Assembly (NCBI RefSeq): GCF_016775155.1
Contig: NZ_JAEUGD010000001.1
Span: 62,001-126,000 of the forward strand
Direction: 5' to 3'
DNA length: 64,000 bases
Source of the DNA: Fulvivirga marina
GTDB taxonomy: Bacteria > Bacteroidota > Bacteroidia > Cytophagales > Cyclobacteriaceae
Within the stretch, counting starts at the first letter, position 1; each line of letters opens with the position of its first letter. Both the position numbers and the translations under genes were made by a program. The notes below the pieces were generated by a model, which had not been told where the DNA came from, did no database searches, and saw nothing but the letters and a program-made list of their open reading frames with translations. Shown here in pieces: positions 1 through 64,000 of this stretch.

Positions 1-1
1 A

Positions 2-2728
2 GTGCAGGCCGAAGAGATTCAGGCACTCAACCCCACAAGGTTAGAGCAGGCCCTACAAGGTCAGATGGCCGGAGTAAATGTTACTACTGCTTCTGGGTCC
101 CCCGGAGGCTCTGCAAATATCAGGATTAGAGGTATAACCACAAATGGAAATAATAACCCACTTGTGCTTGTAGATGATGTACCTTATTCAGTAGATGGTC
201 TCAGTGCATTAAACCCAAATGACATTGAGTCTATAAACGTATTGAAAGATGCCTCAGCTTCTATTTATGGGGTGCAGGCTGCCAATGGAGTAATTTTGAT
301 AACCACCAAAAAGGGAAAGCAAAATGCAGAGCCTCGTTTTTCATTTGACTCTTATTATGGTATACAGGAAACCTCCAGAAAGCTGCCACTGCTTAACGCA
401 ACGGAGTATGCAGTGTTGGTTAATGAAGCTTACGCCAACGGTGGGCAAACCCCTCCATTTACTAATGTAAACCTGGGGGAAGGTACCGACTGGCAGGATG
501 AAGTTTTTGGCCGTGCACCGATTCAAAACTACAACCTGTCTGTAAATGGAGGAGGTGAGAAAACAACTTATTCCATTGGAGGTTCATACTTTGATCAGGA
601 AGGTATTGTAGGCGGCGATAAGGCCAGTTTTCAGCGCTACAATATGAGGATGAATTTTAATACAGAACTATCCGATAAACTGACCTTCCAAAATGTACTT
701 TTATATGCAAATGAGACAAGGCGCACTTTGCCAGAAAATGGCCAGGCATCAGTGTTGTATAATACCATCAATATGGCACCAACGATGTCAGTTTACGGCC
801 AGGATGGTAACTTTACCTTAGCCGACGGCTTGGGCTCAGAGGTGATCAACCCCCTCGCTCAGATTGCAAATACCTTTAACCGGAACAGGGTGGATAAACT
901 TACCGGTAAGCTGTCATTGACCTATGACATACTTGATGACCTGAACGTAACTACACGCTTTGGTTACAACTATGCTAATGTGAGAAATAAGACATTTAAC
1001 CCTTATGTATATTATGGTCAAAACAAAGTTCAAAACAATACTTTAAATGCCGACCTTGACCCGATTACCAAACTGGATACCCTGACCAATTCAGAAGTAC
1101 AGACAGTATTTAATTCAGTATCGGAAACCCAGCAAATTTTTTATGATAATATATGGGAAACGTTTGCGAACTATAAGAAGAGGTTAAATGACAAACATGG
1201 ATTTGATGTGACGCTGGGCATGTCACTAAGAAAGGAGAGAGGGGAGTCACTGACAGGTACAGCATTTGATATCCCTAACAACTCATATGATTTTGCAGAC
1301 ATTTCTGCTGCAGACCCTAATAATGATGATAACAATGCCTCTTCATATCAATATGATTTCAGGCAGTTGTCATACTTTACAAGGGTACAATATGATTATG
1401 AAAACCGCTATCTACTGTCATTAATCGTTAGGAGAGATGCATCTACCCGTTTTGGTCCGAATAACCGAGTGGGGTACTTTCCTTCACTATCCGCTGCATG
1501 GATAGTTTCTGACGAGTCATTTTTTGATGTGAGCTTCATTAACCTGTTTAAGTTCAGGGCCAGCTATGGTGTGTCTGGCAATGACAAGATTCAGGACTTT
1601 GTTTACAGGGGCTTACTCAATGGTGAAGGTGTTTATGTGCTGAATGGAGAACTGGTTACAGGCCGTGCACTTGGCAGGATATCTAACCCTGATGTGAAGT
1701 GGGAGCAGCTTAAGCAAGGCAATGTCGGCTTCGACCTCCGTTTGTTTGAAGGGAAGGTATCTGCTTCTGTTGATTACTTTGTGAAACGTACTGAAGATCT
1801 ATTGCTTCAGCCACAGGTATCAGGGCTTCTGGGCTCCGGAGCTCCCGGCAGTGCTGCACCATATATCAATGCAGGAACTATTGATAACAGGGGTTTTGAA
1901 TTCCTTATTGGGTACAATGGTGAGATCAGTAATGATGTTCAATTCAGCATCAACTATAATCTGAGCACATTGACCAATGAAACTGTTGAATTAGCAAATG
2001 GTGTAGACTTTATTCCAGGAGGAAGCTTTGGGATAGGTCAGACCGCAACCAGGTTCGAAGTGGGGTATCCTATTGGCTATTTCTTCGGACTGGAAACGGA
2101 GGGGATTTTTCAAAGTCAGGAAGATATTGATCAGCACGCCAAGCAGCAAAATGCAACACCAGGTGATCTTAAATATAAAGATAGAGATGGAGATGGTGTA
2201 GTGGAACTTGATAATAATGACGATAAAATGCTGATTGGTAGACCGATACCTGATGTTACAATGGGTATTAGTTTAAGTGTGAAATATAGGAATATTGACT
2301 TTTCAACTAATATTTATTCATCCATTGGTAATGATATTCTGAGAAACTATAGCCGTTTTCTCCCATTGACTAATAAGTCTGCCTATACTTTGGAGAGATG
2401 GACTGGTGAGGGCACTACCAATACAGACCCAAAAGTGACTACGGGGGCTAATAACAATAATCTGATCTCTGACTATTATGTTGAAGATGGCTCATATGCA
2501 AGGGTCAGGAATATTCAACTGGGCTATACATTGCCGACTGAACTCACTGAGAAAGTTGGAATTAACAAGTTTAGGGTATATGCATCAGTCAATAACTTAT
2601 ACACCTATACCCAATACAGAGGCTATGATCCTGATGTATCTAGTGGGGAAGCCCTTTCTTCAGGGATTGACTATGGCTTTTACCCTCAGCCACGCACTTA
2701 CATGTTAGGTTTAAATTTAATGTTCTAA
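2..2728 (+). CDS. SusC/RagA-family TonB-dependent outer-membrane transporter (5' partial)
   Basis: This is the outer-membrane barrel that takes up oligosaccharides together with the SusD lipoprotein encoded just downstream. The visible 908 residues begin inside the plug domain: [12 protein letters not shown] and IRIRG near residues 14-44 are classic SusC plug motifs, followed by VLVDDVP and [11 protein letters not shown]. The rest is an aromatic-rich beta-barrel ending in a C-terminal Phe (LNLMF). Family members are about 1000 residues, so the signal peptide, carboxypeptidase-like domain and TonB box lie upstream of the window. The GTG at position 2 is an internal valine, not a start. The gene is 4 nt upstream of the SusD gene, so the two form an operon. 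Substrate specificity cannot be read from the barrel and is inferred from the GH16 and GH3 neighbours. Confidence 0.95.
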
Positions 2729-2732
2729 TATC

Positions 2733-4211
2733 ATGATTATCAATATGAAAAGATATTTGAAATATATCCTTGTGACAATTTGTCAGTTAGCTTTTTTTGG
2801 CTGTAGCGATGACTACGTGGATATTGACCCGGAAGCAACAATTGACGCGGATAACTATTTTAATTCACCGCAAGACTATGAGGACGCACTCGTTGGAGCT
2901 TATGATTTACTACAGGCTTCGTACATCAATGTTTGGATAGGGGATATTGCCTCAGACAATACACTGGCTGGAGGAGAAAATGCCAATGATGTAATTGCAC
3001 TTCAGGAAATAGATGACATGCGGCACGGTGCTGTAAATGATCAGTTACGAAATATATGGTCTTGGATGTATGCAGGTATAAGTCGTACCAACTACATTTT
3101 TGAGAACAAAGACAAGATCAACTTTGAAGGTAAGGAACAGATATTAGCAGAGGCAGCTTTTCTGAGGGCATACTACTATTTTGAACTTGTTAAGATTTTT
3201 GGTGACCTTCCTCTTATTGTTGATGAAAGGGCAACCTTTGAAGGGCTCAGTTCTATATCGCGTTCACCCAAATCTGAGGTTTATACCCAAATTGAGAAAG
3301 ACCTTGAATATGCCGTAGCTAATCTGAGCGTAACTCCAGCACAGTTAGGTCGAGTTACCAAAGGAGCAGCATTAGCACTGCTTGGTAAAACACACTTATA
3401 TCAGGATGAATTTGCAGAGGCATCCGATGCCTTGGAGCAGACGATTAGCCTGGGGGTGTATGATCTGTTTGATGATTACAGTACACTTTTCCTGACCCAA
3501 AACGAAAACAACATAGAGTCGGTTTTTGAGATCCAGTATTCGAATGAAGAAGGTGCTGGCTTTGATTGCCTGCAATGTGTAGAAGGTAATGTTGCTGTGG
3601 GTTTCAATGGTATAAGAGGATATAATGGGCCTATATACGCAGATGGATTTAGTTTTAATGTGCCTACTCAGGACCTTGTCGATGCTTTTGAGGCTGGCGA
3701 TCTGCGTTTTGAGCCCACTATCCTTGACATTGAAACCTTTGCAACTACTCAAGAAGAAGAAGTTACCTATACCAAAGGGTATGAACATACGGGGTACTAC
3801 AACCATAAATATATCCCCAGAGCTACTGATATTGGCCTGGGAGATGTGCATCTCACCAGCCCGCTAAATTACAGGGCTATCCGTTATGCTGATGTGCTGT
3901 TGATGGCAGCAGAGGCTCTCAACAGAGGGGGGATTGATGACTCTAAAGCCTTGAGTTATTTGAATCAGGTACGAGACAGGGCTGATCTTGATCAATTAAG
4001 TTTAACAGGTCAGGCGCTTACAGATGCGATCCTTAAGGAGCGTAGGGTAGAATTGGCTGGTGAAGGACATAGGTTCTTTGATCTTGTAAGAACTGGACAG
4101 GCAGCTGCAAATATTGAAGGGTTTGTGGCTGGAAAACATGAAGTCTTTCCCATTCCTCAGATTGAAATTGACTTGGCTGGTGCTGGCTGGAAACAAAATG
4201 CTAATTACTAA
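2733..4211 (+). CDS. SusD/RagB-family glycan-binding outer-membrane lipoprotein
   Basis: This protein forms the surface lid of the SusC barrel and binds glycan. It has a lipoprotein signal with a lipobox ending FFGC (Cys24 from the first Met, Cys20 from Met5 at 2745; Met5, followed by KRYLKY, is the more natural start). SusD-type TPR helices are visible, e.g. FLRAYYYFELVKIFGDLPL near residue 145 and the C-terminal YRAIRYADVLLMAAEALN and RRVELAGEGHRFFDLVR blocks, which are diagnostic. Its length of 492 residues is normal. It lies 4 nt after the SusC gene and 11 nt before the next lipoprotein gene, giving the usual SusC-SusD-SusE order. Ligand is inferred as a beta-1,3-glucan from the downstream enzymes. 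Confidence 0.96.
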   Translation: MIINMKRYLKYILVTICQLAFFGCSDDYVDIDPEATIDADNYFNSPQDYEDALVGAYDLLQASYINVWIGDIASDNTLAGGENANDVIALQEIDDMRHGAVNDQLRNIWSWMYAGISRTNYIFENKDKINFEGKEQILAEAAFLRAYYYFELVKIFGDLPLIVDERATFEGLSSISRSPKSEVYTQIEKDLEYAVANLSVTPAQLGRVTKGAALALLGKTHLYQDEFAEASDALEQTISLGVYDLFDDYSTLFLTQNENNIESVFEIQYSNEEGAGFDCLQCVEGNVAVGFNGIRGYNGPIYADGFSFNVPTQDLVDAFEAGDLRFEPTILDIETFATTQEEEVTYTKGYEHTGYYNHKYIPRATDIGLGDVHLTSPLNYRAIRYADVLLMAAEALNRGGIDDSKALSYLNQVRDRADLDQLSLTGQALTDAILKERRVELAGEGHRFFDLVRTGQAAANIEGFVAGKHEVFPIPQIEIDLAGAGWKQNANY

Positions 4212-4222
4212 AAATAAGTGAT

Positions 4223-6145
4223 ATGAAGACCTTAATTATAAATTTTAAATGGATACTGGCACTTTTGATATTGGTTACAGCTTGTGATCCATATGGTGAG
4301 GAGGATCTTGAATTAGGCCCACCACCAACAGCAGAAGATGCTGTCATTAGCATGACAGCGAATGCCGAAAATGCAAATATTATACATTTTAAAAATGCCT
4401 CTTCAGCTTTTTTGAAAGTATGGGATTTTGGCAATGGAAGTGGAGCCAAGGGCGATGATGTTACCGGTATTTTTCCTCTGAAGGGGACTTATGAAGTTAC
4501 TCTGACAGTATATACTTCAGGAGGAAGTATCTCGTCCAGTACAACTGTAGAAATTGCTGAAACTAATCCACTTTTGCTGGACATACCTGTTTACAATATG
4601 TTAACCGGTGGTGCTGATGCAGTGGATGGGAAAACATGGGTAATCGATGCAACCAGATCAGCCCACTTTGGTGTTGGACCGAACCCTTCTGATCCTGCCG
4701 TAGGTGATTACCCTAACTGGTATGCTGCGGGAATTAATGAGAAGGCTGGTGCAGGCTTATACAACGACAAGTTTACATTCAAGCTTGATGGCTTTAGCTT
4801 TGCGCAGAAGACTGACGGAGATGTTTTTATAAATACATTGCAGGCAGGTAATTTTCCGGGTGCATTTGAAAATGCCGGAGATTATACAGCACCATATACC
4901 GCGCCTGATAACCTGACATGGTCGGTTAGTGAAGATACAGATGGTAATCAGGTAATCAATATTAAAAATGGAGGCTTTATTGGGTATTTTACAGGAACAT
5001 ACAACTATCAGATCGTCAGCCTGGAAGAAAATGAACTTTTTATTCGTTATGAAGATACTGAAAACCCAGAGTTAGCATGGTATCAACGACTGGTACCTGA
5101 AGGTTTCACGGCTCCGCCACCGCCACCACCAGCTGTTTCCTCCCTGCCTGTTGACTTTGAAGGCGCACTGCCTCCGTTTAATGGTTTTGGCGGATCCACC
5201 TATCAGGTTATTGATAACCCAGATGCTTCAGGCATCAACACCAGTGCCAAGGTAGGAGAGTATGTAAAAGGTACTGATGGCAACTGGGCTGGAATAGAAA
5301 CAGCACTGGATGCCAAAATTGACTTTTCTACACTTAACCTGATCAAATACAAAGTTTACTCTCCGGTTGCAGGAAAAGCACTTTTTAAACTTGAGTCCGT
5401 TGATGGTTCGGCTACCCCTGTTGAAGTGTTTGCGGATGTTACAAAGGTTAATGAATGGGAAGAACTCATTTTTGATTTTTCAGGCACTGCCTCTAATACC
5501 TATGATAAAATTGCCATATTCCTCGATTTTGATAACAATAATGGGGGGACATTCTACATTGATGATATCAGACAGTCGGCGGAGGAAGCTGTATTGACAG
5601 AGGAGGCTCTAACTGGAGGTTCATCTAAAATATGGAGGCTTAAGCCTGCTGCGGGAGCCTTTGGTGTTGGTCCTAATAAAGGGAGTGATGCCTGGTTCCC
5701 TAATGGAGCGGATATTTCCGGAGACAGACCTTGTCTGTTTAATGACCTGTTTATTTTTAAGACAGGTAGTGTATATGAATATGATGCTCAGGGAGATATT
5801 TATGGAGAGTCGTATATGGGGCTATCAGATGGTTGTCAAAATGAAAGCAATCTAATAGGTACCGATGCTGAACCATGGGCTTCAGGTACACATATATTTT
5901 CACTCACTCCGGCAACGGAAACGGACCCTGCATACATAACGGTGACGGGTACCGGTGCCTTTATTGCATTGCCAAAAGCTTATAATGGAGGCGAGTACAG
6001 TGCTGCACCACCTACAACAGACGCTTCAGTTGTTTATGAAGTACTAAGCTATGTAAACAATGGCACTACAGAGACTCTTTCAATTACTATAGACATTGCC
6101 GGTGATGGAAGTGCTTTCTGGAGCTTTGTGCTGGTGGCTGAATAA
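4223..6145 (+). CDS. SusE-position surface lipoprotein: PKD-like domain, two FGVGPN modules, CBM-like domain
   Basis: This is probably a surface glycan-binding protein. The lipoprotein signal ends LVTAC (Cys21). Residues about 35-115 form a PKD-like fold (VWDFGNGSG, GTYEVTLTVYT). An internal duplication follows: one module starts at L127 (LTGG...KTWVID...FGVGPNP) and a second at L463 (LTGG...KIWRLK...FGVGPNK), each about 170 residues with conserved Trp and FNDxFxFK-like strands. Between them, after a PPPPPP linker, residues about 305-453 form a jelly-roll-like domain ending in FYIDDIRQS, as in carbohydrate-binding modules. There are no catalytic motifs of a glycosidase. Position after SusD and before GH16 is that of SusE/F-type binders. 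The exact families of the repeated modules are not recognised; binding function is inferred. Confidence 0.8.
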   Translation: MKTLIINFKWILALLILVTACDPYGEEDLELGPPPTAEDAVISMTANAENANIIHFKNASSAFLKVWDFGNGSGAKGDDVTGIFPLKGTYEVTLTVYTSGGSISSSTTVEIAETNPLLLDIPVYNMLTGGADAVDGKTWVIDATRSAHFGVGPNPSDPAVGDYPNWYAAGINEKAGAGLYNDKFTFKLDGFSFAQKTDGDVFINTLQAGNFPGAFENAGDYTAPYTAPDNLTWSVSEDTDGNQVINIKNGGFIGYFTGTYNYQIVSLEENELFIRYEDTENPELAWYQRLVPEGFTAPPPPPPAVSSLPVDFEGALPPFNGFGGSTYQVIDNPDASGINTSAKVGEYVKGTDGNWAGIETALDAKIDFSTLNLIKYKVYSPVAGKALFKLESVDGSATPVEVFADVTKVNEWEELIFDFSGTASNTYDKIAIFLDFDNNNGGTFYIDDIRQSAEEAVLTEEALTGGSSKIWRLKPAAGAFGVGPNKGSDAWFPNGADISGDRPCLFNDLFIFKTGSVYEYDAQGDIYGESYMGLSDGCQNESNLIGTDAEPWASGTHIFSLTPATETDPAYITVTGTGAFIALPKAYNGGEYSAAPPTTDASVVYEVLSYVNNGTTETLSITIDIAGDGSAFWSFVLVAE

Positions 6146-6150
6146 ATACT

Positions 6151-6186
6151 AAAGTTTCTCAGGGTGATATGGCTCTGAGAAACTTT
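6151..6186 (+). terminator. Perfect 12-bp stem-loop between the binding-protein gene and GH16
   Basis: The arms at 6151-6162 (AAAGTTTCTCAG) and 6175-6186 are exact reverse complements with a 12-nt loop. The hairpin begins 5 nt after the stop codon. There is no long T-run after it, so it may be a weak terminator, an attenuator, or an mRNA-stabilising element that keeps the SusCD-binder message more abundant than the enzyme message. Function is inferred. Confidence 0.6.
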
Positions 6187-6212
6187 AAAACTCTACAAAT
6201 CTTAATCATATA

Positions 6213-7325
6213 ATGAAGCAAATATTAACGATTGTAATTTTTTTGATGACCTTTTGCGGATGTGGGGATGATGATCCTTCAGAGGTCTTAATCTTACCCT
6301 CAAATCTGCAGTTTGAGCTTCAGGTAGATAAAAGTGATCCGGGTTCTGTAGTTTTTACAGCCACCGCGGACAATGTGAATTTTTACAGTTATTATTTTGG
6401 AATACCTGATGAAGAAGCAACGGTCTCAAATGATGGAAAAGCTGCTTTTAAATATACGGAATCAGGAACTTATACGGTAAATGTTTTGGCACATGCTACT
6501 ACCAGTCAGTATGTAAGTGCGGAGAAGAAAGTAACCATCAAGCTGGAGGGAGATACTACACCTTCAGATATTCCTTCAGAGGGGTATACCACACCAGAGA
6601 GCTATGCAGGTATGAACTTAGTCTGGCAGGACGAGTTCGGCGGAACATCGATTAGCGGAGACTGGACCCATGAAATTGGAACCGGAAGCAACGGCTGGGG
6701 TAATAATGAATTGCAGTACTATAAAGAAGAAAATACAGAGGTGCGGGATGGATACCTGATCATAACAGCTAAAGAAGAAAGCTTTGGAGGCAGGGATTAT
6801 ACATCTTCAAGAATTATAACGTCAGGCAAACAAACGTTTAAGTATGGAAGAATTGATATCAGGGCTGCATTGCCTCAGGGGCAGGGTATCTGGCCAGCCT
6901 TGTGGATGTTGGGATCAAACTTCAATTCGGTAGGGTGGCCAGCATGTGGTGAAATTGATATTATGGAGCTAATCGGTGGAAGTGCAACAGGGAGAGATAA
7001 TACCGTACATGGAACTGTGCACTGGGATAACGCAGGTCGTAATGCTAATTATGGAGATCACTATACGCTGAGTTCGGGAATTTTTGCAGATGAATTTCAT
7101 GTATTCTCTATAGTTTGGGATGCTACCTCTATCACTTGGTATGTTGATGATGTGCAGTTCAATGTGGTAGATACTACTCCCACAGAGTTGAGCGAATTCC
7201 AGAATGATTTCTTTTTTATATTTAATGTAGCTGTTGGAGGTAACTGGCCCGGTAGTCCTGATGCCAATACCATATTTCCGCAGAAGATGATAGTAGACTA
7301 TGTCAGAGTCTTTCAAACACAATAA
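6213..7325 (+). CDS. GH16 endo-beta-1,3(4)-glucanase (laminarinase-type), lipoprotein with PKD-like domain
   Basis: This enzyme hydrolyses beta-1,3- or mixed-linkage glucan by a retaining mechanism. The lipobox ends FCGC (Cys17), which predicts lipid anchoring and probably surface display. Residues about 30-112 are a PKD-like domain (ESGTYTVNVLAHA). The GH16 domain runs from about residue 130 (NLVWQDEFGG) to the end (VDYVRVFQTQ). The catalytic EIDIME motif has nucleophile E247, D249 and acid/base E252. WGNNELQYY and the Trp residues in IWPALWMLGS are typical of laminarinases. Length is 370 residues. The gene is downstream of the SusCD-binder genes and 60 nt upstream of GH3. A kappa-carrageenase or agarase role is less likely given the WGNNELQYY block and GH3 neighbour. 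Confidence 0.93.
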   Translation: MKQILTIVIFLMTFCGCGDDDPSEVLILPSNLQFELQVDKSDPGSVVFTATADNVNFYSYYFGIPDEEATVSNDGKAAFKYTESGTYTVNVLAHATTSQYVSAEKKVTIKLEGDTTPSDIPSEGYTTPESYAGMNLVWQDEFGGTSISGDWTHEIGTGSNGWGNNELQYYKEENTEVRDGYLIITAKEESFGGRDYTSSRIITSGKQTFKYGRIDIRAALPQGQGIWPALWMLGSNFNSVGWPACGEIDIMELIGGSATGRDNTVHGTVHWDNAGRNANYGDHYTLSSGIFADEFHVFSIVWDATSITWYVDDVQFNVVDTTPTELSEFQNDFFFIFNVAVGGNWPGSPDANTIFPQKMIVDYVRVFQTQ

Positions 7326-7385
7326 ATAAAATATTCATTAAGGTCGGCGTGAACATCTCATGAGCTGGCGAAAACATTTTAATAA

Positions 7386-9668
7386 GTGAAAAGAACATTA
7401 TACGCATTAATATTTACGTCAACAATTACGTCCTTTTTGGGGTGTTCTACCCAGGAACCTGCGGAACAGGTTGCTTCAGGTGGTAAGGGGCCTAAAAATG
7501 ACAAGATAGAAAAGCTCATTGCTCAAATGACAGTTGATGAGAAGGTAGGACAATTAAATTTCTATGTTGGGGACCTTTTCAATACGGGGCCTACAGTAAG
7601 AACAACTGAATCAGACAAGTTTAATGATTTGATCAAACAAGGTGAGCTGACAGGGCTTTTCAATGTGCATGGAGCTGCTTATACCAGGCGTCTGCAGCAA
7701 ATCGCAGTGGAAGAGTCACGCTTAGGGATTCCGTTGCTTTTTGGTGCAGATGTGATTCATGGGTTTAAGACGGTGTTTCCGATCCCCTTAGCCTCTGCTG
7801 CCAGTTGGGATATGCAGGCTATTGAAAAAGCTGAAAGGGTGGCTGCTATTGAATCTACTGCTGCCGGTATTACATTCAATTTCGCACCCATGGTTGACAT
7901 AAGCCGTGATCCCAGATGGGGAAGGATGGCCGAAGGTGCAGGTGAAGATCCGTACCTTGGCTCTCAGGTGGCTATGGCCAGGGTTCGAGGGTTCCAGGGG
8001 GAGTCTCTTTCAGAGGCCAAAACAATGGCTGCCTGTGTTAAACATTTTGCCGCTTATGGTGCGCCCGAAGGCGGCCGCGACTACAATACGGTAGACATGT
8101 CGGAAAGGTCGCTGCGCGAAACCTATCTACCTCCCTACAAAGCTGGTATTGATGCAGGTGCGGCCACAATCATGACCTCTTTTAATGAATTAAATGGTGT
8201 ACCCGCTTCTGGTAATGAGTTTTTGCTACGTGATATCCTGAGAGGAGAATGGGGTTTTAAGGGTATGGTAGTGTCCGATTGGCAGTCTATCAATGAAATG
8301 GTAGCACATGGTAATGTTGAAAATATTGCAGAAGCTGCATCCATGGCCTTAAAAGCCGGAGTAGATATGGATATGATGGGGGATGCCTATCTTGAAGAGA
8401 TACCCCGATTAATAGAAGAAGGAAAGTTTGAGGAAAAACATCTGGATGAAGCAGTCAGGAATGTACTCAAGCTAAAGTTTGATCTTGGACTTTTCGATGA
8501 CCCATACAGGTATAGTGATACCGCCAGAGAGTCGCAGGAGATCAGGGCAAAACAACATTTGGATGTTGCCCGAGACGTAGCCAAAAGATCTATTGTATTA
8601 CTTAAAAATGAAGATCACTTGCTTCCGTTAAATAAAGAGACAGGCACCATAGCTGTTATTGGTCCCCTGGCAAATAATCAAGCAGATATGAACGGTACAT
8701 GGTCATTTTTTGGTGAAGCGCAGCATCCAGTCACTTTTTTGCAAGGTATCAAAAATGTCGCAAGTCCAAATACAGAAGTGGTATATGAAGAAGGCTGTGA
8801 TCTTTATGATGATAGTAAAGATAAAATAGCTCGTGCTGTATCAGCGGCTCGTTCTGCTGATGTCGTAATTATGGCAGTTGGAGAAAGTGCAGTTATGAAT
8901 GGAGAAGCAGGTTCACGTTCAAATATTCAGCTTCCCGGGATACAACTAGACCTAATGAAGGCAGTTGTAGCAACAGGGAAGCCAGTGGTAGCCGTGGTGA
9001 TGAGTGGCCGTGCGCTGGACTTAAGCTGGCTGGATGAAAATGTAGCATCTATCCTTGAAGTGTGGACCTTGGGATCGGAATCAGGCCATGCTATTGCCGA
9101 TGTCCTTTTTGGTGATTATAACCCTGCGGGTAAGTTACCGGTCACATTTCCCCGCAATGTAGGGCAAGTACCAATTTATTATAACCATAAAAATACAGGG
9201 AGACCTTATGATGGAGATTACTCTGAGCCTAAAAGTGAGCGAGTTTATAAATCCAAATATAGAGATGTGCAAAACACTCCATTGTACCCCTTTGGGCATG
9301 GCTTAAGCTATTCTACTTTCGAATATTCAGATATCAGGTTAAGTGCAGATACTATTGGTTTTGACCAAACATTAAAAGCTTCTGTAAAAGTTACCAATAA
9401 GGGGCCATACGATGGAGAGGAAGTGGTTCAGCTATACGTTCGGGACCTGGTGGGCAGCGTGACAAGGCCGGTAAAAGAATTGAAAGGTTTTACGAAGGTG
9501 ATGATTAAGAACGGAGAGACAAAAGAGGTTGAGTTTGAAATTACTTCAGATGACCTAGCCTTCTATACTATTGATATGACTCATAAAGCAGAGCCAGGAG
9601 CTTTTCACTTGTTTATAGGATCGAGTTCAGAGCGAGTAAAGCAGACCGGATTTTATCTGAAAAATTAA
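7386..9668 (+). CDS. GH3 beta-glucosidase (BglX-like), lipoprotein
   Basis: This is an exo-acting beta-glucosidase that would release glucose from beta-glucan oligosaccharides in the periplasm or at the membrane. It starts at GTG; the signal peptide with lipobox FLGC (Cys20) supports this start. Domains are the N-terminal TIM barrel (VGQLNFY, GADVIHGF, FAPMVDISRDPRWGR), the nucleophile Asp298 in VVSDW, the alpha/beta sandwich (RSIVLLKN, GPLANNQ, GEAGSRS) and the C-terminal fibronectin-III-like domain (GHGLSYSTFEYS, KGFTKV). Its 760 residues match the BglX class. The gene lies between two GH16 genes and 3 nt upstream of the second, so it is part of the same glucan operon. Confidence 0.95.
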   Translation: MKRTLYALIFTSTITSFLGCSTQEPAEQVASGGKGPKNDKIEKLIAQMTVDEKVGQLNFYVGDLFNTGPTVRTTESDKFNDLIKQGELTGLFNVHGAAYTRRLQQIAVEESRLGIPLLFGADVIHGFKTVFPIPLASAASWDMQAIEKAERVAAIESTAAGITFNFAPMVDISRDPRWGRMAEGAGEDPYLGSQVAMARVRGFQGESLSEAKTMAACVKHFAAYGAPEGGRDYNTVDMSERSLRETYLPPYKAGIDAGAATIMTSFNELNGVPASGNEFLLRDILRGEWGFKGMVVSDWQSINEMVAHGNVENIAEAASMALKAGVDMDMMGDAYLEEIPRLIEEGKFEEKHLDEAVRNVLKLKFDLGLFDDPYRYSDTARESQEIRAKQHLDVARDVAKRSIVLLKNEDHLLPLNKETGTIAVIGPLANNQADMNGTWSFFGEAQHPVTFLQGIKNVASPNTEVVYEEGCDLYDDSKDKIARAVSAARSADVVIMAVGESAVMNGEAGSRSNIQLPGIQLDLMKAVVATGKPVVAVVMSGRALDLSWLDENVASILEVWTLGSESGHAIADVLFGDYNPAGKLPVTFPRNVGQVPIYYNHKNTGRPYDGDYSEPKSERVYKSKYRDVQNTPLYPFGHGLSYSTFEYSDIRLSADTIGFDQTLKASVKVTNKGPYDGEEVVQLYVRDLVGSVTRPVKELKGFTKVMIKNGETKEVEFEITSDDLAFYTIDMTHKAEPGAFHLFIGSSSERVKQTGFYLKN

Positions 9669-9671
9669 GCT

Positions 9672-10499
9672 ATGAAGAATCTGATATTAACTGTGTTACT
9701 GCTGAGTCTGTCAATATTGGCTGAGTCGCAGGAACGGCGATTGGTTTGGAGCGATGAGTTTAATTATGAAGGAGTACCTGATTCTACCAAATGGGGTTTC
9801 GAGTTAGGGGATGGTTGTCCTCATGTTTGTGGTTGGGGTAATAATGAATTGCAATATTATATCGATAGTCCCAATAATGTAAGGGTCGCTGACGGACGAT
9901 TAATTATTGAAGCCCATGCTGTAGAAGGTAAACCTTATAAGTATACTTCTTCCAAAGTAGTAAGTACCGGCAAGGGCGATTGGCAGTATGGTTATATTGA
10001 AATCCGTGCGAAACTACCTCATGGTAAGGGCACATGGCCGGCCATTTGGATGCTTCCTACGTTGGAGAGGTCGCTCGACTGGCCTATGGATGGTGAAATA
10101 GACATTATGGAGCATGTTGGGTATAACCAGGGGATGGTATATGGAACAATTCATACCAAAAAATACAACCACCGTATAGGGACTCAAAAGTCTGACAGTA
10201 TTTACATTAAAAGCCTGCATAAGGATTTTCATACCTATGCTATTGACTGGGGGCCTGAGTATATTAGTTGGTTTGTAGATGGTGAAAAATATTATACCAT
10301 CGAGAATGATGGAGAGGGGAAAGAGGCGTGGCCTTTTGATCAACAGTTCCATATTATATTTAACCTGGCAGTAGGTGGAGACTGGGGAGGGAAATATGGA
10401 ATAGATGAAAAAATATGGCCTCAAAGACTGGAAATTGATTATATTCGGGTTTATGAAGCGAATTATGCGACACAAAAAAAACTCATCAACCACAGATGA
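9672..10499 (+). CDS. GH16 endo-beta-1,3-glucanase (laminarinase), exported
   Basis: This is a single-domain GH16 enzyme with a cleavable signal peptide (residues 1 to about 19, ending LAES before QERRLVWSDEF). The catalytic motif EIDIME is present, with E142, D144 and E147. WGNNELQYY, IWMLPT and HTYAIDWGP are laminarinase hallmarks. It lacks a lipobox and PKD domain, unlike the GH16 at 6213, so the two may act at different sites: this one soluble in the periplasm or secreted, the other lipid-anchored. It ends DYIRVYEANYATQKK, a normal GH16 end with a short tail and no T9SS sorting domain. The start is 3 nt after the GH3 stop. Confidence 0.94.
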   Translation: MKNLILTVLLLSLSILAESQERRLVWSDEFNYEGVPDSTKWGFELGDGCPHVCGWGNNELQYYIDSPNNVRVADGRLIIEAHAVEGKPYKYTSSKVVSTGKGDWQYGYIEIRAKLPHGKGTWPAIWMLPTLERSLDWPMDGEIDIMEHVGYNQGMVYGTIHTKKYNHRIGTQKSDSIYIKSLHKDFHTYAIDWGPEYISWFVDGEKYYTIENDGEGKEAWPFDQQFHIIFNLAVGGDWGGKYGIDEKIWPQRLEIDYIRVYEANYATQKKLINHR

Positions 10500-10541
10500 G
10501 TACACATTTAATCAACTTCATATTCCTCTCAAAAATTATTG

Positions 10542-10551
10542 CAAACGTTTG
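10542..10551. promoter_or_regulatory. LacI-family-like operator palindrome upstream of the sugar permease
   Basis: CAAACGTTTG is a perfect palindrome with the central AACGTT core typical of LacI/GalR-family operators. It sits in the 83-nt gap between GH16 and the MFS gene, about 30 nt upstream of the permease start, where control of a sugar transporter would be expected. No regulator gene is in the window, so assignment to a LacI protein rests on motif shape alone. Confidence 0.4.
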
Positions 10552-10582
10552 AAATCAACTAACCAAAAGAAACATTATTAGC

Positions 10583-12052
10583 ATGAATGAAATCGAAAGT
10601 ACGGGAAACTCCAAAAGGTTTATTCTCGGAATTACTGTAGTGGCTACCCTGGGTGGCCTTTTGTTTGGATACGATACCGGAGTGATCGGAGGTTCACAAC
10701 TTTATTTTACAGAGTATTTTTCTTTTACAGAAGGAGAGCAGGGGTGGGCAGTGAGCAGTGCCTTGTATGGGTGTCTTGTTGGTGCTCTTATGGCAGGCTT
10801 TTTAAGCTCAAAATTCAGCCGTAAATACTCATTAATTTTTTCAGGGTTCCTGTTTGCAGTTTCTGCATGGGGTTCTGGTGTTCCTGAGTCACTTACTGTG
10901 TTATCGATCTTTAGAATTATTGGTGGAATAGGTGTAGGTATCGCTTCCATGACAGCCCCAATGTATATTGCGGAGGTGGCCCCACCCAAAGAACGGGGAA
11001 AGCTTGTTTCCTATTACCAGTTGGCCATTGTTATTGGCTTTTTTGTCGTGTTTTTGGCAACATACTTTATCGGAGGGGGTGATAACTCTGTACTTAGCCC
11101 GGGAGAACTTGAAGCATTGCATGATTATAATGTTAAAACAGGATGGAGGGTTATGTTCTGGTCTGAATTGATACCAGCACTTGCCTTTTTTATTTTGTTA
11201 TTCTTTGTTCCTCATTCTCCTCGTTGGCTGATGATGAAGGGTAGAGAAGAAGAAGCTAAGAAAGTTCTTGCCAAAGTTACCACCTCTTCAAGCGAGGCGG
11301 AACGTGAGTATCGTGAGATCAAGGAATCTCTGCACAAGGAAACCCAGGTAGAGAAGGTATCCGTATTCTCCAAGAGCATGCGGGTAGTGCTTATTATCGG
11401 TATAACCCTTTCTATTCTTCAGCAAGTCACTGGTATTAATGCTATTCTTTATTATGGTGCCGAGATATTTAGCAATGCTTTGGGATATGGACCTGAGGAT
11501 GCTCTGAAGCAGCAGATCCTTCTGGGGGGAGTGAACCTGCTGTTTACATTTGTAGCTATTTATCAGGTTGATAAATGGGGTAGAAAGCCTCTATTGATTA
11601 TGGGGACAATTGGTATGTTCCTGGGGATCGGAACTTTAGGTGTATCTATCTATCTGAATCAATTGGGCTTAGTATCTCTTATTGGTATGCTGACTTTTAT
11701 TGGGTCTTTTGCGCTTTCTATGGGGCCTGTTACCTGGGTCTTATTGTCAGAGATATTCCCTAACAAGGTTAGAAGTGCAGCTATGTCTATCGCGGTTGCG
11801 GCGCAATGGTTGTTTAATGCTATTGTGGCTAATACATTTCCAGTTATTAACGGTAGTGGTTTGAATGAAGAAGTGTTTAATGGAGCTTTACCATACTTTA
11901 TCTTTGCAACTCTTTGTATAGTTACTATATTATTTACCTGGAAAATGATTCCGGAAACTAAAGGAAAAACATTGGAGGAAATGGATGGCCTATGGATGGT
12001 GGATGCGGATCCTGTAGATTCCATAGTGGTAGAAGAGGAGTTCATGTCCTAA
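10583..12052 (+). CDS. MFS sugar:H+ symporter (sugar porter family)
   Basis: This inner-membrane permease imports a monosaccharide, probably the glucose released by the GH3 enzyme. The 489-residue protein has 12 predicted membrane segments and sugar-porter signatures: GLLFGYDTGVIGG at residues about 27-39, RG(K) after TM4, PHSPRWLM before the central loop, QQVTGINAILYY in TM7, DKWGRKPLL and the C-terminal PETKGKTLEEMD. These match XylE/GLUT-type transporters. Its long central loop is charged as usual. It is the last gene of the glucan locus, 83 nt after GH16 and followed by a hairpin, and may have its own control through the palindrome at 10542. Confidence 0.94.
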   Translation: MNEIESTGNSKRFILGITVVATLGGLLFGYDTGVIGGSQLYFTEYFSFTEGEQGWAVSSALYGCLVGALMAGFLSSKFSRKYSLIFSGFLFAVSAWGSGVPESLTVLSIFRIIGGIGVGIASMTAPMYIAEVAPPKERGKLVSYYQLAIVIGFFVVFLATYFIGGGDNSVLSPGELEALHDYNVKTGWRVMFWSELIPALAFFILLFFVPHSPRWLMMKGREEEAKKVLAKVTTSSSEAEREYREIKESLHKETQVEKVSVFSKSMRVVLIIGITLSILQQVTGINAILYYGAEIFSNALGYGPEDALKQQILLGGVNLLFTFVAIYQVDKWGRKPLLIMGTIGMFLGIGTLGVSIYLNQLGLVSLIGMLTFIGSFALSMGPVTWVLLSEIFPNKVRSAAMSIAVAAQWLFNAIVANTFPVINGSGLNEEVFNGALPYFIFATLCIVTILFTWKMIPETKGKTLEEMDGLWMVDADPVDSIVVEEEFMS

Positions 12053-12071
12053 TTAATTATGGTTATTAACC

Positions 12072-12115
12072 GTTAGGAGAAATCTTGTTTATGAAATGCC
12101 GGGATTTCTCCTAAC
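12072..12115 (+). terminator. 13-bp stem-loop ending the glucan-utilisation locus
   Basis: Arms 12072-12084 (GTTAGGAGAAATC) and 12103-12115 are perfect reverse complements with an 18-nt loop, starting 20 nt after the permease stop and followed by a short TTTAA. It marks the likely end of the glucan transcript. It also argues against any translation start for the next gene inside it. Confidence 0.55.
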
Positions 12116-12140
12116 TTTAAACGGACCTAAAATAACCAGT

Positions 12141-13625
12141 ATGAAAAAAGTCATTTTATTCCTGTCTGCTTTATTGATGTGCCTTTCATCTATGGCACAA
12201 TCTCCTGATCTGGAGAAAGTAAAGGCGACCGTTAAAACAGAAGATATTAAATCCCATATTTTTTATTTGGCTTCTGATGAGCTAAAAGGCCGAGAGGTAG
12301 GGACACCCGGAATTGATAAAGCTGCTGAATATATAGCCGCTGAGTTTAAAAAGCATGGTGTTAAACCGGTTCCAGGGGCAGATAACGGCTACTTTCAGGA
12401 AGTAGTGTTGAAGCAGACTTCACTACCGGGTAAGGTGAAGGTCTCAGTTGAGGAAGAGAACTTTGCTAATCAGCAAATAGCTATTTTCCATGGGGAGAAT
12501 ATTGAAAAGGATGCTCGTGCTATTTACCTTAACTACGGTATGTCCGATGACTACGAAGGGGTAGAAGTCAAAGGGAAGATCATATTAGCTAAGGCCGGAG
12601 CACCTGACCAGGTGGATCAGGGAAGCCTGTTTAAACTTTCGTTGCAAAAGCGCGGCCTGGCTCAGGCAGCTGGAGCTGTTGCTCTCATAGAAATTCATGA
12701 TTATGATGAGCAATATTGGAACTCTGTGAAAGGGTATCTTAGCCACAATAAGATGGCGTTGATGGATAAGAAGGAACCCGCAGGAGGCCCTGTACATCTT
12801 TGGGTAAATACAGATAAGGACATTTTTCAGAATAAAAGGAAAGGAGAAGAGCTGTCAACCAAACTGCTAATTAAAGGCATTAATAACGATAGGTTAATGT
12901 CTCGTAATGTAGTAGGGATCGTTGAAGGTACCGATCCGGAACTCAAAAATGAATATATAATTTATTCAGCACATTATGATCATGTAGGGGTTGGCAAACC
13001 TAATGCGGAAATGGATTCAATATATAATGGTGCCCGTGATAATGCGGTGGGTGTTGTTACCGTTTTAAGCGCTGCTGAAAATATAGCCAAATATCCAACT
13101 AAAAGATCTGCACTGTTTATATTATTTACAGCAGAAGAGAAGGGGCTTTTGGGTAGTAAATGGTATGTAGATCATCCGTTGGTACCACTTGAGCAATCAG
13201 TCTATTGTTTCAATAGCGACAATGCTTCTTATAACGATACCACAAAAGCAACTATAGTGGGGTTGGAACGAACCACCGCTGCTCAGAACATTAAGGATGC
13301 ATGTGCCGAAGCAGGACTCAAAGCTATAGATGACCCTGCCCCCGAGCAGAATCTTTTTGATCGCTCCGATAACGTTCATTTTGCTGCCAAAGGGATTCCT
13401 GCACCAACCTTTAGTCTGGGGTTCACTTCTTTTGATGCTGAGTTGTTTAAGTACTACCATCAGGTAACAGATAACCCGGAGACTCTGGACTATGATTACT
13501 TGTTGAAGTTTTTTAGAGCCTATGTGCTTTCTTGCAGAAGAATAGCCAATGATGGAAATACTCCAGTGTGGGTTGAGGGGGATAAGTATTATGAGGCAGG
13601 GCAGAACCTATACAAAGAGCAGTAG
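12141..13625 (+). CDS. M28-family metallopeptidase (secreted aminopeptidase-like)
   Basis: This is a zinc aminopeptidase-family protein, probably exported to trim peptides. The ATG at 12141 is chosen because it gives a clean signal peptide (MKKVILFLSALLMCLSSMAQ, cleaved before Gln20 or Ser21), whereas the in-frame ATG at 12096 lies inside the preceding hairpin. The mature part has a protease-associated-like segment (about 90-250) and then the M28 metal ligands: His and Asp in AHYDH, Asp in GARDNA, Glu pair in TAEEKG and a C-terminal His in YYHQVTDNPETLD. The 494-residue length is normal. No sorting domain or operon partner is seen. Confidence 0.9.
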   Translation: MKKVILFLSALLMCLSSMAQSPDLEKVKATVKTEDIKSHIFYLASDELKGREVGTPGIDKAAEYIAAEFKKHGVKPVPGADNGYFQEVVLKQTSLPGKVKVSVEEENFANQQIAIFHGENIEKDARAIYLNYGMSDDYEGVEVKGKIILAKAGAPDQVDQGSLFKLSLQKRGLAQAAGAVALIEIHDYDEQYWNSVKGYLSHNKMALMDKKEPAGGPVHLWVNTDKDIFQNKRKGEELSTKLLIKGINNDRLMSRNVVGIVEGTDPELKNEYIIYSAHYDHVGVGKPNAEMDSIYNGARDNAVGVVTVLSAAENIAKYPTKRSALFILFTAEEKGLLGSKWYVDHPLVPLEQSVYCFNSDNASYNDTTKATIVGLERTTAAQNIKDACAEAGLKAIDDPAPEQNLFDRSDNVHFAAKGIPAPTFSLGFTSFDAELFKYYHQVTDNPETLDYDYLLKFFRAYVLSCRRIANDGNTPVWVEGDKYYEAGQNLYKEQ

Positions 13626-13667
13626 CCTATATCCTGTTGTCAGTCAATTAAAATCAGTAACCAGCAA

Positions 13668-15095
13668 ATGAATATAGAAGAGTTTAAAAAACATGGCCAT
13701 GCCATGGTCGATTGGATTGCATCCTACTATGAAAATGTCCGTGATTACCCTGTAAAGTCGCAGGTAAAACCAGGGGAAGTATTTGAACAAATAGCAGATA
13801 AAGCGCCGGAAAGAGGGGAGTCGATGGACCATATCTTTGAAGATTTTAGGGAGATAATCATGCCAGGTATTACGCATTGGCAAAGTCCTAACTTCTATGC
13901 CTATTTTCCTGCTAATACAAGCTTCCCTTCATTACTTGGAGATATGTTAGCTTCAGCTTTGGGCTCCCAGTGCATGATATGGGACACATCTCCCGCGGCA
14001 GCAGAGCTGGAAGAGAAAGTAATGGTCTGGCTTAGAGATATGCTTGGCTTGCCTTCCTCATTTAGTGGGGTGATCCAGGATACGGCATCAACTGCTACAC
14101 TTTGCGCATTAATTACTGCAAGAGAAAAACTTTCTAATTATCAACCAAATAGCGATGGGCTTTTTAATTTCAGCCCCATGAGGGTTTATTGCTCAACAGA
14201 GGTACACTCTTCCGTTGAAAAGGCAGTGAAGATCATGGGTATGGGGAAGAGTAATCTCGTGAAGATTGGTGTAGATGAAAAAATGTCTTTAAACCCGAAG
14301 TTATTAAAGCAGGCTATTGAAGAGGACATTAAAAAAGGGTATCAGCCTTTGGCAGTGGTTGCTGCCATTGGAAGTACAGGAACCGCTGCAATTGACCCAC
14401 TTTCTGATATGGCTGAAGTGTGTGAGCAATATGGTGTATGGTTACATGTTGATGCAGCATATGCAGGCTCAGCGTTGATACTTGAAGAGTATCGTTGGAT
14501 GATTGAAGGCATAGAAAAGGCGGATAGCTTTGTATTTAATCCTCACAAATGGCTTATGACTAACTTTGATTGTTCAGCTTACTTTGTAAAGGATGAACAG
14601 GCTTTGATTAAAACATTTAGTATTCTCCCTGAATACCTTAAAACCAATACTACCGGTACAGTTAAGGATTATCGTGATTGGGGTATCCAATTAGGTAGAC
14701 GGTTTAGGAGTTTGAAGCTATGGTTTGTTATTAGAAGCTTTGGTGTAGAGGGAATAAAAAGTGTATTAAGAAACCATATTAGAATCGCTGAGAATCTTTC
14801 TGCAAAAATCAGGGAACATAGTGATTTTGAGGAACTATCAACCTCTTTAAATCTTGTTTGCTTTCGGTATAAGCCAGAAGGAGTAACCGGAATTGATGAA
14901 TTAAACAGGATTAATAAACAGCTAATTGATTTGTTGAATGAATCAGGAAAAATGTACTTGACACATACTAAAATTGGGGATAATATGGTTTTGAGGTTGG
15001 TGGCGGGGCAAACCAATGTTACAGAAGAGGATGTGTTGTCTTCGTGGAGTACAATCCAGGAAATTGCAGCGAAAATCAAGAGCAAAACTATTTAA
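13668..15095 (+). CDS. PLP-dependent aromatic-L-amino-acid decarboxylase (group II)
   Basis: The protein probably decarboxylates aromatic amino acids (Tyr, Phe, Trp or DOPA) to the amine in the cytoplasm, using pyridoxal phosphate. The PLP lysine is Lys294 in NPHKWLMTNFDCSA, nearly the signature seen in animal and plant aromatic decarboxylases. The N-terminal PGITHWQSPNFYAYFP block, the HVDAAYAGSA block with the PLP-contacting Asp, and QDTASTATLCAL are also characteristic. The 475-residue length is standard. It is monocistronic: a 42-nt upstream gap, and a stem-loop at 15124 after it. Family is clear; the preferred amino acid is not readable. Confidence 0.92.
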   Translation: MNIEEFKKHGHAMVDWIASYYENVRDYPVKSQVKPGEVFEQIADKAPERGESMDHIFEDFREIIMPGITHWQSPNFYAYFPANTSFPSLLGDMLASALGSQCMIWDTSPAAAELEEKVMVWLRDMLGLPSSFSGVIQDTASTATLCALITAREKLSNYQPNSDGLFNFSPMRVYCSTEVHSSVEKAVKIMGMGKSNLVKIGVDEKMSLNPKLLKQAIEEDIKKGYQPLAVVAAIGSTGTAAIDPLSDMAEVCEQYGVWLHVDAAYAGSALILEEYRWMIEGIEKADSFVFNPHKWLMTNFDCSAYFVKDEQALIKTFSILPEYLKTNTTGTVKDYRDWGIQLGRRFRSLKLWFVIRSFGVEGIKSVLRNHIRIAENLSAKIREHSDFEELSTSLNLVCFRYKPEGVTGIDELNRINKQLIDLLNESGKMYLTHTKIGDNMVLRLVAGQTNVTEEDVLSSWSTIQEIAAKIKSKTI

Positions 15096-15123
15096 AAATT
15101 TATTAGGTACTTTATTAAGTAGG

Positions 15124-15145
15124 AGCCATCAAGTATCTGATGGCT
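15124..15145 (+). terminator. 8-bp stem-loop after the decarboxylase gene
   Basis: Arms AGCCATCA (15124-15131) and TGATGGCT (15138-15145) pair perfectly around a 6-nt loop and are followed by TTGTCATTTTA. It sits 28 nt after the decarboxylase stop, a typical place for an intrinsic terminator. Confidence 0.6.
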
Positions 15146-15232
15146 TTGTCATTTTATGGAGACCTATTTAGGTTTCTGAGCCAAAATTTATGTCTTGCAC
15201 TTGTTTGAGGCCTTTATATTCACATTTTCTTC

Positions 15233-15240
15233 TATTTTTG
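15233..15240 (+). promoter_or_regulatory. Bacteroidota-type -7 box (TATTTTTG) for the DUF4920 gene
   Basis: TATTTTTG matches the TAnnTTTG -7 consensus of the Bacteroidota housekeeping sigma factor, with a TTTG at 15204-15207 as a possible -33 element (25-nt spacing, slightly long). It lies about 30 nt upstream of the ATG at 15271 and supports that start over an in-frame ATG at 15190. Confidence 0.5.
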
Positions 15241-15270
15241 GGGCACAAGGAATTAAAAAGAGAAAGAAAA

Positions 15271-15801
15271 ATGAAAAAAGTATTAGGAGTGGCTTCGGTT
15301 TGCCTTTTAATGGCAGCTTGTAGCGGAAATCAAAATCAACAGAATGAACAAGAACAACCACAACCACAAGAGGAAGTAGCTGTTGCAGAAGAGTTAGTCG
15401 TGGCTGGCAACTACGGAGAAGAGATTCATGAAGAAGGTGCCATCTCAGCAGAAGAATTGTTAACCAAAATGGAGGGTGTTGATTCAATGCAAGTTAAAGT
15501 TACCAGTGAGATATTGGCGACTTGCAAAATGAAGGGCTGCTGGATGAATGTAGAAGTCCCTGGCGAGGATAAGATGAGAGTAACATTCAAAGATTATGGA
15601 TTTTTTGTTCCTAAAGAAGGAGCGGAAGGAAAAACCGTAGTTATGGAAGGTTATGCCAAGAAAGTGACTACTGATGTGGAAACACTTAAGCATTTTGCAA
15701 AGGATGCCGGTAAGTCAGCAGAAGAAATTGCAGCCATCACTGAACCTAAAGATGAGATTACTTTTGTGGCGTCAGGGGTAATTATTAAGGACGCAGAATA
15801 A
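15271..15801 (+). CDS. DUF4920 domain lipoprotein
   Basis: The 176-residue lipoprotein has a lipobox ending LMAAC (Cys17), then a Gln/Glu-rich linker (residues about 20-45) and a DUF4920 domain with the family's CKMKGCWMNV block and the VTFKDYGFFVP block. The CxxxGCW pair suggests metal or redox chemistry, but no biochemical role for the family is known to me. The start at 15271 is chosen for the lipoprotein signal and the promoter just upstream; an ATG at 15190 would give a 27-residue extension lying across the promoter. It stands between a terminator and the kinase-like gene, 27 nt upstream of the latter. Confidence 0.88.
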   Translation: MKKVLGVASVCLLMAACSGNQNQQNEQEQPQPQEEVAVAEELVVAGNYGEEIHEEGAISAEELLTKMEGVDSMQVKVTSEILATCKMKGCWMNVEVPGEDKMRVTFKDYGFFVPKEGAEGKTVVMEGYAKKVTTDVETLKHFAKDAGKSAEEIAAITEPKDEITFVASGVIIKDAE

Positions 15802-15828
15802 GTTTAAAACCATACAGTTTTAAGTATA

Positions 15829-16827
15829 ATGAAGATTTTCCCAACCCAATACTCAACCTTATCATCTTCTGCATTAAACGACTTTGTGAAGGAGCACTAT
15901 GGGTTGGGAGAAACTTCCTGCAACTTCCTGTTGAGAGGTGTTAGTGATACCTATTTGATTAGCAATAAACAGGAAAAATTTATTCTTAAAATTTATAGAG
16001 GAGCACACCGTACTCTCGAAGAGATAAATGGAGAGGTTGAATTGCTCAATGTGCTTAAAGGTAAAGATGCCAAAGTGTCTTACCCCTTGAAGGACTTATA
16101 TGGCAGGCAAATTCAGGAGTTTGTGGCAGCCGAGGGTATACGATATGGTGTATTATTTTCATTTGCCCCTGGAAAGGTATACTATGATTTTACTGATGAA
16201 CAACTTAAAATCATAGGTAAGGAAATAGCTTATAATCATAATATTACGTCTGGGCTGGACCTTGAATATAACCGAAAGGTTTACAATGTAGAGACTACCG
16301 TACATAAACCTCTTAAAGTTTTAAAACCGGCTTTTGAAAACTTCACGGAAGGATACGATTATTTGAATGGTATTTCTGAAAAAGTAATACGAAAACTGGA
16401 AGGGTTCGATACTAAATCGTTTGGCTATGGATATTGCCACTATGACTATCTACCTAAGAATTTTCATTTTGATGAGGGGAATAATCTTACAGTTTTTGAT
16501 TATGACTTTTGTGGGAAGGGCTATCTTGTCAATGACCTCATGACCTTTCAGGTTCATTACTTCTTCCACATTGTGATGAAAGGGATGGACAAAAAAGAGG
16601 CAGACACTGCATTTCGAACTGCAGTTACGGGTTATAGAGAGTTAAGATATATATCAGAGGAGGAGCTTGAAGCTATCCCTTACCTGGGTATTATGTTCTG
16701 GAATTTCTACCTTGCTTTTCAATATGAAAACTTTGATGATTTCTCTAATACTTACTTTGGTATGGCTCACCTCCAAAAATGGATAGGTTGGATGAAGGAC
16801 TGGGAAAATTTTTACTGCAAGTTTTAA
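15829..16827 (+). CDS. Aminoglycoside-phosphotransferase/homoserine-kinase-II-like small-molecule kinase
   Basis: This is a protein-kinase-fold phosphotransferase. The catalytic loop HYDYLPKNFHF and the metal-binding VFDYDFCGKG fit the APH family pattern HxDxxxxN and DxD/N at residues about 205-230. An N-terminal ATP-binding lobe with LISNKQEKFILKIYR supplies the Lys. Length is 332 residues. Homologues include ThrB2-type homoserine kinases, choline kinases and fructosamine-like kinases, and the true substrate cannot be told here. It is preceded by the DUF4920 gene (27-nt gap) and is convergent with the minus-strand membrane-protein gene. Confidence 0.82.
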   Translation: MKIFPTQYSTLSSSALNDFVKEHYGLGETSCNFLLRGVSDTYLISNKQEKFILKIYRGAHRTLEEINGEVELLNVLKGKDAKVSYPLKDLYGRQIQEFVAAEGIRYGVLFSFAPGKVYYDFTDEQLKIIGKEIAYNHNITSGLDLEYNRKVYNVETTVHKPLKVLKPAFENFTEGYDYLNGISEKVIRKLEGFDTKSFGYGYCHYDYLPKNFHFDEGNNLTVFDYDFCGKGYLVNDLMTFQVHYFFHIVMKGMDKKEADTAFRTAVTGYRELRYISEEELEAIPYLGIMFWNFYLAFQYENFDDFSNTYFGMAHLQKWIGWMKDWENFYCKF

Positions 16828-16875
16828 AGGAAAATAAACTAGTTGCCTTCTAAAACAGACTAATTAGTCGAAACA

Positions 16876-17247
16876 TTACGAGTAATATTTCTGCACCCGT
16901 TTCTTCTGTGTAAGATCAATGAATAATGCTCCACTAGCTGCACCAAAACCACCAATTAAACCGCCAATAAAACCAGTTATTAAAATGAGTGTGGTGTTAG
17001 GTATCCCCATAAAAACCTGTGCTACCCGGTTGGTTAGTCGAGATGATGTTTCCTCATCAATGCCGTAGGCCAAAAATGACCATAAAGCAAATACTGCTAA
17101 AAATCCTGCCATAAAGGAAGCGGTGGGTTTTAATTTAAAAAGAACTGCGACTACAAAAGCGACCGCAGTCAAAGACCAGAAAGGGAGGTATTGCCCTGTA
17201 ATGTAACATAGTACAGCAATTAATATGGTTTGTATGATGAATTTCAT
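16876..17247 (-). CDS. Small integral membrane protein, four membrane segments, unknown function
   Basis: The 123-residue protein has about four hydrophobic segments (residues about 4-20, 25-42, 46-62 and 83-110), the last rich in Gly (GFIGGLIGGFGAASGALF). I do not recognise a family. Its start overlaps the stop of the upstream penicillin-acylase gene by one base (TAATG), so it is translated from the same message. The C-terminus is basic (QKKRVQKYYS) and probably cytoplasmic. Confidence 0.75.
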   Translation of the reverse strand: MKFIIQTILIAVLCYITGQYLPFWSLTAVAFVVAVLFKLKPTASFMAGFLAVFALWSFLAYGIDEETSSRLTNRVAQVFMGIPNTTLILITGFIGGLIGGFGAASGALFIDLTQKKRVQKYYS

Positions 17248-19697
17248 TATTCGGTTGGTTTCAATATTTGGTTGAATAGTATTTTTTCCTGGTTATCGCC
17301 CTCTGCGGCCATGAAAAGCAAGGGAATGTATTCTCCATCACGCCACTGGTCAATCATATTGTCGTACCATATGCTACCAGGGTTTCCGGACTGCCCACCA
17401 GGGTAAATGCCCCAGGCTTTTGGAGGGGAGCTCATTTCTACAATAAACCTTTCGGATGGACCATGATTACGTTTGGTAGAATTAATGGCATCTGCCACAC
17501 CATTGACTTGCACATTGTACCGGCTAAACCCAGCCAAACTACCACCTAAATCTGCAAGGTGTCGTATGAATGTGCCTTTGTAATTGCCCCAGGTATAATC
17601 CATCTGGTTATTTTCTTTCCATATTTCCAGGTTGGTTAAGGATTGTTTAAACGAGGTGTTGATAAGGTAAGTCAGTGATTCCTTTTGACCGGTAGAGTCC
17701 ACATCAATGAATTTATATTGAGGGTAGTTTTTAATGATGTATGTAGTGGTATAATCATTCGGGGCGTCAAGGGCAAAATCACTTGTATAGAATTCATCCC
17801 AGATAGAGGCATTCAACTGATGCCACCAGGCCTGAAAATAACTTGGAGCCTTTAGCTCAACCAAGTAATTATAATCCCATTTTTTTAATGTATTTACAAC
17901 ATCTTTTTCCTCTTTGCTCAAACCTTCCATAGATAAAGAATCAAGCATTAGAGGAAGTGTTTCCTGTGGGAGTAAGCTATAGCTGTTGGATTGCATTTCC
18001 ATCATATCCTGTACGGTTATGCTGTCCATTGATGTAAGTAACTGATTGATACTCCTATTTCTGTAGTATTCATAAGATGCATCATAAACCCAATAAGGAT
18101 AAAGACTATCCACGGAGTGTTGATTGGCAGAGCTTACGAAGCCTCTTTCCGGGTTAAATTGATAGGGATTTTGCGTCTTTGGTATGAGCGCCTGCCATTC
18201 ATTTTTTGGCTCACTTCCATCCATTAGGAATTTACCCTGCTCTTTCCATTTTGCAGTGAATTGGCCTTGCACCCTTAAAGCGATATCTCCATTTGTTGAG
18301 GCGAATACAATATTTTGGGGAGGGGCATCCCAGTTTTCAATAGCCTCCAGATAGTCCTTATAGTTACTACTTCTGTTAAGTTCTAGCAAAGCTTTTTGAA
18401 CCAGGGAAGGTTGATGTCCAATCCAGTGTAGAGCATAGTTTTTTTGATTATCCTCATCACCAAAACTCTTATCGTAGACTACAGGTCCATGATGTGTGAA
18501 GGTAATAGTATCATAAAAAGGATCTTTTCCTCGTACATAGATGGTTTCAATGTGTTTTTCAGTATTTTTCCATTGGTCATCGTGCCAATATTGATTTGCA
18601 CTGTCATCTTTAAATTTTATCTTGTACCAATCCCTGAGATCCCGCGGAGCATTTGTAAAACCCCAGGAAATGGAATCATTAAAGCCGATGGTGATTCCCG
18701 CAGCCCCGGTAAAAGTGAACCCATAAACATTAACATCAGGCGCATGTAATTGTAGCATGATCCAAAGGGAGGGAAGATTTAACCCAAGGTGAGTATCATT
18801 GGCAAGAATAGCATTTCCACTAGCTGTTTTAGTGCCTGATACTGCCCAGTTGTTACTTCCATTGTCTGGGTCAGGTTTAGGTAAAGAAGTCTTGATTTTA
18901 TCAGAAGGCAGTGCCGTCAACGGCGCTTCCGTCTCCATGGGTTGAAAAGGCCATGAAGCACTTATATCTGTAGGAATAACCGGATCTATACCAGGTAAAT
19001 GTTCAGGAAACAGGAAATCAAATGTTTCTTTACCAAAAAGTCGTAGTGCATTAGTGTTTTCCAAATCATCGTCGTAGCCCGTAAGGTTATTGATCATGTA
19101 TTCCAGTATAAGGGCTGACTTTAGAGGCGTCCACTCTTCAGGCTCATAGCCCAAAAGTTTGTATTCAATAGGTAGGTCCTTGTAGGTTAGTGACTGGATA
19201 TATTGATTTACACCGTTAGCATAAGCCTCTATACTTTCATTTGTTACTTCGTCAGCAAGCATGGCTTCGTAAGTAGCTTTCGCCCCCAAAAGCATACCTT
19301 TTCTCCTTTGCATCCGGTCAAAGTTTACACCATTTTCTCCTATGATCTCAGAAACTCTGCCTGCTGCAGCATGGGTTTGGAATTCCATTTGCCATAATCT
19401 GTGCTGAGCAATAATATAACCCTGAGCTACATATAGATCATGATTGTTGTTGGCAAAAATGTGAGGAACACCATTTTTGTCATACTTGACAGCTACAGGT
19501 TCATTTAATCCAGTCAATTCTACCTGAGATTGGTATGGAAAACTATCCCGTTCAGCATTTTGCCAGAAGCCATGATTAGGGTCGAGAAATTTGCCTAAAG
19601 GAGGTATTGGAGTACCTTGAACAACTAAACGGTTATTGAAAGTATAGGTTAGTAAAACTGTTATGCAGACAACTATTAAAAATTTGAATAACTTCAT
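17247..19697 (-). CDS. Penicillin-acylase-family Ntn hydrolase
   Basis: This is an exported amide hydrolase that matures by self-cleavage into alpha and beta subunits. The N-terminal hydrophobic stretch (residues 4-20) is a signal or anchor. The alpha part has VPHIFANNNHDLYVAQGY and HRLWQMEF. The catalytic Ser281, in GSNNWAVSG, becomes the beta-chain N-terminus, and TFTGAAGITIGFN and NAPRDLRDWYKIKF are typical beta-chain blocks. Length 816 is normal. Known family members cleave penicillins, cephalosporin side chains or acyl-homoserine lactones; the substrate is unknown here. It is followed in the same message by a small membrane-protein gene and is divergent from kdsC. Confidence 0.93.
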   Translation of the reverse strand: MKLFKFLIVVCITVLLTYTFNNRLVVQGTPIPPLGKFLDPNHGFWQNAERDSFPYQSQVELTGLNEPVAVKYDKNGVPHIFANNNHDLYVAQGYIIAQHRLWQMEFQTHAAAGRVSEIIGENGVNFDRMQRRKGMLLGAKATYEAMLADEVTNESIEAYANGVNQYIQSLTYKDLPIEYKLLGYEPEEWTPLKSALILEYMINNLTGYDDDLENTNALRLFGKETFDFLFPEHLPGIDPVIPTDISASWPFQPMETEAPLTALPSDKIKTSLPKPDPDNGSNNWAVSGTKTASGNAILANDTHLGLNLPSLWIMLQLHAPDVNVYGFTFTGAAGITIGFNDSISWGFTNAPRDLRDWYKIKFKDDSANQYWHDDQWKNTEKHIETIYVRGKDPFYDTITFTHHGPVVYDKSFGDEDNQKNYALHWIGHQPSLVQKALLELNRSSNYKDYLEAIENWDAPPQNIVFASTNGDIALRVQGQFTAKWKEQGKFLMDGSEPKNEWQALIPKTQNPYQFNPERGFVSSANQHSVDSLYPYWVYDASYEYYRNRSINQLLTSMDSITVQDMMEMQSNSYSLLPQETLPLMLDSLSMEGLSKEEKDVVNTLKKWDYNYLVELKAPSYFQAWWHQLNASIWDEFYTSDFALDAPNDYTTTYIIKNYPQYKFIDVDSTGQKESLTYLINTSFKQSLTNLEIWKENNQMDYTWGNYKGTFIRHLADLGGSLAGFSRYNVQVNGVADAINSTKRNHGPSERFIVEMSSPPKAWGIYPGGQSGNPGSIWYDNMIDQWRDGEYIPLLFMAAEGDNQEKILFNQILKPTE

Positions 19698-19813
19698 GAA
19701 TGTCAGTATAGTTTTATGCGTTCATGTAAAGCGTGATTGTTATTAAAATTACTGATCCATTAAAGTAATTATAAATCATTGAAAATATTAAGGCTTACGT
19801 AAAATAATCCTCT

Positions 19814-19821
19814 TATCTTTG
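19814..19821 (+). promoter_or_regulatory. -7 box (TATCTTTG) at the head of the polysaccharide locus
   Basis: TATCTTTG is a perfect TAnnTTTG box in the intergenic space between divergent genes, 18 nt upstream of the kdsC ATG at 19840, giving a leader of about a dozen bases. No good -33 TTTG is present. An in-frame TTG at 19819 lies within this box and is therefore unlikely to be a start codon. Confidence 0.6.
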
Positions 19822-19839
19822 ACTGGTTTATTCTTAATA

Positions 19840-20391
19840 ATGGAAATTATCCTTAAAAAATATACACAATCCCAGATCGATAAAGCCAGAAAGATCAAAG
19901 CCATCATTTTTGATGTAGATGGAGTCCTGACCAACGGCGGAATTATTTACAGTAACAGTGGTGATGAGTTAAAGGTGTTCAATGTAAAGGATGGGCAGAT
20001 CATTAAACACTTAAAAGCGAATAAGCTTATCATAGGTGCAATAACTGGAAGAACCTCTGAGTTAGTCGCCAGAAGGTGCGAAGAGTTAAAGCTGGACTTT
20101 TTTTATCAACATGTAAAAGATAAATTTGTGGTTTACAGTGAGATTCTGGAGAAATACAACCTTTCAGATGATCAGATTGCGTACATAGGAGATGACATCA
20201 TTGATCTGAAGCTAATTAAATATGCAGGTTTAGGAGTGGCTCCTTCTGATGCCCTGGAATATGTAAAAAACGATGCCGACATGGTAACGAAAAAAAAGGG
20301 AGGAGAGGGAGTTGTTCGGGAGACAGCAGATTTTATTTTGGCTTCTCAAGGCTTGTTGGAAGGAATAGTTAAAAGTTACATAGACAATTAA
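19840..20391 (+). CDS. kdsC: KdsC: 3-deoxy-D-manno-octulosonate 8-phosphate phosphatase
   Basis: This HAD-superfamily phosphatase dephosphorylates Kdo-8-P to Kdo in the cytoplasm. HAD motif I is IIFDVDGVLTNG; ITGRTSE is motif II; IGDDIIDL is motif IV; the C-terminal GGEGVVRE loop is the KdsC-specific tail that enters the neighbouring active site of the tetramer. With the ATG at 19840 the protein has 183 residues, a normal length. Its stop overlaps the kdsA start by one base (TAATG). The kdsC-kdsA pair heads the surface polysaccharide locus, so Kdo may be for lipid A core or for the exopolysaccharide. Confidence 0.93.
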   Translation: MEIILKKYTQSQIDKARKIKAIIFDVDGVLTNGGIIYSNSGDELKVFNVKDGQIIKHLKANKLIIGAITGRTSELVARRCEELKLDFFYQHVKDKFVVYSEILEKYNLSDDQIAYIGDDIIDLKLIKYAGLGVAPSDALEYVKNDADMVTKKKGGEGVVRETADFILASQGLLEGIVKSYIDN

Positions 20392-21227
20392 TGGAGACAT
20401 TTAAAGAACGAGTAAGAGCTGCAGAAAATATATATTTAGGAGGCGATAAACTTGTGCTGTTTGCAGGACCATGCGCTGCGGAAAGCTATGATATATGCAT
20501 GGAAACCGGAGCGAAGGTAAAAGAGGTGTGTCAGGAACTGGATATAGATTATGTTTTTAAGGCCTCTTTTGACAAGGCTAACCGCACATCGTCAGGATCT
20601 TATCGGGGCAAAGGATTAGATACTGGCCTGGAGATACTTTCAAGAGTTAAAAAAGATCTTAACGTTCCAATTGTAACGGATATCCATGAGTCTTACCAAG
20701 CCAAAGAAGTTGCTGAAGTAGCAGATGTGCTTCAAATTCCAGCATTTTTATGCCGACAAACGGATTTACTCTTGGCCGCGGCAGAAACTGGTAGAATGGT
20801 TAAGGTAAAGAGAGGTCAGTTTATGGCACCGGAAGATATGCAATACGCCGTAGATAAGGTACGTGGCGCCGGTAATCCAAACGTCTGTTTGACTGAAAGA
20901 GGAGTGTCCTTTGGGTACCACAACCTCGTGGTTGATATGAGAGCACTTCCCACTATGCGTCAATACGCTCCTGTAGTTTTTGACGTTACTCATAGCGTGC
21001 AGCAGCCGGGAGGGGCCGGAGGAACATCAGGGGGGCAAAGGCAATTTGCGCCTTATCTGGGTAGGGCAGCCGCGGCAGTTGGTGTGGATGGTTTTTTTAT
21101 TGAAACGCACCCCAACCCGGCTAAGGCTTTAAGCGACGGCCCAAATATGATTCCTCTAAATGAGATAGAGGCTTTTCTGAAGATGTTAAAGGAAGTGTGG
21201 ATGTTGGGGAAAAGTTTTGTAAACTAG
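20391..21227 (+). CDS. kdsA: KdsA: 3-deoxy-8-phosphooctulonate synthase
   Basis: Condenses phosphoenolpyruvate with arabinose-5-phosphate to Kdo-8-phosphate. Recognisable KdsA blocks are FAGPCAAES near residue 25, FKASFDKANRTS near residue 55, GLEILSRVK, VTDIHE, DVLQIPAFLCRQTDLL and DVTHSVQQPGG, with the lysine-rich loop VKVKRGQFMAPEDM. The 278-residue length is standard. It overlaps kdsC by one base and is followed after 18 nt by the export-lipoprotein gene, which ties Kdo synthesis to the polysaccharide operon. Confidence 0.97.
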   Translation: METFKERVRAAENIYLGGDKLVLFAGPCAAESYDICMETGAKVKEVCQELDIDYVFKASFDKANRTSSGSYRGKGLDTGLEILSRVKKDLNVPIVTDIHESYQAKEVAEVADVLQIPAFLCRQTDLLLAAAETGRMVKVKRGQFMAPEDMQYAVDKVRGAGNPNVCLTERGVSFGYHNLVVDMRALPTMRQYAPVVFDVTHSVQQPGGAGGTSGGQRQFAPYLGRAAAAVGVDGFFIETHPNPAKALSDGPNMIPLNEIEAFLKMLKEVWMLGKSFVN

Positions 21228-21245
21228 TACATGTGATTTTTTGAA

Positions 21246-22025
21246 ATGAGAAATTTGATTTTTTTACTTTTTATTGTTGTACTGGGAGTTTCGTGTGTAC
21301 CGAATAGAAAGATTGTTTATTTACAGAAGGGAAATGAGCTGAAAGAGGAGTTTCCAAAAGATACAGTTATTCGCATATATAATCTTGATAATTATGAGTA
21401 TAGGTTACAACCGGAAGATATAATTTCCGTTAGGTTTAAAAGTCTTACCTTAGATGAGTTTGATATTTTTTCTGATCAGGAGATAGTAGGGGGCGGAAAT
21501 TTTAATAGTCAAATCTTGGGAGGGTATCTTGTCGATAAGGATGGTAATGTTGGGTTTCCTGAGTTGGGAAAAGTGAAAGTTGCCGGACTTACTCTGCATG
21601 AGACACAGGAGAAGTTGCAGAAAATGGTAGAAGCCTACTTAGAGCAGCCGTCCGTAAAAGTGAGATTATTGAATTTTAGAGTTACAGTGCTCGGTGAAGT
21701 CAACGCTGAGGGTACAGTAAATACTTTTAACAATAGGATGACCATAATGGAAGCCATCGGCCAAGCTGGTGGCTTGGGAGAATTAGCTGATCGCTCTAAT
21801 GTGAAAGTAATTCGCCAAGGAAATGGAATGTCTGAGATTATTTATGTCAATCTTCTTGATGAAAGTCTTATGAACTCAACATACTTTTTTGCCCATCAAA
21901 ACGATATTATTATTGTACCACCTTTAAAGCAGCGGCCATTCAGAAGGTATTTTGGGCAAAATCTAAGCATTTTTGTTTCTTCACTTTCTGTTCTGCTACT
22001 AACCATTACCTTAATCACAAATTAA
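21246..22025 (+). CDS. Wza-like polysaccharide export outer-membrane lipoprotein
   Basis: This probably forms the outer-membrane channel for the polysaccharide. The lipobox ends LGVSC (Cys17). The poly-export domain spans residues about 55-135 (YRLQPEDIISVRF, GYLVDKDGNVGFPELGKV, GLTLHETQEKL) and an SLBB domain follows (FRVTVLGEVNAEGTVN, MTIMEAIGQAGGLGELADR). A C-terminal hydrophobic helix (residues about 235-257) is typical of Bacteroidota homologues. Length is 259. Its stop overlaps the start of the tyrosine-kinase gene by one base (TAATG), consistent with coupled translation of the Wza/Wzc pair. Confidence 0.93.
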   Translation: MRNLIFLLFIVVLGVSCVPNRKIVYLQKGNELKEEFPKDTVIRIYNLDNYEYRLQPEDIISVRFKSLTLDEFDIFSDQEIVGGGNFNSQILGGYLVDKDGNVGFPELGKVKVAGLTLHETQEKLQKMVEAYLEQPSVKVRLLNFRVTVLGEVNAEGTVNTFNNRMTIMEAIGQAGGLGELADRSNVKVIRQGNGMSEIIYVNLLDESLMNSTYFFAHQNDIIIVPPLKQRPFRRYFGQNLSIFVSSLSVLLLTITLITN

Positions 22026-24430
22026 TGACAACTGATTCAGGATATCCCTTTGAGCGAGATATGATGCAATTTGAGGCATCTCGTTCTGAAAGCAGTAATC
22101 TCATTGACTTTAAGCGTATTTTATTTAGGGCATTAAAGTATTGGTATATTGTATTAACAAGTCTTCTTATTGCTTCATTGATTGCGTATTCTATTAATCG
22201 ATACAGCACTAGCATTTACACAATGAAGGCATCTATTATTATTAAGGAAAGCCAGGAAAATAACATTGGAGGTCAACTTCTTTACAAAAATGCTTTGGTT
22301 GATCCATATAGGAATTATTATAATGAGCTATACATTATCAAATCCATTCCACTATTACAAAATGTAGTGGACTCTCTTAATTTCACAACTTCTTTATTAC
22401 GTGAAGGGGAAATAAAGACATCAGAAGTTTATGATGTTGATTTCCCTGTAGAGTTTAGGCTTCTTGGGGAAAAAAACATAAGGCCGAGTACTCTGGAGTT
22501 TACCCTTCAAAGTGAAACTAATTTTAGTCTAACACCACTAAACGATGGTAAAACTTCGCGTGATTTAAAAAGCTTTTCTTTTGGAGATACCGTAAGGATT
22601 AACGATAGCGATGTTCTACCGGTATTAAAAGGAGCCAAACTAGATGGTTATATAGGTAAATTATATTTAGTGAATTTCACAAACTCAGCTGTAATAGCCA
22701 ATCAATATTCCTCAAGGTTAAGGGTCGCTTGGCAAGAACAAGGAGCTTCGGTAATCAATCTTGAAATAAATGGTGCCATACCTTCGAAAGAATTAGACTT
22801 TTTAGGAGAACTTATACGGCAATATCAAAAATATGATTTGGGGAAAAAGAATCAAGCTGCAATTAAATCTATTGATTTTATTGATGATCAACTCAATGAA
22901 ATTGCAGATTCTTTAAAATATTTCGAGGAAAGTGTAGAGGCTTTTAAAAAGAAAAATGTGATAACCAACCTCGAAGGGGAAGCAATGAGGCTTTATCAAA
23001 GAGTGGAGGAACTTGAAACTCAACTAGGGTTACTTAAATTAAAAAAGAACTATTTAAATTATTTGACAGATTACCTTTCCCAAGAGAATAATCTGGATCA
23101 GGTTGTTCCTCCTTCTAGTGTGGGCGTAGAGGATCCTATCATGACAGCGTTAATTGCCGATCTTGTTAAAATTCAGAGTGAGCTTCGATTACAAACCGAT
23201 ACTAACAAAGAACCTACTTCGATTACTTTTAGGAAACGTGAGCAGGTCAATAAGATAAAAAGTAACTTATTTGAAAGTGTAAGAAGTTCATTAGGTGCTC
23301 AAAAAATCAATGAACAATTCTTGGCTAACCAAATTAAATTGGTGGAAAATCAACTTGCACTTCTGCCTGAGTCAGAAAGAAGATTGGTGCGTTTACAACG
23401 TAATTATTCGCTAAGTGAAAACTTATATATTTTTCTTATGCAAAAACGTGCAGAGGCTGGTATTTCTAAAGCCTCGACCACCAGCGATATTGAAATTGTT
23501 AACCCCCCTCATCAATTTGGAGGAGCCATTTCGCCAAAGCCATTACAAAATTATGCAGTAGCGACCGCTATAGGCCTTATAATACCATTACTGTTATTTG
23601 TTTTTATGGAATTGCTGAATGATAAAATTCAGTCTAGGGAAGATATTGAAAAAGTAACTAATATCCCATTGATTGGAGGGGTTGGTCATAACCCTCAGGA
23701 TGATAATTTAATTGTTTATCAAAAGCCAAAGTCAGGGCTTTCAGAGTCTTTTAGGGCTCTACGATCTAATCTTAATTTTTTTACCGAGGGTAAGGATAAG
23801 AAAATTTTCTTGATTACATCCTCAATAAGTGGTGAAGGTAAGACATTTTCAACTATCAATTTGGCAACGGTACTTTCCTTTAGTGGTAAAAACACGTTAA
23901 TTGTTGGTGCGGATATGAGAAAACCCCGGCTATTTGGGGATTTTGGTTTAAACAATAACATAGGGCTTAGTAATTTTCTATCTGGCCAGGCAGATCTTCA
24001 AAGTGTTATACAACAAACCCCCGTAACTAATTTATCATTGATTAGTGGAGGCCCCGTACCCCCAAATCCAAGTGAATTATTAATGGGGGATAATATGAAG
24101 TTATTTATTAAACAGGCTCTCAGTATCTATGACTTTATAATTCTAGATACACCACCTATAGGACTGGTCACGGATGCTTTTATTCTATCTCGGTATGTCG
24201 ATCACATGATTTTCTTGGTACGCCAGAACTATACCCCTAAACAAGCGATCAAAACCGTACAAGAGCTGTATGAAAATGGAAAGATTAAAAATGTAAGTAT
24301 ACTTTTTAATGATATTAAAAAGGTTGGTCCTGGGTATGGGTATGGGTATGGATACGGTTACGGTTACGGATATGGTTTAGGCTATGGCTATGGAGCTAAA
24401 AACGGTGGAGGTTATTATCAGGAGGGATAG
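22025..24430 (+). CDS. Wzc-like chain-length regulator and tyrosine autokinase (BY-kinase)
   Basis: This inner-membrane co-polymerase controls polysaccharide chain length and export by cycles of tyrosine phosphorylation. It has a Wzz domain with TM1 near residues 42-60 and TM2 near 505-525, separated by a long periplasmic coiled-coil region. The kinase has Walker A SGEGKT with Lys606, Walker A' VGADMRKP, and Walker B FIILDTPP. The C-terminal tail is a Tyr cluster: about ten alternating Gly-Tyr units from residue 770. Length 801 is typical of fused Wzc proteins. It overlaps the Wza-like gene by 1 nt. The tail is unusually regular. Confidence 0.95.
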   Translation: MTTDSGYPFERDMMQFEASRSESSNLIDFKRILFRALKYWYIVLTSLLIASLIAYSINRYSTSIYTMKASIIIKESQENNIGGQLLYKNALVDPYRNYYNELYIIKSIPLLQNVVDSLNFTTSLLREGEIKTSEVYDVDFPVEFRLLGEKNIRPSTLEFTLQSETNFSLTPLNDGKTSRDLKSFSFGDTVRINDSDVLPVLKGAKLDGYIGKLYLVNFTNSAVIANQYSSRLRVAWQEQGASVINLEINGAIPSKELDFLGELIRQYQKYDLGKKNQAAIKSIDFIDDQLNEIADSLKYFEESVEAFKKKNVITNLEGEAMRLYQRVEELETQLGLLKLKKNYLNYLTDYLSQENNLDQVVPPSSVGVEDPIMTALIADLVKIQSELRLQTDTNKEPTSITFRKREQVNKIKSNLFESVRSSLGAQKINEQFLANQIKLVENQLALLPESERRLVRLQRNYSLSENLYIFLMQKRAEAGISKASTTSDIEIVNPPHQFGGAISPKPLQNYAVATAIGLIIPLLLFVFMELLNDKIQSREDIEKVTNIPLIGGVGHNPQDDNLIVYQKPKSGLSESFRALRSNLNFFTEGKDKKIFLITSSISGEGKTFSTINLATVLSFSGKNTLIVGADMRKPRLFGDFGLNNNIGLSNFLSGQADLQSVIQQTPVTNLSLISGGPVPPNPSELLMGDNMKLFIKQALSIYDFIILDTPPIGLVTDAFILSRYVDHMIFLVRQNYTPKQAIKTVQELYENGKIKNVSILFNDIKKVGPGYGYGYGYGYGYGYGLGYGYGAKNGGGYYQEG
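24332..24394 (+). repeat. In-frame Gly-Tyr hexanucleotide repeat in the kinase tail
   Basis: Twenty-one codons alternate Gly and Tyr (GGN TAY units) with one Leu interruption, encoding the autophosphorylated Tyr cluster of the Wzc-like kinase. Units near the 5' end are identical (GGGTAT three times), so copy number could change by slippage without breaking the frame. Confidence 0.85.
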
Positions 24431-24443
24431 TAAATAAATTTTT

Positions 24444-25880
24444 ATGCTGTTTAATTCATTAGAGTTTGCTCTTTTTCTTCCTACAGTTTTTTTACTTTAT
24501 TGGTTTGTTTTTCAAAAAAACCTGAAGTCACGAAATTTTTTCCTTTTACTAATAAGTTATCTGTTTTATGGATGGTGGGACTGGCGGTTTCTTTCATTGA
24601 TTGCTTTTAGTTCAACGGTTGATTTTGTTGCAGGTCAACAGATTGAAATAAGTAATACAAAAATTCGAAGGAAGTTATTCTTATGGCTGAGTATTTGCAC
24701 AAACCTGGGGTTTCTTGGCCTTTTTAAATATTTTAATTTCTTTGCCGAATCTTTTGCGGATTTAATGTATATGATCGGGCTGCAAGCTAACCCTTGGTCT
24801 TTGAACATTATACTGCCAGTTGGTATAAGTTTTTACACGTTTCAGACCATGAGCTATACTATTGATGTCTATAGAGGACAAATGAAAGTAGAAAAAGATT
24901 TGATAGCCTTTTTTGCCTACGTAAGTTTCTTTCCTCAACTAGTAGCTGGTCCAATTGAAAGAGCTGTTAATTTGTTGCCACAATTTAAGGTTAAACATGA
25001 TTTCACCTATGAACAGGGAGCAAAGGGTGCTCGCTTGATATTATGGGGTCTATTTAAAAAAGTGGTGATAGCAGATAATTGTGCCGTCTTTGTGAATGAA
25101 ATATTTGCTAATTATCAAGGTGCAAGTGGTCTGGAACTGATGTTGGGTGCAGTTTTTTTTGCTTTCCAGATTTATGGTGATTTCTCTGGATATTCTGATA
25201 TAGCTATCGGAACAGCCAAGCTTTTTGGTTTTAATTTGATGACTAATTTCAGGACTCCATATTTCTCACGTGATATGGCAGAGTTTTGGAGAAGATGGCA
25301 TATTTCACTCTCTACTTGGTTTAGAGATTATATTTACATACCCCTGGGTGGAAGTAGGGTAGGAAAAGGACGCGCTGTTTTTAATGTTTTTGTGGTATTT
25401 GCGATTTCGGGTTTTTGGCACGGTGCCAATTGGACTTTTATTATTTGGGGTGTTTTGAATGCTGTTTATTTTCTTCCCCTGTTATTAATGGGGAAAAACA
25501 GGGCGAATACAAACACTGTGGCAGAAGAGAAGGTTTTGCCCAGTTTTAGCGAACTTTGGCAAATAGCAAATACGTTTGCCTTAACATGCTTGGCGTGGGT
25601 GTTTTTTAGAGCCGAAGGCGTAACAGTAGCTTATGATTATATTAGAGCTATATTTCACAATGATTTATTTGGGAGTAATAATCTTCTTGATGCCGATGTG
25701 ATCTTTCTTATTATTATATGGATAATAATAGAATGGCAGGGCCGTCATTTAGGGGTTGATGAGTATATTAAAAGTTTTAACAAACCAATAATTAGATATC
25801 TTTTTTATTATCTATTTGTATTAATAATTTTTTTATATGGAATGTTTAATGAGTCTGAGTTCATTTATTTCCAGTTTTAG
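24444..25880 (+). CDS. MBOAT-family O-acyltransferase (AlgI-like)
   Basis: This multi-span membrane acyltransferase would transfer an acyl group (often acetyl) across the membrane to the polysaccharide. MBOAT signatures are VGISFYTFQTMSY, the FWRRWHISLSTWFRDYIYIP block and the catalytic His326 in SGFWHGANWTF. About ten hydrophobic segments are visible over 478 residues. The next gene encodes an SGNH-like protein, the usual periplasmic partner that completes transfer (as in AlgI/AlgJ/AlgX or DltB/DltD), so O-acylation of the polymer is a strong inference. It starts 13 nt after the kinase gene. Confidence 0.94.
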   Translation: MLFNSLEFALFLPTVFLLYWFVFQKNLKSRNFFLLLISYLFYGWWDWRFLSLIAFSSTVDFVAGQQIEISNTKIRRKLFLWLSICTNLGFLGLFKYFNFFAESFADLMYMIGLQANPWSLNIILPVGISFYTFQTMSYTIDVYRGQMKVEKDLIAFFAYVSFFPQLVAGPIERAVNLLPQFKVKHDFTYEQGAKGARLILWGLFKKVVIADNCAVFVNEIFANYQGASGLELMLGAVFFAFQIYGDFSGYSDIAIGTAKLFGFNLMTNFRTPYFSRDMAEFWRRWHISLSTWFRDYIYIPLGGSRVGKGRAVFNVFVVFAISGFWHGANWTFIIWGVLNAVYFLPLLLMGKNRANTNTVAEEKVLPSFSELWQIANTFALTCLAWVFFRAEGVTVAYDYIRAIFHNDLFGSNNLLDADVIFLIIIWIIIEWQGRHLGVDEYIKSFNKPIIRYLFYYLFVLIIFLYGMFNESEFIYFQF

Positions 25881-25882
25881 AG

Positions 25883-26812
25883 ATGAGAAAATTCCTTATT
25901 AATTTGCTGCTTTTTTTTGTACCCCTGATTGTAATATACATATCATTAGAGGTGATTAACCGGAAAATTCCAAATGAGTATTCAGCAAAAATAAAAAATT
26001 TTGAAGATGAAATTAACAATATTGAAGTATTAGTTTTTGGTAGCTCCCATGCTTTAAGGGCAGTTAATCCCGAGTTCATTGATTATTATACTTATAATAT
26101 GGCGATGGTTAGTCAAACATTACAGTTGGATTATGCGGTTTTTGAAAAATATAAAGAAGAACTTAAAAACTTAAAGGTTCTAGTACTAACCATATCCCAT
26201 TTTACATTAAGTACGGGTTTAAACGAGGGAGAAATAGCAAATAGAATATCTTACTATCATCACTTTTATGGACTCCCTTTAATATCAAGGTTAAAGGTTG
26301 ATAATTATTCAGTGCTACCAGCAATTGGATATAAGAGGGCCACATGGGGTTTTTTAAATTACTTTTTAAAATTTAAGGTTAGTAATGTAAAGACCAATAA
26401 ATATGGTTTTATGGGAGAAGGAGGATTTTTAGCTAAAGATTCTATTTCATTTGTAAAAGTAGGCAAGGAAGCAGCTAATAGGCATGAAGATCATAGTTAT
26501 GATTTTAATGAAAACATCAAATTACTTAAGAAAATGATCGATTGGTCAAAAAAACATAATATAAAAGTAGTCCTGATCGAGGTTCCAAAAACAAATGAAT
26601 ATGAAAGAAACCTTGATCAGGATAAAGCTGCTTTAATAGATAGTACATTAGATATATTGCAAAAGAGTAATTCAAATGTTTCTTATTTTGATTTTACAAA
26701 TCATTATAAAAATAAATCATTTTTCAGAAATGCAGATCATTTAAATGAAGCAGGTGCTAGGGAGTTTAGCTTATTATTAAATACCAAAATTAGTGAGTTC
26801 ATTAAGGAATAA
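25883..26812 (+). CDS. SGNH-like membrane-anchored O-acylation partner protein
   Basis: A single N-terminal membrane helix (residues about 4-24) tethers a periplasmic domain with an SGNH-hydrolase-like pattern: GSSH at residues 53-56 supplies the Ser, and NADHLNEAG has Asp285 and His286 as the other catalytic residues. It lies 2 nt after the MBOAT gene. This MBOAT-SGNH order is standard for polysaccharide O-acetylation systems. Overall sequence is too diverged for me to name a subfamily such as AlgJ, AlgX or DltD. Length is 309; it overlaps the flippase gene by 20 nt. Confidence 0.78.
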   Translation: MRKFLINLLLFFVPLIVIYISLEVINRKIPNEYSAKIKNFEDEINNIEVLVFGSSHALRAVNPEFIDYYTYNMAMVSQTLQLDYAVFEKYKEELKNLKVLVLTISHFTLSTGLNEGEIANRISYYHHFYGLPLISRLKVDNYSVLPAIGYKRATWGFLNYFLKFKVSNVKTNKYGFMGEGGFLAKDSISFVKVGKEAANRHEDHSYDFNENIKLLKKMIDWSKKHNIKVVLIEVPKTNEYERNLDQDKAALIDSTLDILQKSNSNVSYFDFTNHYKNKSFFRNADHLNEAGAREFSLLLNTKISEFIKE

Positions 26813-28238
26813 GACAAGCAAAGCCTTAGCCTGGGATTTAGTCGGAAATTATGGAGGACAGGCAACCTCTTTCATTATCTCTATATTTCTTGCCAGATTA
26901 TTGAGTCCTGAAGACTTTGGACTAGTGGGGATGTCTATGGTATTCATTGCTATTTTAAGAGTTTTCGCAGATATGGGTTTTGCCTCGGCCCTTGTTCAAA
27001 ATCGTGACAACTCCTCGCTCACCTATTCCTCCATCTTCTTTCTTAACATCTTTATCGGACTGTTATTTACGGTTATATTATTCCTTGCTGCCCCATTAAT
27101 AGGAGACTTTTATGATAACGGCACTGTTACAAGGTTGGTGAAGCTTTTGTCTATAGTTTTCTTTATCAATAGTTTTAATATTGTACAAGGTACAATATTG
27201 CGCAAACGGCTTGATTTTAAACGGATATCTATCATTTTATTGACCTCTCAGGTCATTGCTGGGATTGTTGCTGTTATGAGTGCTTATCAAGGTTTAGGGG
27301 TTTATGCTCTGGTTATACAACAAATTTTGATAGGTTTAATAAATGTAATCTTTCTATGGAAAGTGGCAGACTGGCGTCCGCGCATGGAGTTTTCATGGCA
27401 GGAGGTAAAAAAACTTACAGGTTTTTCTACATATGTTTTTTCAGGTCAGTTTATCAACCAGATTTTTAAACAGTTAGATACCTTAGCAGTTGGTAAATTC
27501 TTTTCTCCTGCCACCCTTGGATATTTCAGTCGCGCAGAAAGTATCAATTCGCTTATCAGTAAAAATTCTGTAAGTACCTTTAACAGAGTATTTTTTCCTG
27601 TACTAAGTTCTATTCAGGATGATAATGAAAAATTTGAAAGGGTATTCCTTAAAGTACTGGAACTCGTTGCCGTTTCCGCTATTTTCTTATCCGGTGCTTT
27701 TTATCTAATTGGTGAAGAACTGATCATTACATTGTTTGGCCAGAAGTGGAAGCCTTCTGTTGTCATATTTCAAATACTTGTGATAAAGGGCTTTGCCTAT
27801 CCTATAAGTGCTTTAGTAGTCAATGCTTTTTTTGCGAAAGGAAAATCAAAAGCCAATTTTCATTATGGTAATATAAGACGGTTGCTAAACCTTATTCCTT
27901 TAGTTATCGCATATTTTTACGGGTTTGACTACTTTCTTTATGCTCTTGTAACTATTAGCATATTAGGATGGATATTAAATGCTTATTTTGTTCAGGTTAG
28001 TATTGGAATTAGGTTTTGGTTACAGGTTAAATCGGTACTGTTACATTTAGCTGTGGTAGTTTTTCTGATTGGTACTCTCTCTTTTCTTTTACCACAAGGT
28101 TTCAGCTATCTTTGGTCAGGGTTAAGTTTACTCCTTTTTACTTTTTATTTTTGGGTATATTTGAAAGTCACCAACTCAATTGTTCTTATCGAAATCGAGT
28201 TCTATAAAAATAAACTATGGAGAAAGTTCGCAAAATAG
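26793..28238 (+). CDS. Wzx-type lipopolysaccharide/exopolysaccharide flippase (MOP superfamily)
   Basis: Moves undecaprenyl-linked repeat units across the inner membrane. The 481-residue protein has about twelve to fourteen hydrophobic segments and WzxC-like blocks: ARLLSPEDFGLVGMSMVF near residue 33, GFASALVQNRD, TILRKRLDFKRI, YFSRAESI and FFPVLSSIQ. The start is GTG at 26793, inside the end of the SGNH gene (20-nt overlap); the next in-frame hydrophobic N-terminus fits this start. Its own stop lies 22 nt inside the following sulfotransferase gene. Together with the Wzy-like and Wzc-like proteins this gives a Wzx/Wzy-dependent pathway. Confidence 0.93.
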   Translation: MSSLRNKTSKALAWDLVGNYGGQATSFIISIFLARLLSPEDFGLVGMSMVFIAILRVFADMGFASALVQNRDNSSLTYSSIFFLNIFIGLLFTVILFLAAPLIGDFYDNGTVTRLVKLLSIVFFINSFNIVQGTILRKRLDFKRISIILLTSQVIAGIVAVMSAYQGLGVYALVIQQILIGLINVIFLWKVADWRPRMEFSWQEVKKLTGFSTYVFSGQFINQIFKQLDTLAVGKFFSPATLGYFSRAESINSLISKNSVSTFNRVFFPVLSSIQDDNEKFERVFLKVLELVAVSAIFLSGAFYLIGEELIITLFGQKWKPSVVIFQILVIKGFAYPISALVVNAFFAKGKSKANFHYGNIRRLLNLIPLVIAYFYGFDYFLYALVTISILGWILNAYFVQVSIGIRFWLQVKSVLLHLAVVVFLIGTLSFLLPQGFSYLWSGLSLLLFTFYFWVYLKVTNSIVLIEIEFYKNKLWRKFAK

Positions 28239-29080
28239 TCAAGCATGTAATTGGCACTATTGGGCCGACTGTTAAACCATCTTTCTTAATTGTCGGGGGA
28301 CAAAAATGTGGAACTACAGCACTACACTATTATCTTAACCAGCATCCTCTATTATTAGGCTCAAGACCAAAGGAGGTTAATTTTTTTTCTAATGAAAAGC
28401 TTTATAAAAAAGGTTTAGGTTGGTATAAGAAGGCTTTTATTAACATGAGAAATCCTTTTGGTTCCATTCAATCTTTTGAAGCAACGCCTGAATACCTTTA
28501 CTATACAGACGCTGCACGACGAATTTTTGATTTCAATCCTCGGATGAAAATTATTATTTTACTAAGGGAACCGATACAGCGCGCCTATTCCGCTTGGAAC
28601 ATGTATAAATATTTCGGAGAAAGAAAGCAGGGCTTACCAAAACAATTTTATGACGGCCAGGAAAATAATATATTCCATGAACTCTATAGTCATAGGGATA
28701 GTTTTCCGACCTTTGAAGAGGCAGTTTATGCGGACATAATGAAATGGAATAAACTTTCTTCGTTACAAGAACCATCCTTTGTAAGACGCGGGATCTACTA
28801 CCCACAAGTAAAGAGATTTTACGAAATGTTTGGTAAAGAGAATGTGAAAATTATAGGTTTTAAGGATTTAACAGGAGCAAATAGGAGGTCCACATTAAAT
28901 AGTATCTTGGAGTTTTTAAATCTTGAAACCTCAACCTGGAATTTTTTAAATGACAATAAAAGAAATAGCAGGAAATACGAGTCACCAATGCAAGATGTTA
29001 CTAAAAAGTCACTCGAAGAGTTTTTTGACTCATATAATCAGCAATTGTTTCAATTGATAAATTTTAAACCGAATTGGTAA
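28217..29080 (+). CDS. Sulfotransferase (PAPS-dependent), likely sulfating the polysaccharide
   Basis: Transfers sulfate from PAPS to a carbohydrate or other hydroxyl. The 5'-phosphosulfate loop is VGGQKCGTTALHYYL at residues about 26-41 and the 3'-phosphate site is REPIQRAYSAW near residue 117, both as in heparan and carbohydrate sulfotransferases. The usual RRGIYYPQVKRF block is present near residue 193. The 287-residue protein has no signal peptide, so it acts in the cytoplasm. Overlap with the flippase gene (22 nt) and placement among EPS genes indicate sulfation of the repeat unit; a sulfated exopolymer is common in marine bacteria. Confidence 0.92.
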   Translation: MEKVRKIVKHVIGTIGPTVKPSFLIVGGQKCGTTALHYYLNQHPLLLGSRPKEVNFFSNEKLYKKGLGWYKKAFINMRNPFGSIQSFEATPEYLYYTDAARRIFDFNPRMKIIILLREPIQRAYSAWNMYKYFGERKQGLPKQFYDGQENNIFHELYSHRDSFPTFEEAVYADIMKWNKLSSLQEPSFVRRGIYYPQVKRFYEMFGKENVKIIGFKDLTGANRRSTLNSILEFLNLETSTWNFLNDNKRNSRKYESPMQDVTKKSLEEFFDSYNQQLFQLINFKPNW

Positions 29081-30160
29081 ATGATTCCTGTAACAAAACC
29101 TTATTTTCCTCCAAAAGAAAAATTATTTACCTATATAGATGGTATTTACAAAAGAGAATGGCTTACTAATAATGGGCCCCTGGTCAATGAATTTGAATTG
29201 AGGCTGAAAGATTATCTTGACCTAAAACATTTGTTATACGTGAATAACGGTACAATGGCCCTGCAAATAGCAATTAAGGCCCTTGAATTGAAAGGTGAAA
29301 TTATTACGACACCTTTTTCTTATGTAGCTACTACCAGCAGTATTGTTTGGGAGGGGTGTAAACCTGTATATGTAGATATTGATGAGCGGACACTAAATAT
29401 AAATGCGTCAAAGATTGAGGCAGCAATTACAAAAGATACTAGTGCTATTTTGGCCACCCACTGCTTCGGTAATGCCTGCGATATAGATGCAATACAGGCT
29501 ATCGCTGAAAAATTTAAGTTAAAGGTTATTTATGATGCAGCCCATTGTTTTGGCACAAAATATCGTGGCAGATCAATTTTTGAGTATGGAGATATTAGCA
29601 CTACCAGCCTTCATGCTACCAAATTGATGCACTCAGTGGAAGGGGGGGTGGTAGTGACTCAAAATGCCGATTTATTAAAACGTATGGCCTATATACGTAA
29701 CTTTGGGCATGATGGACCAGAAAAATATAATGGTGTAGGGATCAATGGAAAAAATTCTGAATTTCATGCAGCAATGGGACTTTGCGTACTTGATGACATT
29801 AAAGTTATACTAGCTACTAGAAAATCTCAATGTGATCATTATGATTTAATTTTGAAAAATCTAAACGTGAGAAAACCTGTGATCCAAAACTTTTGTGAGT
29901 TTAATAGTGCATATTATCCTATAATTTTTGAAAGTGAGGAAGTCGCCCTGGCTTCTAAGAATGAGCTGGAAAAATTTGAGATTTCGCCTAGAAGATATTT
30001 TTATCCTTCCCTTAGTAAGTTAAATTATATTCAAAGTGCGGTAACTGAAGTCTCAGATAGCATTGCCTCAAGTATACTTTGTTTGCCTATTTATCAGGAC
30101 TTGAGTAAAGAAGAGCAGGATATGATAGCTAGAATTTTATTAAGGGTACAAAACAATTAA
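29081..30160 (+). CDS. DegT/DnrJ/EryC1/StrS-family sugar aminotransferase
   Basis: PLP-dependent transaminase that probably makes an amino-deoxy NDP-sugar. PLP Lys is Lys181 in LHATKLMHSVEGG; DAAHCFGTKY is the Asp-containing block, and YVNNGTMALQIAI binds cofactor phosphate. 359 residues is normal. The start is directly after the sulfotransferase stop. The following gene encodes a sugar acetyltransferase, and the pair could add and then acylate an amino group. It is distinct from the second DegT-family gene at 50378 and lacks that protein's PVGPN block. Confidence 0.92.
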   Translation: MIPVTKPYFPPKEKLFTYIDGIYKREWLTNNGPLVNEFELRLKDYLDLKHLLYVNNGTMALQIAIKALELKGEIITTPFSYVATTSSIVWEGCKPVYVDIDERTLNINASKIEAAITKDTSAILATHCFGNACDIDAIQAIAEKFKLKVIYDAAHCFGTKYRGRSIFEYGDISTTSLHATKLMHSVEGGVVVTQNADLLKRMAYIRNFGHDGPEKYNGVGINGKNSEFHAAMGLCVLDDIKVILATRKSQCDHYDLILKNLNVRKPVIQNFCEFNSAYYPIIFESEEVALASKNELEKFEISPRRYFYPSLSKLNYIQSAVTEVSDSIASSILCLPIYQDLSKEEQDMIARILLRVQNN

Positions 30161-30162
30161 CT

Positions 30163-30798
30163 ATGGTTATTGCTGGTGCGGGGGGACATGCTTTAGAAAC
30201 TTTAGATATCCTAATTGCTTCGGGATATGATCCTGATGATATTCGATTGTATAATGATTTTGGATCGACTCAGGGATTGTTTCATAATAGGTTCTTAATT
30301 ATTAAGTCTTTTAATGAACTGACTCATTATTTTCTTACAAATGACAATCAATTTTGCTTGGGTGTAGGGAGCCCCACTTTAAGAAGAGTTCTTTATAATA
30401 AGCTTATAGATGCAGGAGGAGTTCTGACTGGAATTAAATCGGGTAAGTCTGTCATTTCCCCGTACTTCTTATGGGAAGGAGATTGCGACATATTTGTAAA
30501 TAGCTTTATTAGTTCACTGGTGACTATTGGTAGGGGGACCCTTATCAACTCAGGAGTTAAAATACATCATGAATCAAGCATAGGAAAATTTTGCGAGTTA
30601 GCGCCTGGAGCAACAGTTTTAGGCAATGTTTCAATCGGCGATGACACAACTGTAGGAGCGAATGCGACCATCTTGCCAGGGGTTAGAATAGGAAAGAAGG
30701 TGACAGTGGGGGCAGGTGCTGTCGTAACGAAGGATGTTTCAGATCACTGCATTGTAGTAGGAGTGCCCGCCAAAATAATTGGAATGAATGACAAATAA
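30163..30798 (+). CDS. NeuD/PglD-family hexapeptide sugar acetyltransferase
   Basis: An N-terminal Rossmann-like half (VIAGAGGHALETLDIL) is followed by a left-handed beta-helix of hexapeptide repeats (residues about 110-205; GKFCELAPGATVLGNVSIG, GAGAVVTKDV) ending VVGVPAKIIG, the NeuD/PglD architecture. It would N- or O-acetylate a nucleotide-sugar amine or sialic acid. The gene starts 2 nt after the aminotransferase stop and overlaps the next GT2 gene by 11 nt. Two other family members, one broken, lie at 48344 and 48797. Confidence 0.9.
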   Translation: MVIAGAGGHALETLDILIASGYDPDDIRLYNDFGSTQGLFHNRFLIIKSFNELTHYFLTNDNQFCLGVGSPTLRRVLYNKLIDAGGVLTGIKSGKSVISPYFLWEGDCDIFVNSFISSLVTIGRGTLINSGVKIHHESSIGKFCELAPGATVLGNVSIGDDTTVGANATILPGVRIGKKVTVGAGAVVTKDVSDHCIVVGVPAKIIGMNDK

Positions 30799-31690
30799 AG
30801 ATTTCACTGTTTCTGTATGTTCAATAACCTATGGTCATGAGGCTTTTATAGGTAAGATGATTGAAGGAGTATTAAACCAAGAGTGTGAATATCCCTTTGA
30901 ATTTATAATTCTTGATGATAACTCTCCGGACCAAACTGAACTAGTGGTAGAAAATATCCAAAACCGTATTCCCAATGATTTTAGGATTCGTTACATTAAG
31001 AACGATGTAAATCTTGGAGTAATACCGAATTTTATAAAAGCATTAAAGCAATGTAAAGGGAAGTATATATTGTTTTGCGAAGGAGATGATTTTTGGAATG
31101 ATAAGAAAAAAATTCAAAAACAGGTTGATTTTTTGGAAAAAGAGGTAGGGTATGTTGGATGTTATCACAATGTATGCGTTGTTGACGCTCATAACCACAT
31201 CCTAAAAGCCTCTAAATCAAGTAAGCTTTATAACAGAGATATAAGTCAGGAAGAACTTAAAAAGGGATTTACTATTTCACTTTCTTCAATTTGTTTTAGA
31301 AATGTCATCACGGAATTCCCAGAAGAATTTAACAAAACCAATTTGGGAGATAAATTTTTATGCTCCTTATTAGGACATCATGGCCCTGTAAAATTTCTTA
31401 AGGAAATTGAACCTTCTGCCTATCGATTTCATTCGGGTGGAGTATGGTCAGAAAAATCAGCTTTAGATAAAGAAAAGGCATATGTCAATTCACACTACTG
31501 GATGTGGCAGTACTACCAACGTATTGGAAATAAAGATTTGTCGGATTATTTTTTTAAACTTATCCTCAAAAAGGGATATCTTTCCAGTCCGTTTAATAAG
31601 AGGGGCTATACCGTCATGGATAAGCTTGAATACCTTTCCCTATGGCTTTTAAGAAGGACTTTTAGGGTGCTAAGATATATTTTTAGATAA
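30788..31690 (+). CDS. Glycosyltransferase family 2 (GT-A fold)
   Basis: A cytoplasmic GT2-type enzyme adding one sugar to the repeat unit. The N-terminal TVSVCSITYGHEAFIGKMIEG and EFIILDDNSPDQT blocks are the nucleotide-binding part; FCEGDDFWND supplies the DxD-like metal site. The 300-residue protein lacks a signal peptide and ends in a basic helix (LLRRTFRVLRYIFR) that may contact the membrane. It overlaps the acetyltransferase gene by 11 nt. Donor and acceptor unknown. Confidence 0.9.
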   Translation: MTNKDFTVSVCSITYGHEAFIGKMIEGVLNQECEYPFEFIILDDNSPDQTELVVENIQNRIPNDFRIRYIKNDVNLGVIPNFIKALKQCKGKYILFCEGDDFWNDKKKIQKQVDFLEKEVGYVGCYHNVCVVDAHNHILKASKSSKLYNRDISQEELKKGFTISLSSICFRNVITEFPEEFNKTNLGDKFLCSLLGHHGPVKFLKEIEPSAYRFHSGGVWSEKSALDKEKAYVNSHYWMWQYYQRIGNKDLSDYFFKLILKKGYLSSPFNKRGYTVMDKLEYLSLWLLRRTFRVLRYIFR

Positions 31691-31697
31691 AAGTGTT

Positions 31698-32384
31698 ATG
31701 GATTTTTATAAATCATTTTTGGAATTAAAACTTGTTGTAAGAAGTAATTTAAAAGAGGTTTTGCGTCTTCGAAATAAGCGAATGAGTAAAGAAGATAAAA
31801 GTTTTGTTACAGAAGGGGATTTACTTATCAATAAGTGGGTAAAGGAGATTTTTGAAAAAAATATTCAACAGTATCATTTTGTGTCAGAGGAAACAGATAG
31901 TCACATGGAGACTGAAGCAGAAGGTGTTACTATTGTGTTAGATCCAATAGATGGTACTGAAAATTTTACTTCGGGATTACCTGAATGGGGAATTTCATTG
32001 AGTTGCTATAATGATGGGGTTCACTGTGCCTCTATGTTGGCCTGCCCGGAGATGGATATATGGATATGCTCAGGAGATGTAGTTGAAAAAAATTATTCAC
32101 GTATTCGAGGGTTATCTTCCTCGCTATCAATGGATGAACTTATAAAGGCTACCCAAGGACATGAATACCGTATATTAGGTTGTTGTGTTTACAACATGAT
32201 AAATGTGATTCGAGGATCATATTTATCATTTGAAAATCCTAAAGGGGCTAATTCATGGGATATTTTAGCTGGACTTAATTTAGCTTTAGAAAACGATTTA
32301 ATAGTGATGGTAAATGGCAAGCATTATAATGGAGAATATTTACAACCAAATAGAAAGTATAAGTTCAAAGTGGAAAACCGATAA
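31698..32384 (+). CDS. Inositol-monophosphatase-family phosphatase
   Basis: This is a Mg2+/Li+-sensitive phosphatase fold protein with VSEETDS and the DPIDGTENF metal motif near residue 89, and the C-terminal NSWDILAGLNLALEND block. At 228 residues it is slightly short for the family (about 250-270). In this operon it might remove phosphate from a sugar (possibly a NulO-9-phosphate) or hydrolyse PAP produced by the sulfotransferase, as CysQ does; the DPIDGT(E)NF motif is closer to sugar/inositol phosphatases than to CysQ. Its 3' end overlaps the next gene by 71 nt in another frame. Confidence 0.85.
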   Translation: MDFYKSFLELKLVVRSNLKEVLRLRNKRMSKEDKSFVTEGDLLINKWVKEIFEKNIQQYHFVSEETDSHMETEAEGVTIVLDPIDGTENFTSGLPEWGISLSCYNDGVHCASMLACPEMDIWICSGDVVEKNYSRIRGLSSSLSMDELIKATQGHEYRILGCCVYNMINVIRGSYLSFENPKGANSWDILAGLNLALENDLIVMVNGKHYNGEYLQPNRKYKFKVENR

Positions 32385-33879
32385 TATTTTCATCATTGGT
32401 AAAGGCCCTAGTGTAGACCAATTCGTGAATCTAAACTATGAAGATCACTTGGTGATAAACATTAATGATTCGGAAAAGATAATAAAGGGCGATATAGGTA
32501 TTTTCAGTGCCAACTGGGTTAGGCAAAGTCTTAGATCAAATGGCTTTCATTGCAAATATTATTTAGCAGGTAAGCCTCTTGCTAGAGAGATCAATCATGA
32601 TCTTTTGCCACCCATTCCTTTTGAGCTAGATGATGAAGAGTTAATCACTTACCGCTTTACCAAACCAGAGTACTATGACGAGCCATTTGTCCTGACCAAT
32701 GCGCTGAAATTATGTCTTGATATAGCGAAGATCACAGATAAAAAGCCTAATGTTTACCTTTTGGGTTTCGATTTTTCTACTGAACATGGCCAATTGAGCA
32801 AAGCATTTAAACAAGATTTTGCCCATGGTGAATTGGACCGTTCTTTGATGGTACACTCGCATGAAACCTTATATCTGCAACTTGCTAAATTTTGTGAAGA
32901 AACCCGACAAGTAGATTTATATCATGTTGGTGAGAAAAAATACAGCAGACTTTCTCCTCAAGAGTTGGTAACAAAATTTTCAGTTACCAAGCCTAAAATA
33001 GTATCTGATAAGTATCCGGATGAACAAGTTGAGCACCACAAGGTGCTAATTGTGGCAGAGTTAACGAACAATCATTTGGGAGATACAAATCGGCTTTTAG
33101 AAATGGTTGAACGCGCCTATAACGCCGGAGCTGATTTGATTAAAATTCAAAAACGTGATGTGGATACTTTTTACTCAAAGGAGAAGCTGGAAAGTTATTA
33201 TTGGTCGCCTTTTGGTAAAACCTTAAAGGATTATAGAAAGGGAGTGGAGCTACGGAATGACCAGATAGAAGTACTTGATAGAAAGTGTAAAGAACTTGGT
33301 ATTGATTGGTTTTGTTCAATCCTGGATTATCGATCATTTGAAATTATTAATGATTTTAATCCTGGATTAATCAAAATACCCTCGACTATTTCTAATCATA
33401 CCGATTTTCATAAACAAATTGCCGCCGCGTATAAGGGGCCAATTGTGATATCCACGGGTTATACCGATAAAGCATATGAAGATTATGTATTGGAAACCTT
33501 CAGCGAGAACGAAAAGATTTATCTCTTGCATTGTATATCTTCATACCCCACACAATTAAATGACTGTAACATTTCTGTAGTATCTCACTATAATGAGTTG
33601 GGGCTAAAGTATAAAAATTTAACTCCCGGTTATTCCAGTCACGATATCGGATCATTTGGATCTGTATTGGCGGTGGCCTGTGGAGCCAGAATGATTGAAA
33701 AGCATGTGAAATTGGGTGATGTAGATTGGGTGCATTTTGATAAAGTAGCTCTGGATCTTAAAGACGATAGCTTTATCAACTTTGTAAAAGACGTTAGGAA
33801 TGCAGAGGTGGCTTTGGGCAGTTCCGAAAAGAAAATTTTGGCTTCCGAACATCATAAATATGAGGTCATAAAAAAATAA
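32314..33879 (+). CDS. Fusion: sialyltransferase-like (GT42-like) domain plus NeuB-family nonulosonic-acid synthase
   Basis: Residues about 22-230 form a Rossmann-like domain with IIGKGPSVDQF (Gly29-Ser33), VYLLGFDFS near residue 150 and VHSHE with His181 and His183, resembling the layout of Cst-type GT42 sialyltransferases (nucleotide loop, GxDF strand, catalytic His). Residues about 241-521 are a NeuB-type PEP-dependent synthase: AELTNNHLGD, KIQKRD, IKIPSTISNH, ISTGY, LLHCISSYPT, GYSSHDIG and IEKHVKL. The usual C-terminal antifreeze-like SAF domain is absent. The cytidylyltransferase gene follows at 33885. The start (32314 or Met6 at 32329) lies inside the preceding gene. A DUF115-like origin for the first domain is an alternative. 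Confidence 0.82.
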   Translation: MASIIMENIYNQIESISSKWKTDNIFIIGKGPSVDQFVNLNYEDHLVININDSEKIIKGDIGIFSANWVRQSLRSNGFHCKYYLAGKPLAREINHDLLPPIPFELDDEELITYRFTKPEYYDEPFVLTNALKLCLDIAKITDKKPNVYLLGFDFSTEHGQLSKAFKQDFAHGELDRSLMVHSHETLYLQLAKFCEETRQVDLYHVGEKKYSRLSPQELVTKFSVTKPKIVSDKYPDEQVEHHKVLIVAELTNNHLGDTNRLLEMVERAYNAGADLIKIQKRDVDTFYSKEKLESYYWSPFGKTLKDYRKGVELRNDQIEVLDRKCKELGIDWFCSILDYRSFEIINDFNPGLIKIPSTISNHTDFHKQIAAAYKGPIVISTGYTDKAYEDYVLETFSENEKIYLLHCISSYPTQLNDCNISVVSHYNELGLKYKNLTPGYSSHDIGSFGSVLAVACGARMIEKHVKLGDVDWVHFDKVALDLKDDSFINFVKDVRNAEVALGSSEKKILASEHHKYEVIKK

Positions 33880-33884
33880 TTATC

Positions 33885-34565
33885 ATGACAAGAATAATGA
33901 AAGCACTTGTGCCTGTAAGGTCCGGCTCTCTGCGTGTAGAAAATAAAAATATCAGACCTTTTTGCGACACCACTTTGTTGCATGTTAGAGTAAAACAATT
34001 ATTGCAACTGCCCTTTCTACAGGGAGTGGTGGTAAGTTCTAATGATGATGAAATGATCCGAATGGCTCATGAGATGGGGGCTGAAACGCATAAACGTGAT
34101 GAGTATTATGGTTCTAATACCGTTTCTATGAGTGAGGTATATGAAAATATGGCTTCAGCATTAGAATGTGATGATCTCCTCTATGCGCTTGTCACAACAC
34201 CATTGGTAAGTGATGAATCATTCATTAAAGCATATGAAGTTTACACTGGTTTGTCAAGTGAATTTGATTCTCTTACCACTGTAGAGGACGTTAAGGAATT
34301 TTTGATTAAAGACGGTAAGCCTTACAATTATGATGGAAAAAAAATTCCGCGATCCCAGGATCTGCCGGATATCACTAAACTCACCTTTTGTATCTCCATG
34401 CTTCCCAGAGAAATGATGGTTGCAAACCGGAGTTGTTTAGGGAAAAGTCCCTACTTCATGAAGTTGCCACAGGAAGAATCCATTGATATCGACACTACAT
34501 TTGATTTTAAAGTAGCTGAATTGCTTTACGAGGATAAATTAAAACATCAAAAAAAACATAAATGA
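33885..34565 (+). CDS. Acylneuraminate cytidylyltransferase-family protein (NeuA-like)
   Basis: Activates a nonulosonic acid to its CMP form in the cytoplasm. The N-terminal PVRSGSLRVENKNIRPF is the CTP-binding signature of CMP-sialate and CMP-Kdo synthetases; VVVSSNDDEM, LVTTPLVSDESFI and IDIDTTFDFKVAE near the C-terminus match NeuA. The 226-residue length is standard. The start 5 nt after the synthase fusion and the 4-nt overlap with the next gene make a NeuB-NeuA unit. No NeuC epimerase is visible in the window. Confidence 0.9.
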   Translation: MTRIMKALVPVRSGSLRVENKNIRPFCDTTLLHVRVKQLLQLPFLQGVVVSSNDDEMIRMAHEMGAETHKRDEYYGSNTVSMSEVYENMASALECDDLLYALVTTPLVSDESFIKAYEVYTGLSSEFDSLTTVEDVKEFLIKDGKPYNYDGKKIPRSQDLPDITKLTFCISMLPREMMVANRSCLGKSPYFMKLPQEESIDIDTTFDFKVAELLYEDKLKHQKKHK

Positions 34566-35314
34566 AAAAGCTTATACAAGGCCTTCTGGGCTTGGTTGGA
34601 ATAAGAATAGCGCGGGCTGGTACGCGTAAGTATTTACCTAAACCTAATATTGATAATGTACAGGTGGTAGCTCATTTATATAATAATTTTAAAAACAAAC
34701 TTACTGTTCTTCAAGTGGGGGCATGCGATGGTTTTACTAGTGATTCTATATATCCCTATATTAAGGCTGGTACTATAAATGCTTTTTTGGTCGAGCCTGT
34801 AAGTATTAACTTTCAGAAACTTCAGGAATTTTACAAAGATACTCCATCCGCAGTACTCATTAATGCAGCAGTGGCAGGCAAAGACGAAAAAAGAATTATG
34901 TACTCTGTTAAGGACGAAGGGAAATGGAAAGATGTCGGTTGGGCACGACAATTAGCTTCCTTCTATAAAGAACATTTAACGAAACATCAGTTTTCAGACG
35001 ATGAGATAGCAGAGCAAATGGTGGATTGCAAAACTTTAAAAAGTATAATTTCGGAATATAAAATTGAAGACCTGGATATACTATTGATTGATACCGAGGG
35101 GTTTGATGGAGAGGTAGTGAAAATGGCCATGAAACAAAATGTAAAACCCAACTATATCATTTTCGAAAATGCTCAGTTAGTTCAAAATTATTCTCAAGAG
35201 GAACTAAATCAATTATATAATCTTTTAGAGGACAATGGTTATTCTTGGACACATGACAGAATCAATACCATGGCGGTTAGAAAAGATTATTTGAGAAATA
35301 TAAAGATGGGCTAA
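34562..35314 (+). CDS. FkbM-family methyltransferase
   Basis: SAM-dependent O-methyltransferase commonly found in polysaccharide loci. VLQVGACDGFTSDS near residue 53 is the SAM-binding motif I, AFLVEPVSINFQKL the following acidic strand, and LDILLIDTEGFDGEVVK with the IIFENAQL strand are the FkbM core. 250 residues, no signal peptide. Overlap with the cytidylyltransferase gene is 4 nt (ATGA) and 2 nt separate it from the GT29-like gene, so it probably methylates a sugar of the repeat unit. Confidence 0.9.
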   Translation: MKKLIQGLLGLVGIRIARAGTRKYLPKPNIDNVQVVAHLYNNFKNKLTVLQVGACDGFTSDSIYPYIKAGTINAFLVEPVSINFQKLQEFYKDTPSAVLINAAVAGKDEKRIMYSVKDEGKWKDVGWARQLASFYKEHLTKHQFSDDEIAEQMVDCKTLKSIISEYKIEDLDILLIDTEGFDGEVVKMAMKQNVKPNYIIFENAQLVQNYSQEELNQLYNLLEDNGYSWTHDRINTMAVRKDYLRNIKMG

Positions 35315-35316
35315 GA

Positions 35317-36042
35317 ATGAAGTATTTGAAAGCGCTATATGGTTTATGGCTGTATTGGCGATTTAATAAAAAGATAAACTACTCTAAACTGGTTAAGAAT
35401 AAAAGGGTGGCCATAATAGGTGCTGCTAATTCAGCCTTAAACACCAATTTAGGAGACTATATTGATGAGTTTGATTTTGTTATTCGGATAAATAAAGCGC
35501 CAAGACTGATTTACGAAGGAACACATGCTAGCGATATTGGAAGAAAGACAGACATTCTTTTTCATAGTTTCTACGAAAATGAGAAAAGTGGTGGTGGTCC
35601 ATTAGATTTTAATCTGTTTGATAAATTGGGGATTAAGTATGTAATTAATCCAGTTGCTACTTTTTCAGGAAGCCGCGTTACATACAATTTTTATAAGAAG
35701 TACCTTCTTCCAAAAGTAACCTATTCTGTTCAGCGTGATGATTATAATAAAGTGGTTCAGGGTTTAAATGGAAACAAACCGACCATCGGGTTTTGTGCCC
35801 TTATGCTTACTCTACTTTCTGATTGTAAGGAGGTTTATGTCACGGGCTTTACCTTTTTTAAAACCCCCTTTGCTAAAGGTTATCGAGACGAGGTGCAACA
35901 GCCCGAGCAAGTAAGAAAACTGATTAATACAGAAGGACATCATGATGTAGATCTTGAATTTGAGAATTTCAAACAAATCTATAGAGAATACCCCCAATTA
36001 AAATTAGACCTTGCATTGCAGGACATATTGAGAAATGGATAA
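35317..36042 (+). CDS. GT29-like sialyltransferase
   Basis: The 241-residue protein contains the features of the mainly eukaryotic GT29 sialyltransferase family: a sialylmotif-L-like block VAIIGAANSALNTN...DFVIRINKAP at residues 31-62, continued by DIGRKTD at 73-79; a motif-S-like block PTIGFCALMLTLL...EVYVTGF at 155-178; and a motif-VS-like HxxxxE (His209-Glu214). It would transfer a CMP-activated nonulosonic acid to an acceptor, which agrees with the NeuB-like and NeuA-like genes 1.4-3 kb upstream. Unlike animal enzymes it has no membrane anchor or signal. It overlaps the next GT4 gene by 8 nt. Family call is by motif only. Confidence 0.78.
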   Translation: MKYLKALYGLWLYWRFNKKINYSKLVKNKRVAIIGAANSALNTNLGDYIDEFDFVIRINKAPRLIYEGTHASDIGRKTDILFHSFYENEKSGGGPLDFNLFDKLGIKYVINPVATFSGSRVTYNFYKKYLLPKVTYSVQRDDYNKVVQGLNGNKPTIGFCALMLTLLSDCKEVYVTGFTFFKTPFAKGYRDEVQQPEQVRKLINTEGHHDVDLEFENFKQIYREYPQLKLDLALQDILRNG

Positions 36043-37285
36043 AGAGATGAGAAACGGGGCCATTTTTATAGTGCCACGATCAAGTACGGAATGGAAAGGT
36101 AATGAAGCAGGTTGGATTACGGCCTCTGGCTGGGCAGGAGCTGCTGCTGAACTTTGGGGTGAAGCGCTTGTGGCTACCACCAATGGGGTCTTTAGCCCTC
36201 AGGAATCTATATCATTTCCCCAAAATACTTCAGTGTCGAAAGGTGGTACTACAAAAAGTAAGATGTCTGTTCTCAGAAAATGGATTCCGGAATTCCTAAT
36301 TACTGCCTATAAAGACTATCGCCTAAGATTATCTAAACCGAAAATATGGCCCATTGAAGCTTTCTTGGAGCATCAAAACTACGATGTACGAATGGTATGG
36401 GAAAGGCATGATCTATTTCCTGGGGTAGGAAGAAAACTAGCAAGACAATTGAAAGTACCCTTTGTCGTTTCTGTTGAAGCCGCTGTTGTCTGGGAAGCAA
36501 AAAAATGGGGGGTAAATAGGCCTGTCTGGGGATATTTTCTGGAAAAATTTGTTGAGTCAGCTTCTTTAAGATCAGCCGATCTTGTCGTTTGCGTTTCTGA
36601 AGAGTTACGCACGAAAGTAATCTCAATGGGGGTATCTGCGGATAGGGTTATAGTATCTCATAACAGAGTTAATACATCGTTGTTCAATACTCTAATAACT
36701 GGAGACAGTATCCGGGATAAGTATAAGCTTCGAGGGAAAAAAATAATAGGTTGGACGGGAAGTTTTAGAACTTTTCATGGGCTAGAATCAGTAATAAAGG
36801 CTTTTGCTAGAGTCTCAAATAACCTTGACGATGTCGTTCTCATGCTAGTTGGTGATGGTTTAGAGTTTAATAAAATATATAGTTTAGTCGAAAAGCTGGA
36901 TTTGAGCAAAAAAGTAGTTTTTGTCGGTAAGCAGCCTTTTATTAGAGTTCCGGAATACATTGCTTCCTTTGATATAGCCCTGGTTAGTGCAGCTTCGGCT
37001 AAAGGGTTTCATTATTCTCCGCTTAAATTAAGGGAATATCTGGCCTGTGGGAAACCTACCATTGTTCCTAGCGCAGGGGATTTACCATCTCTGTTTACAG
37101 ATGAAAAAGAGGTATTGTTTTATGTCCCAGGAGATATTGATGACTTATCTTGTAAAATGGAATTTCTTTTACAAAACCGGCATATTTATAACACAATGCA
37201 TGAAAACGCAGTGAGGTTATCAGAAAAAGAAGGCTCCTGGCTACATGAGTTAAAAAGAGTTTGTGAAAAATTGAATATAAAATAG
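36035..37285 (+). CDS. Glycosyltransferase family 4 (GT-B fold)
   Basis: Cytoplasmic GT-B enzyme of 416 residues. The nucleotide-sugar site includes KKIIGWTGSFRTFHGLESVIKAF near residue 232 and VVFVGKQPF, and the donor-binding loop ALVSAASAKGFHYSPLKLREYLACGKP near residue 315 is the GT4 E(x)7E-like region. The N-terminal half has WERHDLFPGVGRKLA. It probably adds a sugar to the repeat unit; which sugar cannot be told. It overlaps the GT29-like gene by 8 nt and leads, 10 nt on, into another GT4 gene. Confidence 0.9.
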   Translation: MDKEMRNGAIFIVPRSSTEWKGNEAGWITASGWAGAAAELWGEALVATTNGVFSPQESISFPQNTSVSKGGTTKSKMSVLRKWIPEFLITAYKDYRLRLSKPKIWPIEAFLEHQNYDVRMVWERHDLFPGVGRKLARQLKVPFVVSVEAAVVWEAKKWGVNRPVWGYFLEKFVESASLRSADLVVCVSEELRTKVISMGVSADRVIVSHNRVNTSLFNTLITGDSIRDKYKLRGKKIIGWTGSFRTFHGLESVIKAFARVSNNLDDVVLMLVGDGLEFNKIYSLVEKLDLSKKVVFVGKQPFIRVPEYIASFDIALVSAASAKGFHYSPLKLREYLACGKPTIVPSAGDLPSLFTDEKEVLFYVPGDIDDLSCKMEFLLQNRHIYNTMHENAVRLSEKEGSWLHELKRVCEKLNIK

Positions 37286-37295
37286 GAATAAAGGT

Positions 37296-38381
37296 TTGAA
37301 AATTCTCCAAGTTATTCAGAAAAAACAGTTACGTGGAGCTGAAATATTTGCATGTCAGTTAAGTGAAGAGTTGATAAAGTTAGGTCATGAAGTGATTGTA
37401 GTGGCAATTTATCCTGGAGAAGCACTTCTGCCTGCTTCAAATCCTATAGTACAATTGAATAGACAGCTGAAATGGAGATTTTTTGATTTGAAAGGCTGGA
37501 GACTGTTGGCAAGGTTAATTGAGGAATTTAAACCTGATCTCATTCAAGCAAATGCTTCAGATACATTGAAATTTGTGGTATTTTCAAAAATGGTATTTGG
37601 ATGGAGGTTTCCGATCGTTTATCGTAATGCGAATAAAATGAGTGATTTCATTCGCTCCTTCTTCAGTTATAAATTTAATGCTTTACTCATAAAGCAAGTC
37701 TCACTCGTTATTTCGGTGAGTGAAGCTTGTAGAACTGACTTTGTTCAACTATTTAATATTGATGCAGACAAGGTTCAAACAGGGACTATAGGAGTAAATA
37801 TTGCTTCTATAGGGAACTGTTCTAAAGATCTTGAATTTATCTTTGAGAAGGGGCCGGTTTTAATCAATATAGGAAGTTTGGTCCCGGAAAAAAATCATAA
37901 AGGGCTGTTGAATATTTTCAGTAGATTACATCGAGCCCATAAAGGTATTCAGTTAATCATATTAGGTACTGGAAATGAAAAAGGTGTACTGGTTGAGCGT
38001 GTCAAGCAGTTAGGGCTGCAAAATAATGTTCATTTTTTGGGGAGTAGAACGGATGTTATGGAAATTTTGAAGAAAGCAGATGCTCTAGTAATGCCAAGTA
38101 ACATTGAGGGCTTGCCAGGTGTTATTTTAGAGGCGCAGTATGCCAAAGTGCCAGTTGTTGCTTATAATGTAGGGGGTATAGGTGAAGTAATTGTCAATAG
38201 AGTTACAGGATTTCTGGTCGAAAAGGGTGATGAAGAAGGGTTTATATTATCTGTGTCTGAAGCTCTTAGCAATGTGAGACTATGTAATGAAATAATAGAA
38301 AATGCTTATGAAAATGTTTTAAATAATTATGATAATGTTTTGATAGCCAAGAAGTTTGTTGAAATGTATAAGTTGTTGTAG
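37296..38381 (+). CDS. Glycosyltransferase family 4 (GT-B fold)
   Basis: A 361-residue GT4 enzyme starting at TTG (MKILQVIQ), with an AGGAATAAAGG stretch just upstream that could help initiation. Blocks are KKQLRGAEIFACQLSEEL (acceptor half), INIGSLVPEKNHKGLLNIFSRL and VHFLGSRTDV (donor half) and VMPSNIEGLPGVILEAQYAKVPVVAYNVGGIGEV, the GT4 donor-binding loop with E(x)7E. It closes a run of tightly linked genes from kdsC: the next gene starts 143 nt later and has its own apparent control region. Confidence 0.9.
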   Translation: MKILQVIQKKQLRGAEIFACQLSEELIKLGHEVIVVAIYPGEALLPASNPIVQLNRQLKWRFFDLKGWRLLARLIEEFKPDLIQANASDTLKFVVFSKMVFGWRFPIVYRNANKMSDFIRSFFSYKFNALLIKQVSLVISVSEACRTDFVQLFNIDADKVQTGTIGVNIASIGNCSKDLEFIFEKGPVLINIGSLVPEKNHKGLLNIFSRLHRAHKGIQLIILGTGNEKGVLVERVKQLGLQNNVHFLGSRTDVMEILKKADALVMPSNIEGLPGVILEAQYAKVPVVAYNVGGIGEVIVNRVTGFLVEKGDEEGFILSVSEALSNVRLCNEIIENAYENVLNNYDNVLIAKKFVEMYKLL

Positions 38382-38524
38382 AAGAAATATTGATGTAAGT
38401 TATTATGCAAATGTGGTTACCTAAGATTATGATTCAGGATACACCATAGAGTTTAGATAAGCGGATTCGTTATTTCATATTATCAGACTATTTTAGTATT
38501 TTTACATATAAAATTAAATTCATT
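38382..38524 (+). promoter_or_regulatory. Non-coding control region before the T9SS cargo gene
   Basis: This 143-nt gap breaks an otherwise tightly packed locus. TATTTTTA at 38497-38504 differs by one base from the TAnnTTTG -7 box and is 21 nt upstream of the ATG; no clear -33 TTTG is seen. Together with the hairpin at 41988 it suggests that 38525-41966 is transcribed as its own unit. Confidence 0.35.
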
Positions 38525-41500
38525 ATGAAAAAGTTATTAACGCTACTCTTCCTGATTATGCCGCTATTTGCTTTTTCTCAAATAATTCAATCAAATGGGA
38601 CTGGAGGAGGTGATTGGAATAATACTTCGACCTGGCTTGGGGGAGTCATTCCTACTGCTACAAATTCAACATCCATTGTTATAAGAAGTGGGGATATCGT
38701 TACTATACCTACAGGTTTCTCTGTTCAGGCGGATCAATTAACTGTTCAATCCACTGGTAATTTAAATATAGCAAACGGGGGAGTACTGGATATTGTTAAT
38801 GGATCGGGAATCGATTTAATTTTTGATGCTACATCGGTAATGGATATATATGGTAGACTTGAGATGTCCCATGGTACCACATTTTCCAATGTTTTAGCAT
38901 CTAACACAACTGTTTATAACGGAGGCGTATTTCGTCATAAGCATACAACAGGCGGTGCGGTAATTCTTGCAACATGGGAAGATGGATCTACTCTCGAATT
39001 TACAGGCTTTGTTTCTGGTACGGTGGTACCCCCTAATTTAGGGCAAAGTTTTTATGATGTCTTTTTTGATTGCCCTGCTATGACAGGGCCACGTTTTATG
39101 CTGGGGTTTGATGAAATTCGAAGAAATTTCATTATTAATAATACCGGAACAAGAGAGCTACATTTTTTTGATAATACAGGAAATGGTGTGGTTAATATTT
39201 TAGGAGATCTTATTGTTAATAACAGTGCCAGATTTACTGTATCTCAAAAAGGTATTAATAATACATTAAATATTGAGGGATCCTTTATATACAATTCTGG
39301 CAGTATGTCATTATTAACACAGACAGGTGTTATATATCTCAATATATCAGGTGATTTTGTTCATACTAACCCCCTTGGTGATGTAAGGTTTGGTTCTGCT
39401 CCCTCGGCTGTGACGACTATAAACCTCAGTGGCAACCTGGAACTTTATGGTACAATGAGTTCTATTATAAGCGGGGTCGGACAATTTAATTTCACTGGAG
39501 GAAATGAACACAACGTCACTAATAGCTTAGCTCAGAATGGAGTTTTTAGATATTATGTAGAGTCTGGTGACACTTTAAATTTAGGTACAAGCTTTCTAAA
39601 TGGCAGTGGGGCATTTACGCTAAGAACGGGAGCCACACTTATGGTGGCGGGAACAAATACTGTTGGTACAGATGGCAATGGAGCCATACAAAATTCAACA
39701 ACCGAGGGTCAAATTAGAGTACCAGTAACCAATAGGGTTTATGAAGATGGAAGTACAGTAATTTACAATGGTGCGGATAACCAAAGAATTGGAAGTGGGC
39801 ATCCTTCTGGGTTAGGTGTAACTCTAATTATCGATAATTCTAACACTGTACAGTTGTTAAATAATATTACCAACGGTAGAATTGAAAACCTTCAGGCAAG
39901 ACTAATCGCTGGTGTAAGAACGATTACAACTACAGAATTTATTAATAACAGCTTATTCGACCCTGGGGTGGGTACTGTGATATTTGATGGCGGAAGTGCT
40001 GTTATAGGGGGTACTGGTGTTAAAACCTTTAGAAATATTACGGTGAATTCAGGGACAACTTTAGATCTTCCTGATGAAGAAATTAATATTGGGGGAAATT
40101 TCAATATCGTTTCAGGAGCTTTTCTTAATTCCAATGCAAGTACGTTGAATTTTAATGGTAGTGGTGACCAAACTATTAATGTAAATGGAGCAGAACTAAA
40201 TGATATTGCTGTTAATAAGACAGGTGGTGATATAAGTCTTACCTCAGCAATTAATTTAACAGGTGGTTTGTTCATTAATTCAGCAACTAATTTCAATTCA
40301 AATGGTCAACTTACACTATTATCTACAAGGGATCAACCAGCAATCGATGCCTATATTGCACCATTGGCAACAGGTGCTGATGTAGTTGGAGATGTTACCG
40401 TTCAAAGATATCTTAGTGCAAGAGATAATGATAATAGATTCATTTCTTCTCCAGTAACAAACGCTACAGTGGCTCAGTTACAGCAAGCCGTGGCTGTAAC
40501 GGGAAATTTTACAGGCACTTCTTATCCATGTACGGGTTGTATGAATAATGGAGCTTCTCTAAAGTGGTACGATGAAACTATAACAGGATCCTTTAGTAAT
40601 GGTTATACTAACTACCCTTCCAGTGGGGGATCTAATTTAGCGGAATTAACCCCGGGAATTGGGTTTGATGTCTACATGTGGAATGGGGTTGCACCTGCCA
40701 CAATAAATTTTACGGGCTCTATTAATAAAGGGAATGTATCTTTAGGACAAAATTTGGGACATACAGCCTCAAGTCCGGCTGATCCCTTCGCTGATGGATG
40801 GAATTTGGTAGGTAATCCATATCCTTCATCGATTATTTGGGATAATGGTCCTGGCTGGACAAAATCTAATATTGATGCAACAATATGGGTATGGGATGTT
40901 TTAAGTGATAGCTGGAGATCATACAATGCGAATACTGGTGTGGGAGATCTTACAGGTGGTGTGATTGCTACTGGTCAGGCTTTCTGGGTATATGTTCCTA
41001 CTGCAGGATCAGCTAGTTTAGGTATAGATGAATCAGCTAAGTCTATTGTAAGTAGAGGAACCTATCACAGAACAGCACCTGTAGCCGTAGCTACCATAGG
41101 GTTATATGATGATATGGGTGCGTCAGATCAATCCTTTATTTTTAATCACCCTGATGCAACAAATGAATATGATGTAGGACTTGAAGCATATAAGCTTCAG
41201 GTTGGAATAGAACGCTTGAGTGTTTCTATTTTAGATGATCAAGTGAGGTCGTATAATCATATGGCATTTAGTAATGAGGTTCCTGATTTGTTACCTTTGG
41301 AAGTTATTGCTCAAAATGAAGGTTTTTATGAATTGAAAATAAATACAGAGAATTACCCCGATTTATCGGGCTACTATTTGATTGATAGGGAAGAAGAAAA
41401 ATCAATTGAAATCAAAGGGACAGTAAGCTATGGATTTTTATTGAAAAATGGAATACAAACCAAGGACCGTTTCTACTTATCAAGTAGGCCTATTTTAGCT

Positions 41501-41758
41501 AATGACAAAATAGTAACTTTATTAACTTGGCCTAACCCAATTGGCAATGAAGAATTGAATATAAAACTTAATTCTGGCGAAGTTGAATATATTAAAATGT
41601 ATAACCAAGTCGGTGAATTTGTAGAGGAAATTGCTTATGTTGGTGGAAAAGAAAATACTTTTTCTACTATAGACATGTCCACTAAAAAATCTGGGGTGTA
41701 TTTCGTGCGGGTTCTTACTGCAGAGGGTATTTTTGTAAGTAAAGTAGTTAAGTATTAA
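38525..41758 (+). CDS. Large secreted beta-rich protein with T9SS type A sorting domain
   Basis: A 1077-residue exported protein. Signal peptide residues 1-19 (ending AFSQ). Residues about 25-330 and 400-600 are Asn/Thr/Gly-rich short beta-strand repeats (GNLNIANGGVLDIVNG type), suggesting a beta-helix. Residues about 620-860 are a Bacteroidota surface-protein region containing GWNLVGNPYPSSI and GQAFWVYVP. The last about 80 residues (WPNPIGNEELNIKL...MYNQVGEF...KKSGVYFVRVLT) are a type A T9SS sorting domain, so the protein is expected to cross the outer membrane and be anchored. It interrupts the glycosyltransferase genes and is followed 22 nt later by the 61-residue sorting-signal protein. 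It could be an adhesin or polymer-binding scaffold; no enzyme motif is seen. Confidence 0.85.
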   Translation: MKKLLTLLFLIMPLFAFSQIIQSNGTGGGDWNNTSTWLGGVIPTATNSTSIVIRSGDIVTIPTGFSVQADQLTVQSTGNLNIANGGVLDIVNGSGIDLIFDATSVMDIYGRLEMSHGTTFSNVLASNTTVYNGGVFRHKHTTGGAVILATWEDGSTLEFTGFVSGTVVPPNLGQSFYDVFFDCPAMTGPRFMLGFDEIRRNFIINNTGTRELHFFDNTGNGVVNILGDLIVNNSARFTVSQKGINNTLNIEGSFIYNSGSMSLLTQTGVIYLNISGDFVHTNPLGDVRFGSAPSAVTTINLSGNLELYGTMSSIISGVGQFNFTGGNEHNVTNSLAQNGVFRYYVESGDTLNLGTSFLNGSGAFTLRTGATLMVAGTNTVGTDGNGAIQNSTTEGQIRVPVTNRVYEDGSTVIYNGADNQRIGSGHPSGLGVTLIIDNSNTVQLLNNITNGRIENLQARLIAGVRTITTTEFINNSLFDPGVGTVIFDGGSAVIGGTGVKTFRNITVNSGTTLDLPDEEINIGGNFNIVSGAFLNSNASTLNFNGSGDQTINVNGAELNDIAVNKTGGDISLTSAINLTGGLFINSATNFNSNGQLTLLSTRDQPAIDAYIAPLATGADVVGDVTVQRYLSARDNDNRFISSPVTNATVAQLQQAVAVTGNFTGTSYPCTGCMNNGASLKWYDETITGSFSNGYTNYPSSGGSNLAELTPGIGFDVYMWNGVAPATINFTGSINKGNVSLGQNLGHTASSPADPFADGWNLVGNPYPSSIIWDNGPGWTKSNIDATIWVWDVLSDSWRSYNANTGVGDLTGGVIATGQAFWVYVPTAGSASLGIDESAKSIVSRGTYHRTAPVAVATIGLYDDMGASDQSFIFNHPDATNEYDVGLEAYKLQVGIERLSVSILDDQVRSYNHMAFSNEVPDLLPLEVIAQNEGFYELKINTENYPDLSGYYLIDREEEKSIEIKGTVSYGFLLKNGIQTKDRFYLSSRPILANDKIVTLLTWPNPIGNEELNIKLNSGEVEYIKMYNQVGEFVEEIAYVGGKENTFSTIDMSTKKSGVYFVRVLTAEGIFVSKVVKY

Positions 41759-41780
41759 GGTATAAAAGTTTCTAATTTAC

Positions 41781-41966
41781 ATGCTTCATAGAGTAATACT
41801 TTCTCTTGCGCTTTTATTTATTTCCGTAGCAACTATTGCTCAACCTGGTGGTGGTGGAGATCCGGGATCAGGAGCTCCAGTACCTTTGGGAGGACTTGAA
41901 TATCTAATTGCTGCGGGTGCTGCATTAGGTATAAAAAAAATCTGGTCAGCGAGGAAAAGAAGTTAA
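41781..41966 (+). CDS. 61-residue protein: signal peptide, Gly/Pro linker, exosortase-type C-terminal sorting signal
   Basis: A tiny protein made almost wholly of targeting elements. Residues 1-20 are a signal peptide (cleavage expected after VATIA). Residues 21-35 are a Gly/Pro-rich linker (QPGGGGDPGSGAPVP). Residues 36-61 form a tripartite tail: a short motif PLGG, a hydrophobic helix (LEYLIAAGAALGI) and a basic end (KKIWSARKRS), the layout of PEP-CTERM-like signals and like the short PID-CTERM proteins of Bacteroidota. The XrtF-type exosortase at 49411 is the likely processing enzyme. After both cuts only about 15-18 residues would remain. It is 22 nt downstream of the T9SS cargo gene. Cognate pairing is inferred. 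Confidence 0.8.
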   Translation: MLHRVILSLALLFISVATIAQPGGGGDPGSGAPVPLGGLEYLIAAGAALGIKKIWSARKRS

Positions 41967-41987
41967 AGCCAATAAATCCGTATAAAA

Positions 41988-42009
41988 ATGTATTCCTAAA
42001 GGAATACAT
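41988..42009 (+). terminator. Perfect 10-bp stem-loop ending the T9SS cargo and mini-protein unit
   Basis: ATGTATTCCT at 41988-41997 and AGGAATACAT at 42000-42009 are exact reverse complements with an effective 4-base loop, 21 nt after the mini-protein stop, followed by CAGTATTTTG. It is a good intrinsic terminator candidate and is followed by 172 nt without a gene in which I see no other clear signal. Confidence 0.65.
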
Positions 42010-42181
42010 CAGTATTTTGTTTGGGGTTCTATTGATAAAAACTAAGCCGTGTTCAAAGCTCAATAGTTAAACTTTTATGCCACTTTAGGAAATACCATAG
42101 CTTTAGGTCTCACATTATATTTATGGTTGCTTATTTTTATAGTTCAAATCAGATAGGCAAAATTAAGTCCAACATAATATC

Positions 42182-43309
42182 ATGTCCTCGAACAAAATAA
42201 AAGTGCTTCATATAATAAAATCATTGGGGCGTGGAGGCGCGGAAATGTTGCTGCCCGAAACTTTGAAGCTGCATAATCAGAGGAACTTTGAATTTCATTA
42301 TATCTATTTTCTTCCCTGGAAGGATCAAATGGTTAATGATTTGATTCAAGCAGGAGGAATAGTTAAGTGTTATTCGGCTAGTAATAATATTCAATTGATT
42401 TTACAGTATAAAAAAGTTCAAGAGTATGTATATACTCATGGAATTGATATAGTCCATGCTCATCTACCATGGGCTGGTTTTTTATCCCGACTTTTATCTT
42501 ATAAAATAAAGATACCTGTTTTATATACTGAGCATAATAAGCAGGAAAGGTATCATAAAATTACTTTTTGGCTAAATAAGCTTTCTTTTAACTTTCAGAA
42601 TATAGCTATTGCTGTTTCAAATGATGTCTCCTCTTCTATAATTCAGCATATCCGACCAGAGATTTCTGTTAAAACAGTTCTAAATGGTGTAAATACAGAG
42701 TATTTTCAACGAGATATCCAAAGCGGGTTGAATATAAGAAAGAAGTATGGAATACCTGATAAAGCGTTAGTGGTTGGTACAGTATCAGTTTTTCGTTTTC
42801 AGAAGCGTCTGCACGAATGGATGAAAGTTTTTTCAAATGCGACTCGAGATAATGATCAACTGTTTGGAATAATTGTTGGGGATGGACCATTGAAAGAGGA
42901 GTTATTAGAGTTAAGGAAGGAATTGAGGCTAGAAGATAGGCTTCTCATGCCTGGATTACAAACTAACACGCGAGATTGGTATTCAGCAATGGATATTTTC
43001 ATGATGACTTCAGTTTTTGAGGGGCTTCCTATAGCGCTTTTGGAAGCTATGAGCATGGGGTGCTCAATTGCCTGTACTAATGCGGGAGGAATTAGAGAAG
43101 TGATCATTAATGGTAAATCCGGCATTATGGTAGATGTTGAGGAGTGGCAAGAACTTATTCATAGTTTGCATAGTCTTAATGATCAAAATTTAAGAGTGAG
43201 GCTTTCAATTAATGCTAGAAAGAGAGTGATAGAAGCTTTTAGTTTGCAGCGAATGGTATCAGAGTTAGAGAATTGTTATTTAGAAGCTAAAGAGGGTGTA
43301 GGTACATGA
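42182..43309 (+). CDS. Glycosyltransferase family 4 (GT-B fold)
   Basis: A 375-residue GT4 enzyme. HIIKSLGRGGAEMLLPETL is the typical N-terminal acceptor-side loop; VVGTVSVFRFQKRLHEWM, GIIVGDGPLKEELLEL and FEGLPIALLEAMSMGCSIACTNAGGIREVI are the donor-side blocks with the E(x)7E motif. It begins the second run of linked polysaccharide genes, after the 215-nt gap containing a terminator. It overlaps the GNAT gene by 4 nt (ATGA). Confidence 0.92.
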   Translation: MSSNKIKVLHIIKSLGRGGAEMLLPETLKLHNQRNFEFHYIYFLPWKDQMVNDLIQAGGIVKCYSASNNIQLILQYKKVQEYVYTHGIDIVHAHLPWAGFLSRLLSYKIKIPVLYTEHNKQERYHKITFWLNKLSFNFQNIAIAVSNDVSSSIIQHIRPEISVKTVLNGVNTEYFQRDIQSGLNIRKKYGIPDKALVVGTVSVFRFQKRLHEWMKVFSNATRDNDQLFGIIVGDGPLKEELLELRKELRLEDRLLMPGLQTNTRDWYSAMDIFMMTSVFEGLPIALLEAMSMGCSIACTNAGGIREVIINGKSGIMVDVEEWQELIHSLHSLNDQNLRVRLSINARKRVIEAFSLQRMVSELENCYLEAKEGVGT

Positions 43310-44235
43310 TAATCAGAAAAGCTGAAACAGCAGATATCCCCGATATTGTATCCTTATTGAAGTTAAGCTTGGGGGAGTCTCTTATGCCTAAATCAGATTC
43401 TTATTGGCGATGGAAACATATCGATAATCCTTTTGGGCCGTCTTATGTATTACTTGCGGAAGAGAAGGGACAAATTATAGGTGTGCGAGCCTTTATGAAA
43501 TGGGAATGGAGAAACGGGGCACATATATTAAGGACTGTAAGGGCTGTTGATACTGCTACTCACCCTGATCATCAGGGTAAAGGTATTTTTAAAAAGCTAA
43601 CTTTATCCATGTTGGATTTATGCAGACATGAAGAGGTTGATTTTGTATATAATACTCCCAATGATAAGAGTATGCCCGGATATATAAAAATGGGGTGGAA
43701 AAGCCTGGGTAAGCTTCCTGTAAGTATAAATTTATGTTTGCCTAGACGTATATTTGGGGGGAATCAAGATGTAGATCTAATCAGTAACCCTGATGGAAAT
43801 GTTTTAATTGTCAAAATTGATGAGAATATTAGCCAGAACTGGGATACTGAAATTAGTAGCGATTTTTGGAGCACAAATTACTCGAAAGCTTTTTTTGCAT
43901 GGCGGTATGGAAAAATACCTGTGTTAGATTATTATCTCGCTTTACTTGATAATTCTTATGTGATTTTTAGAATTAAGCAATCTAAATTTGGCTTAGAACT
44001 TCGTATTTTGTATACATTTGGGAATAACCTAAATCTGAGAAATATAATTAAATACATAAAGAAAAAACTGAGTCCTCTATTTATTTCCAGCCGAGAGATA
44101 AATGATATCTCAATGAATAAGTTTGCTTTAAACGTTGGTGGACCAATAGTTACTTTCATGCCTCTTTCTGATAATAGTCATTCAATTGGTCTAAGTAACT
44201 GGAATCCTACTTTGGGAGACATGGAGGTTTTTTAA
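43306..44235 (+). CDS. GNAT-family N-acyltransferase
   Basis: The N-terminal GNAT domain (residues about 1-125) has IRKAETADIPDIVSLL and the acyl-CoA pyrophosphate loop in VDTATHPDHQGKGIFKKLT. The remaining about 180 residues form a second half with weak similarity I cannot name. Length 309. It probably N-acylates an amino sugar of the polymer or its precursor, consistent with two sugar aminotransferases in the locus. It overlaps the GT4 gene by 4 nt and is 2 nt upstream of the polymerase-like gene. Confidence 0.83.
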   Translation: MIIRKAETADIPDIVSLLKLSLGESLMPKSDSYWRWKHIDNPFGPSYVLLAEEKGQIIGVRAFMKWEWRNGAHILRTVRAVDTATHPDHQGKGIFKKLTLSMLDLCRHEEVDFVYNTPNDKSMPGYIKMGWKSLGKLPVSINLCLPRRIFGGNQDVDLISNPDGNVLIVKIDENISQNWDTEISSDFWSTNYSKAFFAWRYGKIPVLDYYLALLDNSYVIFRIKQSKFGLELRILYTFGNNLNLRNIIKYIKKKLSPLFISSREINDISMNKFALNVGGPIVTFMPLSDNSHSIGLSNWNPTLGDMEVF

Positions 44236-44237
44236 AA

Positions 44238-45437
44238 GTGATCTACGGACTTATACTTTTATTAATTACTTTTCTTCTTTCCTATGTTATTGTTAATAAT
44301 ATGGGTAAGAGCTTGAATAACGTTCAAAAGAAATTTCTTTTGCTTCTGATGTATTATCATGCTTTCCTTTCCTTAGTTTATTATCTCTATGCACTCAATA
44401 ACCCTTCAGATTCGAAACAATATTATAGAAAAATAATTCTTGATTACAGAGGTGCAGAATGGTCAGATTACTATGGTGTGAGTACGACTTTTATTGAGTG
44501 GATAGGCTTTCCTTTTATTAAGTACCTTAACTTTTCATACGAGGCTTGTATGGTGCTTTTTTCATTTTTTGGGTTTCTTGGGTTTGTTTTTTTCTACATG
44601 TTTATGAGTTGGCGAATTAAAACAGAGCCTAAAATGTATGGGATTGGCCTTTTGAATCTGGTCTTTTTACTTCCAAATCTACATTTTTGGTCGGGCTCTT
44701 TTGGTAAAGGATCCATTATTTTTATGGCTATCGGCTTGTATTTTTTTGGGCTTAATCGTCCTGCTAACAGATGGATTCAGATATTAATAGGGGGGCTAAT
44801 TATATACCATGTTAGACCCCATGTGATGTTTGTTATACTTATTTCAACTTTTTTAGGGTTTATTTTTAGTGCTAAAGATGTCAGGTGGACAACTAGAGTT
44901 GCTGTTCTAGTTGTTTCAGGGGTTGCTTTCTTTTATATATATAACGATGTTTTACTCTTGGTTGGCATTGAGCAGGGAGATGAGTTGATCGAAGGACTTG
45001 ATTTAACAAGTAGAATAGATGACCTTTCTAAGGCAACTTCCGGCGTGGATATTTCTAATTATTCATTTCCAATGTTAATGTTTACTTTCCTGTATCGTCC
45101 GTTGTTTTTTGATGCTCCAGGATTACTGGGAATTATTGTTTCTTTTGAAAACATACTTTTACTGTTAATAACAATCCAGTTCCTTTTTTCTGGGGGATTG
45201 AAATACTTGTTTAAAGGAGATTACATGGTTAAATCTGCTTTTTTCTCTTTCATTACAGTGTCAATAGCATTAGCTCAAATTTCTGCTAATTTGGGGTTAG
45301 CAATACGTCAAAAAAGTCAGGTAATGCTACTTTTTTTATTTGTGATAGTGGAATTTTTTGATTCAAGAAACCAGGCACGTATCCGATCCATAAGATTTAA
45401 GAACCAACGATTGAAAAATCAATTAATTAATCGATGA
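44238..45437 (+). CDS. Wzy-like polysaccharide polymerase (EpsG/O-antigen-polymerase type)
   Basis: A 399-residue membrane protein with about ten hydrophobic segments and a GTG start. The large mid-loop contains LPNLHFWSGSFGKGSI and YHVRPHVMF, whose conserved Arg and His resemble EpsG/Wzy polymerases. It is the only protein in the locus with this profile, which supports assignment as the polymerase that joins repeat units in the periplasm. Sequence in this family is poorly conserved, so the call depends mainly on topology, these motifs and context. It overlaps the deacetylase gene by 4 nt (ATGA). Confidence 0.75.
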   Translation: MIYGLILLLITFLLSYVIVNNMGKSLNNVQKKFLLLLMYYHAFLSLVYYLYALNNPSDSKQYYRKIILDYRGAEWSDYYGVSTTFIEWIGFPFIKYLNFSYEACMVLFSFFGFLGFVFFYMFMSWRIKTEPKMYGIGLLNLVFLLPNLHFWSGSFGKGSIIFMAIGLYFFGLNRPANRWIQILIGGLIIYHVRPHVMFVILISTFLGFIFSAKDVRWTTRVAVLVVSGVAFFYIYNDVLLLVGIEQGDELIEGLDLTSRIDDLSKATSGVDISNYSFPMLMFTFLYRPLFFDAPGLLGIIVSFENILLLLITIQFLFSGGLKYLFKGDYMVKSAFFSFITVSIALAQISANLGLAIRQKSQVMLLFLFVIVEFFDSRNQARIRSIRFKNQRLKNQLINR

Positions 45438-46417
45438 AGCGATCAATTTTTACCATCTCTCTTGATTTTGAACTACACTGGGGTGGCTTTGAAAAGTGGC
45501 CATTGAATGACAGTTATCGAACCTATTTCTTAAATACAAGGAACAGCATACCTACATTGCTTTCATTGTTTCTCCAAAGTGGTTTGCATGTGACCTGGGC
45601 AACGGTAGGCTTATTGATGCATAGAAATAGGAGTGAATTGTTGGCTAATTTACCCGCTGAGAAACCTGATTATGAAAGAGTTGAACTTTCTGCATATCAT
45701 TTCATGAAAACCAATACCATTGGTGAAAACGAAAAAGAAGATCCTTTTCATTATGCTGCTTCGATCTTAGATCAAATAATGAAGGTGCCTGGTCAGGAAG
45801 TGGGCACCCATACATTTGCCCACTACTACTGTAATGAGAAAGGGCAAAATGCTACTCAATTTCAGCACGATCTGCGTTCAGCTAATAAAGCAGCAGCGGG
45901 TTATGGAGTTACTCTAAGGTCTCTTGTTTTTCCGCGAAATCAATATAATTCTGATTATCTAAAAGCCTGTAAAAAAGAAGGGGTTGAGATTGTAAGAGTA
46001 AACCCATTGGATTGGTGGTGGCAGATTCATAGCACCCAGAGAGAATCTAAATGGAAGAGACTAAATCGGGGGATTGATGCATATTTTTCTATAGGAGGGA
46101 AAACATCTTTCACACTTGATTCTATTAAAAAGGAGAATGGAATTATTTTATTGCCTGCCAGTCGGCTTTTGAGGCCATACAATTCTAAGGAATTGTTTCT
46201 TAATAAGCTGAAGATAAAAAAAATTAAAAATGAGATGACCAGGGCGGCTAAAAATAATGAAGTTTATCATTTGTGGTGGCACCCTCATAATTTTGGTAAT
46301 TTTACTCAGGAAAACTTACATGGTTTGGTGGAAATAGCCAATCATTATCAGAAACTACATCATGATTTTGGGATGCAAAGTATGAATATGGGGGAAATAG
46401 CAGATTGCTTAAATTAA
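45434..46417 (+). CDS. Polysaccharide-deacetylase-family (NodB-like) protein
   Basis: A 327-residue NodB-homology protein: TISLDFELHWGG near residue 8 provides the catalytic Asp and metal Asp, VGTHTFAHYYC near residue 120 gives two His, RSLVFPRNQYN the arginine-rich motif, and YHLWWHPHNFGN the final His. Such enzymes remove N- or O-acetyl groups from polysaccharide. No signal peptide is visible, so cytoplasmic action on a lipid-linked intermediate is possible. The stop overlaps the next start by one base when Met5 of the next reading frame is used (TAATG at 46415). Confidence 0.9.
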   Translation: MKRSIFTISLDFELHWGGFEKWPLNDSYRTYFLNTRNSIPTLLSLFLQSGLHVTWATVGLLMHRNRSELLANLPAEKPDYERVELSAYHFMKTNTIGENEKEDPFHYAASILDQIMKVPGQEVGTHTFAHYYCNEKGQNATQFQHDLRSANKAAAGYGVTLRSLVFPRNQYNSDYLKACKKEGVEIVRVNPLDWWWQIHSTQRESKWKRLNRGIDAYFSIGGKTSFTLDSIKKENGIILLPASRLLRPYNSKELFLNKLKIKKIKNEMTRAAKNNEVYHLWWHPHNFGNFTQENLHGLVEIANHYQKLHHDFGMQSMNMGEIADCLN

Positions 46418-47586
46418 TGGAGCCAAAAGTTAAATTATTGCGTATTACTACGGTGCCTGTATCTCTAAATGTTTTATTAAGAGGTCAATTGGCTTATGTT
46501 CGTAGCAAAGGCTTTGATGTGATAACTGCCAGTGCAGGTGGGGAGGAGATTGATGAGCTTGTGAAGAGGGAAGGAGTAGCTCATCATATAATTCCATTGA
46601 CGAGGAAAATTACGCCATATCAAGACTTTGTTTCATTATGGAAGCTGGTGGCTTTTATAAAAAAGGAGAAAATACAAATAGTACATTCTCATACTCCAAA
46701 AGCAGGTCTGATTGCAATGTTAGCGGCACGAATTGCGGGTGTTCGATACCGTTTACATACTGTTGCAGGTATGCCACTTATGGAGGCATCGGGAATTAAG
46801 CGAATTTTGTTGAAGTTTACAGAAAAGGTCACTTATTGGTGCTCGACAAGAGTTTACCCTAATTCATATCGGCTAATGGACTTTATTAAAACAGAAATAT
46901 CAAATTCGCAGAATAAATTTCATGTCATAGCTAATGGAAGCTCTAATGGTATTGATACAGTATACTTTAGGAGTACCAAAAGCATAGTTCAGCAAAGTGA
47001 GTTAATTAAGGAACAACTGGGATTGAGTAAAAATGATTTTGTTCTCACTTTTATAGGGCGAATTGTGAGTGATAAAGGTATTAATGAATTGGTTGAGGCA
47101 TTTATAACTCTTCAGAAGGAATGTAGCCGTTCTATCAAACTTTTATTAGTAGGACCTTATGAAAATGACCTCAATCCTATTTATCGAACAACAAAGGAAA
47201 GTATCAATGATCATCCAGATATCATTTCTGTAGGGTTTCAGGAAGATGTACGGCCTTATTTCGCTTTGACAGATTTATTTGTTTTCCCTAGCTATAGGGA
47301 GGGGTTCCCTAATGTGGTTCTCCAGTCTTGTGCCATGGGTGTGCCTTGCATTGTATCAGATATTAATGGGTGTAATGAAATTATTCGTCATAAAGAAACT
47401 GGTTTATTAGTACCTGCAAAGGATGTAAATTGCTTAAAAAAGGCCATGGAAGAAATGATTGATAATGAGGAGTTGCGAAATAAATTTGCTGAAAAGGGCA
47501 GGAAGAATGTAGTCTTACACTATGATCAGAAGTACGTTTGGGATCAAATTATTACTGAATATAGAAGCATGATCAAGGATGTATAG
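46417..47586 (+). CDS. Glycosyltransferase family 4 (GT-B fold)
   Basis: A 389-residue GT4 enzyme. I place the start at the ATG at 46417 because it overlaps the previous stop as TAATG, the pattern repeated at other junctions here; an upstream TTG at 46405 would add four residues. Blocks are IVHSHTPKAGLIAMLAARIAGV (acceptor half), FIGRIVSDKGINELVEAF and GFQEDVRPYFALTDLFVFPSYREGFPNVVLQSCAMGVP (donor half). This type often transfers GalNAc or a similar sugar onto the first lipid-linked sugar, and the phosphoglycosyl transferase gene follows with an 8-nt overlap. Confidence 0.92.
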   Translation: MEPKVKLLRITTVPVSLNVLLRGQLAYVRSKGFDVITASAGGEEIDELVKREGVAHHIIPLTRKITPYQDFVSLWKLVAFIKKEKIQIVHSHTPKAGLIAMLAARIAGVRYRLHTVAGMPLMEASGIKRILLKFTEKVTYWCSTRVYPNSYRLMDFIKTEISNSQNKFHVIANGSSNGIDTVYFRSTKSIVQQSELIKEQLGLSKNDFVLTFIGRIVSDKGINELVEAFITLQKECSRSIKLLLVGPYENDLNPIYRTTKESINDHPDIISVGFQEDVRPYFALTDLFVFPSYREGFPNVVLQSCAMGVPCIVSDINGCNEIIRHKETGLLVPAKDVNCLKKAMEEMIDNEELRNKFAEKGRKNVVLHYDQKYVWDQIITEYRSMIKDV

Positions 47587-48238
47587 GCCCATTAAGGATA
47601 TTATTGATAGAATAGTTGCTTTGTTGGCGATTTTAATATTATCACCAGTATTTATACTATGCAGCATTTTATTATGGGCCTTTAACCGCAATGGAGTGAA
47701 GGGAGTTTTTTTTATACAACCCCGTCCAGGTAAGAATGGTAAGATTTTCAAACTAATCAAGTATAAAACAATGACTGATGAGTGCGACCAGTATGGCAAT
47801 CTACTTCCTGACGAAGATCGTCTTACCTGGATAGGTAAATTTGTCCGCAAAACCTCCTTAGATGAAATTCCTCAGCTAATAAATATTATTAAAGGAGATA
47901 TGTCCTTCATTGGGCCTAGACCTCTATTGGTGGAGTATCTACCACTCTATAATGAACGACAGGTTAAACGTCATGAGGTTAAGCCTGGGATCTCTGGATG
48001 GGCGCAAGTAAATGGGCGTAATGCAATATCATGGGAGAAAAAGTTTGAGTATGATATATGGTATGTTCAGAACCAATCTTTTTACCTGGATTTGAAGATA
48101 TTATTTTTAACTCTGGTAAAAGTGTTTAAAGCTGAAGGTATTAGTGGTCAAAATATGGCTACTATGGATAAATTCAAAGGAGAAGGATTAAGTGAAGGTA
48201 GAGATAGGAAAGCTGGAAGTGAAAGGAAGAATTGTTAG
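47579..48238 (+). CDS. Bacterial sugar transferase (phosphoglycosyl transferase, PglC/WcaJ catalytic domain)
   Basis: Likely the initiating enzyme that moves a phospho-sugar from UDP-sugar to undecaprenyl phosphate. One N-terminal re-entrant or membrane helix (residues about 8-30) is followed by the family blocks VFFIQPRPGKNGKIFKLIKYKTM, TSLDEIPQLINIIKGDMSFIGPRPLLVEYLPLY and GISGWAQVNGRN. The 219-residue length is the small monotopic PglC type, without the N-terminal membrane domain of WcaJ. Nearby acetyltransferase, aminotransferase and 4,6-dehydratase genes suggest a UDP-bacillosamine-like donor. Confidence 0.93.
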   Translation: MYRPIKDIIDRIVALLAILILSPVFILCSILLWAFNRNGVKGVFFIQPRPGKNGKIFKLIKYKTMTDECDQYGNLLPDEDRLTWIGKFVRKTSLDEIPQLINIIKGDMSFIGPRPLLVEYLPLYNERQVKRHEVKPGISGWAQVNGRNAISWEKKFEYDIWYVQNQSFYLDLKILFLTLVKVFKAEGISGQNMATMDKFKGEGLSEGRDRKAGSERKNC

Positions 48239-48257
48239 TGTATATAATAACTGCTGT

Positions 48258-48283
48258 AAGGAGTGACGCTGCTTCCTTTTTTT
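48258..48283 (+). terminator. Stem with seven T run after the sugar transferase gene
   Basis: AAGGA (48258-48262) and TCCTT (48274-48278) pair around an 11-nt loop, and the 3' arm merges into seven T residues at 48277-48283. The stem is short, but the T-run is the best in this stretch, 20 nt after the sugar transferase stop. Confidence 0.45.
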
Positions 48284-48343
48284 AATTCAAAAGTTATATA
48301 TTTACTTGCTTGCACTTGAAAACACATTAGAGATAATCAGGAA

Positions 48344-48800
48344 ATGTATTTGTTTGGAGCAAGTGGACATTCAAAAGTTGTTATAGATATTCTTATGAAG
48401 AGAAACATAAGGGTAAATGATTTTTATGATGAAGATTCGATGGACTTGAAGGTATATCTGTAATAGGAGGAGATGCTGAAGATCATAAACCAAGTCATAT
48501 TCCTTGTATTATCTCAATTTGGAATAATAAAATACGAAAAGAAGTGGTTCAACGATTTACAACTACTCGATATGGGAACGCTACTCATCCCAATGCTGTT
48601 ATTGTAACCCGAGAACTGATTGGATGTGGTGTAATTACTGTAGGAGAAGGAACACTTGTTGGGGCAGGGCTACTGTAATGCTTAGCTTGAGTATTGGCAT
48701 GGAAGTAATTATCGGAGCAGGAGCTGTAGTTATTGCTGATGTACCTGATTAAGCAGTGGGAAATCCAAAGAAAATTACAAATATAAATAAATCGGATTGA
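48344..48800 (+). pseudogene. Broken NeuD/PglD-family sugar acetyltransferase
   Basis: The reading begins MYLFGASGHSKVVIDILMK (the NeuD/PglD start) and stops at 48463 after 39 codons. The similarity continues in a second frame (GGDAEDHKPSHIP, YGNATHPNAVIV, GVITVGEGTLVGAG), shifts again near 48668 into ATVMLSLSIGMEVIIGAGAVVIADVPD, then meets a stop where families have a Tyr/Ser and continues AVGNPKK to 48800. Thus there are at least two frameshifts and one nonsense codon relative to the intact paralogue next to it. It ends overlapping the TTG start of that paralogue (48797) by 4 nt. Conservation of the protein pattern shows decay is recent, unless there are sequencing errors. Confidence 0.85.
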
Positions 48801-49417
48801 AAGATATAGCTATATATGGGGCAGGAGGGTTAGGTAGGGAGGTCAAAACTATTATAGATGCCATTAACCTTAAAAAAAAGACTTATAATTTTATTGGTTA
48901 TTTTGATGATGATAGAGGAAAGAATGGAGTGATAGGTGATTTGAACGACCTTAATAAGTGGTCAAGCCCATTGCACTTGATTATAGGAATAGGTGCGCCT
49001 GCCATTAAATTCAAATTAGTTTCCCAAATCACTAGCCCTTATGTTTCTTTTCCAATTCTTATTCATCCTACGGTTATTATAGGCAATCTATCCAAGGTGA
49101 CGATAGGTCAAGGGACAGTGTTGGCAGCGGGTAGCATTTTGACTACGGATATTCATATTGGCAACCATGTACTTATTAACTTAAATACAACTATTGGTCA
49201 TGACGTTTCAATAGGAAGGTTTACTTCAGTTATGCCTGGTGTTAACATTGCCGGTAATATTAAAATTGGAGAACTTGTTCTAGTGGGGGCGGGAGCTAGC
49301 TTGATCAATGCTATTGTTATTGGCAAAAGCGCTATTGTGGGAGCTGGAGCTGTTGTGCTCAGGGAAGTAAAGGAAGAGACTACCGTGGTAGGCGTTCCGG
49401 CAAATCAAAAATGGTGA
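48797..49417 (+). CDS. NeuD/PglD-family sugar N-acetyltransferase
   Basis: A 206-residue acetyltransferase with the PglD two-part plan: DIAIYGAGGLGREVKTII binds the nucleotide-sugar, then left-handed beta-helix repeats (residues about 95-200; IGQGTVLAAGSILTTDIHIGNHVLIN, GAGASLINAIVIGKSAIVGAGAVV) and VVGVPANQKW. The TTG start at 48797 is used because the GAGG motif begins at the usual distance. With the aminotransferase at 50378 and the dehydratase at 51608 it makes a PglD-PglE-PglF-like set for an N-acetylated 4-amino-4,6-dideoxy sugar such as diNAc-bacillosamine. It overlaps the XrtF gene by 7 nt. Confidence 0.9.
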   Translation: MKDIAIYGAGGLGREVKTIIDAINLKKKTYNFIGYFDDDRGKNGVIGDLNDLNKWSSPLHLIIGIGAPAIKFKLVSQITSPYVSFPILIHPTVIIGNLSKVTIGQGTVLAAGSILTTDIHIGNHVLINLNTTIGHDVSIGRFTSVMPGVNIAGNIKIGELVLVGAGASLINAIVIGKSAIVGAGAVVLREVKEETTVVGVPANQKW

Positions 49418-49974
49418 GTATGTCATTCAGTATTAAGGAATTCAAACCAACAATTCTTTTTTTAGTTAAGTTTCTTGTATTATACTTTATACTTAATGTC
49501 CTTTATGGGCTTTTTATTAATCATTATTACCCGCAACCTGATCCTGTTACCCGTAAAGTTGCAGAACAATCGGTTTGGGCTTTGAAGGTTCTCGGGGCTA
49601 ATACATCTGTACGGGACAACTCCGGCAGACCTTCAATAGATGTTTTACAAGAGGAAGATATTATTCTTAGTGTTTATGAAGGTTGCAATGGCTTGAATGT
49701 AATTATAATCTTTTCTGCATTTCTTCTCTCTTTTGGGAGTCCCTCTAAAAAACTAATTTGGTTTATCCCTATAGGAGTTTTGATTATACATATTACCAAT
49801 TTATTGAGAGTTGTAATGCTTTTTGGTGTCTCCATATATTTTCCTCGTTTTATGTATTTTTCTCACAAGTACTTGTTTACTGCCACTATATATGTTGTCG
49901 TTTTTGTAATGTGGTATTTATGGCTCAATAAGACGTATGGTATTAAATCAATCAGCAACAATGCTCCCCAATAG
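49411..49974 (+). CDS. xrtF: Exosortase-family protein XrtF
   Basis: A multi-pass membrane cysteine protease/transpeptidase of the exosortase superfamily, which cuts C-terminal sorting signals and may link proteins to surface polymer. The 187-residue protein has about four to five membrane helices and the family triad: Cys92 in YEGCNGLN, Arg133 in NLLRVVMLF and His152 in YFSHKYLF (numbered from the ATG at 49411; subtract 3 if the start is 49420). Motifs fit the small Bacteroidota type called XrtF. It is placed inside the polysaccharide locus and the adjacent gene encodes its usual partner. A likely substrate is the mini-protein at 41781. Confidence 0.93.
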   Translation: MVSMSFSIKEFKPTILFLVKFLVLYFILNVLYGLFINHYYPQPDPVTRKVAEQSVWALKVLGANTSVRDNSGRPSIDVLQEEDIILSVYEGCNGLNVIIIFSAFLLSFGSPSKKLIWFIPIGVLIIHITNLLRVVMLFGVSIYFPRFMYFSHKYLFTATIYVVVFVMWYLWLNKTYGIKSISNNAPQ

Positions 49975-50377
49975 AGCCAATATTAAGCGAACTCTTGTTA
50001 TTATACTCAGCGTAATAATGCTGATATGTATCTATATTTTTCAGCATAATATTACATTTTTTTTTAATCAACTAGGTGTTTCAGGATACCTCCTATTTGT
50101 TGTTGGCCGTACCTTCAGGTTTGTTGCTAATGACTTGTTGATGATACTTCTGATTTACGGCATATTCTTAAAAAGGAAATATGTTATATTCGCATTTTAT
50201 GTGCAATTGGGGGGGATATTACTAATTCTGATCCCTTATCTGGTTCTAAAATATTATACTACATATAATGGTCCATTAGTGTCATTTTTACATAGATTAA
50301 TCATTAATCCATTGCTATTAATACTGCTGTTGCCAGCTTTTTATTATCAGGAAAAATATAAAACTAAGAACAGATAA
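49937..50377 (+). CDS. XrtF-associated small membrane protein
   Basis: The 146-residue protein has about four hydrophobic segments (residues about 20-35, 45-62, 72-90 and 115-140). Size, membrane topology and the position next to XrtF match the exosortase-F system-associated family. Its start overlaps the XrtF gene by 38 nt if the ATG at 49937 is used, or 14 nt with Met9 at 49961, where the hydrophobic part is still intact. It ends directly before the aminotransferase gene. Its biochemical role is unknown; a partner or chaperone of the exosortase is inferred. Confidence 0.82.
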   Translation: MVLNQSATMLPNRANIKRTLVIILSVIMLICIYIFQHNITFFFNQLGVSGYLLFVVGRTFRFVANDLLMILLIYGIFLKRKYVIFAFYVQLGGILLILIPYLVLKYYTTYNGPLVSFLHRLIINPLLLILLLPAFYYQEKYKTKNR

Positions 50378-51508
50378 ATGCAGGAAAAAATATACTTATC
50401 CTCTCCGCATATGGGGGGGCAGGAAATCAAGTACATACAGGAAGCATTCGATACTAATTGGATTTCGCCAGTAGGGCCAAATATAGATGGTTTTGAAAGG
50501 GATCTTTCCGAGTATACTGATGGGTTGAATGTTGCTGCCTTAAGTTCAGGGACCGCGGCTATACATTTAGCACTTATCATTTTGGGGGTTCAACAGACTG
50601 ATGAGGTGATTTGTAGTTCTTTTACATTTGCAGGTTCATGTAATCCTATTGTTTATCTTGGGGCGACTCCTGTTTTTGTTGACTCTGAAGAGGAAACTTG
50701 GAATATGGACCCGGAGCTTCTTAGGAAGGCAATTGAAGATAGAATTTCTAAAGGAAAAACGCCAAAAGCCATTGTTGTGGTCCATCTATATGGTATGCCA
50801 GCCAAAATGGATGAACTAATGTCTATTGCTGAACAATATGGAATACCTGTAATAGAGGATGCTGCTGAAGGAGTAGGTTCAACTTACCATGGGAAAAAAC
50901 TTGGTACATTTGGAGATATTGGTATATTTTCATTCAATGGAAATAAGATAATTACAACTTCGGGAGGGGGAGCTTTTTTATCACGAAATGTAGATTTCGT
51001 ACAAAAAGCACGCTTTCTTTCCACTCAGGCTCGTGATAATGCGCCTCATTATGAGCACTCACAAATTGGATATAACTATAGAATGAGCAATGTATGTGCG
51101 GGAATAGGAAGGGGACAGATGGAAGTGTTGGATCAGCATATATTGTTACGTAGAAAGAATTTTGATTTTTATAGAGATTTACTTGGGGTATTTTCAGGTG
51201 TATCATTTCTTTTAGAACGGGCCAATACTTTTTCTAACCGGTGGTTAACCACGGCTTTGATAAATCCTGAAGAAACAGGGGGGATCTCAAGAGAAGATCT
51301 TCGTTTGGCTCTGGAAGAAGAGAACATAGAAAGTAGGCCTCTATGGAAACCTATGCATCTTCAACCAGTATTTACCGGAGCACCTTTTTATGGGACCGGT
51401 GTATCAGAAAGTTTGTTTATAAATGGCATTTGCTTGCCGTCCGGAAGTAACATGAATGAAAGTCAGCTTCAACGTGTTAAATCAGTTTTACTCAGACTTT
51501 TCTCGTAG
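50378..51508 (+). CDS. DegT/DnrJ/EryC1/StrS-family aminotransferase (PglE/LegC-like)
   Basis: A PLP-dependent sugar aminotransferase, 376 residues. Lys190 in FSFNGNKIITTSGGGAFL is the PLP lysine; IYLSSPHMGGQEIKYIQEAFDTNWISPVGPN at the start and VIEDAAEGVGSTYHGKKLGTFGD are typical of enzymes making UDP-4-amino-4,6-dideoxy-GlcNAc (PglE-type). The neighbouring dehydratase gene (51608) provides the 4-keto substrate and the acetyltransferase (48797) the next step. It begins at the last base of the XrtF-associated gene stop and is followed by a 99-nt gap with an inverted repeat. Confidence 0.93.
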   Translation: MQEKIYLSSPHMGGQEIKYIQEAFDTNWISPVGPNIDGFERDLSEYTDGLNVAALSSGTAAIHLALIILGVQQTDEVICSSFTFAGSCNPIVYLGATPVFVDSEEETWNMDPELLRKAIEDRISKGKTPKAIVVVHLYGMPAKMDELMSIAEQYGIPVIEDAAEGVGSTYHGKKLGTFGDIGIFSFNGNKIITTSGGGAFLSRNVDFVQKARFLSTQARDNAPHYEHSQIGYNYRMSNVCAGIGRGQMEVLDQHILLRRKNFDFYRDLLGVFSGVSFLLERANTFSNRWLTTALINPEETGGISREDLRLALEEENIESRPLWKPMHLQPVFTGAPFYGTGVSESLFINGICLPSGSNMNESQLQRVKSVLLRLFS

Positions 51509-51545
51509 AAATGTATCGTATTCAGAGGTCCATACTTACATCTTT

Positions 51546-51571
51546 TTTGCAATTTGTGTTTAAATTGCAAA
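51546..51571. promoter_or_regulatory. 10-bp inverted repeat between aminotransferase and dehydratase genes
   Basis: TTTGCAATTT at 51546-51555 and AAATTGCAAA at 51562-51571 are perfect reverse complements around a 6-nt loop. It may be a terminator for the upstream run or a regulator operator for the dehydratase gene; A/T-rich content gives a weak stem, and no promoter box was convincing here. Confidence 0.45.
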
Positions 51572-51607
51572 TAATCGTTTTGTGTATAAAAATGTAATAA
51601 AGAAATT

Positions 51608-53521
51608 TTGATAACTCATTTTTTGTTAAAACTGCGAATACTTCCCAGGTGGATAATTATTCTATTGGATGTAATCATTGTGGGGTTTGCTACTTACCTT
51701 GCATACCTTCTTAGGTTTAATTTTGAAATCGTAGAGTTAAATCAGTTCAATTATTTTCTTGGTATTGGTATCAACATGTTTTCTTGTTTTATAGCTTTAT
51801 TGGTTACAAGAAGTTATGCAGGAATTGTTAGATACACTGGGTTACAAGATGGACTAAGGGTGTTTTATTCATTGGTCATTGCACATGTAATTACCTGTGT
51901 AGCGAATCTTCTATATCATTATAATTATAGCAAAAATTTAATACCTTACTCAGTTATTTTGATAGCTTTTTTGGCATCATTCCTCTTCCTTTTTCAGTAC
52001 CGTCTCCTCATTAAAAACCTATTCTCTTATTACCGTGCTACAACAAATGAAAAATCAAGGATACTTATTTTTGGCGCTGGTCAATTAGGGATTGTTACCC
52101 ATCAATTGATTGAGGGTAGTAATGATTCTAATTATCGCGTTGTAGCTTTTCTAGAAGATAACCCGCATATGGTGGGTAAGAAACTCAACGGAACTCCGAT
52201 TTATAATGGAGCAGAATTGAGTGACTTACTAAAGACTTTGGAAATTGCAGAATTAGTGATTGCGGTTACAAATATTTCGGTTGATAGAAAAAATGATATA
52301 GTGGATATTTGTCTTGATAATGAGGTGAAGATAAGAACGGTTCCCAAAGTGGATCAATGGGTAAAGGGAGAACTTAGTCTCAATCAGATTAAAGAAATAA
52401 ATATAGAAGACTTATTAGGAAGAGAGGCCATTGAGTTGGATAATGAGGTAGTAAGGAATCAACTCTTAGGAAAGAGAGTTTGTATAACAGGTGCGGCAGG
52501 GTCAATAGGTAGTGAGTTAGTAAGACAGGTTGCCAAGTATAAGCCAGCAGCGCTAATTTTAATTGATCAGGCTGAGTCTGCCCTATATGATATAGAACGT
52601 GAATTTGAAGGCATTAGAGAAGTTGAGTTCTATGTTGCAGATGTTACTAACTATAATCGTATTGATGCAATATTTGCAGATCATAAGCCTGAAATAATGT
52701 TTCATGCTGCTGCTTATAAACATGTTCCAATGATGGAGAGGAATCCAATAGAAGCAGTTTTGTGTAACATAATTGGAACAAAAAACCTTGCAGACCTTGC
52801 GATCAAGTATCAGGTTGAGAAGTTTGTTATGATTTCTACTGATAAGGCTGTGAATCCCACAAATGTAATGGGATGTTCCAAACGAATTGCAGAGATTTAT
52901 GTTCGTTCACTTAATAATTATTTGTCTTTAAAGGAAGAGGGTGGGACTTCCTTTGTAACAACACGTTTTGGTAATGTTTTGGGATCCAATGGGTCCGTTA
53001 TACCCTTTTTTCAGAAGCAGATTAATTCTGGCGGTCCTGTGACAGTAACACATCCTGAAATTACACGATATTTTATGACTATTACAGAAGCCTGTCAGTT
53101 AGTCCTAGAAGCTGGTGCTATGGGTAAGGGGGGCGAGATATTCATATTTGATATGGGTAAATCAATGAAAATTGTAGATCTTGCCAAAAAGATGATTCAA
53201 CTATCAGGATTACAGCTAAATAGAGATATTGAGATTGTTTTTACAGGCCTTAGGCAGGGAGAGAAACTCTACGAGGAGTTATTGGCCAATAAAGAGAATA
53301 CCGTTCCAACACATAATAATAAGATAATGATAGCTAAGGTACAAGAATATGATTATAATCGTATAAATGATTGTGTTGAAGAACTAAGAGCGGCTATTAG
53401 TAACAATATGGACGATTATCAAATTGTTAGTATTATGAAGACTATTGTTCCCGAATTCAGAAGCAATAGCTCTCGTTACCAAATTCTTGATAAGGATTCA
53501 TCCACTTCTTCATCTAATTGA
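51608..53521 (+). CDS. Membrane-bound NDP-sugar 4,6-dehydratase (PglF/WbpM/CapD-like)
   Basis: Converts UDP-GlcNAc to a UDP-4-keto-6-deoxy sugar on the membrane. Four N-terminal helices (residues about 15-130) precede a Rossmann sensor-like domain (RILIFGAGQLGIVTHQLI) and the SDR catalytic domain: GAAGSIGSELVRQ for NAD+ near residue 298, FHAAAYKHVPMMERNP, and MISTDKAVNPTNVMGCSKRIAE with the catalytic residues, then TTRFGNVLGSNGSVIPFF. 637 residues is typical. The start is TTG at 51608. It is the last gene of the polysaccharide locus and makes the 4-keto substrate for the aminotransferase at 50378. Confidence 0.95.
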   Translation: MITHFLLKLRILPRWIIILLDVIIVGFATYLAYLLRFNFEIVELNQFNYFLGIGINMFSCFIALLVTRSYAGIVRYTGLQDGLRVFYSLVIAHVITCVANLLYHYNYSKNLIPYSVILIAFLASFLFLFQYRLLIKNLFSYYRATTNEKSRILIFGAGQLGIVTHQLIEGSNDSNYRVVAFLEDNPHMVGKKLNGTPIYNGAELSDLLKTLEIAELVIAVTNISVDRKNDIVDICLDNEVKIRTVPKVDQWVKGELSLNQIKEINIEDLLGREAIELDNEVVRNQLLGKRVCITGAAGSIGSELVRQVAKYKPAALILIDQAESALYDIEREFEGIREVEFYVADVTNYNRIDAIFADHKPEIMFHAAAYKHVPMMERNPIEAVLCNIIGTKNLADLAIKYQVEKFVMISTDKAVNPTNVMGCSKRIAEIYVRSLNNYLSLKEEGGTSFVTTRFGNVLGSNGSVIPFFQKQINSGGPVTVTHPEITRYFMTITEACQLVLEAGAMGKGGEIFIFDMGKSMKIVDLAKKMIQLSGLQLNRDIEIVFTGLRQGEKLYEELLANKENTVPTHNNKIMIAKVQEYDYNRINDCVEELRAAISNNMDDYQIVSIMKTIVPEFRSNSSRYQILDKDSSTSSSN

Positions 53522-53704
53522 ATATAATTTTTTTGATTTAGTATTAGAATTTCAGTGAGCATGTGAGGTTTTTGGCATGACATAAGTTATATTCCTTGAG
53601 ACGTTATTTACCTTTCCTGAAGTTTTTATAACCGTTCCGGTATATCATACTACAAGCATTTGAAAACTTTGGTCTTTGTTTATCAGGATATTAGGCCCCA
53701 AATC

Positions 53705-54613
53705 TTATCGACGTCTCCTTTGAATATTTTTAAATGGTCTTTGGTTTCTTCTCTTCTTTTTAAAACTCAATACATTTGGAGGTAAGTAATATTCTAGCTT
53801 CAAATTAAATAGAAAATACCCGTCATTATTTGAAGAATTTCCGCGAATATGATTAAGTTCCAGGCCTAACGGAGGTAAGCTTAACTCATGTCTTCTGTCT
53901 GCCATAGCTTGTACTAATGGGTCCTCAACAGAATTATGAAGCTGATAGGTAGTGCTGACATCATCTAAATAATCAGTAAATGTTAAGCGATATCCTCCTT
54001 CCAGTGAGATATTGATAAATGGGTTAGCCTTATATTTTATGCCTGCACCAAAGGGGATAACTATACCAATGCGACTATAATCAACGCCTTCTGTTTGGAG
54101 TGGCTGAAGTGCTATATATTCTCCGGCTTTTTGAAGTTCAGTTCCATTCCAATCTGTCGAAGGAACCTGTGCTTTTGGGTTGAAATACAATAGCCCAATT
54201 CCAACAAAACCATATGGGTTGAATTGTGGCCTTTGATAAAATTTAGTACCATTAGGCAGTGCATTAATAATCCCTACAATATTAAGTTCGAAGTTATCAG
54301 ATCTAAAGGACAAATTTCTTACAACTCGTCCTTCTTCATTGGCATCGCTGTCGTCACCTCGTAATTGGAACCACGTGATTTCTGTTCTGGCAGATATTCG
54401 AGGTGTGAGGAAATGTTGTAGACCTATATTTAAACTGGGCTTGGCATCCATATACTCACCAGGATCTTTGAGGTCTCCAAAGTAAGTTGAAGTTCCGGTG
54501 CCCATAGAAACAATAGCATCTCTTCCTCCACTAAACCTATAAAAACTCTGCGAATTAACAACTCCAACTACCCCTAACAAACTTATGCTGAGTACAGCTA
54601 CAAATATCTTCAT
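53705..54613 (-). CDS. DUF6089 family outer-membrane beta-barrel-like protein
   Basis: A 302-residue exported protein with signal peptide (residues 1 to about 21, ending VNSQ). Repeated amphipathic strands (GTGTSTYFGDLKD, RISARTEITWFQLRGDD, NPYGFVGIGLLYFNPKAQ, INISLEGGYRLTFTDYLDDV) are typical of DUF6089 proteins in Bacteroidota, which are thought to be outer-membrane components. The C-terminus is highly basic (KKKRRNQRPFKNIQRRRR), as in some of these proteins. It is on the minus strand, downstream of the tRNA, and convergent with the polysaccharide locus. Confidence 0.85.
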   Translation of the reverse strand: MKIFVAVLSISLLGVVGVVNSQSFYRFSGGRDAIVSMGTGTSTYFGDLKDPGEYMDAKPSLNIGLQHFLTPRISARTEITWFQLRGDDSDANEEGRVVRNLSFRSDNFELNIVGIINALPNGTKFYQRPQFNPYGFVGIGLLYFNPKAQVPSTDWNGTELQKAGEYIALQPLQTEGVDYSRIGIVIPFGAGIKYKANPFINISLEGGYRLTFTDYLDDVSTTYQLHNSVEDPLVQAMADRRHELSLPPLGLELNHIRGNSSNNDGYFLFNLKLEYYLPPNVLSFKKKRRNQRPFKNIQRRRR

Positions 54614-54719
54614 GGTCTAATTATACTCATTAAGCTACAATTTAATAAATAATGTTGGTAATTATAAAATATTGTAACATCAAATTAACGCTATAGTTCT
54701 AGCTTACCCTTTAAAATCA

Positions 54720-54748
54720 AAATAGCCCCGCATTTTGCAGAGCTATTT
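54720..54748 (-). terminator. Intrinsic terminator of the tRNA-Arg transcript
   Basis: On the minus strand, a 12-bp stem (AAATAGCTCTGC against GCGGGGCTATTT, with a few G-T pairs) and a 5-nt loop lie immediately after the tRNA end and are followed by TGATTTT. It is oriented as a minus-strand terminator and insulates the DUF6089 gene downstream. Confidence 0.75.
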
Positions 54749-54751
54749 AAG

Positions 54752-54825
54752 TGCACTCGGAAGGATTCGAACCCTCAACCCCCAGAGCCGAAATCTGGTA
54801 TTCTATCCAGTTGAACTACGAGTGC
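54752..54825 (-). tRNA. tRNA-Arg (anticodon TCG)
   Basis: Read on the minus strand, the acceptor stem GCACTCG pairs with CGAGTGC, the D stem is GTTC/GAAT, the anticodon stem is CCAGA/TCTGG with loop TTTCGGC, so the anticodon is TCG (reads CGN Arg codons). The T arm is GAGGG-TTCGAAT-CCTTC. All stems pair, with only a G-T in two places. The discriminator is A and CCA is not encoded, as is common in Bacteroidota. It is downstream of sucC and ends with the terminator at 54720. Confidence 0.95.
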
Positions 54826-54828
54826 ATC

Positions 54829-54846
54829 AGCTATATTGCTATAGCT
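54829..54846 (-). terminator. 7-bp stem-loop between sucC and tRNA-Arg
   Basis: AGCTATA and TATAGCT flank a 4-base loop seven nt after the sucC stop. A/T-rich and without a good U-tract, it could be a weak terminator or a processing element between the sucC message and the tRNA. Confidence 0.45.
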
Positions 54847-54852
54847 TATTAT

Positions 54853-56064
54853 TTATGATAATACTTCTTTTACTTTTGCCGCAGCATCTTTTAATAAGAT
54901 GGCAGAAGCCACTTTTAAGCCTGATTCCTCAATAATTTTTGCCCCTTCTTCCGCGTTGGTACCTTGCAGACGAACAATGATCGGGATATCAATGTTTCCA
55001 ATCTTCTTATATGCTTCTACTACACCGTTCGCAACACGGTCGCATCTAACGATACCCCCAAAGATATTAATCAAAATGGCTTTTACATTAGGATCTTTCA
55101 ATATAATTCTGAATCCCGCTTCAACAGTTTCCGCATTAGCACCGCCACCAACATCAAGGAAATTGGCAGGCTCACCACCAGAGAGCTTAATGATATCCAT
55201 TGTGGCCATAGCTAGACCGGCACCATTAACCATACATCCCACGTTACCATCAAGTTTAACATAACTTAAACCTGATCTTCCGGCTTCAACTTCCGCAGGA
55301 TCTTCTTCGGTAATATCTCTAAGTTCAACAAGGTCTTTATGTCTGAACATAGCGTTGTCGTCAAGGTTAACCTTGGCATCAACAGCCAATATTTTGTTGT
55401 CAGAAGTTTTTAAAACAGGATTAATTTCAAACATTGACGAATCGGTAGCCTCATATGCTTTATAAAGAGCATTAATGAACTTTACCATTTCTTTGAAAGC
55501 GGTACCTTCAAGACCTAGGGCAAAAGCAATTTTTCGTGCTTGGAAGCCTTGCAAACCTACAGAAGGGTCAATCCATTCCTTTACAATCTTTTCAGGTGAA
55601 TTTTCAGCAACTTCTTCGATATCCATACCACCTTCCGTAGAGGCCATGATAACGTTGCAACTCTTCGCTCTATCAAGCAATATACTCAGGTAGTATTCCT
55701 TTGGCTCTGAATCTCCAGGGTAATACACATCCTCTGCAATAAGGACTTTGTTTACTTTTTTACCCTCTTCTCCGGTCTGATGTGTTACCAATGTACCACC
55801 CAGAATGCCTTTGGCTTTTTCAGTCACCTGATCCAACGATTTAGCCAAAACAACTCCGTTTGAACCAGTCTCCTTCACCTTTCCTTTTCCACGTCCACCG
55901 GCATGAATTTGAGCTTTGATTACATACCAACTGGTACCAGTTTCATTATGAAGCTCTTTCGCTGCATCCAATGCTTTATCAGCATTGTCGGCAACAATAC
56001 CTCGTTGAACCTGTACCCCGTATTTTTTTAATATGTCTTTTGCTTGATATTCGTGAATGTTCAT
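54853..56064 (-). CDS. sucC: Succinyl-CoA synthetase beta subunit (ADP/GDP-forming)
   Basis: TCA-cycle enzyme subunit, 403 residues with the ATG at 56064. This start is chosen because it gives the invariant MNIHEYQAKDILKKYGV N-terminus; an upstream in-frame ATG at 56157 would add 31 atypical residues overlapping the promoter. ATP-grasp blocks are QIHAGGRGKGKVK near residue 45, LDVGGGANAETV and NIFGGIVRCDRVANG near residue 330, the CoA-contact loop. The alpha subunit (sucD) is not in the window. A promoter of Bacteroidota type sits directly upstream, and lolD is divergent from it. Confidence 0.97.
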   Translation of the reverse strand: MNIHEYQAKDILKKYGVQVQRGIVADNADKALDAAKELHNETGTSWYVIKAQIHAGGRGKGKVKETGSNGVVLAKSLDQVTEKAKGILGGTLVTHQTGEEGKKVNKVLIAEDVYYPGDSEPKEYYLSILLDRAKSCNVIMASTEGGMDIEEVAENSPEKIVKEWIDPSVGLQGFQARKIAFALGLEGTAFKEMVKFINALYKAYEATDSSMFEINPVLKTSDNKILAVDAKVNLDDNAMFRHKDLVELRDITEEDPAEVEAGRSGLSYVKLDGNVGCMVNGAGLAMATMDIIKLSGGEPANFLDVGGGANAETVEAGFRIILKDPNVKAILINIFGGIVRCDRVANGVVEAYKKIGNIDIPIIVRLQGTNAEEGAKIIEESGLKVASAILLKDAAAKVKEVLS

Positions 56065-56081
56065 GCTTACAAATTTTTGCA

Positions 56082-56113
56082 CGAAAGTAGTTCTTTTGGT
56101 TTTATATTTCAAA
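56082..56113 (-). promoter_or_regulatory. Bacteroidota sigma-70-type promoter of sucC
   Basis: On the minus strand TTTG (56110-56113) is followed by 20 nt and TACTTTCG (56082-56089), a one-base variant of the TAnnTTTG box. Predicted transcription begins about 10 nt before the ATG at 56064. The match of both elements and the short leader are typical for this phylum. Confidence 0.65.
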
Positions 56114-56184
56114 CATTGTTGATTTAAAATCATGTTGAAGAGGCATTCTATATTCAATTTTCATAAGTTTGAATCGTACTTAAT

Positions 56185-56856
56185 ATGGGCAGCAACAGGA
56201 TTATGTTAAAAGCAAGCAGAATTACTAAATCATACGGAGAGCTTCGTGTTCTTAAGGGAATCGATCTCCTTGTTGAAAGAAAGGAGATAATCTCTATAGT
56301 TGGAGCATCTGGGGCAGGTAAAAGTACATTACTACACATTTTGGGTACACTTGATCAAGCAGATGGAGGTTCATTAAGAATTGATCAATCTGATATTGGC
56401 AGGATGACCAATAAAGAAAAGTCAGCCTTTAGAAATAAACACATAGGCTTTATTTTTCAGTTTCATAATCTTTTACCAGAGTTCACGGCTAAAGAAAATA
56501 TCTGCATACCCGGCTATATTGGTAAAAAAGATGTCAACGAAGTAAGTAGACGAGCTGATGAGTTACTTGAAGTACTTGGTATTTCTGCCAGGAAAGACCA
56601 TAAACCCTCTGAGCTTTCAGGGGGAGAGCAACAACGAGCGGCAGTGGCGAGAGCCTTAATCAATAATCCATCCATTATTTTTGCTGATGAACCAAGTGGT
56701 AACCTGGATTCTAAGAATGCTAAGGAATTACACAATCTTTTTTTTAAACTACGCGACGAACTCGGTCAGACCTTTGTTATTGTTACTCACAATGAAGAAC
56801 TGGCTGATATGGCTGACAGAAAATTAGAGATCAAGGATGGAGTGATGTTTTCTTAA
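56185..56856 (+). CDS. lolD: LolD-like ABC transporter ATP-binding subunit
   Basis: The ATPase of a lipoprotein-releasing or MacB-type ABC exporter. Walker A is GASGAGKST near residue 41, the signature [15 protein letters not shown] near residue 143, Walker [14 protein letters not shown], and the H-loop VIVTHNEE. The 223-residue length fits LolD. An alternative start is the ATG at 56203 ([12 protein letters not shown]), which is closer to typical LolD N-termini. The membrane subunit (LolC/E) is not adjacent; the gene stands alone, divergent from sucC. Substrate is inferred from family only. Confidence 0.88.
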
Positions 56857-56917
56857 GGTGTTGTTTCAAAGTGGTTTAAAAACTATTTACCCACGATTAC
56901 AAGCCAATAGACATTAT
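56857..56917. other. Short spacer between lolD and the nitroreductase remnant
   Basis: Part of a 315-nt stretch (56857-57171) without an intact gene. Nothing recognised here except the decayed nitroreductase 3' part that follows. Confidence 0.5.
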
Positions 56918-57147
56918 ATGTATGCTTGTGGAGCAACTATGAGGCCATAGCCGATAATCTATATGTTCATCAGATGGCAGGAATAAACCAAGGCATGGCG
57001 GTAAAACTCTTTAAGGTTCCTGAAACTTTTGAAGTATTAACAGGAGTAGCTTTGGGGTATCTTGGAGACCTAAATCAACTAAGTGAAAGGAACAGGAAAC
57101 CTGAAGTTGCCGAAAGACAGAAAGGTGCTTATATTTGTAATATTTAA
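56918..57147 (+). pseudogene. 3' remnant of a nitroreductase-family gene
   Basis: From 56926 one frame reads IADNLYVHQMAGINQGMAVKLFKVPETFEVLTGVALGYLGD, matching the C-terminal part of nitroreductase-family proteins (LYVHQMAGF...P...TVIALGYLGD pattern) and ending after a short basic tail. Just before it a different frame reads YACGATMRP, which resembles the preceding D(T)GAAxxN block, so a frameshift separates the two parts. The first roughly 120 residues including the start are missing. No other nitroreductase sequence is present in the region, so it is a decayed fragment, probably not expressed. Confidence 0.7.
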
Positions 57148-57171
57148 AGAGTCCTGGGGCGATAGCTTTGT

Positions 57172-58491
57172 TTAGTGATTTAAGATTTCTGCTTCAACTT
57201 CTTCTATTTCAACATGACCAGAAGCGTTAATTGAAGTAAGTCTTACTTTTTTGAGTTCATTGATAAGTACTGGGTCATACTTGGCAGCTACCCTGATGTA
57301 ATTGTTGGTAAACCCATGCATCATACCGTTTTCAATGTCTTCTTCAAACAAGACTGTATCTATGCGTCCCAGGTTTTCGTCGTAAAACTTCCTCTTTTTC
57401 TTTTCAGATAGGGTTCTTAACATTTTGGACCGCTGATGTCTTATTTTCATAGGTACAGCATTGCCCATTTCTGGTGCCTCCGTATTGGCACGCTCAGAGT
57501 AAGTAAATACGTGTAGATATGAAATGTCAAGTTCGTTAAGGAACTGGTATGTCTCAAGGAAGTCTTCATCCGTTTCGCCAGGAAACCCTACTATAACATC
57601 CACTCCAATACAACAATGTGGCATGACCGATTTTATTTTTTCTACCCGACTTACATATAAGGCACTGAGATACCGCCTTTTCATCATTTTTAGTATTTTG
57701 TCGGAGCCTGATTGTAATGGGATATGGAAGTGGGGAACAAATTTATTTGACTCTGCTACGAAATCAATGATATCATCATGAAGGAGGTTTGGCTCAATAG
57801 AAGATATCCTAAAACGATCAATCCCTTCCACTTGATCCAGTGCTTTGATTAAATCTATAAACTTATCTTCCCTTTTACCATCTCTAATGCCAAAATCACC
57901 TGTATTTACACCTGTTAAAACAATTTCCTTTACACCTGAGTTTGCAATTTCCTTGGCAGCTTGAATGATATTGGGAACATTGTCACTTCTGCTATTTCCT
58001 CTGGCTAATGGAATAGTGCAGAAGGTGCAACTATAATCACAGCCATCCTGAACTTTTAGAAAGGTACGTGTGCGATCATTGATGGAGTAAGCATTGTTGA
58101 AAATATTGGCTTCTTCAATTTCAGACGCCAATACCTTTGTTTCTTTTATTCTTACGAAGCCATCCAAGAGTTCAATAAGTCTAAACTTTTCAGCAGCGCC
58201 CAATACAGCATCAACTCCAGGTATTTCAGATATTTCCTTGGGCTTTAGCTGGGCATAACAACCAATGATAGTGATATATGCATCAGGAGATATTTTTCTT
58301 GCCTCCCGGACCACTTTCCTACATTTTTTATCAGCATTTTCAGTGACGGAACATGTATTGATAATGAAAATGTCAGGGCTGTCAGTAAACTCAGCCTTTT
58401 TATACCCTTTTTCTTCGAACATCCTGGAGATAGTTGAAGTCTCAGAGAAGTTCAGTTTACAGCCTAATGTATAAAATGCAACTTTTTTCAT
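57172..58491 (-). CDS. mtaB: MtaB: tRNA (N6-threonylcarbamoyladenosine(37)-C2)-methylthiotransferase
   Basis: This radical-SAM enzyme adds the methylthio group to t6A37 in ANN-decoding tRNAs. The N-terminal UPF0004 domain carries cluster cysteines in TLGCKLNFSE, NTCSVTENAD and IIGCYAQ. The SAM-cluster motif is CDYSCTFC (CxxxCxxC) near residue 150, followed by PLARGNSRS and VLTGVNTGDFG. A C-terminal TRAM domain ends GHVEIEEVEAE. The 439-residue length is right for MtaB and the N-terminal sequence differs from MiaB. It follows a perfect -7 box and is adjacent to an unrelated endonuclease gene in the same orientation. Confidence 0.95.
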   Translation of the reverse strand: MKKVAFYTLGCKLNFSETSTISRMFEEKGYKKAEFTDSPDIFIINTCSVTENADKKCRKVVREARKISPDAYITIIGCYAQLKPKEISEIPGVDAVLGAAEKFRLIELLDGFVRIKETKVLASEIEEANIFNNAYSINDRTRTFLKVQDGCDYSCTFCTIPLARGNSRSDNVPNIIQAAKEIANSGVKEIVLTGVNTGDFGIRDGKREDKFIDLIKALDQVEGIDRFRISSIEPNLLHDDIIDFVAESNKFVPHFHIPLQSGSDKILKMMKRRYLSALYVSRVEKIKSVMPHCCIGVDVIVGFPGETDEDFLETYQFLNELDISYLHVFTYSERANTEAPEMGNAVPMKIRHQRSKMLRTLSEKKKRKFYDENLGRIDTVLFEEDIENGMMHGFTNNYIRVAAKYDPVLINELKKVRLTSINASGHVEIEEVEAEILNH

Positions 58492-58498
58492 CGGGCTG

Positions 58499-58506
58499 CA
58501 AAGTTA
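58499..58506 (-). promoter_or_regulatory. -7 box (TAACTTTG) immediately upstream of mtaB
   Basis: On the minus strand TAACTTTG is a perfect TAnnTTTG box ending 8 nt before the mtaB ATG at 58491, so transcription would start only a few bases from the start codon. No clear -33 TTTG at the normal spacing was found. Confidence 0.5.
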
Positions 58507-58595
58507 AGAATAAAATTACGTAAAGTCCTCAGATGAAATTATTAAAAGCTATGCGTATATTTAGAGGTTAAAATTATTATATCGAGTAATTTAAG

Positions 58596-58633
58596 GCAGG
58601 CCTTCTTCAAAAATTGTTTTGAAGAGGGCCTGC
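58596..58633 (-). terminator. 17-bp stem-loop after the endonuclease gene
   Basis: Arms 58596-58612 and 58617-58633 pair over 17 positions with one G-T pair and a 4-base loop, 22 nt beyond the stop of the endonuclease gene on the minus strand. The following RNA is U/A-rich (CTTAAATTACTC). This is the strongest hairpin in the right part of the window. Confidence 0.75.
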
Positions 58634-58654
58634 TGAGGTTCGGCTAAATTTGAA

Positions 58655-59572
58655 TTAGTTTGTTGGGCCGTTATCTACTCTTGATTCAATGGTACTTTGT
58701 ATGCTGCCAGATAAATTACTGAATAGATCATAATTTCTGATAGATTCGATATTATCGACACTAGTTCTGTAATCACCCCAGTTTGACCCGATATCCTGGT
58801 TGTTTGGAATGTTGACGGCAATTACTCGAGTCGACGAACTTACTCTATTTAGGTCATTGTAACCTTCAGGTAAAACAAGGATTACCTTCCATATGTAGGC
58901 TGGTACAGTTACTTTTCCGCCAGCTAGTGTTGATTTATAACCGTATCTTCCGCTGCCCCCTTTGCCATAGCTTCCCATAATTACGTAGAGTTCATTTCCT
59001 TGGTCGACGAGTTTACGACAGTAGCTTTCAAGATTAGCCCATACTCGTTGATTATTATTGGGTGCCTGAGGGATAATATTGGACATATAAAAGGTTGCTT
59101 TATTATCTCCAGAGCTGCCAGTCCTGTCAGCGGAGGGGCAATTGTGACCTCTGTCAAAACCGCTATTGGTGTAATCAGAAGAGCTTACTCTATACCAGCC
59201 ACTTGGCAACGAGGTGTCAGTAACAAAGCTTGTAGATCGTGAAGCTGACCCCAGCCAGTCTTCGTTCAAATGCCAGCTCACCCAGTTTGGTGTTCCTCTA
59301 TCCCTGTGGTAAGACATAGCATATTGGGGCTTGGAGATCAGGTAGTTCCAATAGTAATACGAGTTTGAATTGGCTCCACTGGGGTTCCCCATGAGCAAGT
59401 TATTGTCTCTGCCATACTTGGCGTCCTGGTTGTTATTCTTGTCAGAAGAAACCGGACTCTCAGATACAGTTTGCTCATAAGGGGACTTTGGAGAAATTCC
59501 TTCTTCCTGGCATGAAAAGATTAACGCACTCAGAAATAGAAGAATGCTGATTTTTGATTTTAGCAAATTCAT
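58655..59572 (-). CDS. DNA/RNA non-specific endonuclease (NUC1 family), lipoprotein
   Basis: A secreted nuclease of 305 residues. The signal peptide ends LIFSC, lipobox Cys21, so it is lipid-anchored. After a Ser/Asn-rich linker (about 25-60) the NUC1 domain has the catalytic DRGHNCPSADR (His in DRGH) near residue 143, ATFYMSNIIPQAPNNNQRVWANLE and GKVTVPAYIWKVIL. It cleaves DNA and RNA with Mg2+ in this family; use in nutrient scavenging or biofilm DNA turnover is inferred. It lies between mtaB (163-nt gap) and the DinB-like gene. Confidence 0.93.
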   Translation of the reverse strand: MNLLKSKISILLFLSALIFSCQEEGISPKSPYEQTVSESPVSSDKNNNQDAKYGRDNNLLMGNPSGANSNSYYYWNYLISKPQYAMSYHRDRGTPNWVSWHLNEDWLGSASRSTSFVTDTSLPSGWYRVSSSDYTNSGFDRGHNCPSADRTGSSGDNKATFYMSNIIPQAPNNNQRVWANLESYCRKLVDQGNELYVIMGSYGKGGSGRYGYKSTLAGGKVTVPAYIWKVILVLPEGYNDLNRVSSSTRVIAVNIPNNQDIGSNWGDYRTSVDNIESIRNYDLFSNLSGSIQSTIESRVDNGPTN

Positions 59573-59725
59573 TTTGTTAGGTTTTAAGTTGAAATTGCTG
59601 TAAAAACAAAAAAATAGATCAACAGTTTTTTATGCAGACATTATGATGCTGTTAATTATAGACTGCAGGTAACTCTTATTCTTTATAAGAAAAGAGCAAT
59701 ATTATGATTTTCAGTAACTAACGAC

Positions 59726-60169
59726 TTAACCTTCAATTAACCTCCTTAGGTAATTAATTTGGCCTAAGTGGTAATTGAGATGTGCATGTAGGTGTAAAAG
59801 AAAGTATTCGGTACCGAAGGCTTCACCCCTAAGAGTAATAGGGTAGGTTGAAGCCAAAGTCTCTGGCGAGATTTTGCTTAGAGCAGAGGTTACAATTTGT
59901 TTGGTTTCATTAATGTTTTTGATCAACTCAGGTATAGGAACATTCTTTTGGCTGAATTCCAGTTCACGTTGTCTTATATATCCCGTTTGACCGATACCTG
60001 TACCAATAAAATGTTTGAGGTTGCCGCAAATATGGAGAGCGAGGTTGCCGGCAGAATTGGAAACTCCTGGACGTATACTCCATAAGTTCTCTTTTTTATT
60101 AAAGGATTGAATTTCATTGATAAGCGCATCAAGGTCTCGCTCGTATAGTTTTTTTAGAGAATCCAGCAT
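59726..60169 (-). CDS. DinB-like (DUF1572-type) four-helix protein
   Basis: A 147-residue protein of the DinB/YfiT-like fold with metal-binding His in NLALHICGN and HLHAHLNYHLGQINYLRR near the C-terminus. The start is placed at the ATG at 60169 (MLDSLKKLYERDLD), which begins 1 nt past the upstream gene's stop; an earlier in-frame ATG at 60214 would overlap that gene by 44 nt. Family members include thiol-dependent transferases; the function here is unknown. It follows the barrel-protein gene and shares its message. Confidence 0.83.
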   Translation of the reverse strand: MLDSLKKLYERDLDALINEIQSFNKKENLWSIRPGVSNSAGNLALHICGNLKHFIGTGIGQTGYIRQRELEFSQKNVPIPELIKNINETKQIVTSALSKISPETLASTYPITLRGEAFGTEYFLLHLHAHLNYHLGQINYLRRLIEG

Positions 60170-60170
60170 T

Positions 60171-60938
60171 TTATCTTTTTTTTCTTTTAATTGTACTTTT
60201 TCCTTTTCGGGCATTTTTTAGATCTATGTCTACCCCATACCTTAAAATCATACTTAAAACCCGGTAGTTTGACCTTAAACTGTCTTCAAAAGCCAAGATA
60301 GGAATAGTTGAGCTATCTTTACCTCCAAGATATGTTTGTCCATACGTATATCTAAGTTCAACCTCGAAAAATTGTGTGTCGTATACACGTATTTCAGCAC
60401 CCACACCAGCTTCAAGTCCAAATAACCAGCGGTTAGCGTCATTAATGGAGTTTACAAAAACATTACCGTCTGGTTCTTGAAACTTTACCTCATAGTCAAG
60501 GTCTACGTTGGCATCGATGGTGCCAGAGCCACTTGACCAGTAATTTACATTGGGGCCGATATTGAAAAAAAGCTCACCCTTGAGTTTTGATGAAACGGCC
60601 ATATCATACCCTTTTCTTAGAAGTACTGAAATTTCATAGAAGTTGTAGTCGGCATTATTAGTTATGGCTCCATTATAATAGCTTACTTTCCTTCCCTTTT
60701 TTGAGTAGTAGGCTTCAGTAGACCAAGAGAAATTATTCTCAAGAGGAAATTCTATGAAGCCCCCAAGCTTATAGCCCAGTTTGTTTTTTGACTTAAAAAA
60801 GCTTTCTTCTTCATCGTGATGAAACGCTACTTTATAAATATGTGTACCTCCGGCAAGGCCTAATGAAAACTTCTGAGCATTTATACTGGAAGCCAAAAAA
60901 GTAGCAATGGCTAAAAAAAATATTATTTTGTATATCAC
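60171..60938 (-). CDS. PorT-like outer-membrane beta-barrel protein
   Basis: A 255-residue exported protein with signal peptide (residues 1 to about 21, ending INAQ). Alternating strands (FSLGLAGGTHIYKVAF, LGYKLGGFIEFPLENNFSWSTEAYYS, GKLKGELFFNIGP, WLFGLEAGVGAEIRVY, FFEVELRYTYG) and a C-terminal basic tail (KGKSTIKRKKR) suggest the outer-membrane-protein beta-barrel 2 family, to which PorT of the type IX secretion system belongs. It is divergent from the PorP/SprF-like gene at 61074. Specific identity as PorT is not claimed. Confidence 0.8.
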   Translation of the reverse strand: MIYKIIFFLAIATFLASSINAQKFSLGLAGGTHIYKVAFHHDEEESFFKSKNKLGYKLGGFIEFPLENNFSWSTEAYYSKKGRKVSYYNGAITNNADYNFYEISVLLRKGYDMAVSSKLKGELFFNIGPNVNYWSSGSGTIDANVDLDYEVKFQEPDGNVFVNSINDANRWLFGLEAGVGAEIRVYDTQFFEVELRYTYGQTYLGGKDSSTIPILAFEDSLRSNYRVLSMILRYGVDIDLKNARKGKSTIKRKKR

Positions 60939-60988
60939 ACTTGGGGCGTTAATGATGATTTAAAGTAAGAAACTATTTTAAATAAAAA

Positions 60989-60996
60989 TAGCTTTG
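60989..60996 (+). promoter_or_regulatory. Possible -7 box (TAGCTTTG) upstream of the PorP/SprF-like gene
   Basis: TAGCTTTG fits TAnnTTTG exactly in the 135-nt gap between divergent genes, about 78 nt upstream of the ATG at 61074. A second near match, TAGCTTTC, follows about 20 nt downstream. No -33 element was evident. Confidence 0.35.
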
Positions 60997-61073
60997 GTTA
61001 CTTCAATTTAGCTTTCAATAATATATATTGTAGTAATAATTTTTTAAATAACTAAGGCAATAACCCCATATTC

Positions 61074-62717
61074 ATGAAATTGAGCCTTCCAATACTATTA
61101 TTTAATTTTTTAATTTTTTCGATAATCTACAAGAGTGAGGCACAGGATAATACTAACCTGACTCATTATTTTATGAACCCTTATGTTATCAATCCGTCCT
61201 TTGCCGGAACTGATGGCAAGGCCTCACTTTTTCTTACTTATAGAAAACAGTGGGTTGGTATTGAGGGGGCACCAGTGATCAGTAATTTTTCATTTCATAC
61301 TCCGGCAGGAAATAAACTTGGCTTTGGAGTTAATGTTAATAATGCCGAACGAGGCTTGCTCAATACCACTAGTGGTTATATAACATTTTCTTATGGGGTG
61401 CCATTTTCCAAGGATGTAACATTGCGTTTTGGTATTTCCGGAGGAGCGGCTTATAATGGAGTTGATGTCGCTGAAATTGAAAATATTGGAGACCCTGAAC
61501 TTCAAAGTCTGTTATTGGATAATAATATGTACCTGATAGGTAATGCGGGGCTTTCCTTTCAGGTTAAAACTTTAAATTTTGGGGTGTCGGTGCCTAATCT
61601 TTTTGCAGATAAGTATACTTCCGGAGACGGTTTTGGAGTAGGGGAAGTTGAGCCTTTGGAAAATACTATCTTGTTTCTTAGTAACAGGTTTTACTTTGGT
61701 GATGATAAACACGTATTTGAGCCTTTTTTGTTATATAGGTATAGTGATATACTCCCTCATCAGATAGAGGCTTCTGCTGCGGTACATCTTAACCATGTAG
61801 TTTGGTTTGGAGGATCATATAAACAGGATTTTGGGATTACCGCATTTGCAGGCATAAAACTTCAAAAGGTATTTGGAGTAGGGTATGCGTACAGTTTAAA
61901 GAATACTGGGCTTAATGAAATTAATAGTCCGACACACGAAATTCAGCTTAACTTGCTTCTTGGTACCAGGAAAAAGGAGAAAAGTTACTATTCGTTTGTA
62001 GATACATCTAAACCAAAAGGAAAAACCAGGCGTCAGCTTGCAATAGAGAAGAGGCGGAAAGAGGCGGCTAAAAAGCGTGAAGAGGAAGCTCGCAAGAAAG
62101 AGGAGGAAGCGAAGATTCAGGCGGAGATTGAACGTCAGGAGAAAGAAGAAGAAGAGAGGAAAGCAGAAGCAGCAAGAAAGAAAGAAGAAGATAGGATTGT
62201 AGCAGAGAAAAGAGAGAATGAAAGACTAGAGCAGGAGCAAAAGCGGATTGAAGGAGAGAGAATCGCAGAGCAAAAAAGGCAGGCCGAATTGAAGGAGTTG
62301 GCAAGAAGGGAAAAAGAAGAAAAGCAGCAAGCTGAAGAGAGGAAACAACAGGTCGAAAACGAACTTGAGGAGCAGGTAGTAAAAGAGAGTGAGCCAATTA
62401 AGGGTGATGGAAGAAACCTTATTGGCGAGCAGTATACAGATGAAAGGGTAATTGTAAAAAGAGGAGACCACTTACTCGAACTTGAACCTGGGGAATATGT
62501 GGTAGTAGGTGCATTTAGCAGCTATGAAAATGCTGAGAAGCATTCAGATGAACTCTTCTTTAAAGGTTACCAAACTCGTTTTGGCTATATTACTGGTAAG
62601 AAGCTTTGGTACGTTTATTTATTTAAAGGAGAGGATATTCAGGAGGCCAGAAAAGAAAGAGATAAGTTCAGGAAGAATGGTTTATTTACAAAGGCATGGG
62701 TAATTACAGTTCAATAA
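61074..62717 (+). CDS. PorP/SprF-family outer-membrane protein fused to charged coiled coil and SPOR-like domain
   Basis: Residues 1-23 are a signal peptide. Residues about 24-310 are the PorP/SprF barrel (TNLTHYFMNPYVINPSFAGTDG, LTYRKQWVGIEGAP, LLGTRKKEK), a T9SS-linked family that attaches exported proteins to the cell surface. Residues about 320-440 are a long Lys/Glu/Arg-rich coiled coil. Residues about 465-547 resemble a SPOR peptidoglycan-binding repeat (YVVVGAFSSYENAEKHSDEL, GKLWYVYLFKGED). PorP proteins are usually about 300-350 residues, so the C-terminal half is an addition that could span the periplasm and bind the cell wall. The stop overlaps the next gene by 1 nt (TAATG). Confidence 0.9.
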   Translation: MKLSLPILLFNFLIFSIIYKSEAQDNTNLTHYFMNPYVINPSFAGTDGKASLFLTYRKQWVGIEGAPVISNFSFHTPAGNKLGFGVNVNNAERGLLNTTSGYITFSYGVPFSKDVTLRFGISGGAAYNGVDVAEIENIGDPELQSLLLDNNMYLIGNAGLSFQVKTLNFGVSVPNLFADKYTSGDGFGVGEVEPLENTILFLSNRFYFGDDKHVFEPFLLYRYSDILPHQIEASAAVHLNHVVWFGGSYKQDFGITAFAGIKLQKVFGVGYAYSLKNTGLNEINSPTHEIQLNLLLGTRKKEKSYYSFVDTSKPKGKTRRQLAIEKRRKEAAKKREEEARKKEEEAKIQAEIERQEKEEEERKAEAARKKEEDRIVAEKRENERLEQEQKRIEGERIAEQKRQAELKELARREKEEKQQAEERKQQVENELEEQVVKESEPIKGDGRNLIGEQYTDERVIVKRGDHLLELEPGEYVVVGAFSSYENAEKHSDELFFKGYQTRFGYITGKKLWYVYLFKGEDIQEARKERDKFRKNGLFTKAWVITVQ

Positions 62718-64000
62718 TGAAAGGTATGAACAAATATATTGTAGTTTTTTTTCTAGCATTTTGCACCGCATTAGTGGCCAATGCCCAGATTTCTATTTCA
62801 AACATTGACCCGGTTAGTGCTTATATTAATGAAGAAGTTGTAATAACCGGTAGCGGATTTGGCGCTAATGCAGCCAACATTGTGGTGTGGTTTGGAAGCG
62901 TCAAGGCTACGGTCAATTCTGTAACCGATAACCTGATCAGGGTAATGGTTCCTGCTGGTGCTTATGCAGATAATATTACAGTCATCCATTTAGGTAGTAG
63001 GTTGGCTGCGCAGAGTTCAGAGAAATTTTTTCCTGTTTATAGTGGAACTTCATTTGATGGTACCAAAATAGCAACTCCTGTTGTTTTTGCAGATCCTTCT
63101 GGCAAGCAACTTTATGACCCCTGTACCTGCGATCTTGACGGAGACGGAAGGGCTGAAATTATATCTACTAAGTCCAGTGGTGCCAATGATGCCATTCAAA
63201 TCCAAATACTATTTAATCAAAGCACTTTGGAAAGCTTTTCATTCAGCACAACAGCTATCAGTGTTGGTTTCCCTACATTGAATATTAGATGTGGTGACCT
63301 TAATGGCGACGGTAAACCGGATCTTTATATGAGCCAGAGTGGTGTTACCAGATTCCACGTTCTTGTGGTCCCTAATATCAGTAATCCGGGTAGCCTAAGT
63401 TTTGGTGCTATTCAGAGTTTAGATCTACCCACCGATGTATCTACCAGACGAGTCGCCCATAAGGACTTAAATGGTGACGATAAACCTGAGATTATTGTAA
63501 CCAACTCAGGAGCGGGAAATGTTTATGTATTTGAGAATACAAGTTCGGGTTCAATAAGTTTTAATAACACACCAGTGACGATCAATGTCGCAGGAGCATC
63601 CTCAACCACTGGATTGGATGTACAGGATATAGATGGTGATGGAAAAGCGGATATTATAGTTTGTCAGTTTGTTGGTGATGATGTTTTTGTATTAAGAAAC
63701 ATTGGCGTTGGTGCCATCAGCTTTGCCAGTCCTTATGTGCTGCAATTAGACGGTAATTCATTAATTAACCTGACAACTGGTGATTTTAATGAAGATGGCC
63801 GACTGGATATTGCAGCGATTGCCAACCTTACTGGCAGGGTCGTTATATTTCCAAATAACTCGAGTTCAGGAAGCTTTAATTTTGGTGCCTTACAGTCCTT
63901 TGCTATTAATGCTAATCCCTGGGGTATAACTACCGGGGATGTGGATGGTGATGGCCGGCTTGACATAATTACTACTAGCTTAACGGATAATTCTATGGCT
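62717..64000 (+). CDS. IPT/TIG plus FG-GAP/VCBS-repeat surface protein (3' partial)
   Basis: An open frame of 428 codons from the ATG at 62717 to the window end (no stop). Signal peptide residues 1 to about 24 (ending ALVANAQ). An IPT/TIG-like Ig domain follows (NIDPVSAYINEEVVITGSGFG, residues about 28-110), then FG-GAP/VCBS calcium-binding repeats with D-x-D-G-D-G loops: DLDGDGRAEI, DLNGDGKPDL, DLNGDDKPEI, DIDGDGKADI, DFNEDGRLDI, DVDGDGRLDI. These form a beta-propeller typical of T9SS cargo. It starts within the stop of the PorP/SprF-like gene, suggesting a cargo-plus-partner pair. Its C-terminal sorting domain, if any, is beyond the window. Confidence 0.92.
   Translation, partial: MKGMNKYIVVFFLAFCTALVANAQISISNIDPVSAYINEEVVITGSGFGANAANIVVWFGSVKATVNSVTDNLIRVMVPAGAYADNITVIHLGSRLAAQSSEKFFPVYSGTSFDGTKIATPVVFADPSGKQLYDPCTCDLDGDGRAEIISTKSSGANDAIQIQILFNQSTLESFSFSTTAISVGFPTLNIRCGDLNGDGKPDLYMSQSGVTRFHVLVVPNISNPGSLSFGAIQSLDLPTDVSTRRVAHKDLNGDDKPEIIVTNSGAGNVYVFENTSSGSISFNNTPVTINVAGASSTTGLDVQDIDGDGKADIIVCQFVGDDVFVLRNIGVGAISFASPYVLQLDGNSLINLTTGDFNEDGRLDIAAIANLTGRVVIFPNNSSSGSFNFGALQSFAINANPWGITTGDVDGDGRLDIITTSLTDNSMA

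Follow-up and report, generated by a model that had tools for sequence, protein, structure and literature searches.

Animal cells are sialylated by enzymes of the glycosyltransferase family GT29, whose prokaryotic members have been little explored. The locus described here raises the question of whether a 241-residue protein encoded among the polysaccharide genes of Fulvivirga marina truly belongs to this family and, if so, which sugar it would transfer and how it is related to the animal enzymes. Our study covers a stretch of 64,000 nucleotides (hereafter, the window) together with related loci from other bacteria and from viral contigs. We conclude, with a probability of about 0.8, that the gene is a true GT29 whose product is most likely a cytoplasmic inverting transferase of a CMP-ulosonic acid in capsule or exopolysaccharide assembly, for which we infer the catalysis, the roles of the residues, the donor, and the acceptor. 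Prokaryotic members of GT29 have been reported from Proteobacteria and from a single archaeon (Petit et al. 2018, PMC5811610), with 23 proteobacterial proteins and one archaeal protein described there and in a 2023 review (PMC10225777); Bacteroidota are not named in the excerpted passages of these two sources. The preliminary description of the locus had presented GT29 as mostly eukaryotic. As far as these passages go, a prokaryotic GT29 has been on record since 2018 and is no novelty in itself; what we add is a Bacteroidota clade with its own gene module. The proteobacterial and archaeal enzymes, which are also prokaryotic, are compared with this clade by description only, outside our sequence alignment.

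The reading frame (Table 1) is intact, runs from ATG to TAA, and is contained in a long run of polysaccharide genes on the same strand. Its ATG lies 2 bases past the stop codon of the upstream FkbM-type gene and its 3' end overlaps the GT4 gene, a spacing that therefore reads as that of an operon member. The frame, its length, and motifs L, S, and HxxxxE were all found where the preliminary description had put them, and the NeuB-like and NeuA-like genes are located upstream about where it had placed them. The co-polymerase/tyrosine kinase type gene and the flippase-like gene, whose families we take from their translations and not from Pfam, mark the region as a capsule or exopolysaccharide locus; homologues of such genes share loci with GT29 in L049, L085, and L088.

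Table 1. Features of the window and of a jumbo phage locus (L008), with the basis of each assignment.
Feature	Position	Strand	Basis or remark
Polysaccharide co-polymerase/tyrosine kinase type protein	22025-24430	+	translation
Flippase-like protein	26793-28238		translation
Aminotransferase and PglD-type acyltransferase genes	29081-30798		Pfam scan
Inositol-monophosphatase-type phosphatase	31698-32384	+	PF00459 1.7e-20
NeuB-family synthase	32314-33879	+	PF03102 at residues 264-506, 160 bits; extra N-terminal domain of about 240 aa
CMP-sugar synthetase, CTP_transf_3 / NeuA-PseF type	33885-34565	+	PF02348 4.3e-13, 50 bits
FkbM-type methyltransferase	34562-35314	+	PF05050 3.9e-13; between NeuA and GT29
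GT29-family glycosyltransferase, 241 aa	35317-36042	+	PF00777, motifs, fold, aligned residues
GT29 motif L	about residues 31-79		RINKAP 57-62, DIGRKTD 73-79
GT29 motif S	residues 155-178		PTIG 155-158, VYVTGF 173-178
GT29 motif-III-like GYRD	residues 188-191
GT29 motif VS (HxxxxE)	H209...E214
GT4-type glycosyltransferase	36035-37285	+	PF00534 2e-21; directly downstream of GT29
L008 GT29 ORFs	728-1360, 3459-4142, 4123-4803, 4800-5549		PF00777
L008 NeuB	1395-2294		beside GT29 genes

Membership of the family is supported by profiles, by structures, and by the predicted fold. PF00777 matches the window protein with an E-value of 3.3e-17 and 63.2 bits, which passes the Pfam gathering cut-off of 23 bits, and an NCBIfam scan of the same protein gave no meaningful match. 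A single-sequence phmmer search of the PDB ranked ST3Gal1 first (1.2e-4), followed by ST6Gal1 and ST8SiaIII; with a 32-row profile, ST3Gal1 was matched at 1.7e-12, followed by ST6Gal1, ST6GalNAc2, and ST8SiaIII, with only GT29 structures at E < 0.1 and no GT42 chain up to E 10. When the 32 aligned relatives were scanned row by row, PF00777 matched 31 of them at E ≤ 0.01, and the MptE-like family matched one weakly (0.0038); in a separate scan, the Paracoccus row had no Pfam family at E ≤ 0.1. The AlphaFold2 model, computed from 31 rows (mean pLDDT 95.3, pTM 0.92), gives the protein the GT29 variant of the GT-A fold. A Foldseek search with this model returned 1117 matches at E ≤ 10, and all 30 of those at E ≤ 0.001 are mammalian GT29 chains, the best at 5.0e-8; superposed on animal GT29 chains, the model reaches moderate TM-scores (0.45-0.56 by query length, at an rmsd of 5-7). 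The claim of GT29 membership, which the preliminary description had made from motifs, is therefore borne out by profile, conserved residues, and fold.

The same searches bear on whether the protein could instead be of GT42 or MptE/DUF115 type and merely resemble GT29, a family assignment that the preliminary description had itself raised in naming DUF115 or another unrelated family. The chains ranked after GT29 by Foldseek are a Pasteurella sialyltransferase (9c08, 1.4e-3, family not given), MptE (8sbu, 1.7e-3), and the GT42 enzyme CstI (2p2v, 3.5e-3), and the single weakly MptE-like relative points the same way; however, the best GT29 fold match is more than four orders of magnitude stronger, and GT42 chains are absent from the profile search of the PDB, so that we consider this alternative extremely improbable. 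GT29 is the stronger match in both profile and fold, and the motif residues are present in the alignment. The GT42 enzymes CstI (2P2V) and CstII (2DRJ) are bacterial and have a related fold, but their fold matches are weaker (3.5e-3 and 1.7e-2) and they give no profile match. GT42 sialyltransferases use CMP-NulO donors. A chance match to the motifs was also considered and was rejected on the PF00777 score, the PDB profile matches, the AlphaFold2 model, and the Foldseek matches, and GT42 or MptE as a better home was rejected on the PDB profile search, the per-row Pfam scan, and the Foldseek ranking.

In the 19 aligned Bacteroidota rows, the residues G35, D53, R57, N59, G75, P155, T156, G158, G177, F178, Y189, R190, H209, E214, and D231 are unchanged throughout. 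Motif L has the form R-x-N-x-A followed by G-x-[KR]-T-[DT], with T78 and D79 kept in 17 of the 19 rows and A61 in 14, and it aligns in the window protein to RMNKAP of ST3Gal1; motif S has the form P-[ST]-x-G ... GF and aligns to PSTG...YGF of the same enzyme. Motif VS is present in all 19 rows; among 12 wider relatives, 11 have H209, and the position of E214 holds E in 1 and Q in 8. For motif III ([HY]-Y), Y189 is found in every Bacteroidota row, preceded by G (17 rows) or D (2 rows), and the first residue is His or Tyr in the aligned animal chains; given the Gly or Asp of the Bacteroidota, the binding of the donor phosphate may therefore differ. The position of the animal motif-L cysteine is occupied by I (11 rows) or V (8 rows), so that this cysteine of the animal disulfide is missing from all 19. 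In animal GT29, this disulfide joins the cysteines of motifs L and S, and it is probably not required of bacterial members; the absence of the motif-L cysteine fits a cytoplasmic enzyme. The residue roles that we assign to the window protein are presumably those of the known GT29 enzymes. The alignment between the motifs is weak because the identity of the window-side GT29 to the non-Bacteroidota rows is 20-29%. Compared with the mammalian enzymes of known structure (ST3Gal1 2WML/2WNB, ST8SiaIII 5BO6-5BO9, ST6GalNAc2 6APJ, and ST6Gal1 6QVS), the window protein has the same Pfam family, motifs L, S, and VS, and fold, but it is compact (241 aa), lacks both the motif-L cysteine and a His or Tyr before the motif-III tyrosine, and is encoded in a bacterial operon. 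The preliminary description had called the protein unanchored, a point on which the N-terminal helix of its model (residues 2-16) bears; this helix is only weakly hydrophobic in the window protein, with a mean of 0.14 on the Eisenberg scale, and values of up to 0.62 occur in relatives.

We identified PF00777 matches in 2 of 98 relatives, the genome of the window included, and, across the phylum, in 3 of 395 genomes, where only the window genome passes the cut-off. Two classes reached via the genomes of relatives gave 2 of 385 and 2 of 147, the starting genome being counted in each, and 14 controls gave none. A scan of a species-genome collection with a seven-row alignment identified at least 25 loci, 18 of them in Bacteroidota at 39-53% identity, and this count is a lower bound because one peptide pattern was used. 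A CMP synthetase is within reach in only 3 of the 7 other bacterial GT29 loci, which counts against our reading. As separate observations, Paracoccus marcusii plasmids (L006:7959-8753 and L007) carry distant relatives of about 25% identity, annotated as hypothetical or unannotated, with the L006 copy sitting after a weakly GT8-like gene, and in a bacterial MAG (L069:4349-6663) three GT29 genes stand in tandem, with a CMP synthetase and a HAD-type ORF after them.

The probable source of the donor is indicated by the gene context, which we compared in 20 Bacteroidota loci: the window, G004 (L088), G604 (L085), L049, L050-L054, and L056-L066, with L055 omitted as a near copy of L056. The presence of a CMP synthetase played no part in the choice of the 19 non-window loci, of which 18 were found by GT29 sequence and G604 by its NeuB N-terminal domain. 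Close to GT29, every one of the 20 loci carries both a CMP synthetase and a phosphatase gene, and the synthetase is of NeuA/PseF type in all 19 non-window loci. These 19 loci include a HAD phosphatase in 17 cases, an HMGL protein in 16, and a NeuB fusion in 2, where the HMGL profile was built from the HMGL proteins of the same loci and the HAD profile from two of their HAD proteins. A likely carbon-chain-joining enzyme is found upstream of the CMP synthetase in 19 of the 20 loci, as a NeuB fusion in 3 (window included) and as an HMGL fusion in 16; L061 is the sole locus without a recognisable synthase. The three NeuB-type loci (window, L049, and L085) have an inositol-monophosphatase-type phosphatase and an FkbM gene in identical order, and in the window this phosphatase stands in place of the HAD phosphatase of most relatives. 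Another NeuB-type contig, L087, ends before GT29, and two genes lie between the phosphatase and GT29 in L057 and L060. The Bacteroidota GT29s form a clade with its own gene module; such a compact branch, equipped with donor genes of its own, offers a simple relative for testing donor choice.

Neither of the two central enzymes of the window reaches the NCBIfam equivalog cut-offs that name a NulO pathway. The NeuB-family synthase scores 138.4 of 399.65 and 139 of 340.25 bits, with PseI and NnaB as its best names, and the CMP-sugar synthetase scores 76.1 of 205.7 bits against the PseF equivalog; a SAF domain is not among the matches listed for this NeuB. Because the NeuB, PseI, and PseF cut-offs are missed by a wide margin, we leave the sugar unnamed: the donor would be a CMP-ulosonic acid, with sialic acid as one possibility among several. 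The preliminary description had gone further in proposing that these neighbours supply a CMP-NulO donor. The gene context supports a CMP-ulosonate made next door, but the donor need not be sialic acid, as both enzymes score far below the named-enzyme cut-offs and most relatives carry a pyruvate-aldolase-type protein instead of NeuB. A classical sialyltransferase, for which the neighbours would produce CMP-Neu5Ac or a closely related nonulosonic acid (Leg, Pse, or Kdn) to be added to the polysaccharide, is a narrower form of our reading that we regard as unlikely, even with NeuB-family and CTP_transf_3 matches of 160 and 50 bits next door, with best equivalog names that belong to such pathways (PseI/NnaB and PseF), and with aminotransferase and PglD-type acyltransferase genes that could yield an acylamino sugar. 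Besides the low equivalog scores, it is opposed by the lack of any NeuC/LegG/PseG-type match in the eight neighbours scanned, by the aldolase-type protein beside GT29 in 16 relatives, and by a separate strong NeuB and CTP transferase that occur together elsewhere in the genome.

The window genome (6.78 Mb) has four PF02348 places and three NeuB-family places. On its contig C64 (492399-495718), NeuB is matched strongly (2.1e-93) within about 3 kb of a CTP transferase, and two ulosonate systems may therefore coexist in the genome. Of 390 genomes in the family, 4, the window genome among them, have a homologue of the N-terminal domain of the window NeuB (32314-33045; IIGKGPS...LLGFDF). This domain scores 12.2-12.6 of 34.6 bits against the Pfam MptE-like family, far below the cut-off; a profile comparison with the GT29 profile and the HMGL C-terminal domain, which asked about a second GT29-like domain, gave probabilities of 2-9%; and AlphaFold2 modelled the domain poorly (pLDDT 52, four rows), with nothing at E ≤ 1e-3 in the fold search and meaningless matches among those listed.

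The HMGL protein of most relatives is 512-519 aa long. Its N-terminal part is HMGL-like (PF00682, 5.9e-22 to 1.6e-25 in the four proteins scanned), with 4-hydroxy-2-oxovalerate aldolase as the best NCBIfam name (4.3e-32, below the cut-off) and a match of 7.5e-151 to PDB 3DXI, a 'putative aldolase'; the window itself has no HMGL protein, its synthase being NeuB-type. The remaining 220 aa or so, at the C-terminus, show weak MptE-like matches in 2 of the 4 proteins (E 0.0029 and 2.1e-4, below the cut-off). The plant GT29 MGP2/RCKT1, an enzyme of pectin synthesis compared here by description, is proposed by its authors, from mutant cell walls, to be a CMP-Kdo transferase, which suggests by analogy that a GT29 may use a non-sialic CMP-ulosonate such as CMP-Kdo (excerpted text of PMC11288761). 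The aldolase-type proteins in the place of the synthase, the 3DXI match, and the plant precedent together favour a second narrower form, in which the donor is an octulosonic or other non-nine-carbon 3-deoxy-ulosonic acid (Kdo-like), which NeuB would make in the window and an HMGL-type aldolase in the majority of relatives. The synthase of the window is nonetheless of the NeuB family, whose known products are mostly nine-carbon, and we consider this form possible, on the lower side of even odds.

A search of 395 genomes of the phylum found the general HMGL domain in 298 of them and full-length relatives of the HMGL fusion (E ≤ 4.9e-184) in 8, the next match being at 9.1e-35. None of these 8 genomes (L151-L158) is among the PF00777 matches, and no GT29 profile match at E ≤ 1e-3 was found in the 13 kb around each fusion. 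A CMP synthetase and a HAD phosphatase are present in all 8 loci, with other genes intervening in three. The L158 locus includes a gene of the polysialyltransferase family (PF07388, 5.6e-11), and a gene adjoining the trio in L153 is weakly PF07388-like (0.0087, below the cut-off); among the few genes scanned in the other six loci (none in L152), no CMP-sugar transferase was named. As the trio is found without GT29, GT29 may be one of several transferases able to follow it. The trio of HMGL-MptE-like fusion, CMP synthetase, and HAD phosphatase was recorded in L050-L066, L088, and L151-L158, with L061 lacking the fusion. It looks like an undescribed donor-making module, and it may represent an undescribed route from an aldolase, a CMP transferase, and a HAD phosphatase to CMP-activated ulosonic acids; in the titles and abstract openings of the open-access literature, we found no publication that deals with the GT29s of Bacteroidota or of phages, or with the aldolase module.

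For the window, the reading that we prefer, a GT29 transferase of a CMP-ulosonic acid, would involve the following steps. The NeuB-type synthase would join PEP to a sugar phosphate to give a 3-deoxy-ulosonic acid phosphate, the phosphatase, judging by its position and family, would remove the phosphate, and the CMP transferase would convert the ulosonic acid to CMP-ulosonate. The GT29 protein would hold this donor through motifs L and S (N59 and T156-G158), and, by analogy with GT29 enzymes of known structure, H209 would act as the base in a direct transfer of the sugar to an acceptor hydroxyl with inversion. The reaction would take place in the cytoplasm, in step with the assembly of the repeat unit. 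The FkbM-type methyltransferase may act on either the sugar or the acceptor.

Phage-borne relatives bear on the origin of the animal enzymes. An initial search for viral relatives with the window protein alone gave none; scans of IMG/VR then identified 31 loci with the subfamily profile and 36 with a phage profile (67 loci, contigs L009-L048 and L089-L115), the viral status of these contigs being the collection's prediction. Of the 31 subfamily-profile loci, 21 have a CMP synthetase within the flanks fetched, which reach up to 5 kb (16 of 23 without near-copies), and of the 36 phage-profile loci only 11 have one nearby (10 of 27 without near-copies), all counts being taken on GT29 contigs; NeuB is nearby in 8 of 31 and 4 of 36, respectively. 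As controls for viral context, scans with a GT4 profile and a DegT protein found no viral relatives, and a DegT pair gave 5 loci, two of them on GT29 contigs. The uncultured jumbo phage LR756508.1 (484 kb; L008, 321297-331437) has four GT29 genes (PF00777, 1.6e-26 to 5.6e-32), and a profile of these matches mammalian ST3Gal1 at 1.1e-25. PF00777 matches 9 of the 10 viral and bacterial proteins scanned, and PHROGs gave no match for the four phage/viral proteins scanned or for the window protein.

For the phylogenetic analysis, 115 rows were reduced to 96 by near-identity thinning and to 95 by length. In the resulting tree, the 20 Bacteroidota rows fall in one group (SH-aLRT 100), with three long-branched rows of the alphaproteobacterial genus Paracoccus inside it. 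For the clade test, nine rows were dropped (6 long branches and 3 Paracoccus), and in the 86-row tree ST3Gal1 and ST8SiaIII belong to a 34-row group whose other 32 rows are phage/viral (SH-aLRT 99). Forcing these two enzymes to join the Bacteroidota clade costs 38 log units and is rejected (p-AU 0.0101) in a test that was picked after the tree was seen and that is based on two partial animal sequences. The preliminary description had supposed an ancestral or transferred form, and this supposition is not supported, given the separate clade and the rejected joining. A eukaryotic source of the protein, or its role as direct ancestor of eukaryotic GT29, would account for the similarity of its motifs to those of ST3Gal1 and ST8SiaIII, but on this topology, with phage GT29s and two bacterial ones closer to the animal enzymes, either is very improbable. 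The two bacterial GT29s, which were found later, fall in the animal-and-phage group, with a Myxococcota row at its base; a phage origin of the animal enzymes is therefore not established. A GT29 from the class of the Paracoccus genome has its place in the animal-and-phage group. The internal order of the group with the animal enzymes has a support of 27-88, and its make-up is biased because its viral members come mostly from the phage seed and the search of genome contigs used the Bacteroidota-side profile alone. The row L163 in the later tree kept a long stretch outside the GT29 domain.

As a broader conjecture, which we consider rather doubtful, GT29 would be at root a bacterial and phage family for several CMP-activated ulosonic acids and not an animal invention. 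Its Bacteroidota members would have exchangeable donor modules, one of them working via a fused pyruvate-aldolase (HMGL) and not via a PEP synthase (NeuB, KdsA), and the animal sialyltransferases would derive from the phage-and-bacterial side, away from the Bacteroidota branch.

The GT29 domain also occurs in longer proteins. Judging from sequence, it lies behind an apparent GT2 domain in L009:4209-5669 and before a methyltransferase-like stretch in L010:4974-6242; in L004:532-2235 it is found behind a methyltransferase, and L113:2832-6506 has two GT29 domains in one 1224-aa ORF.
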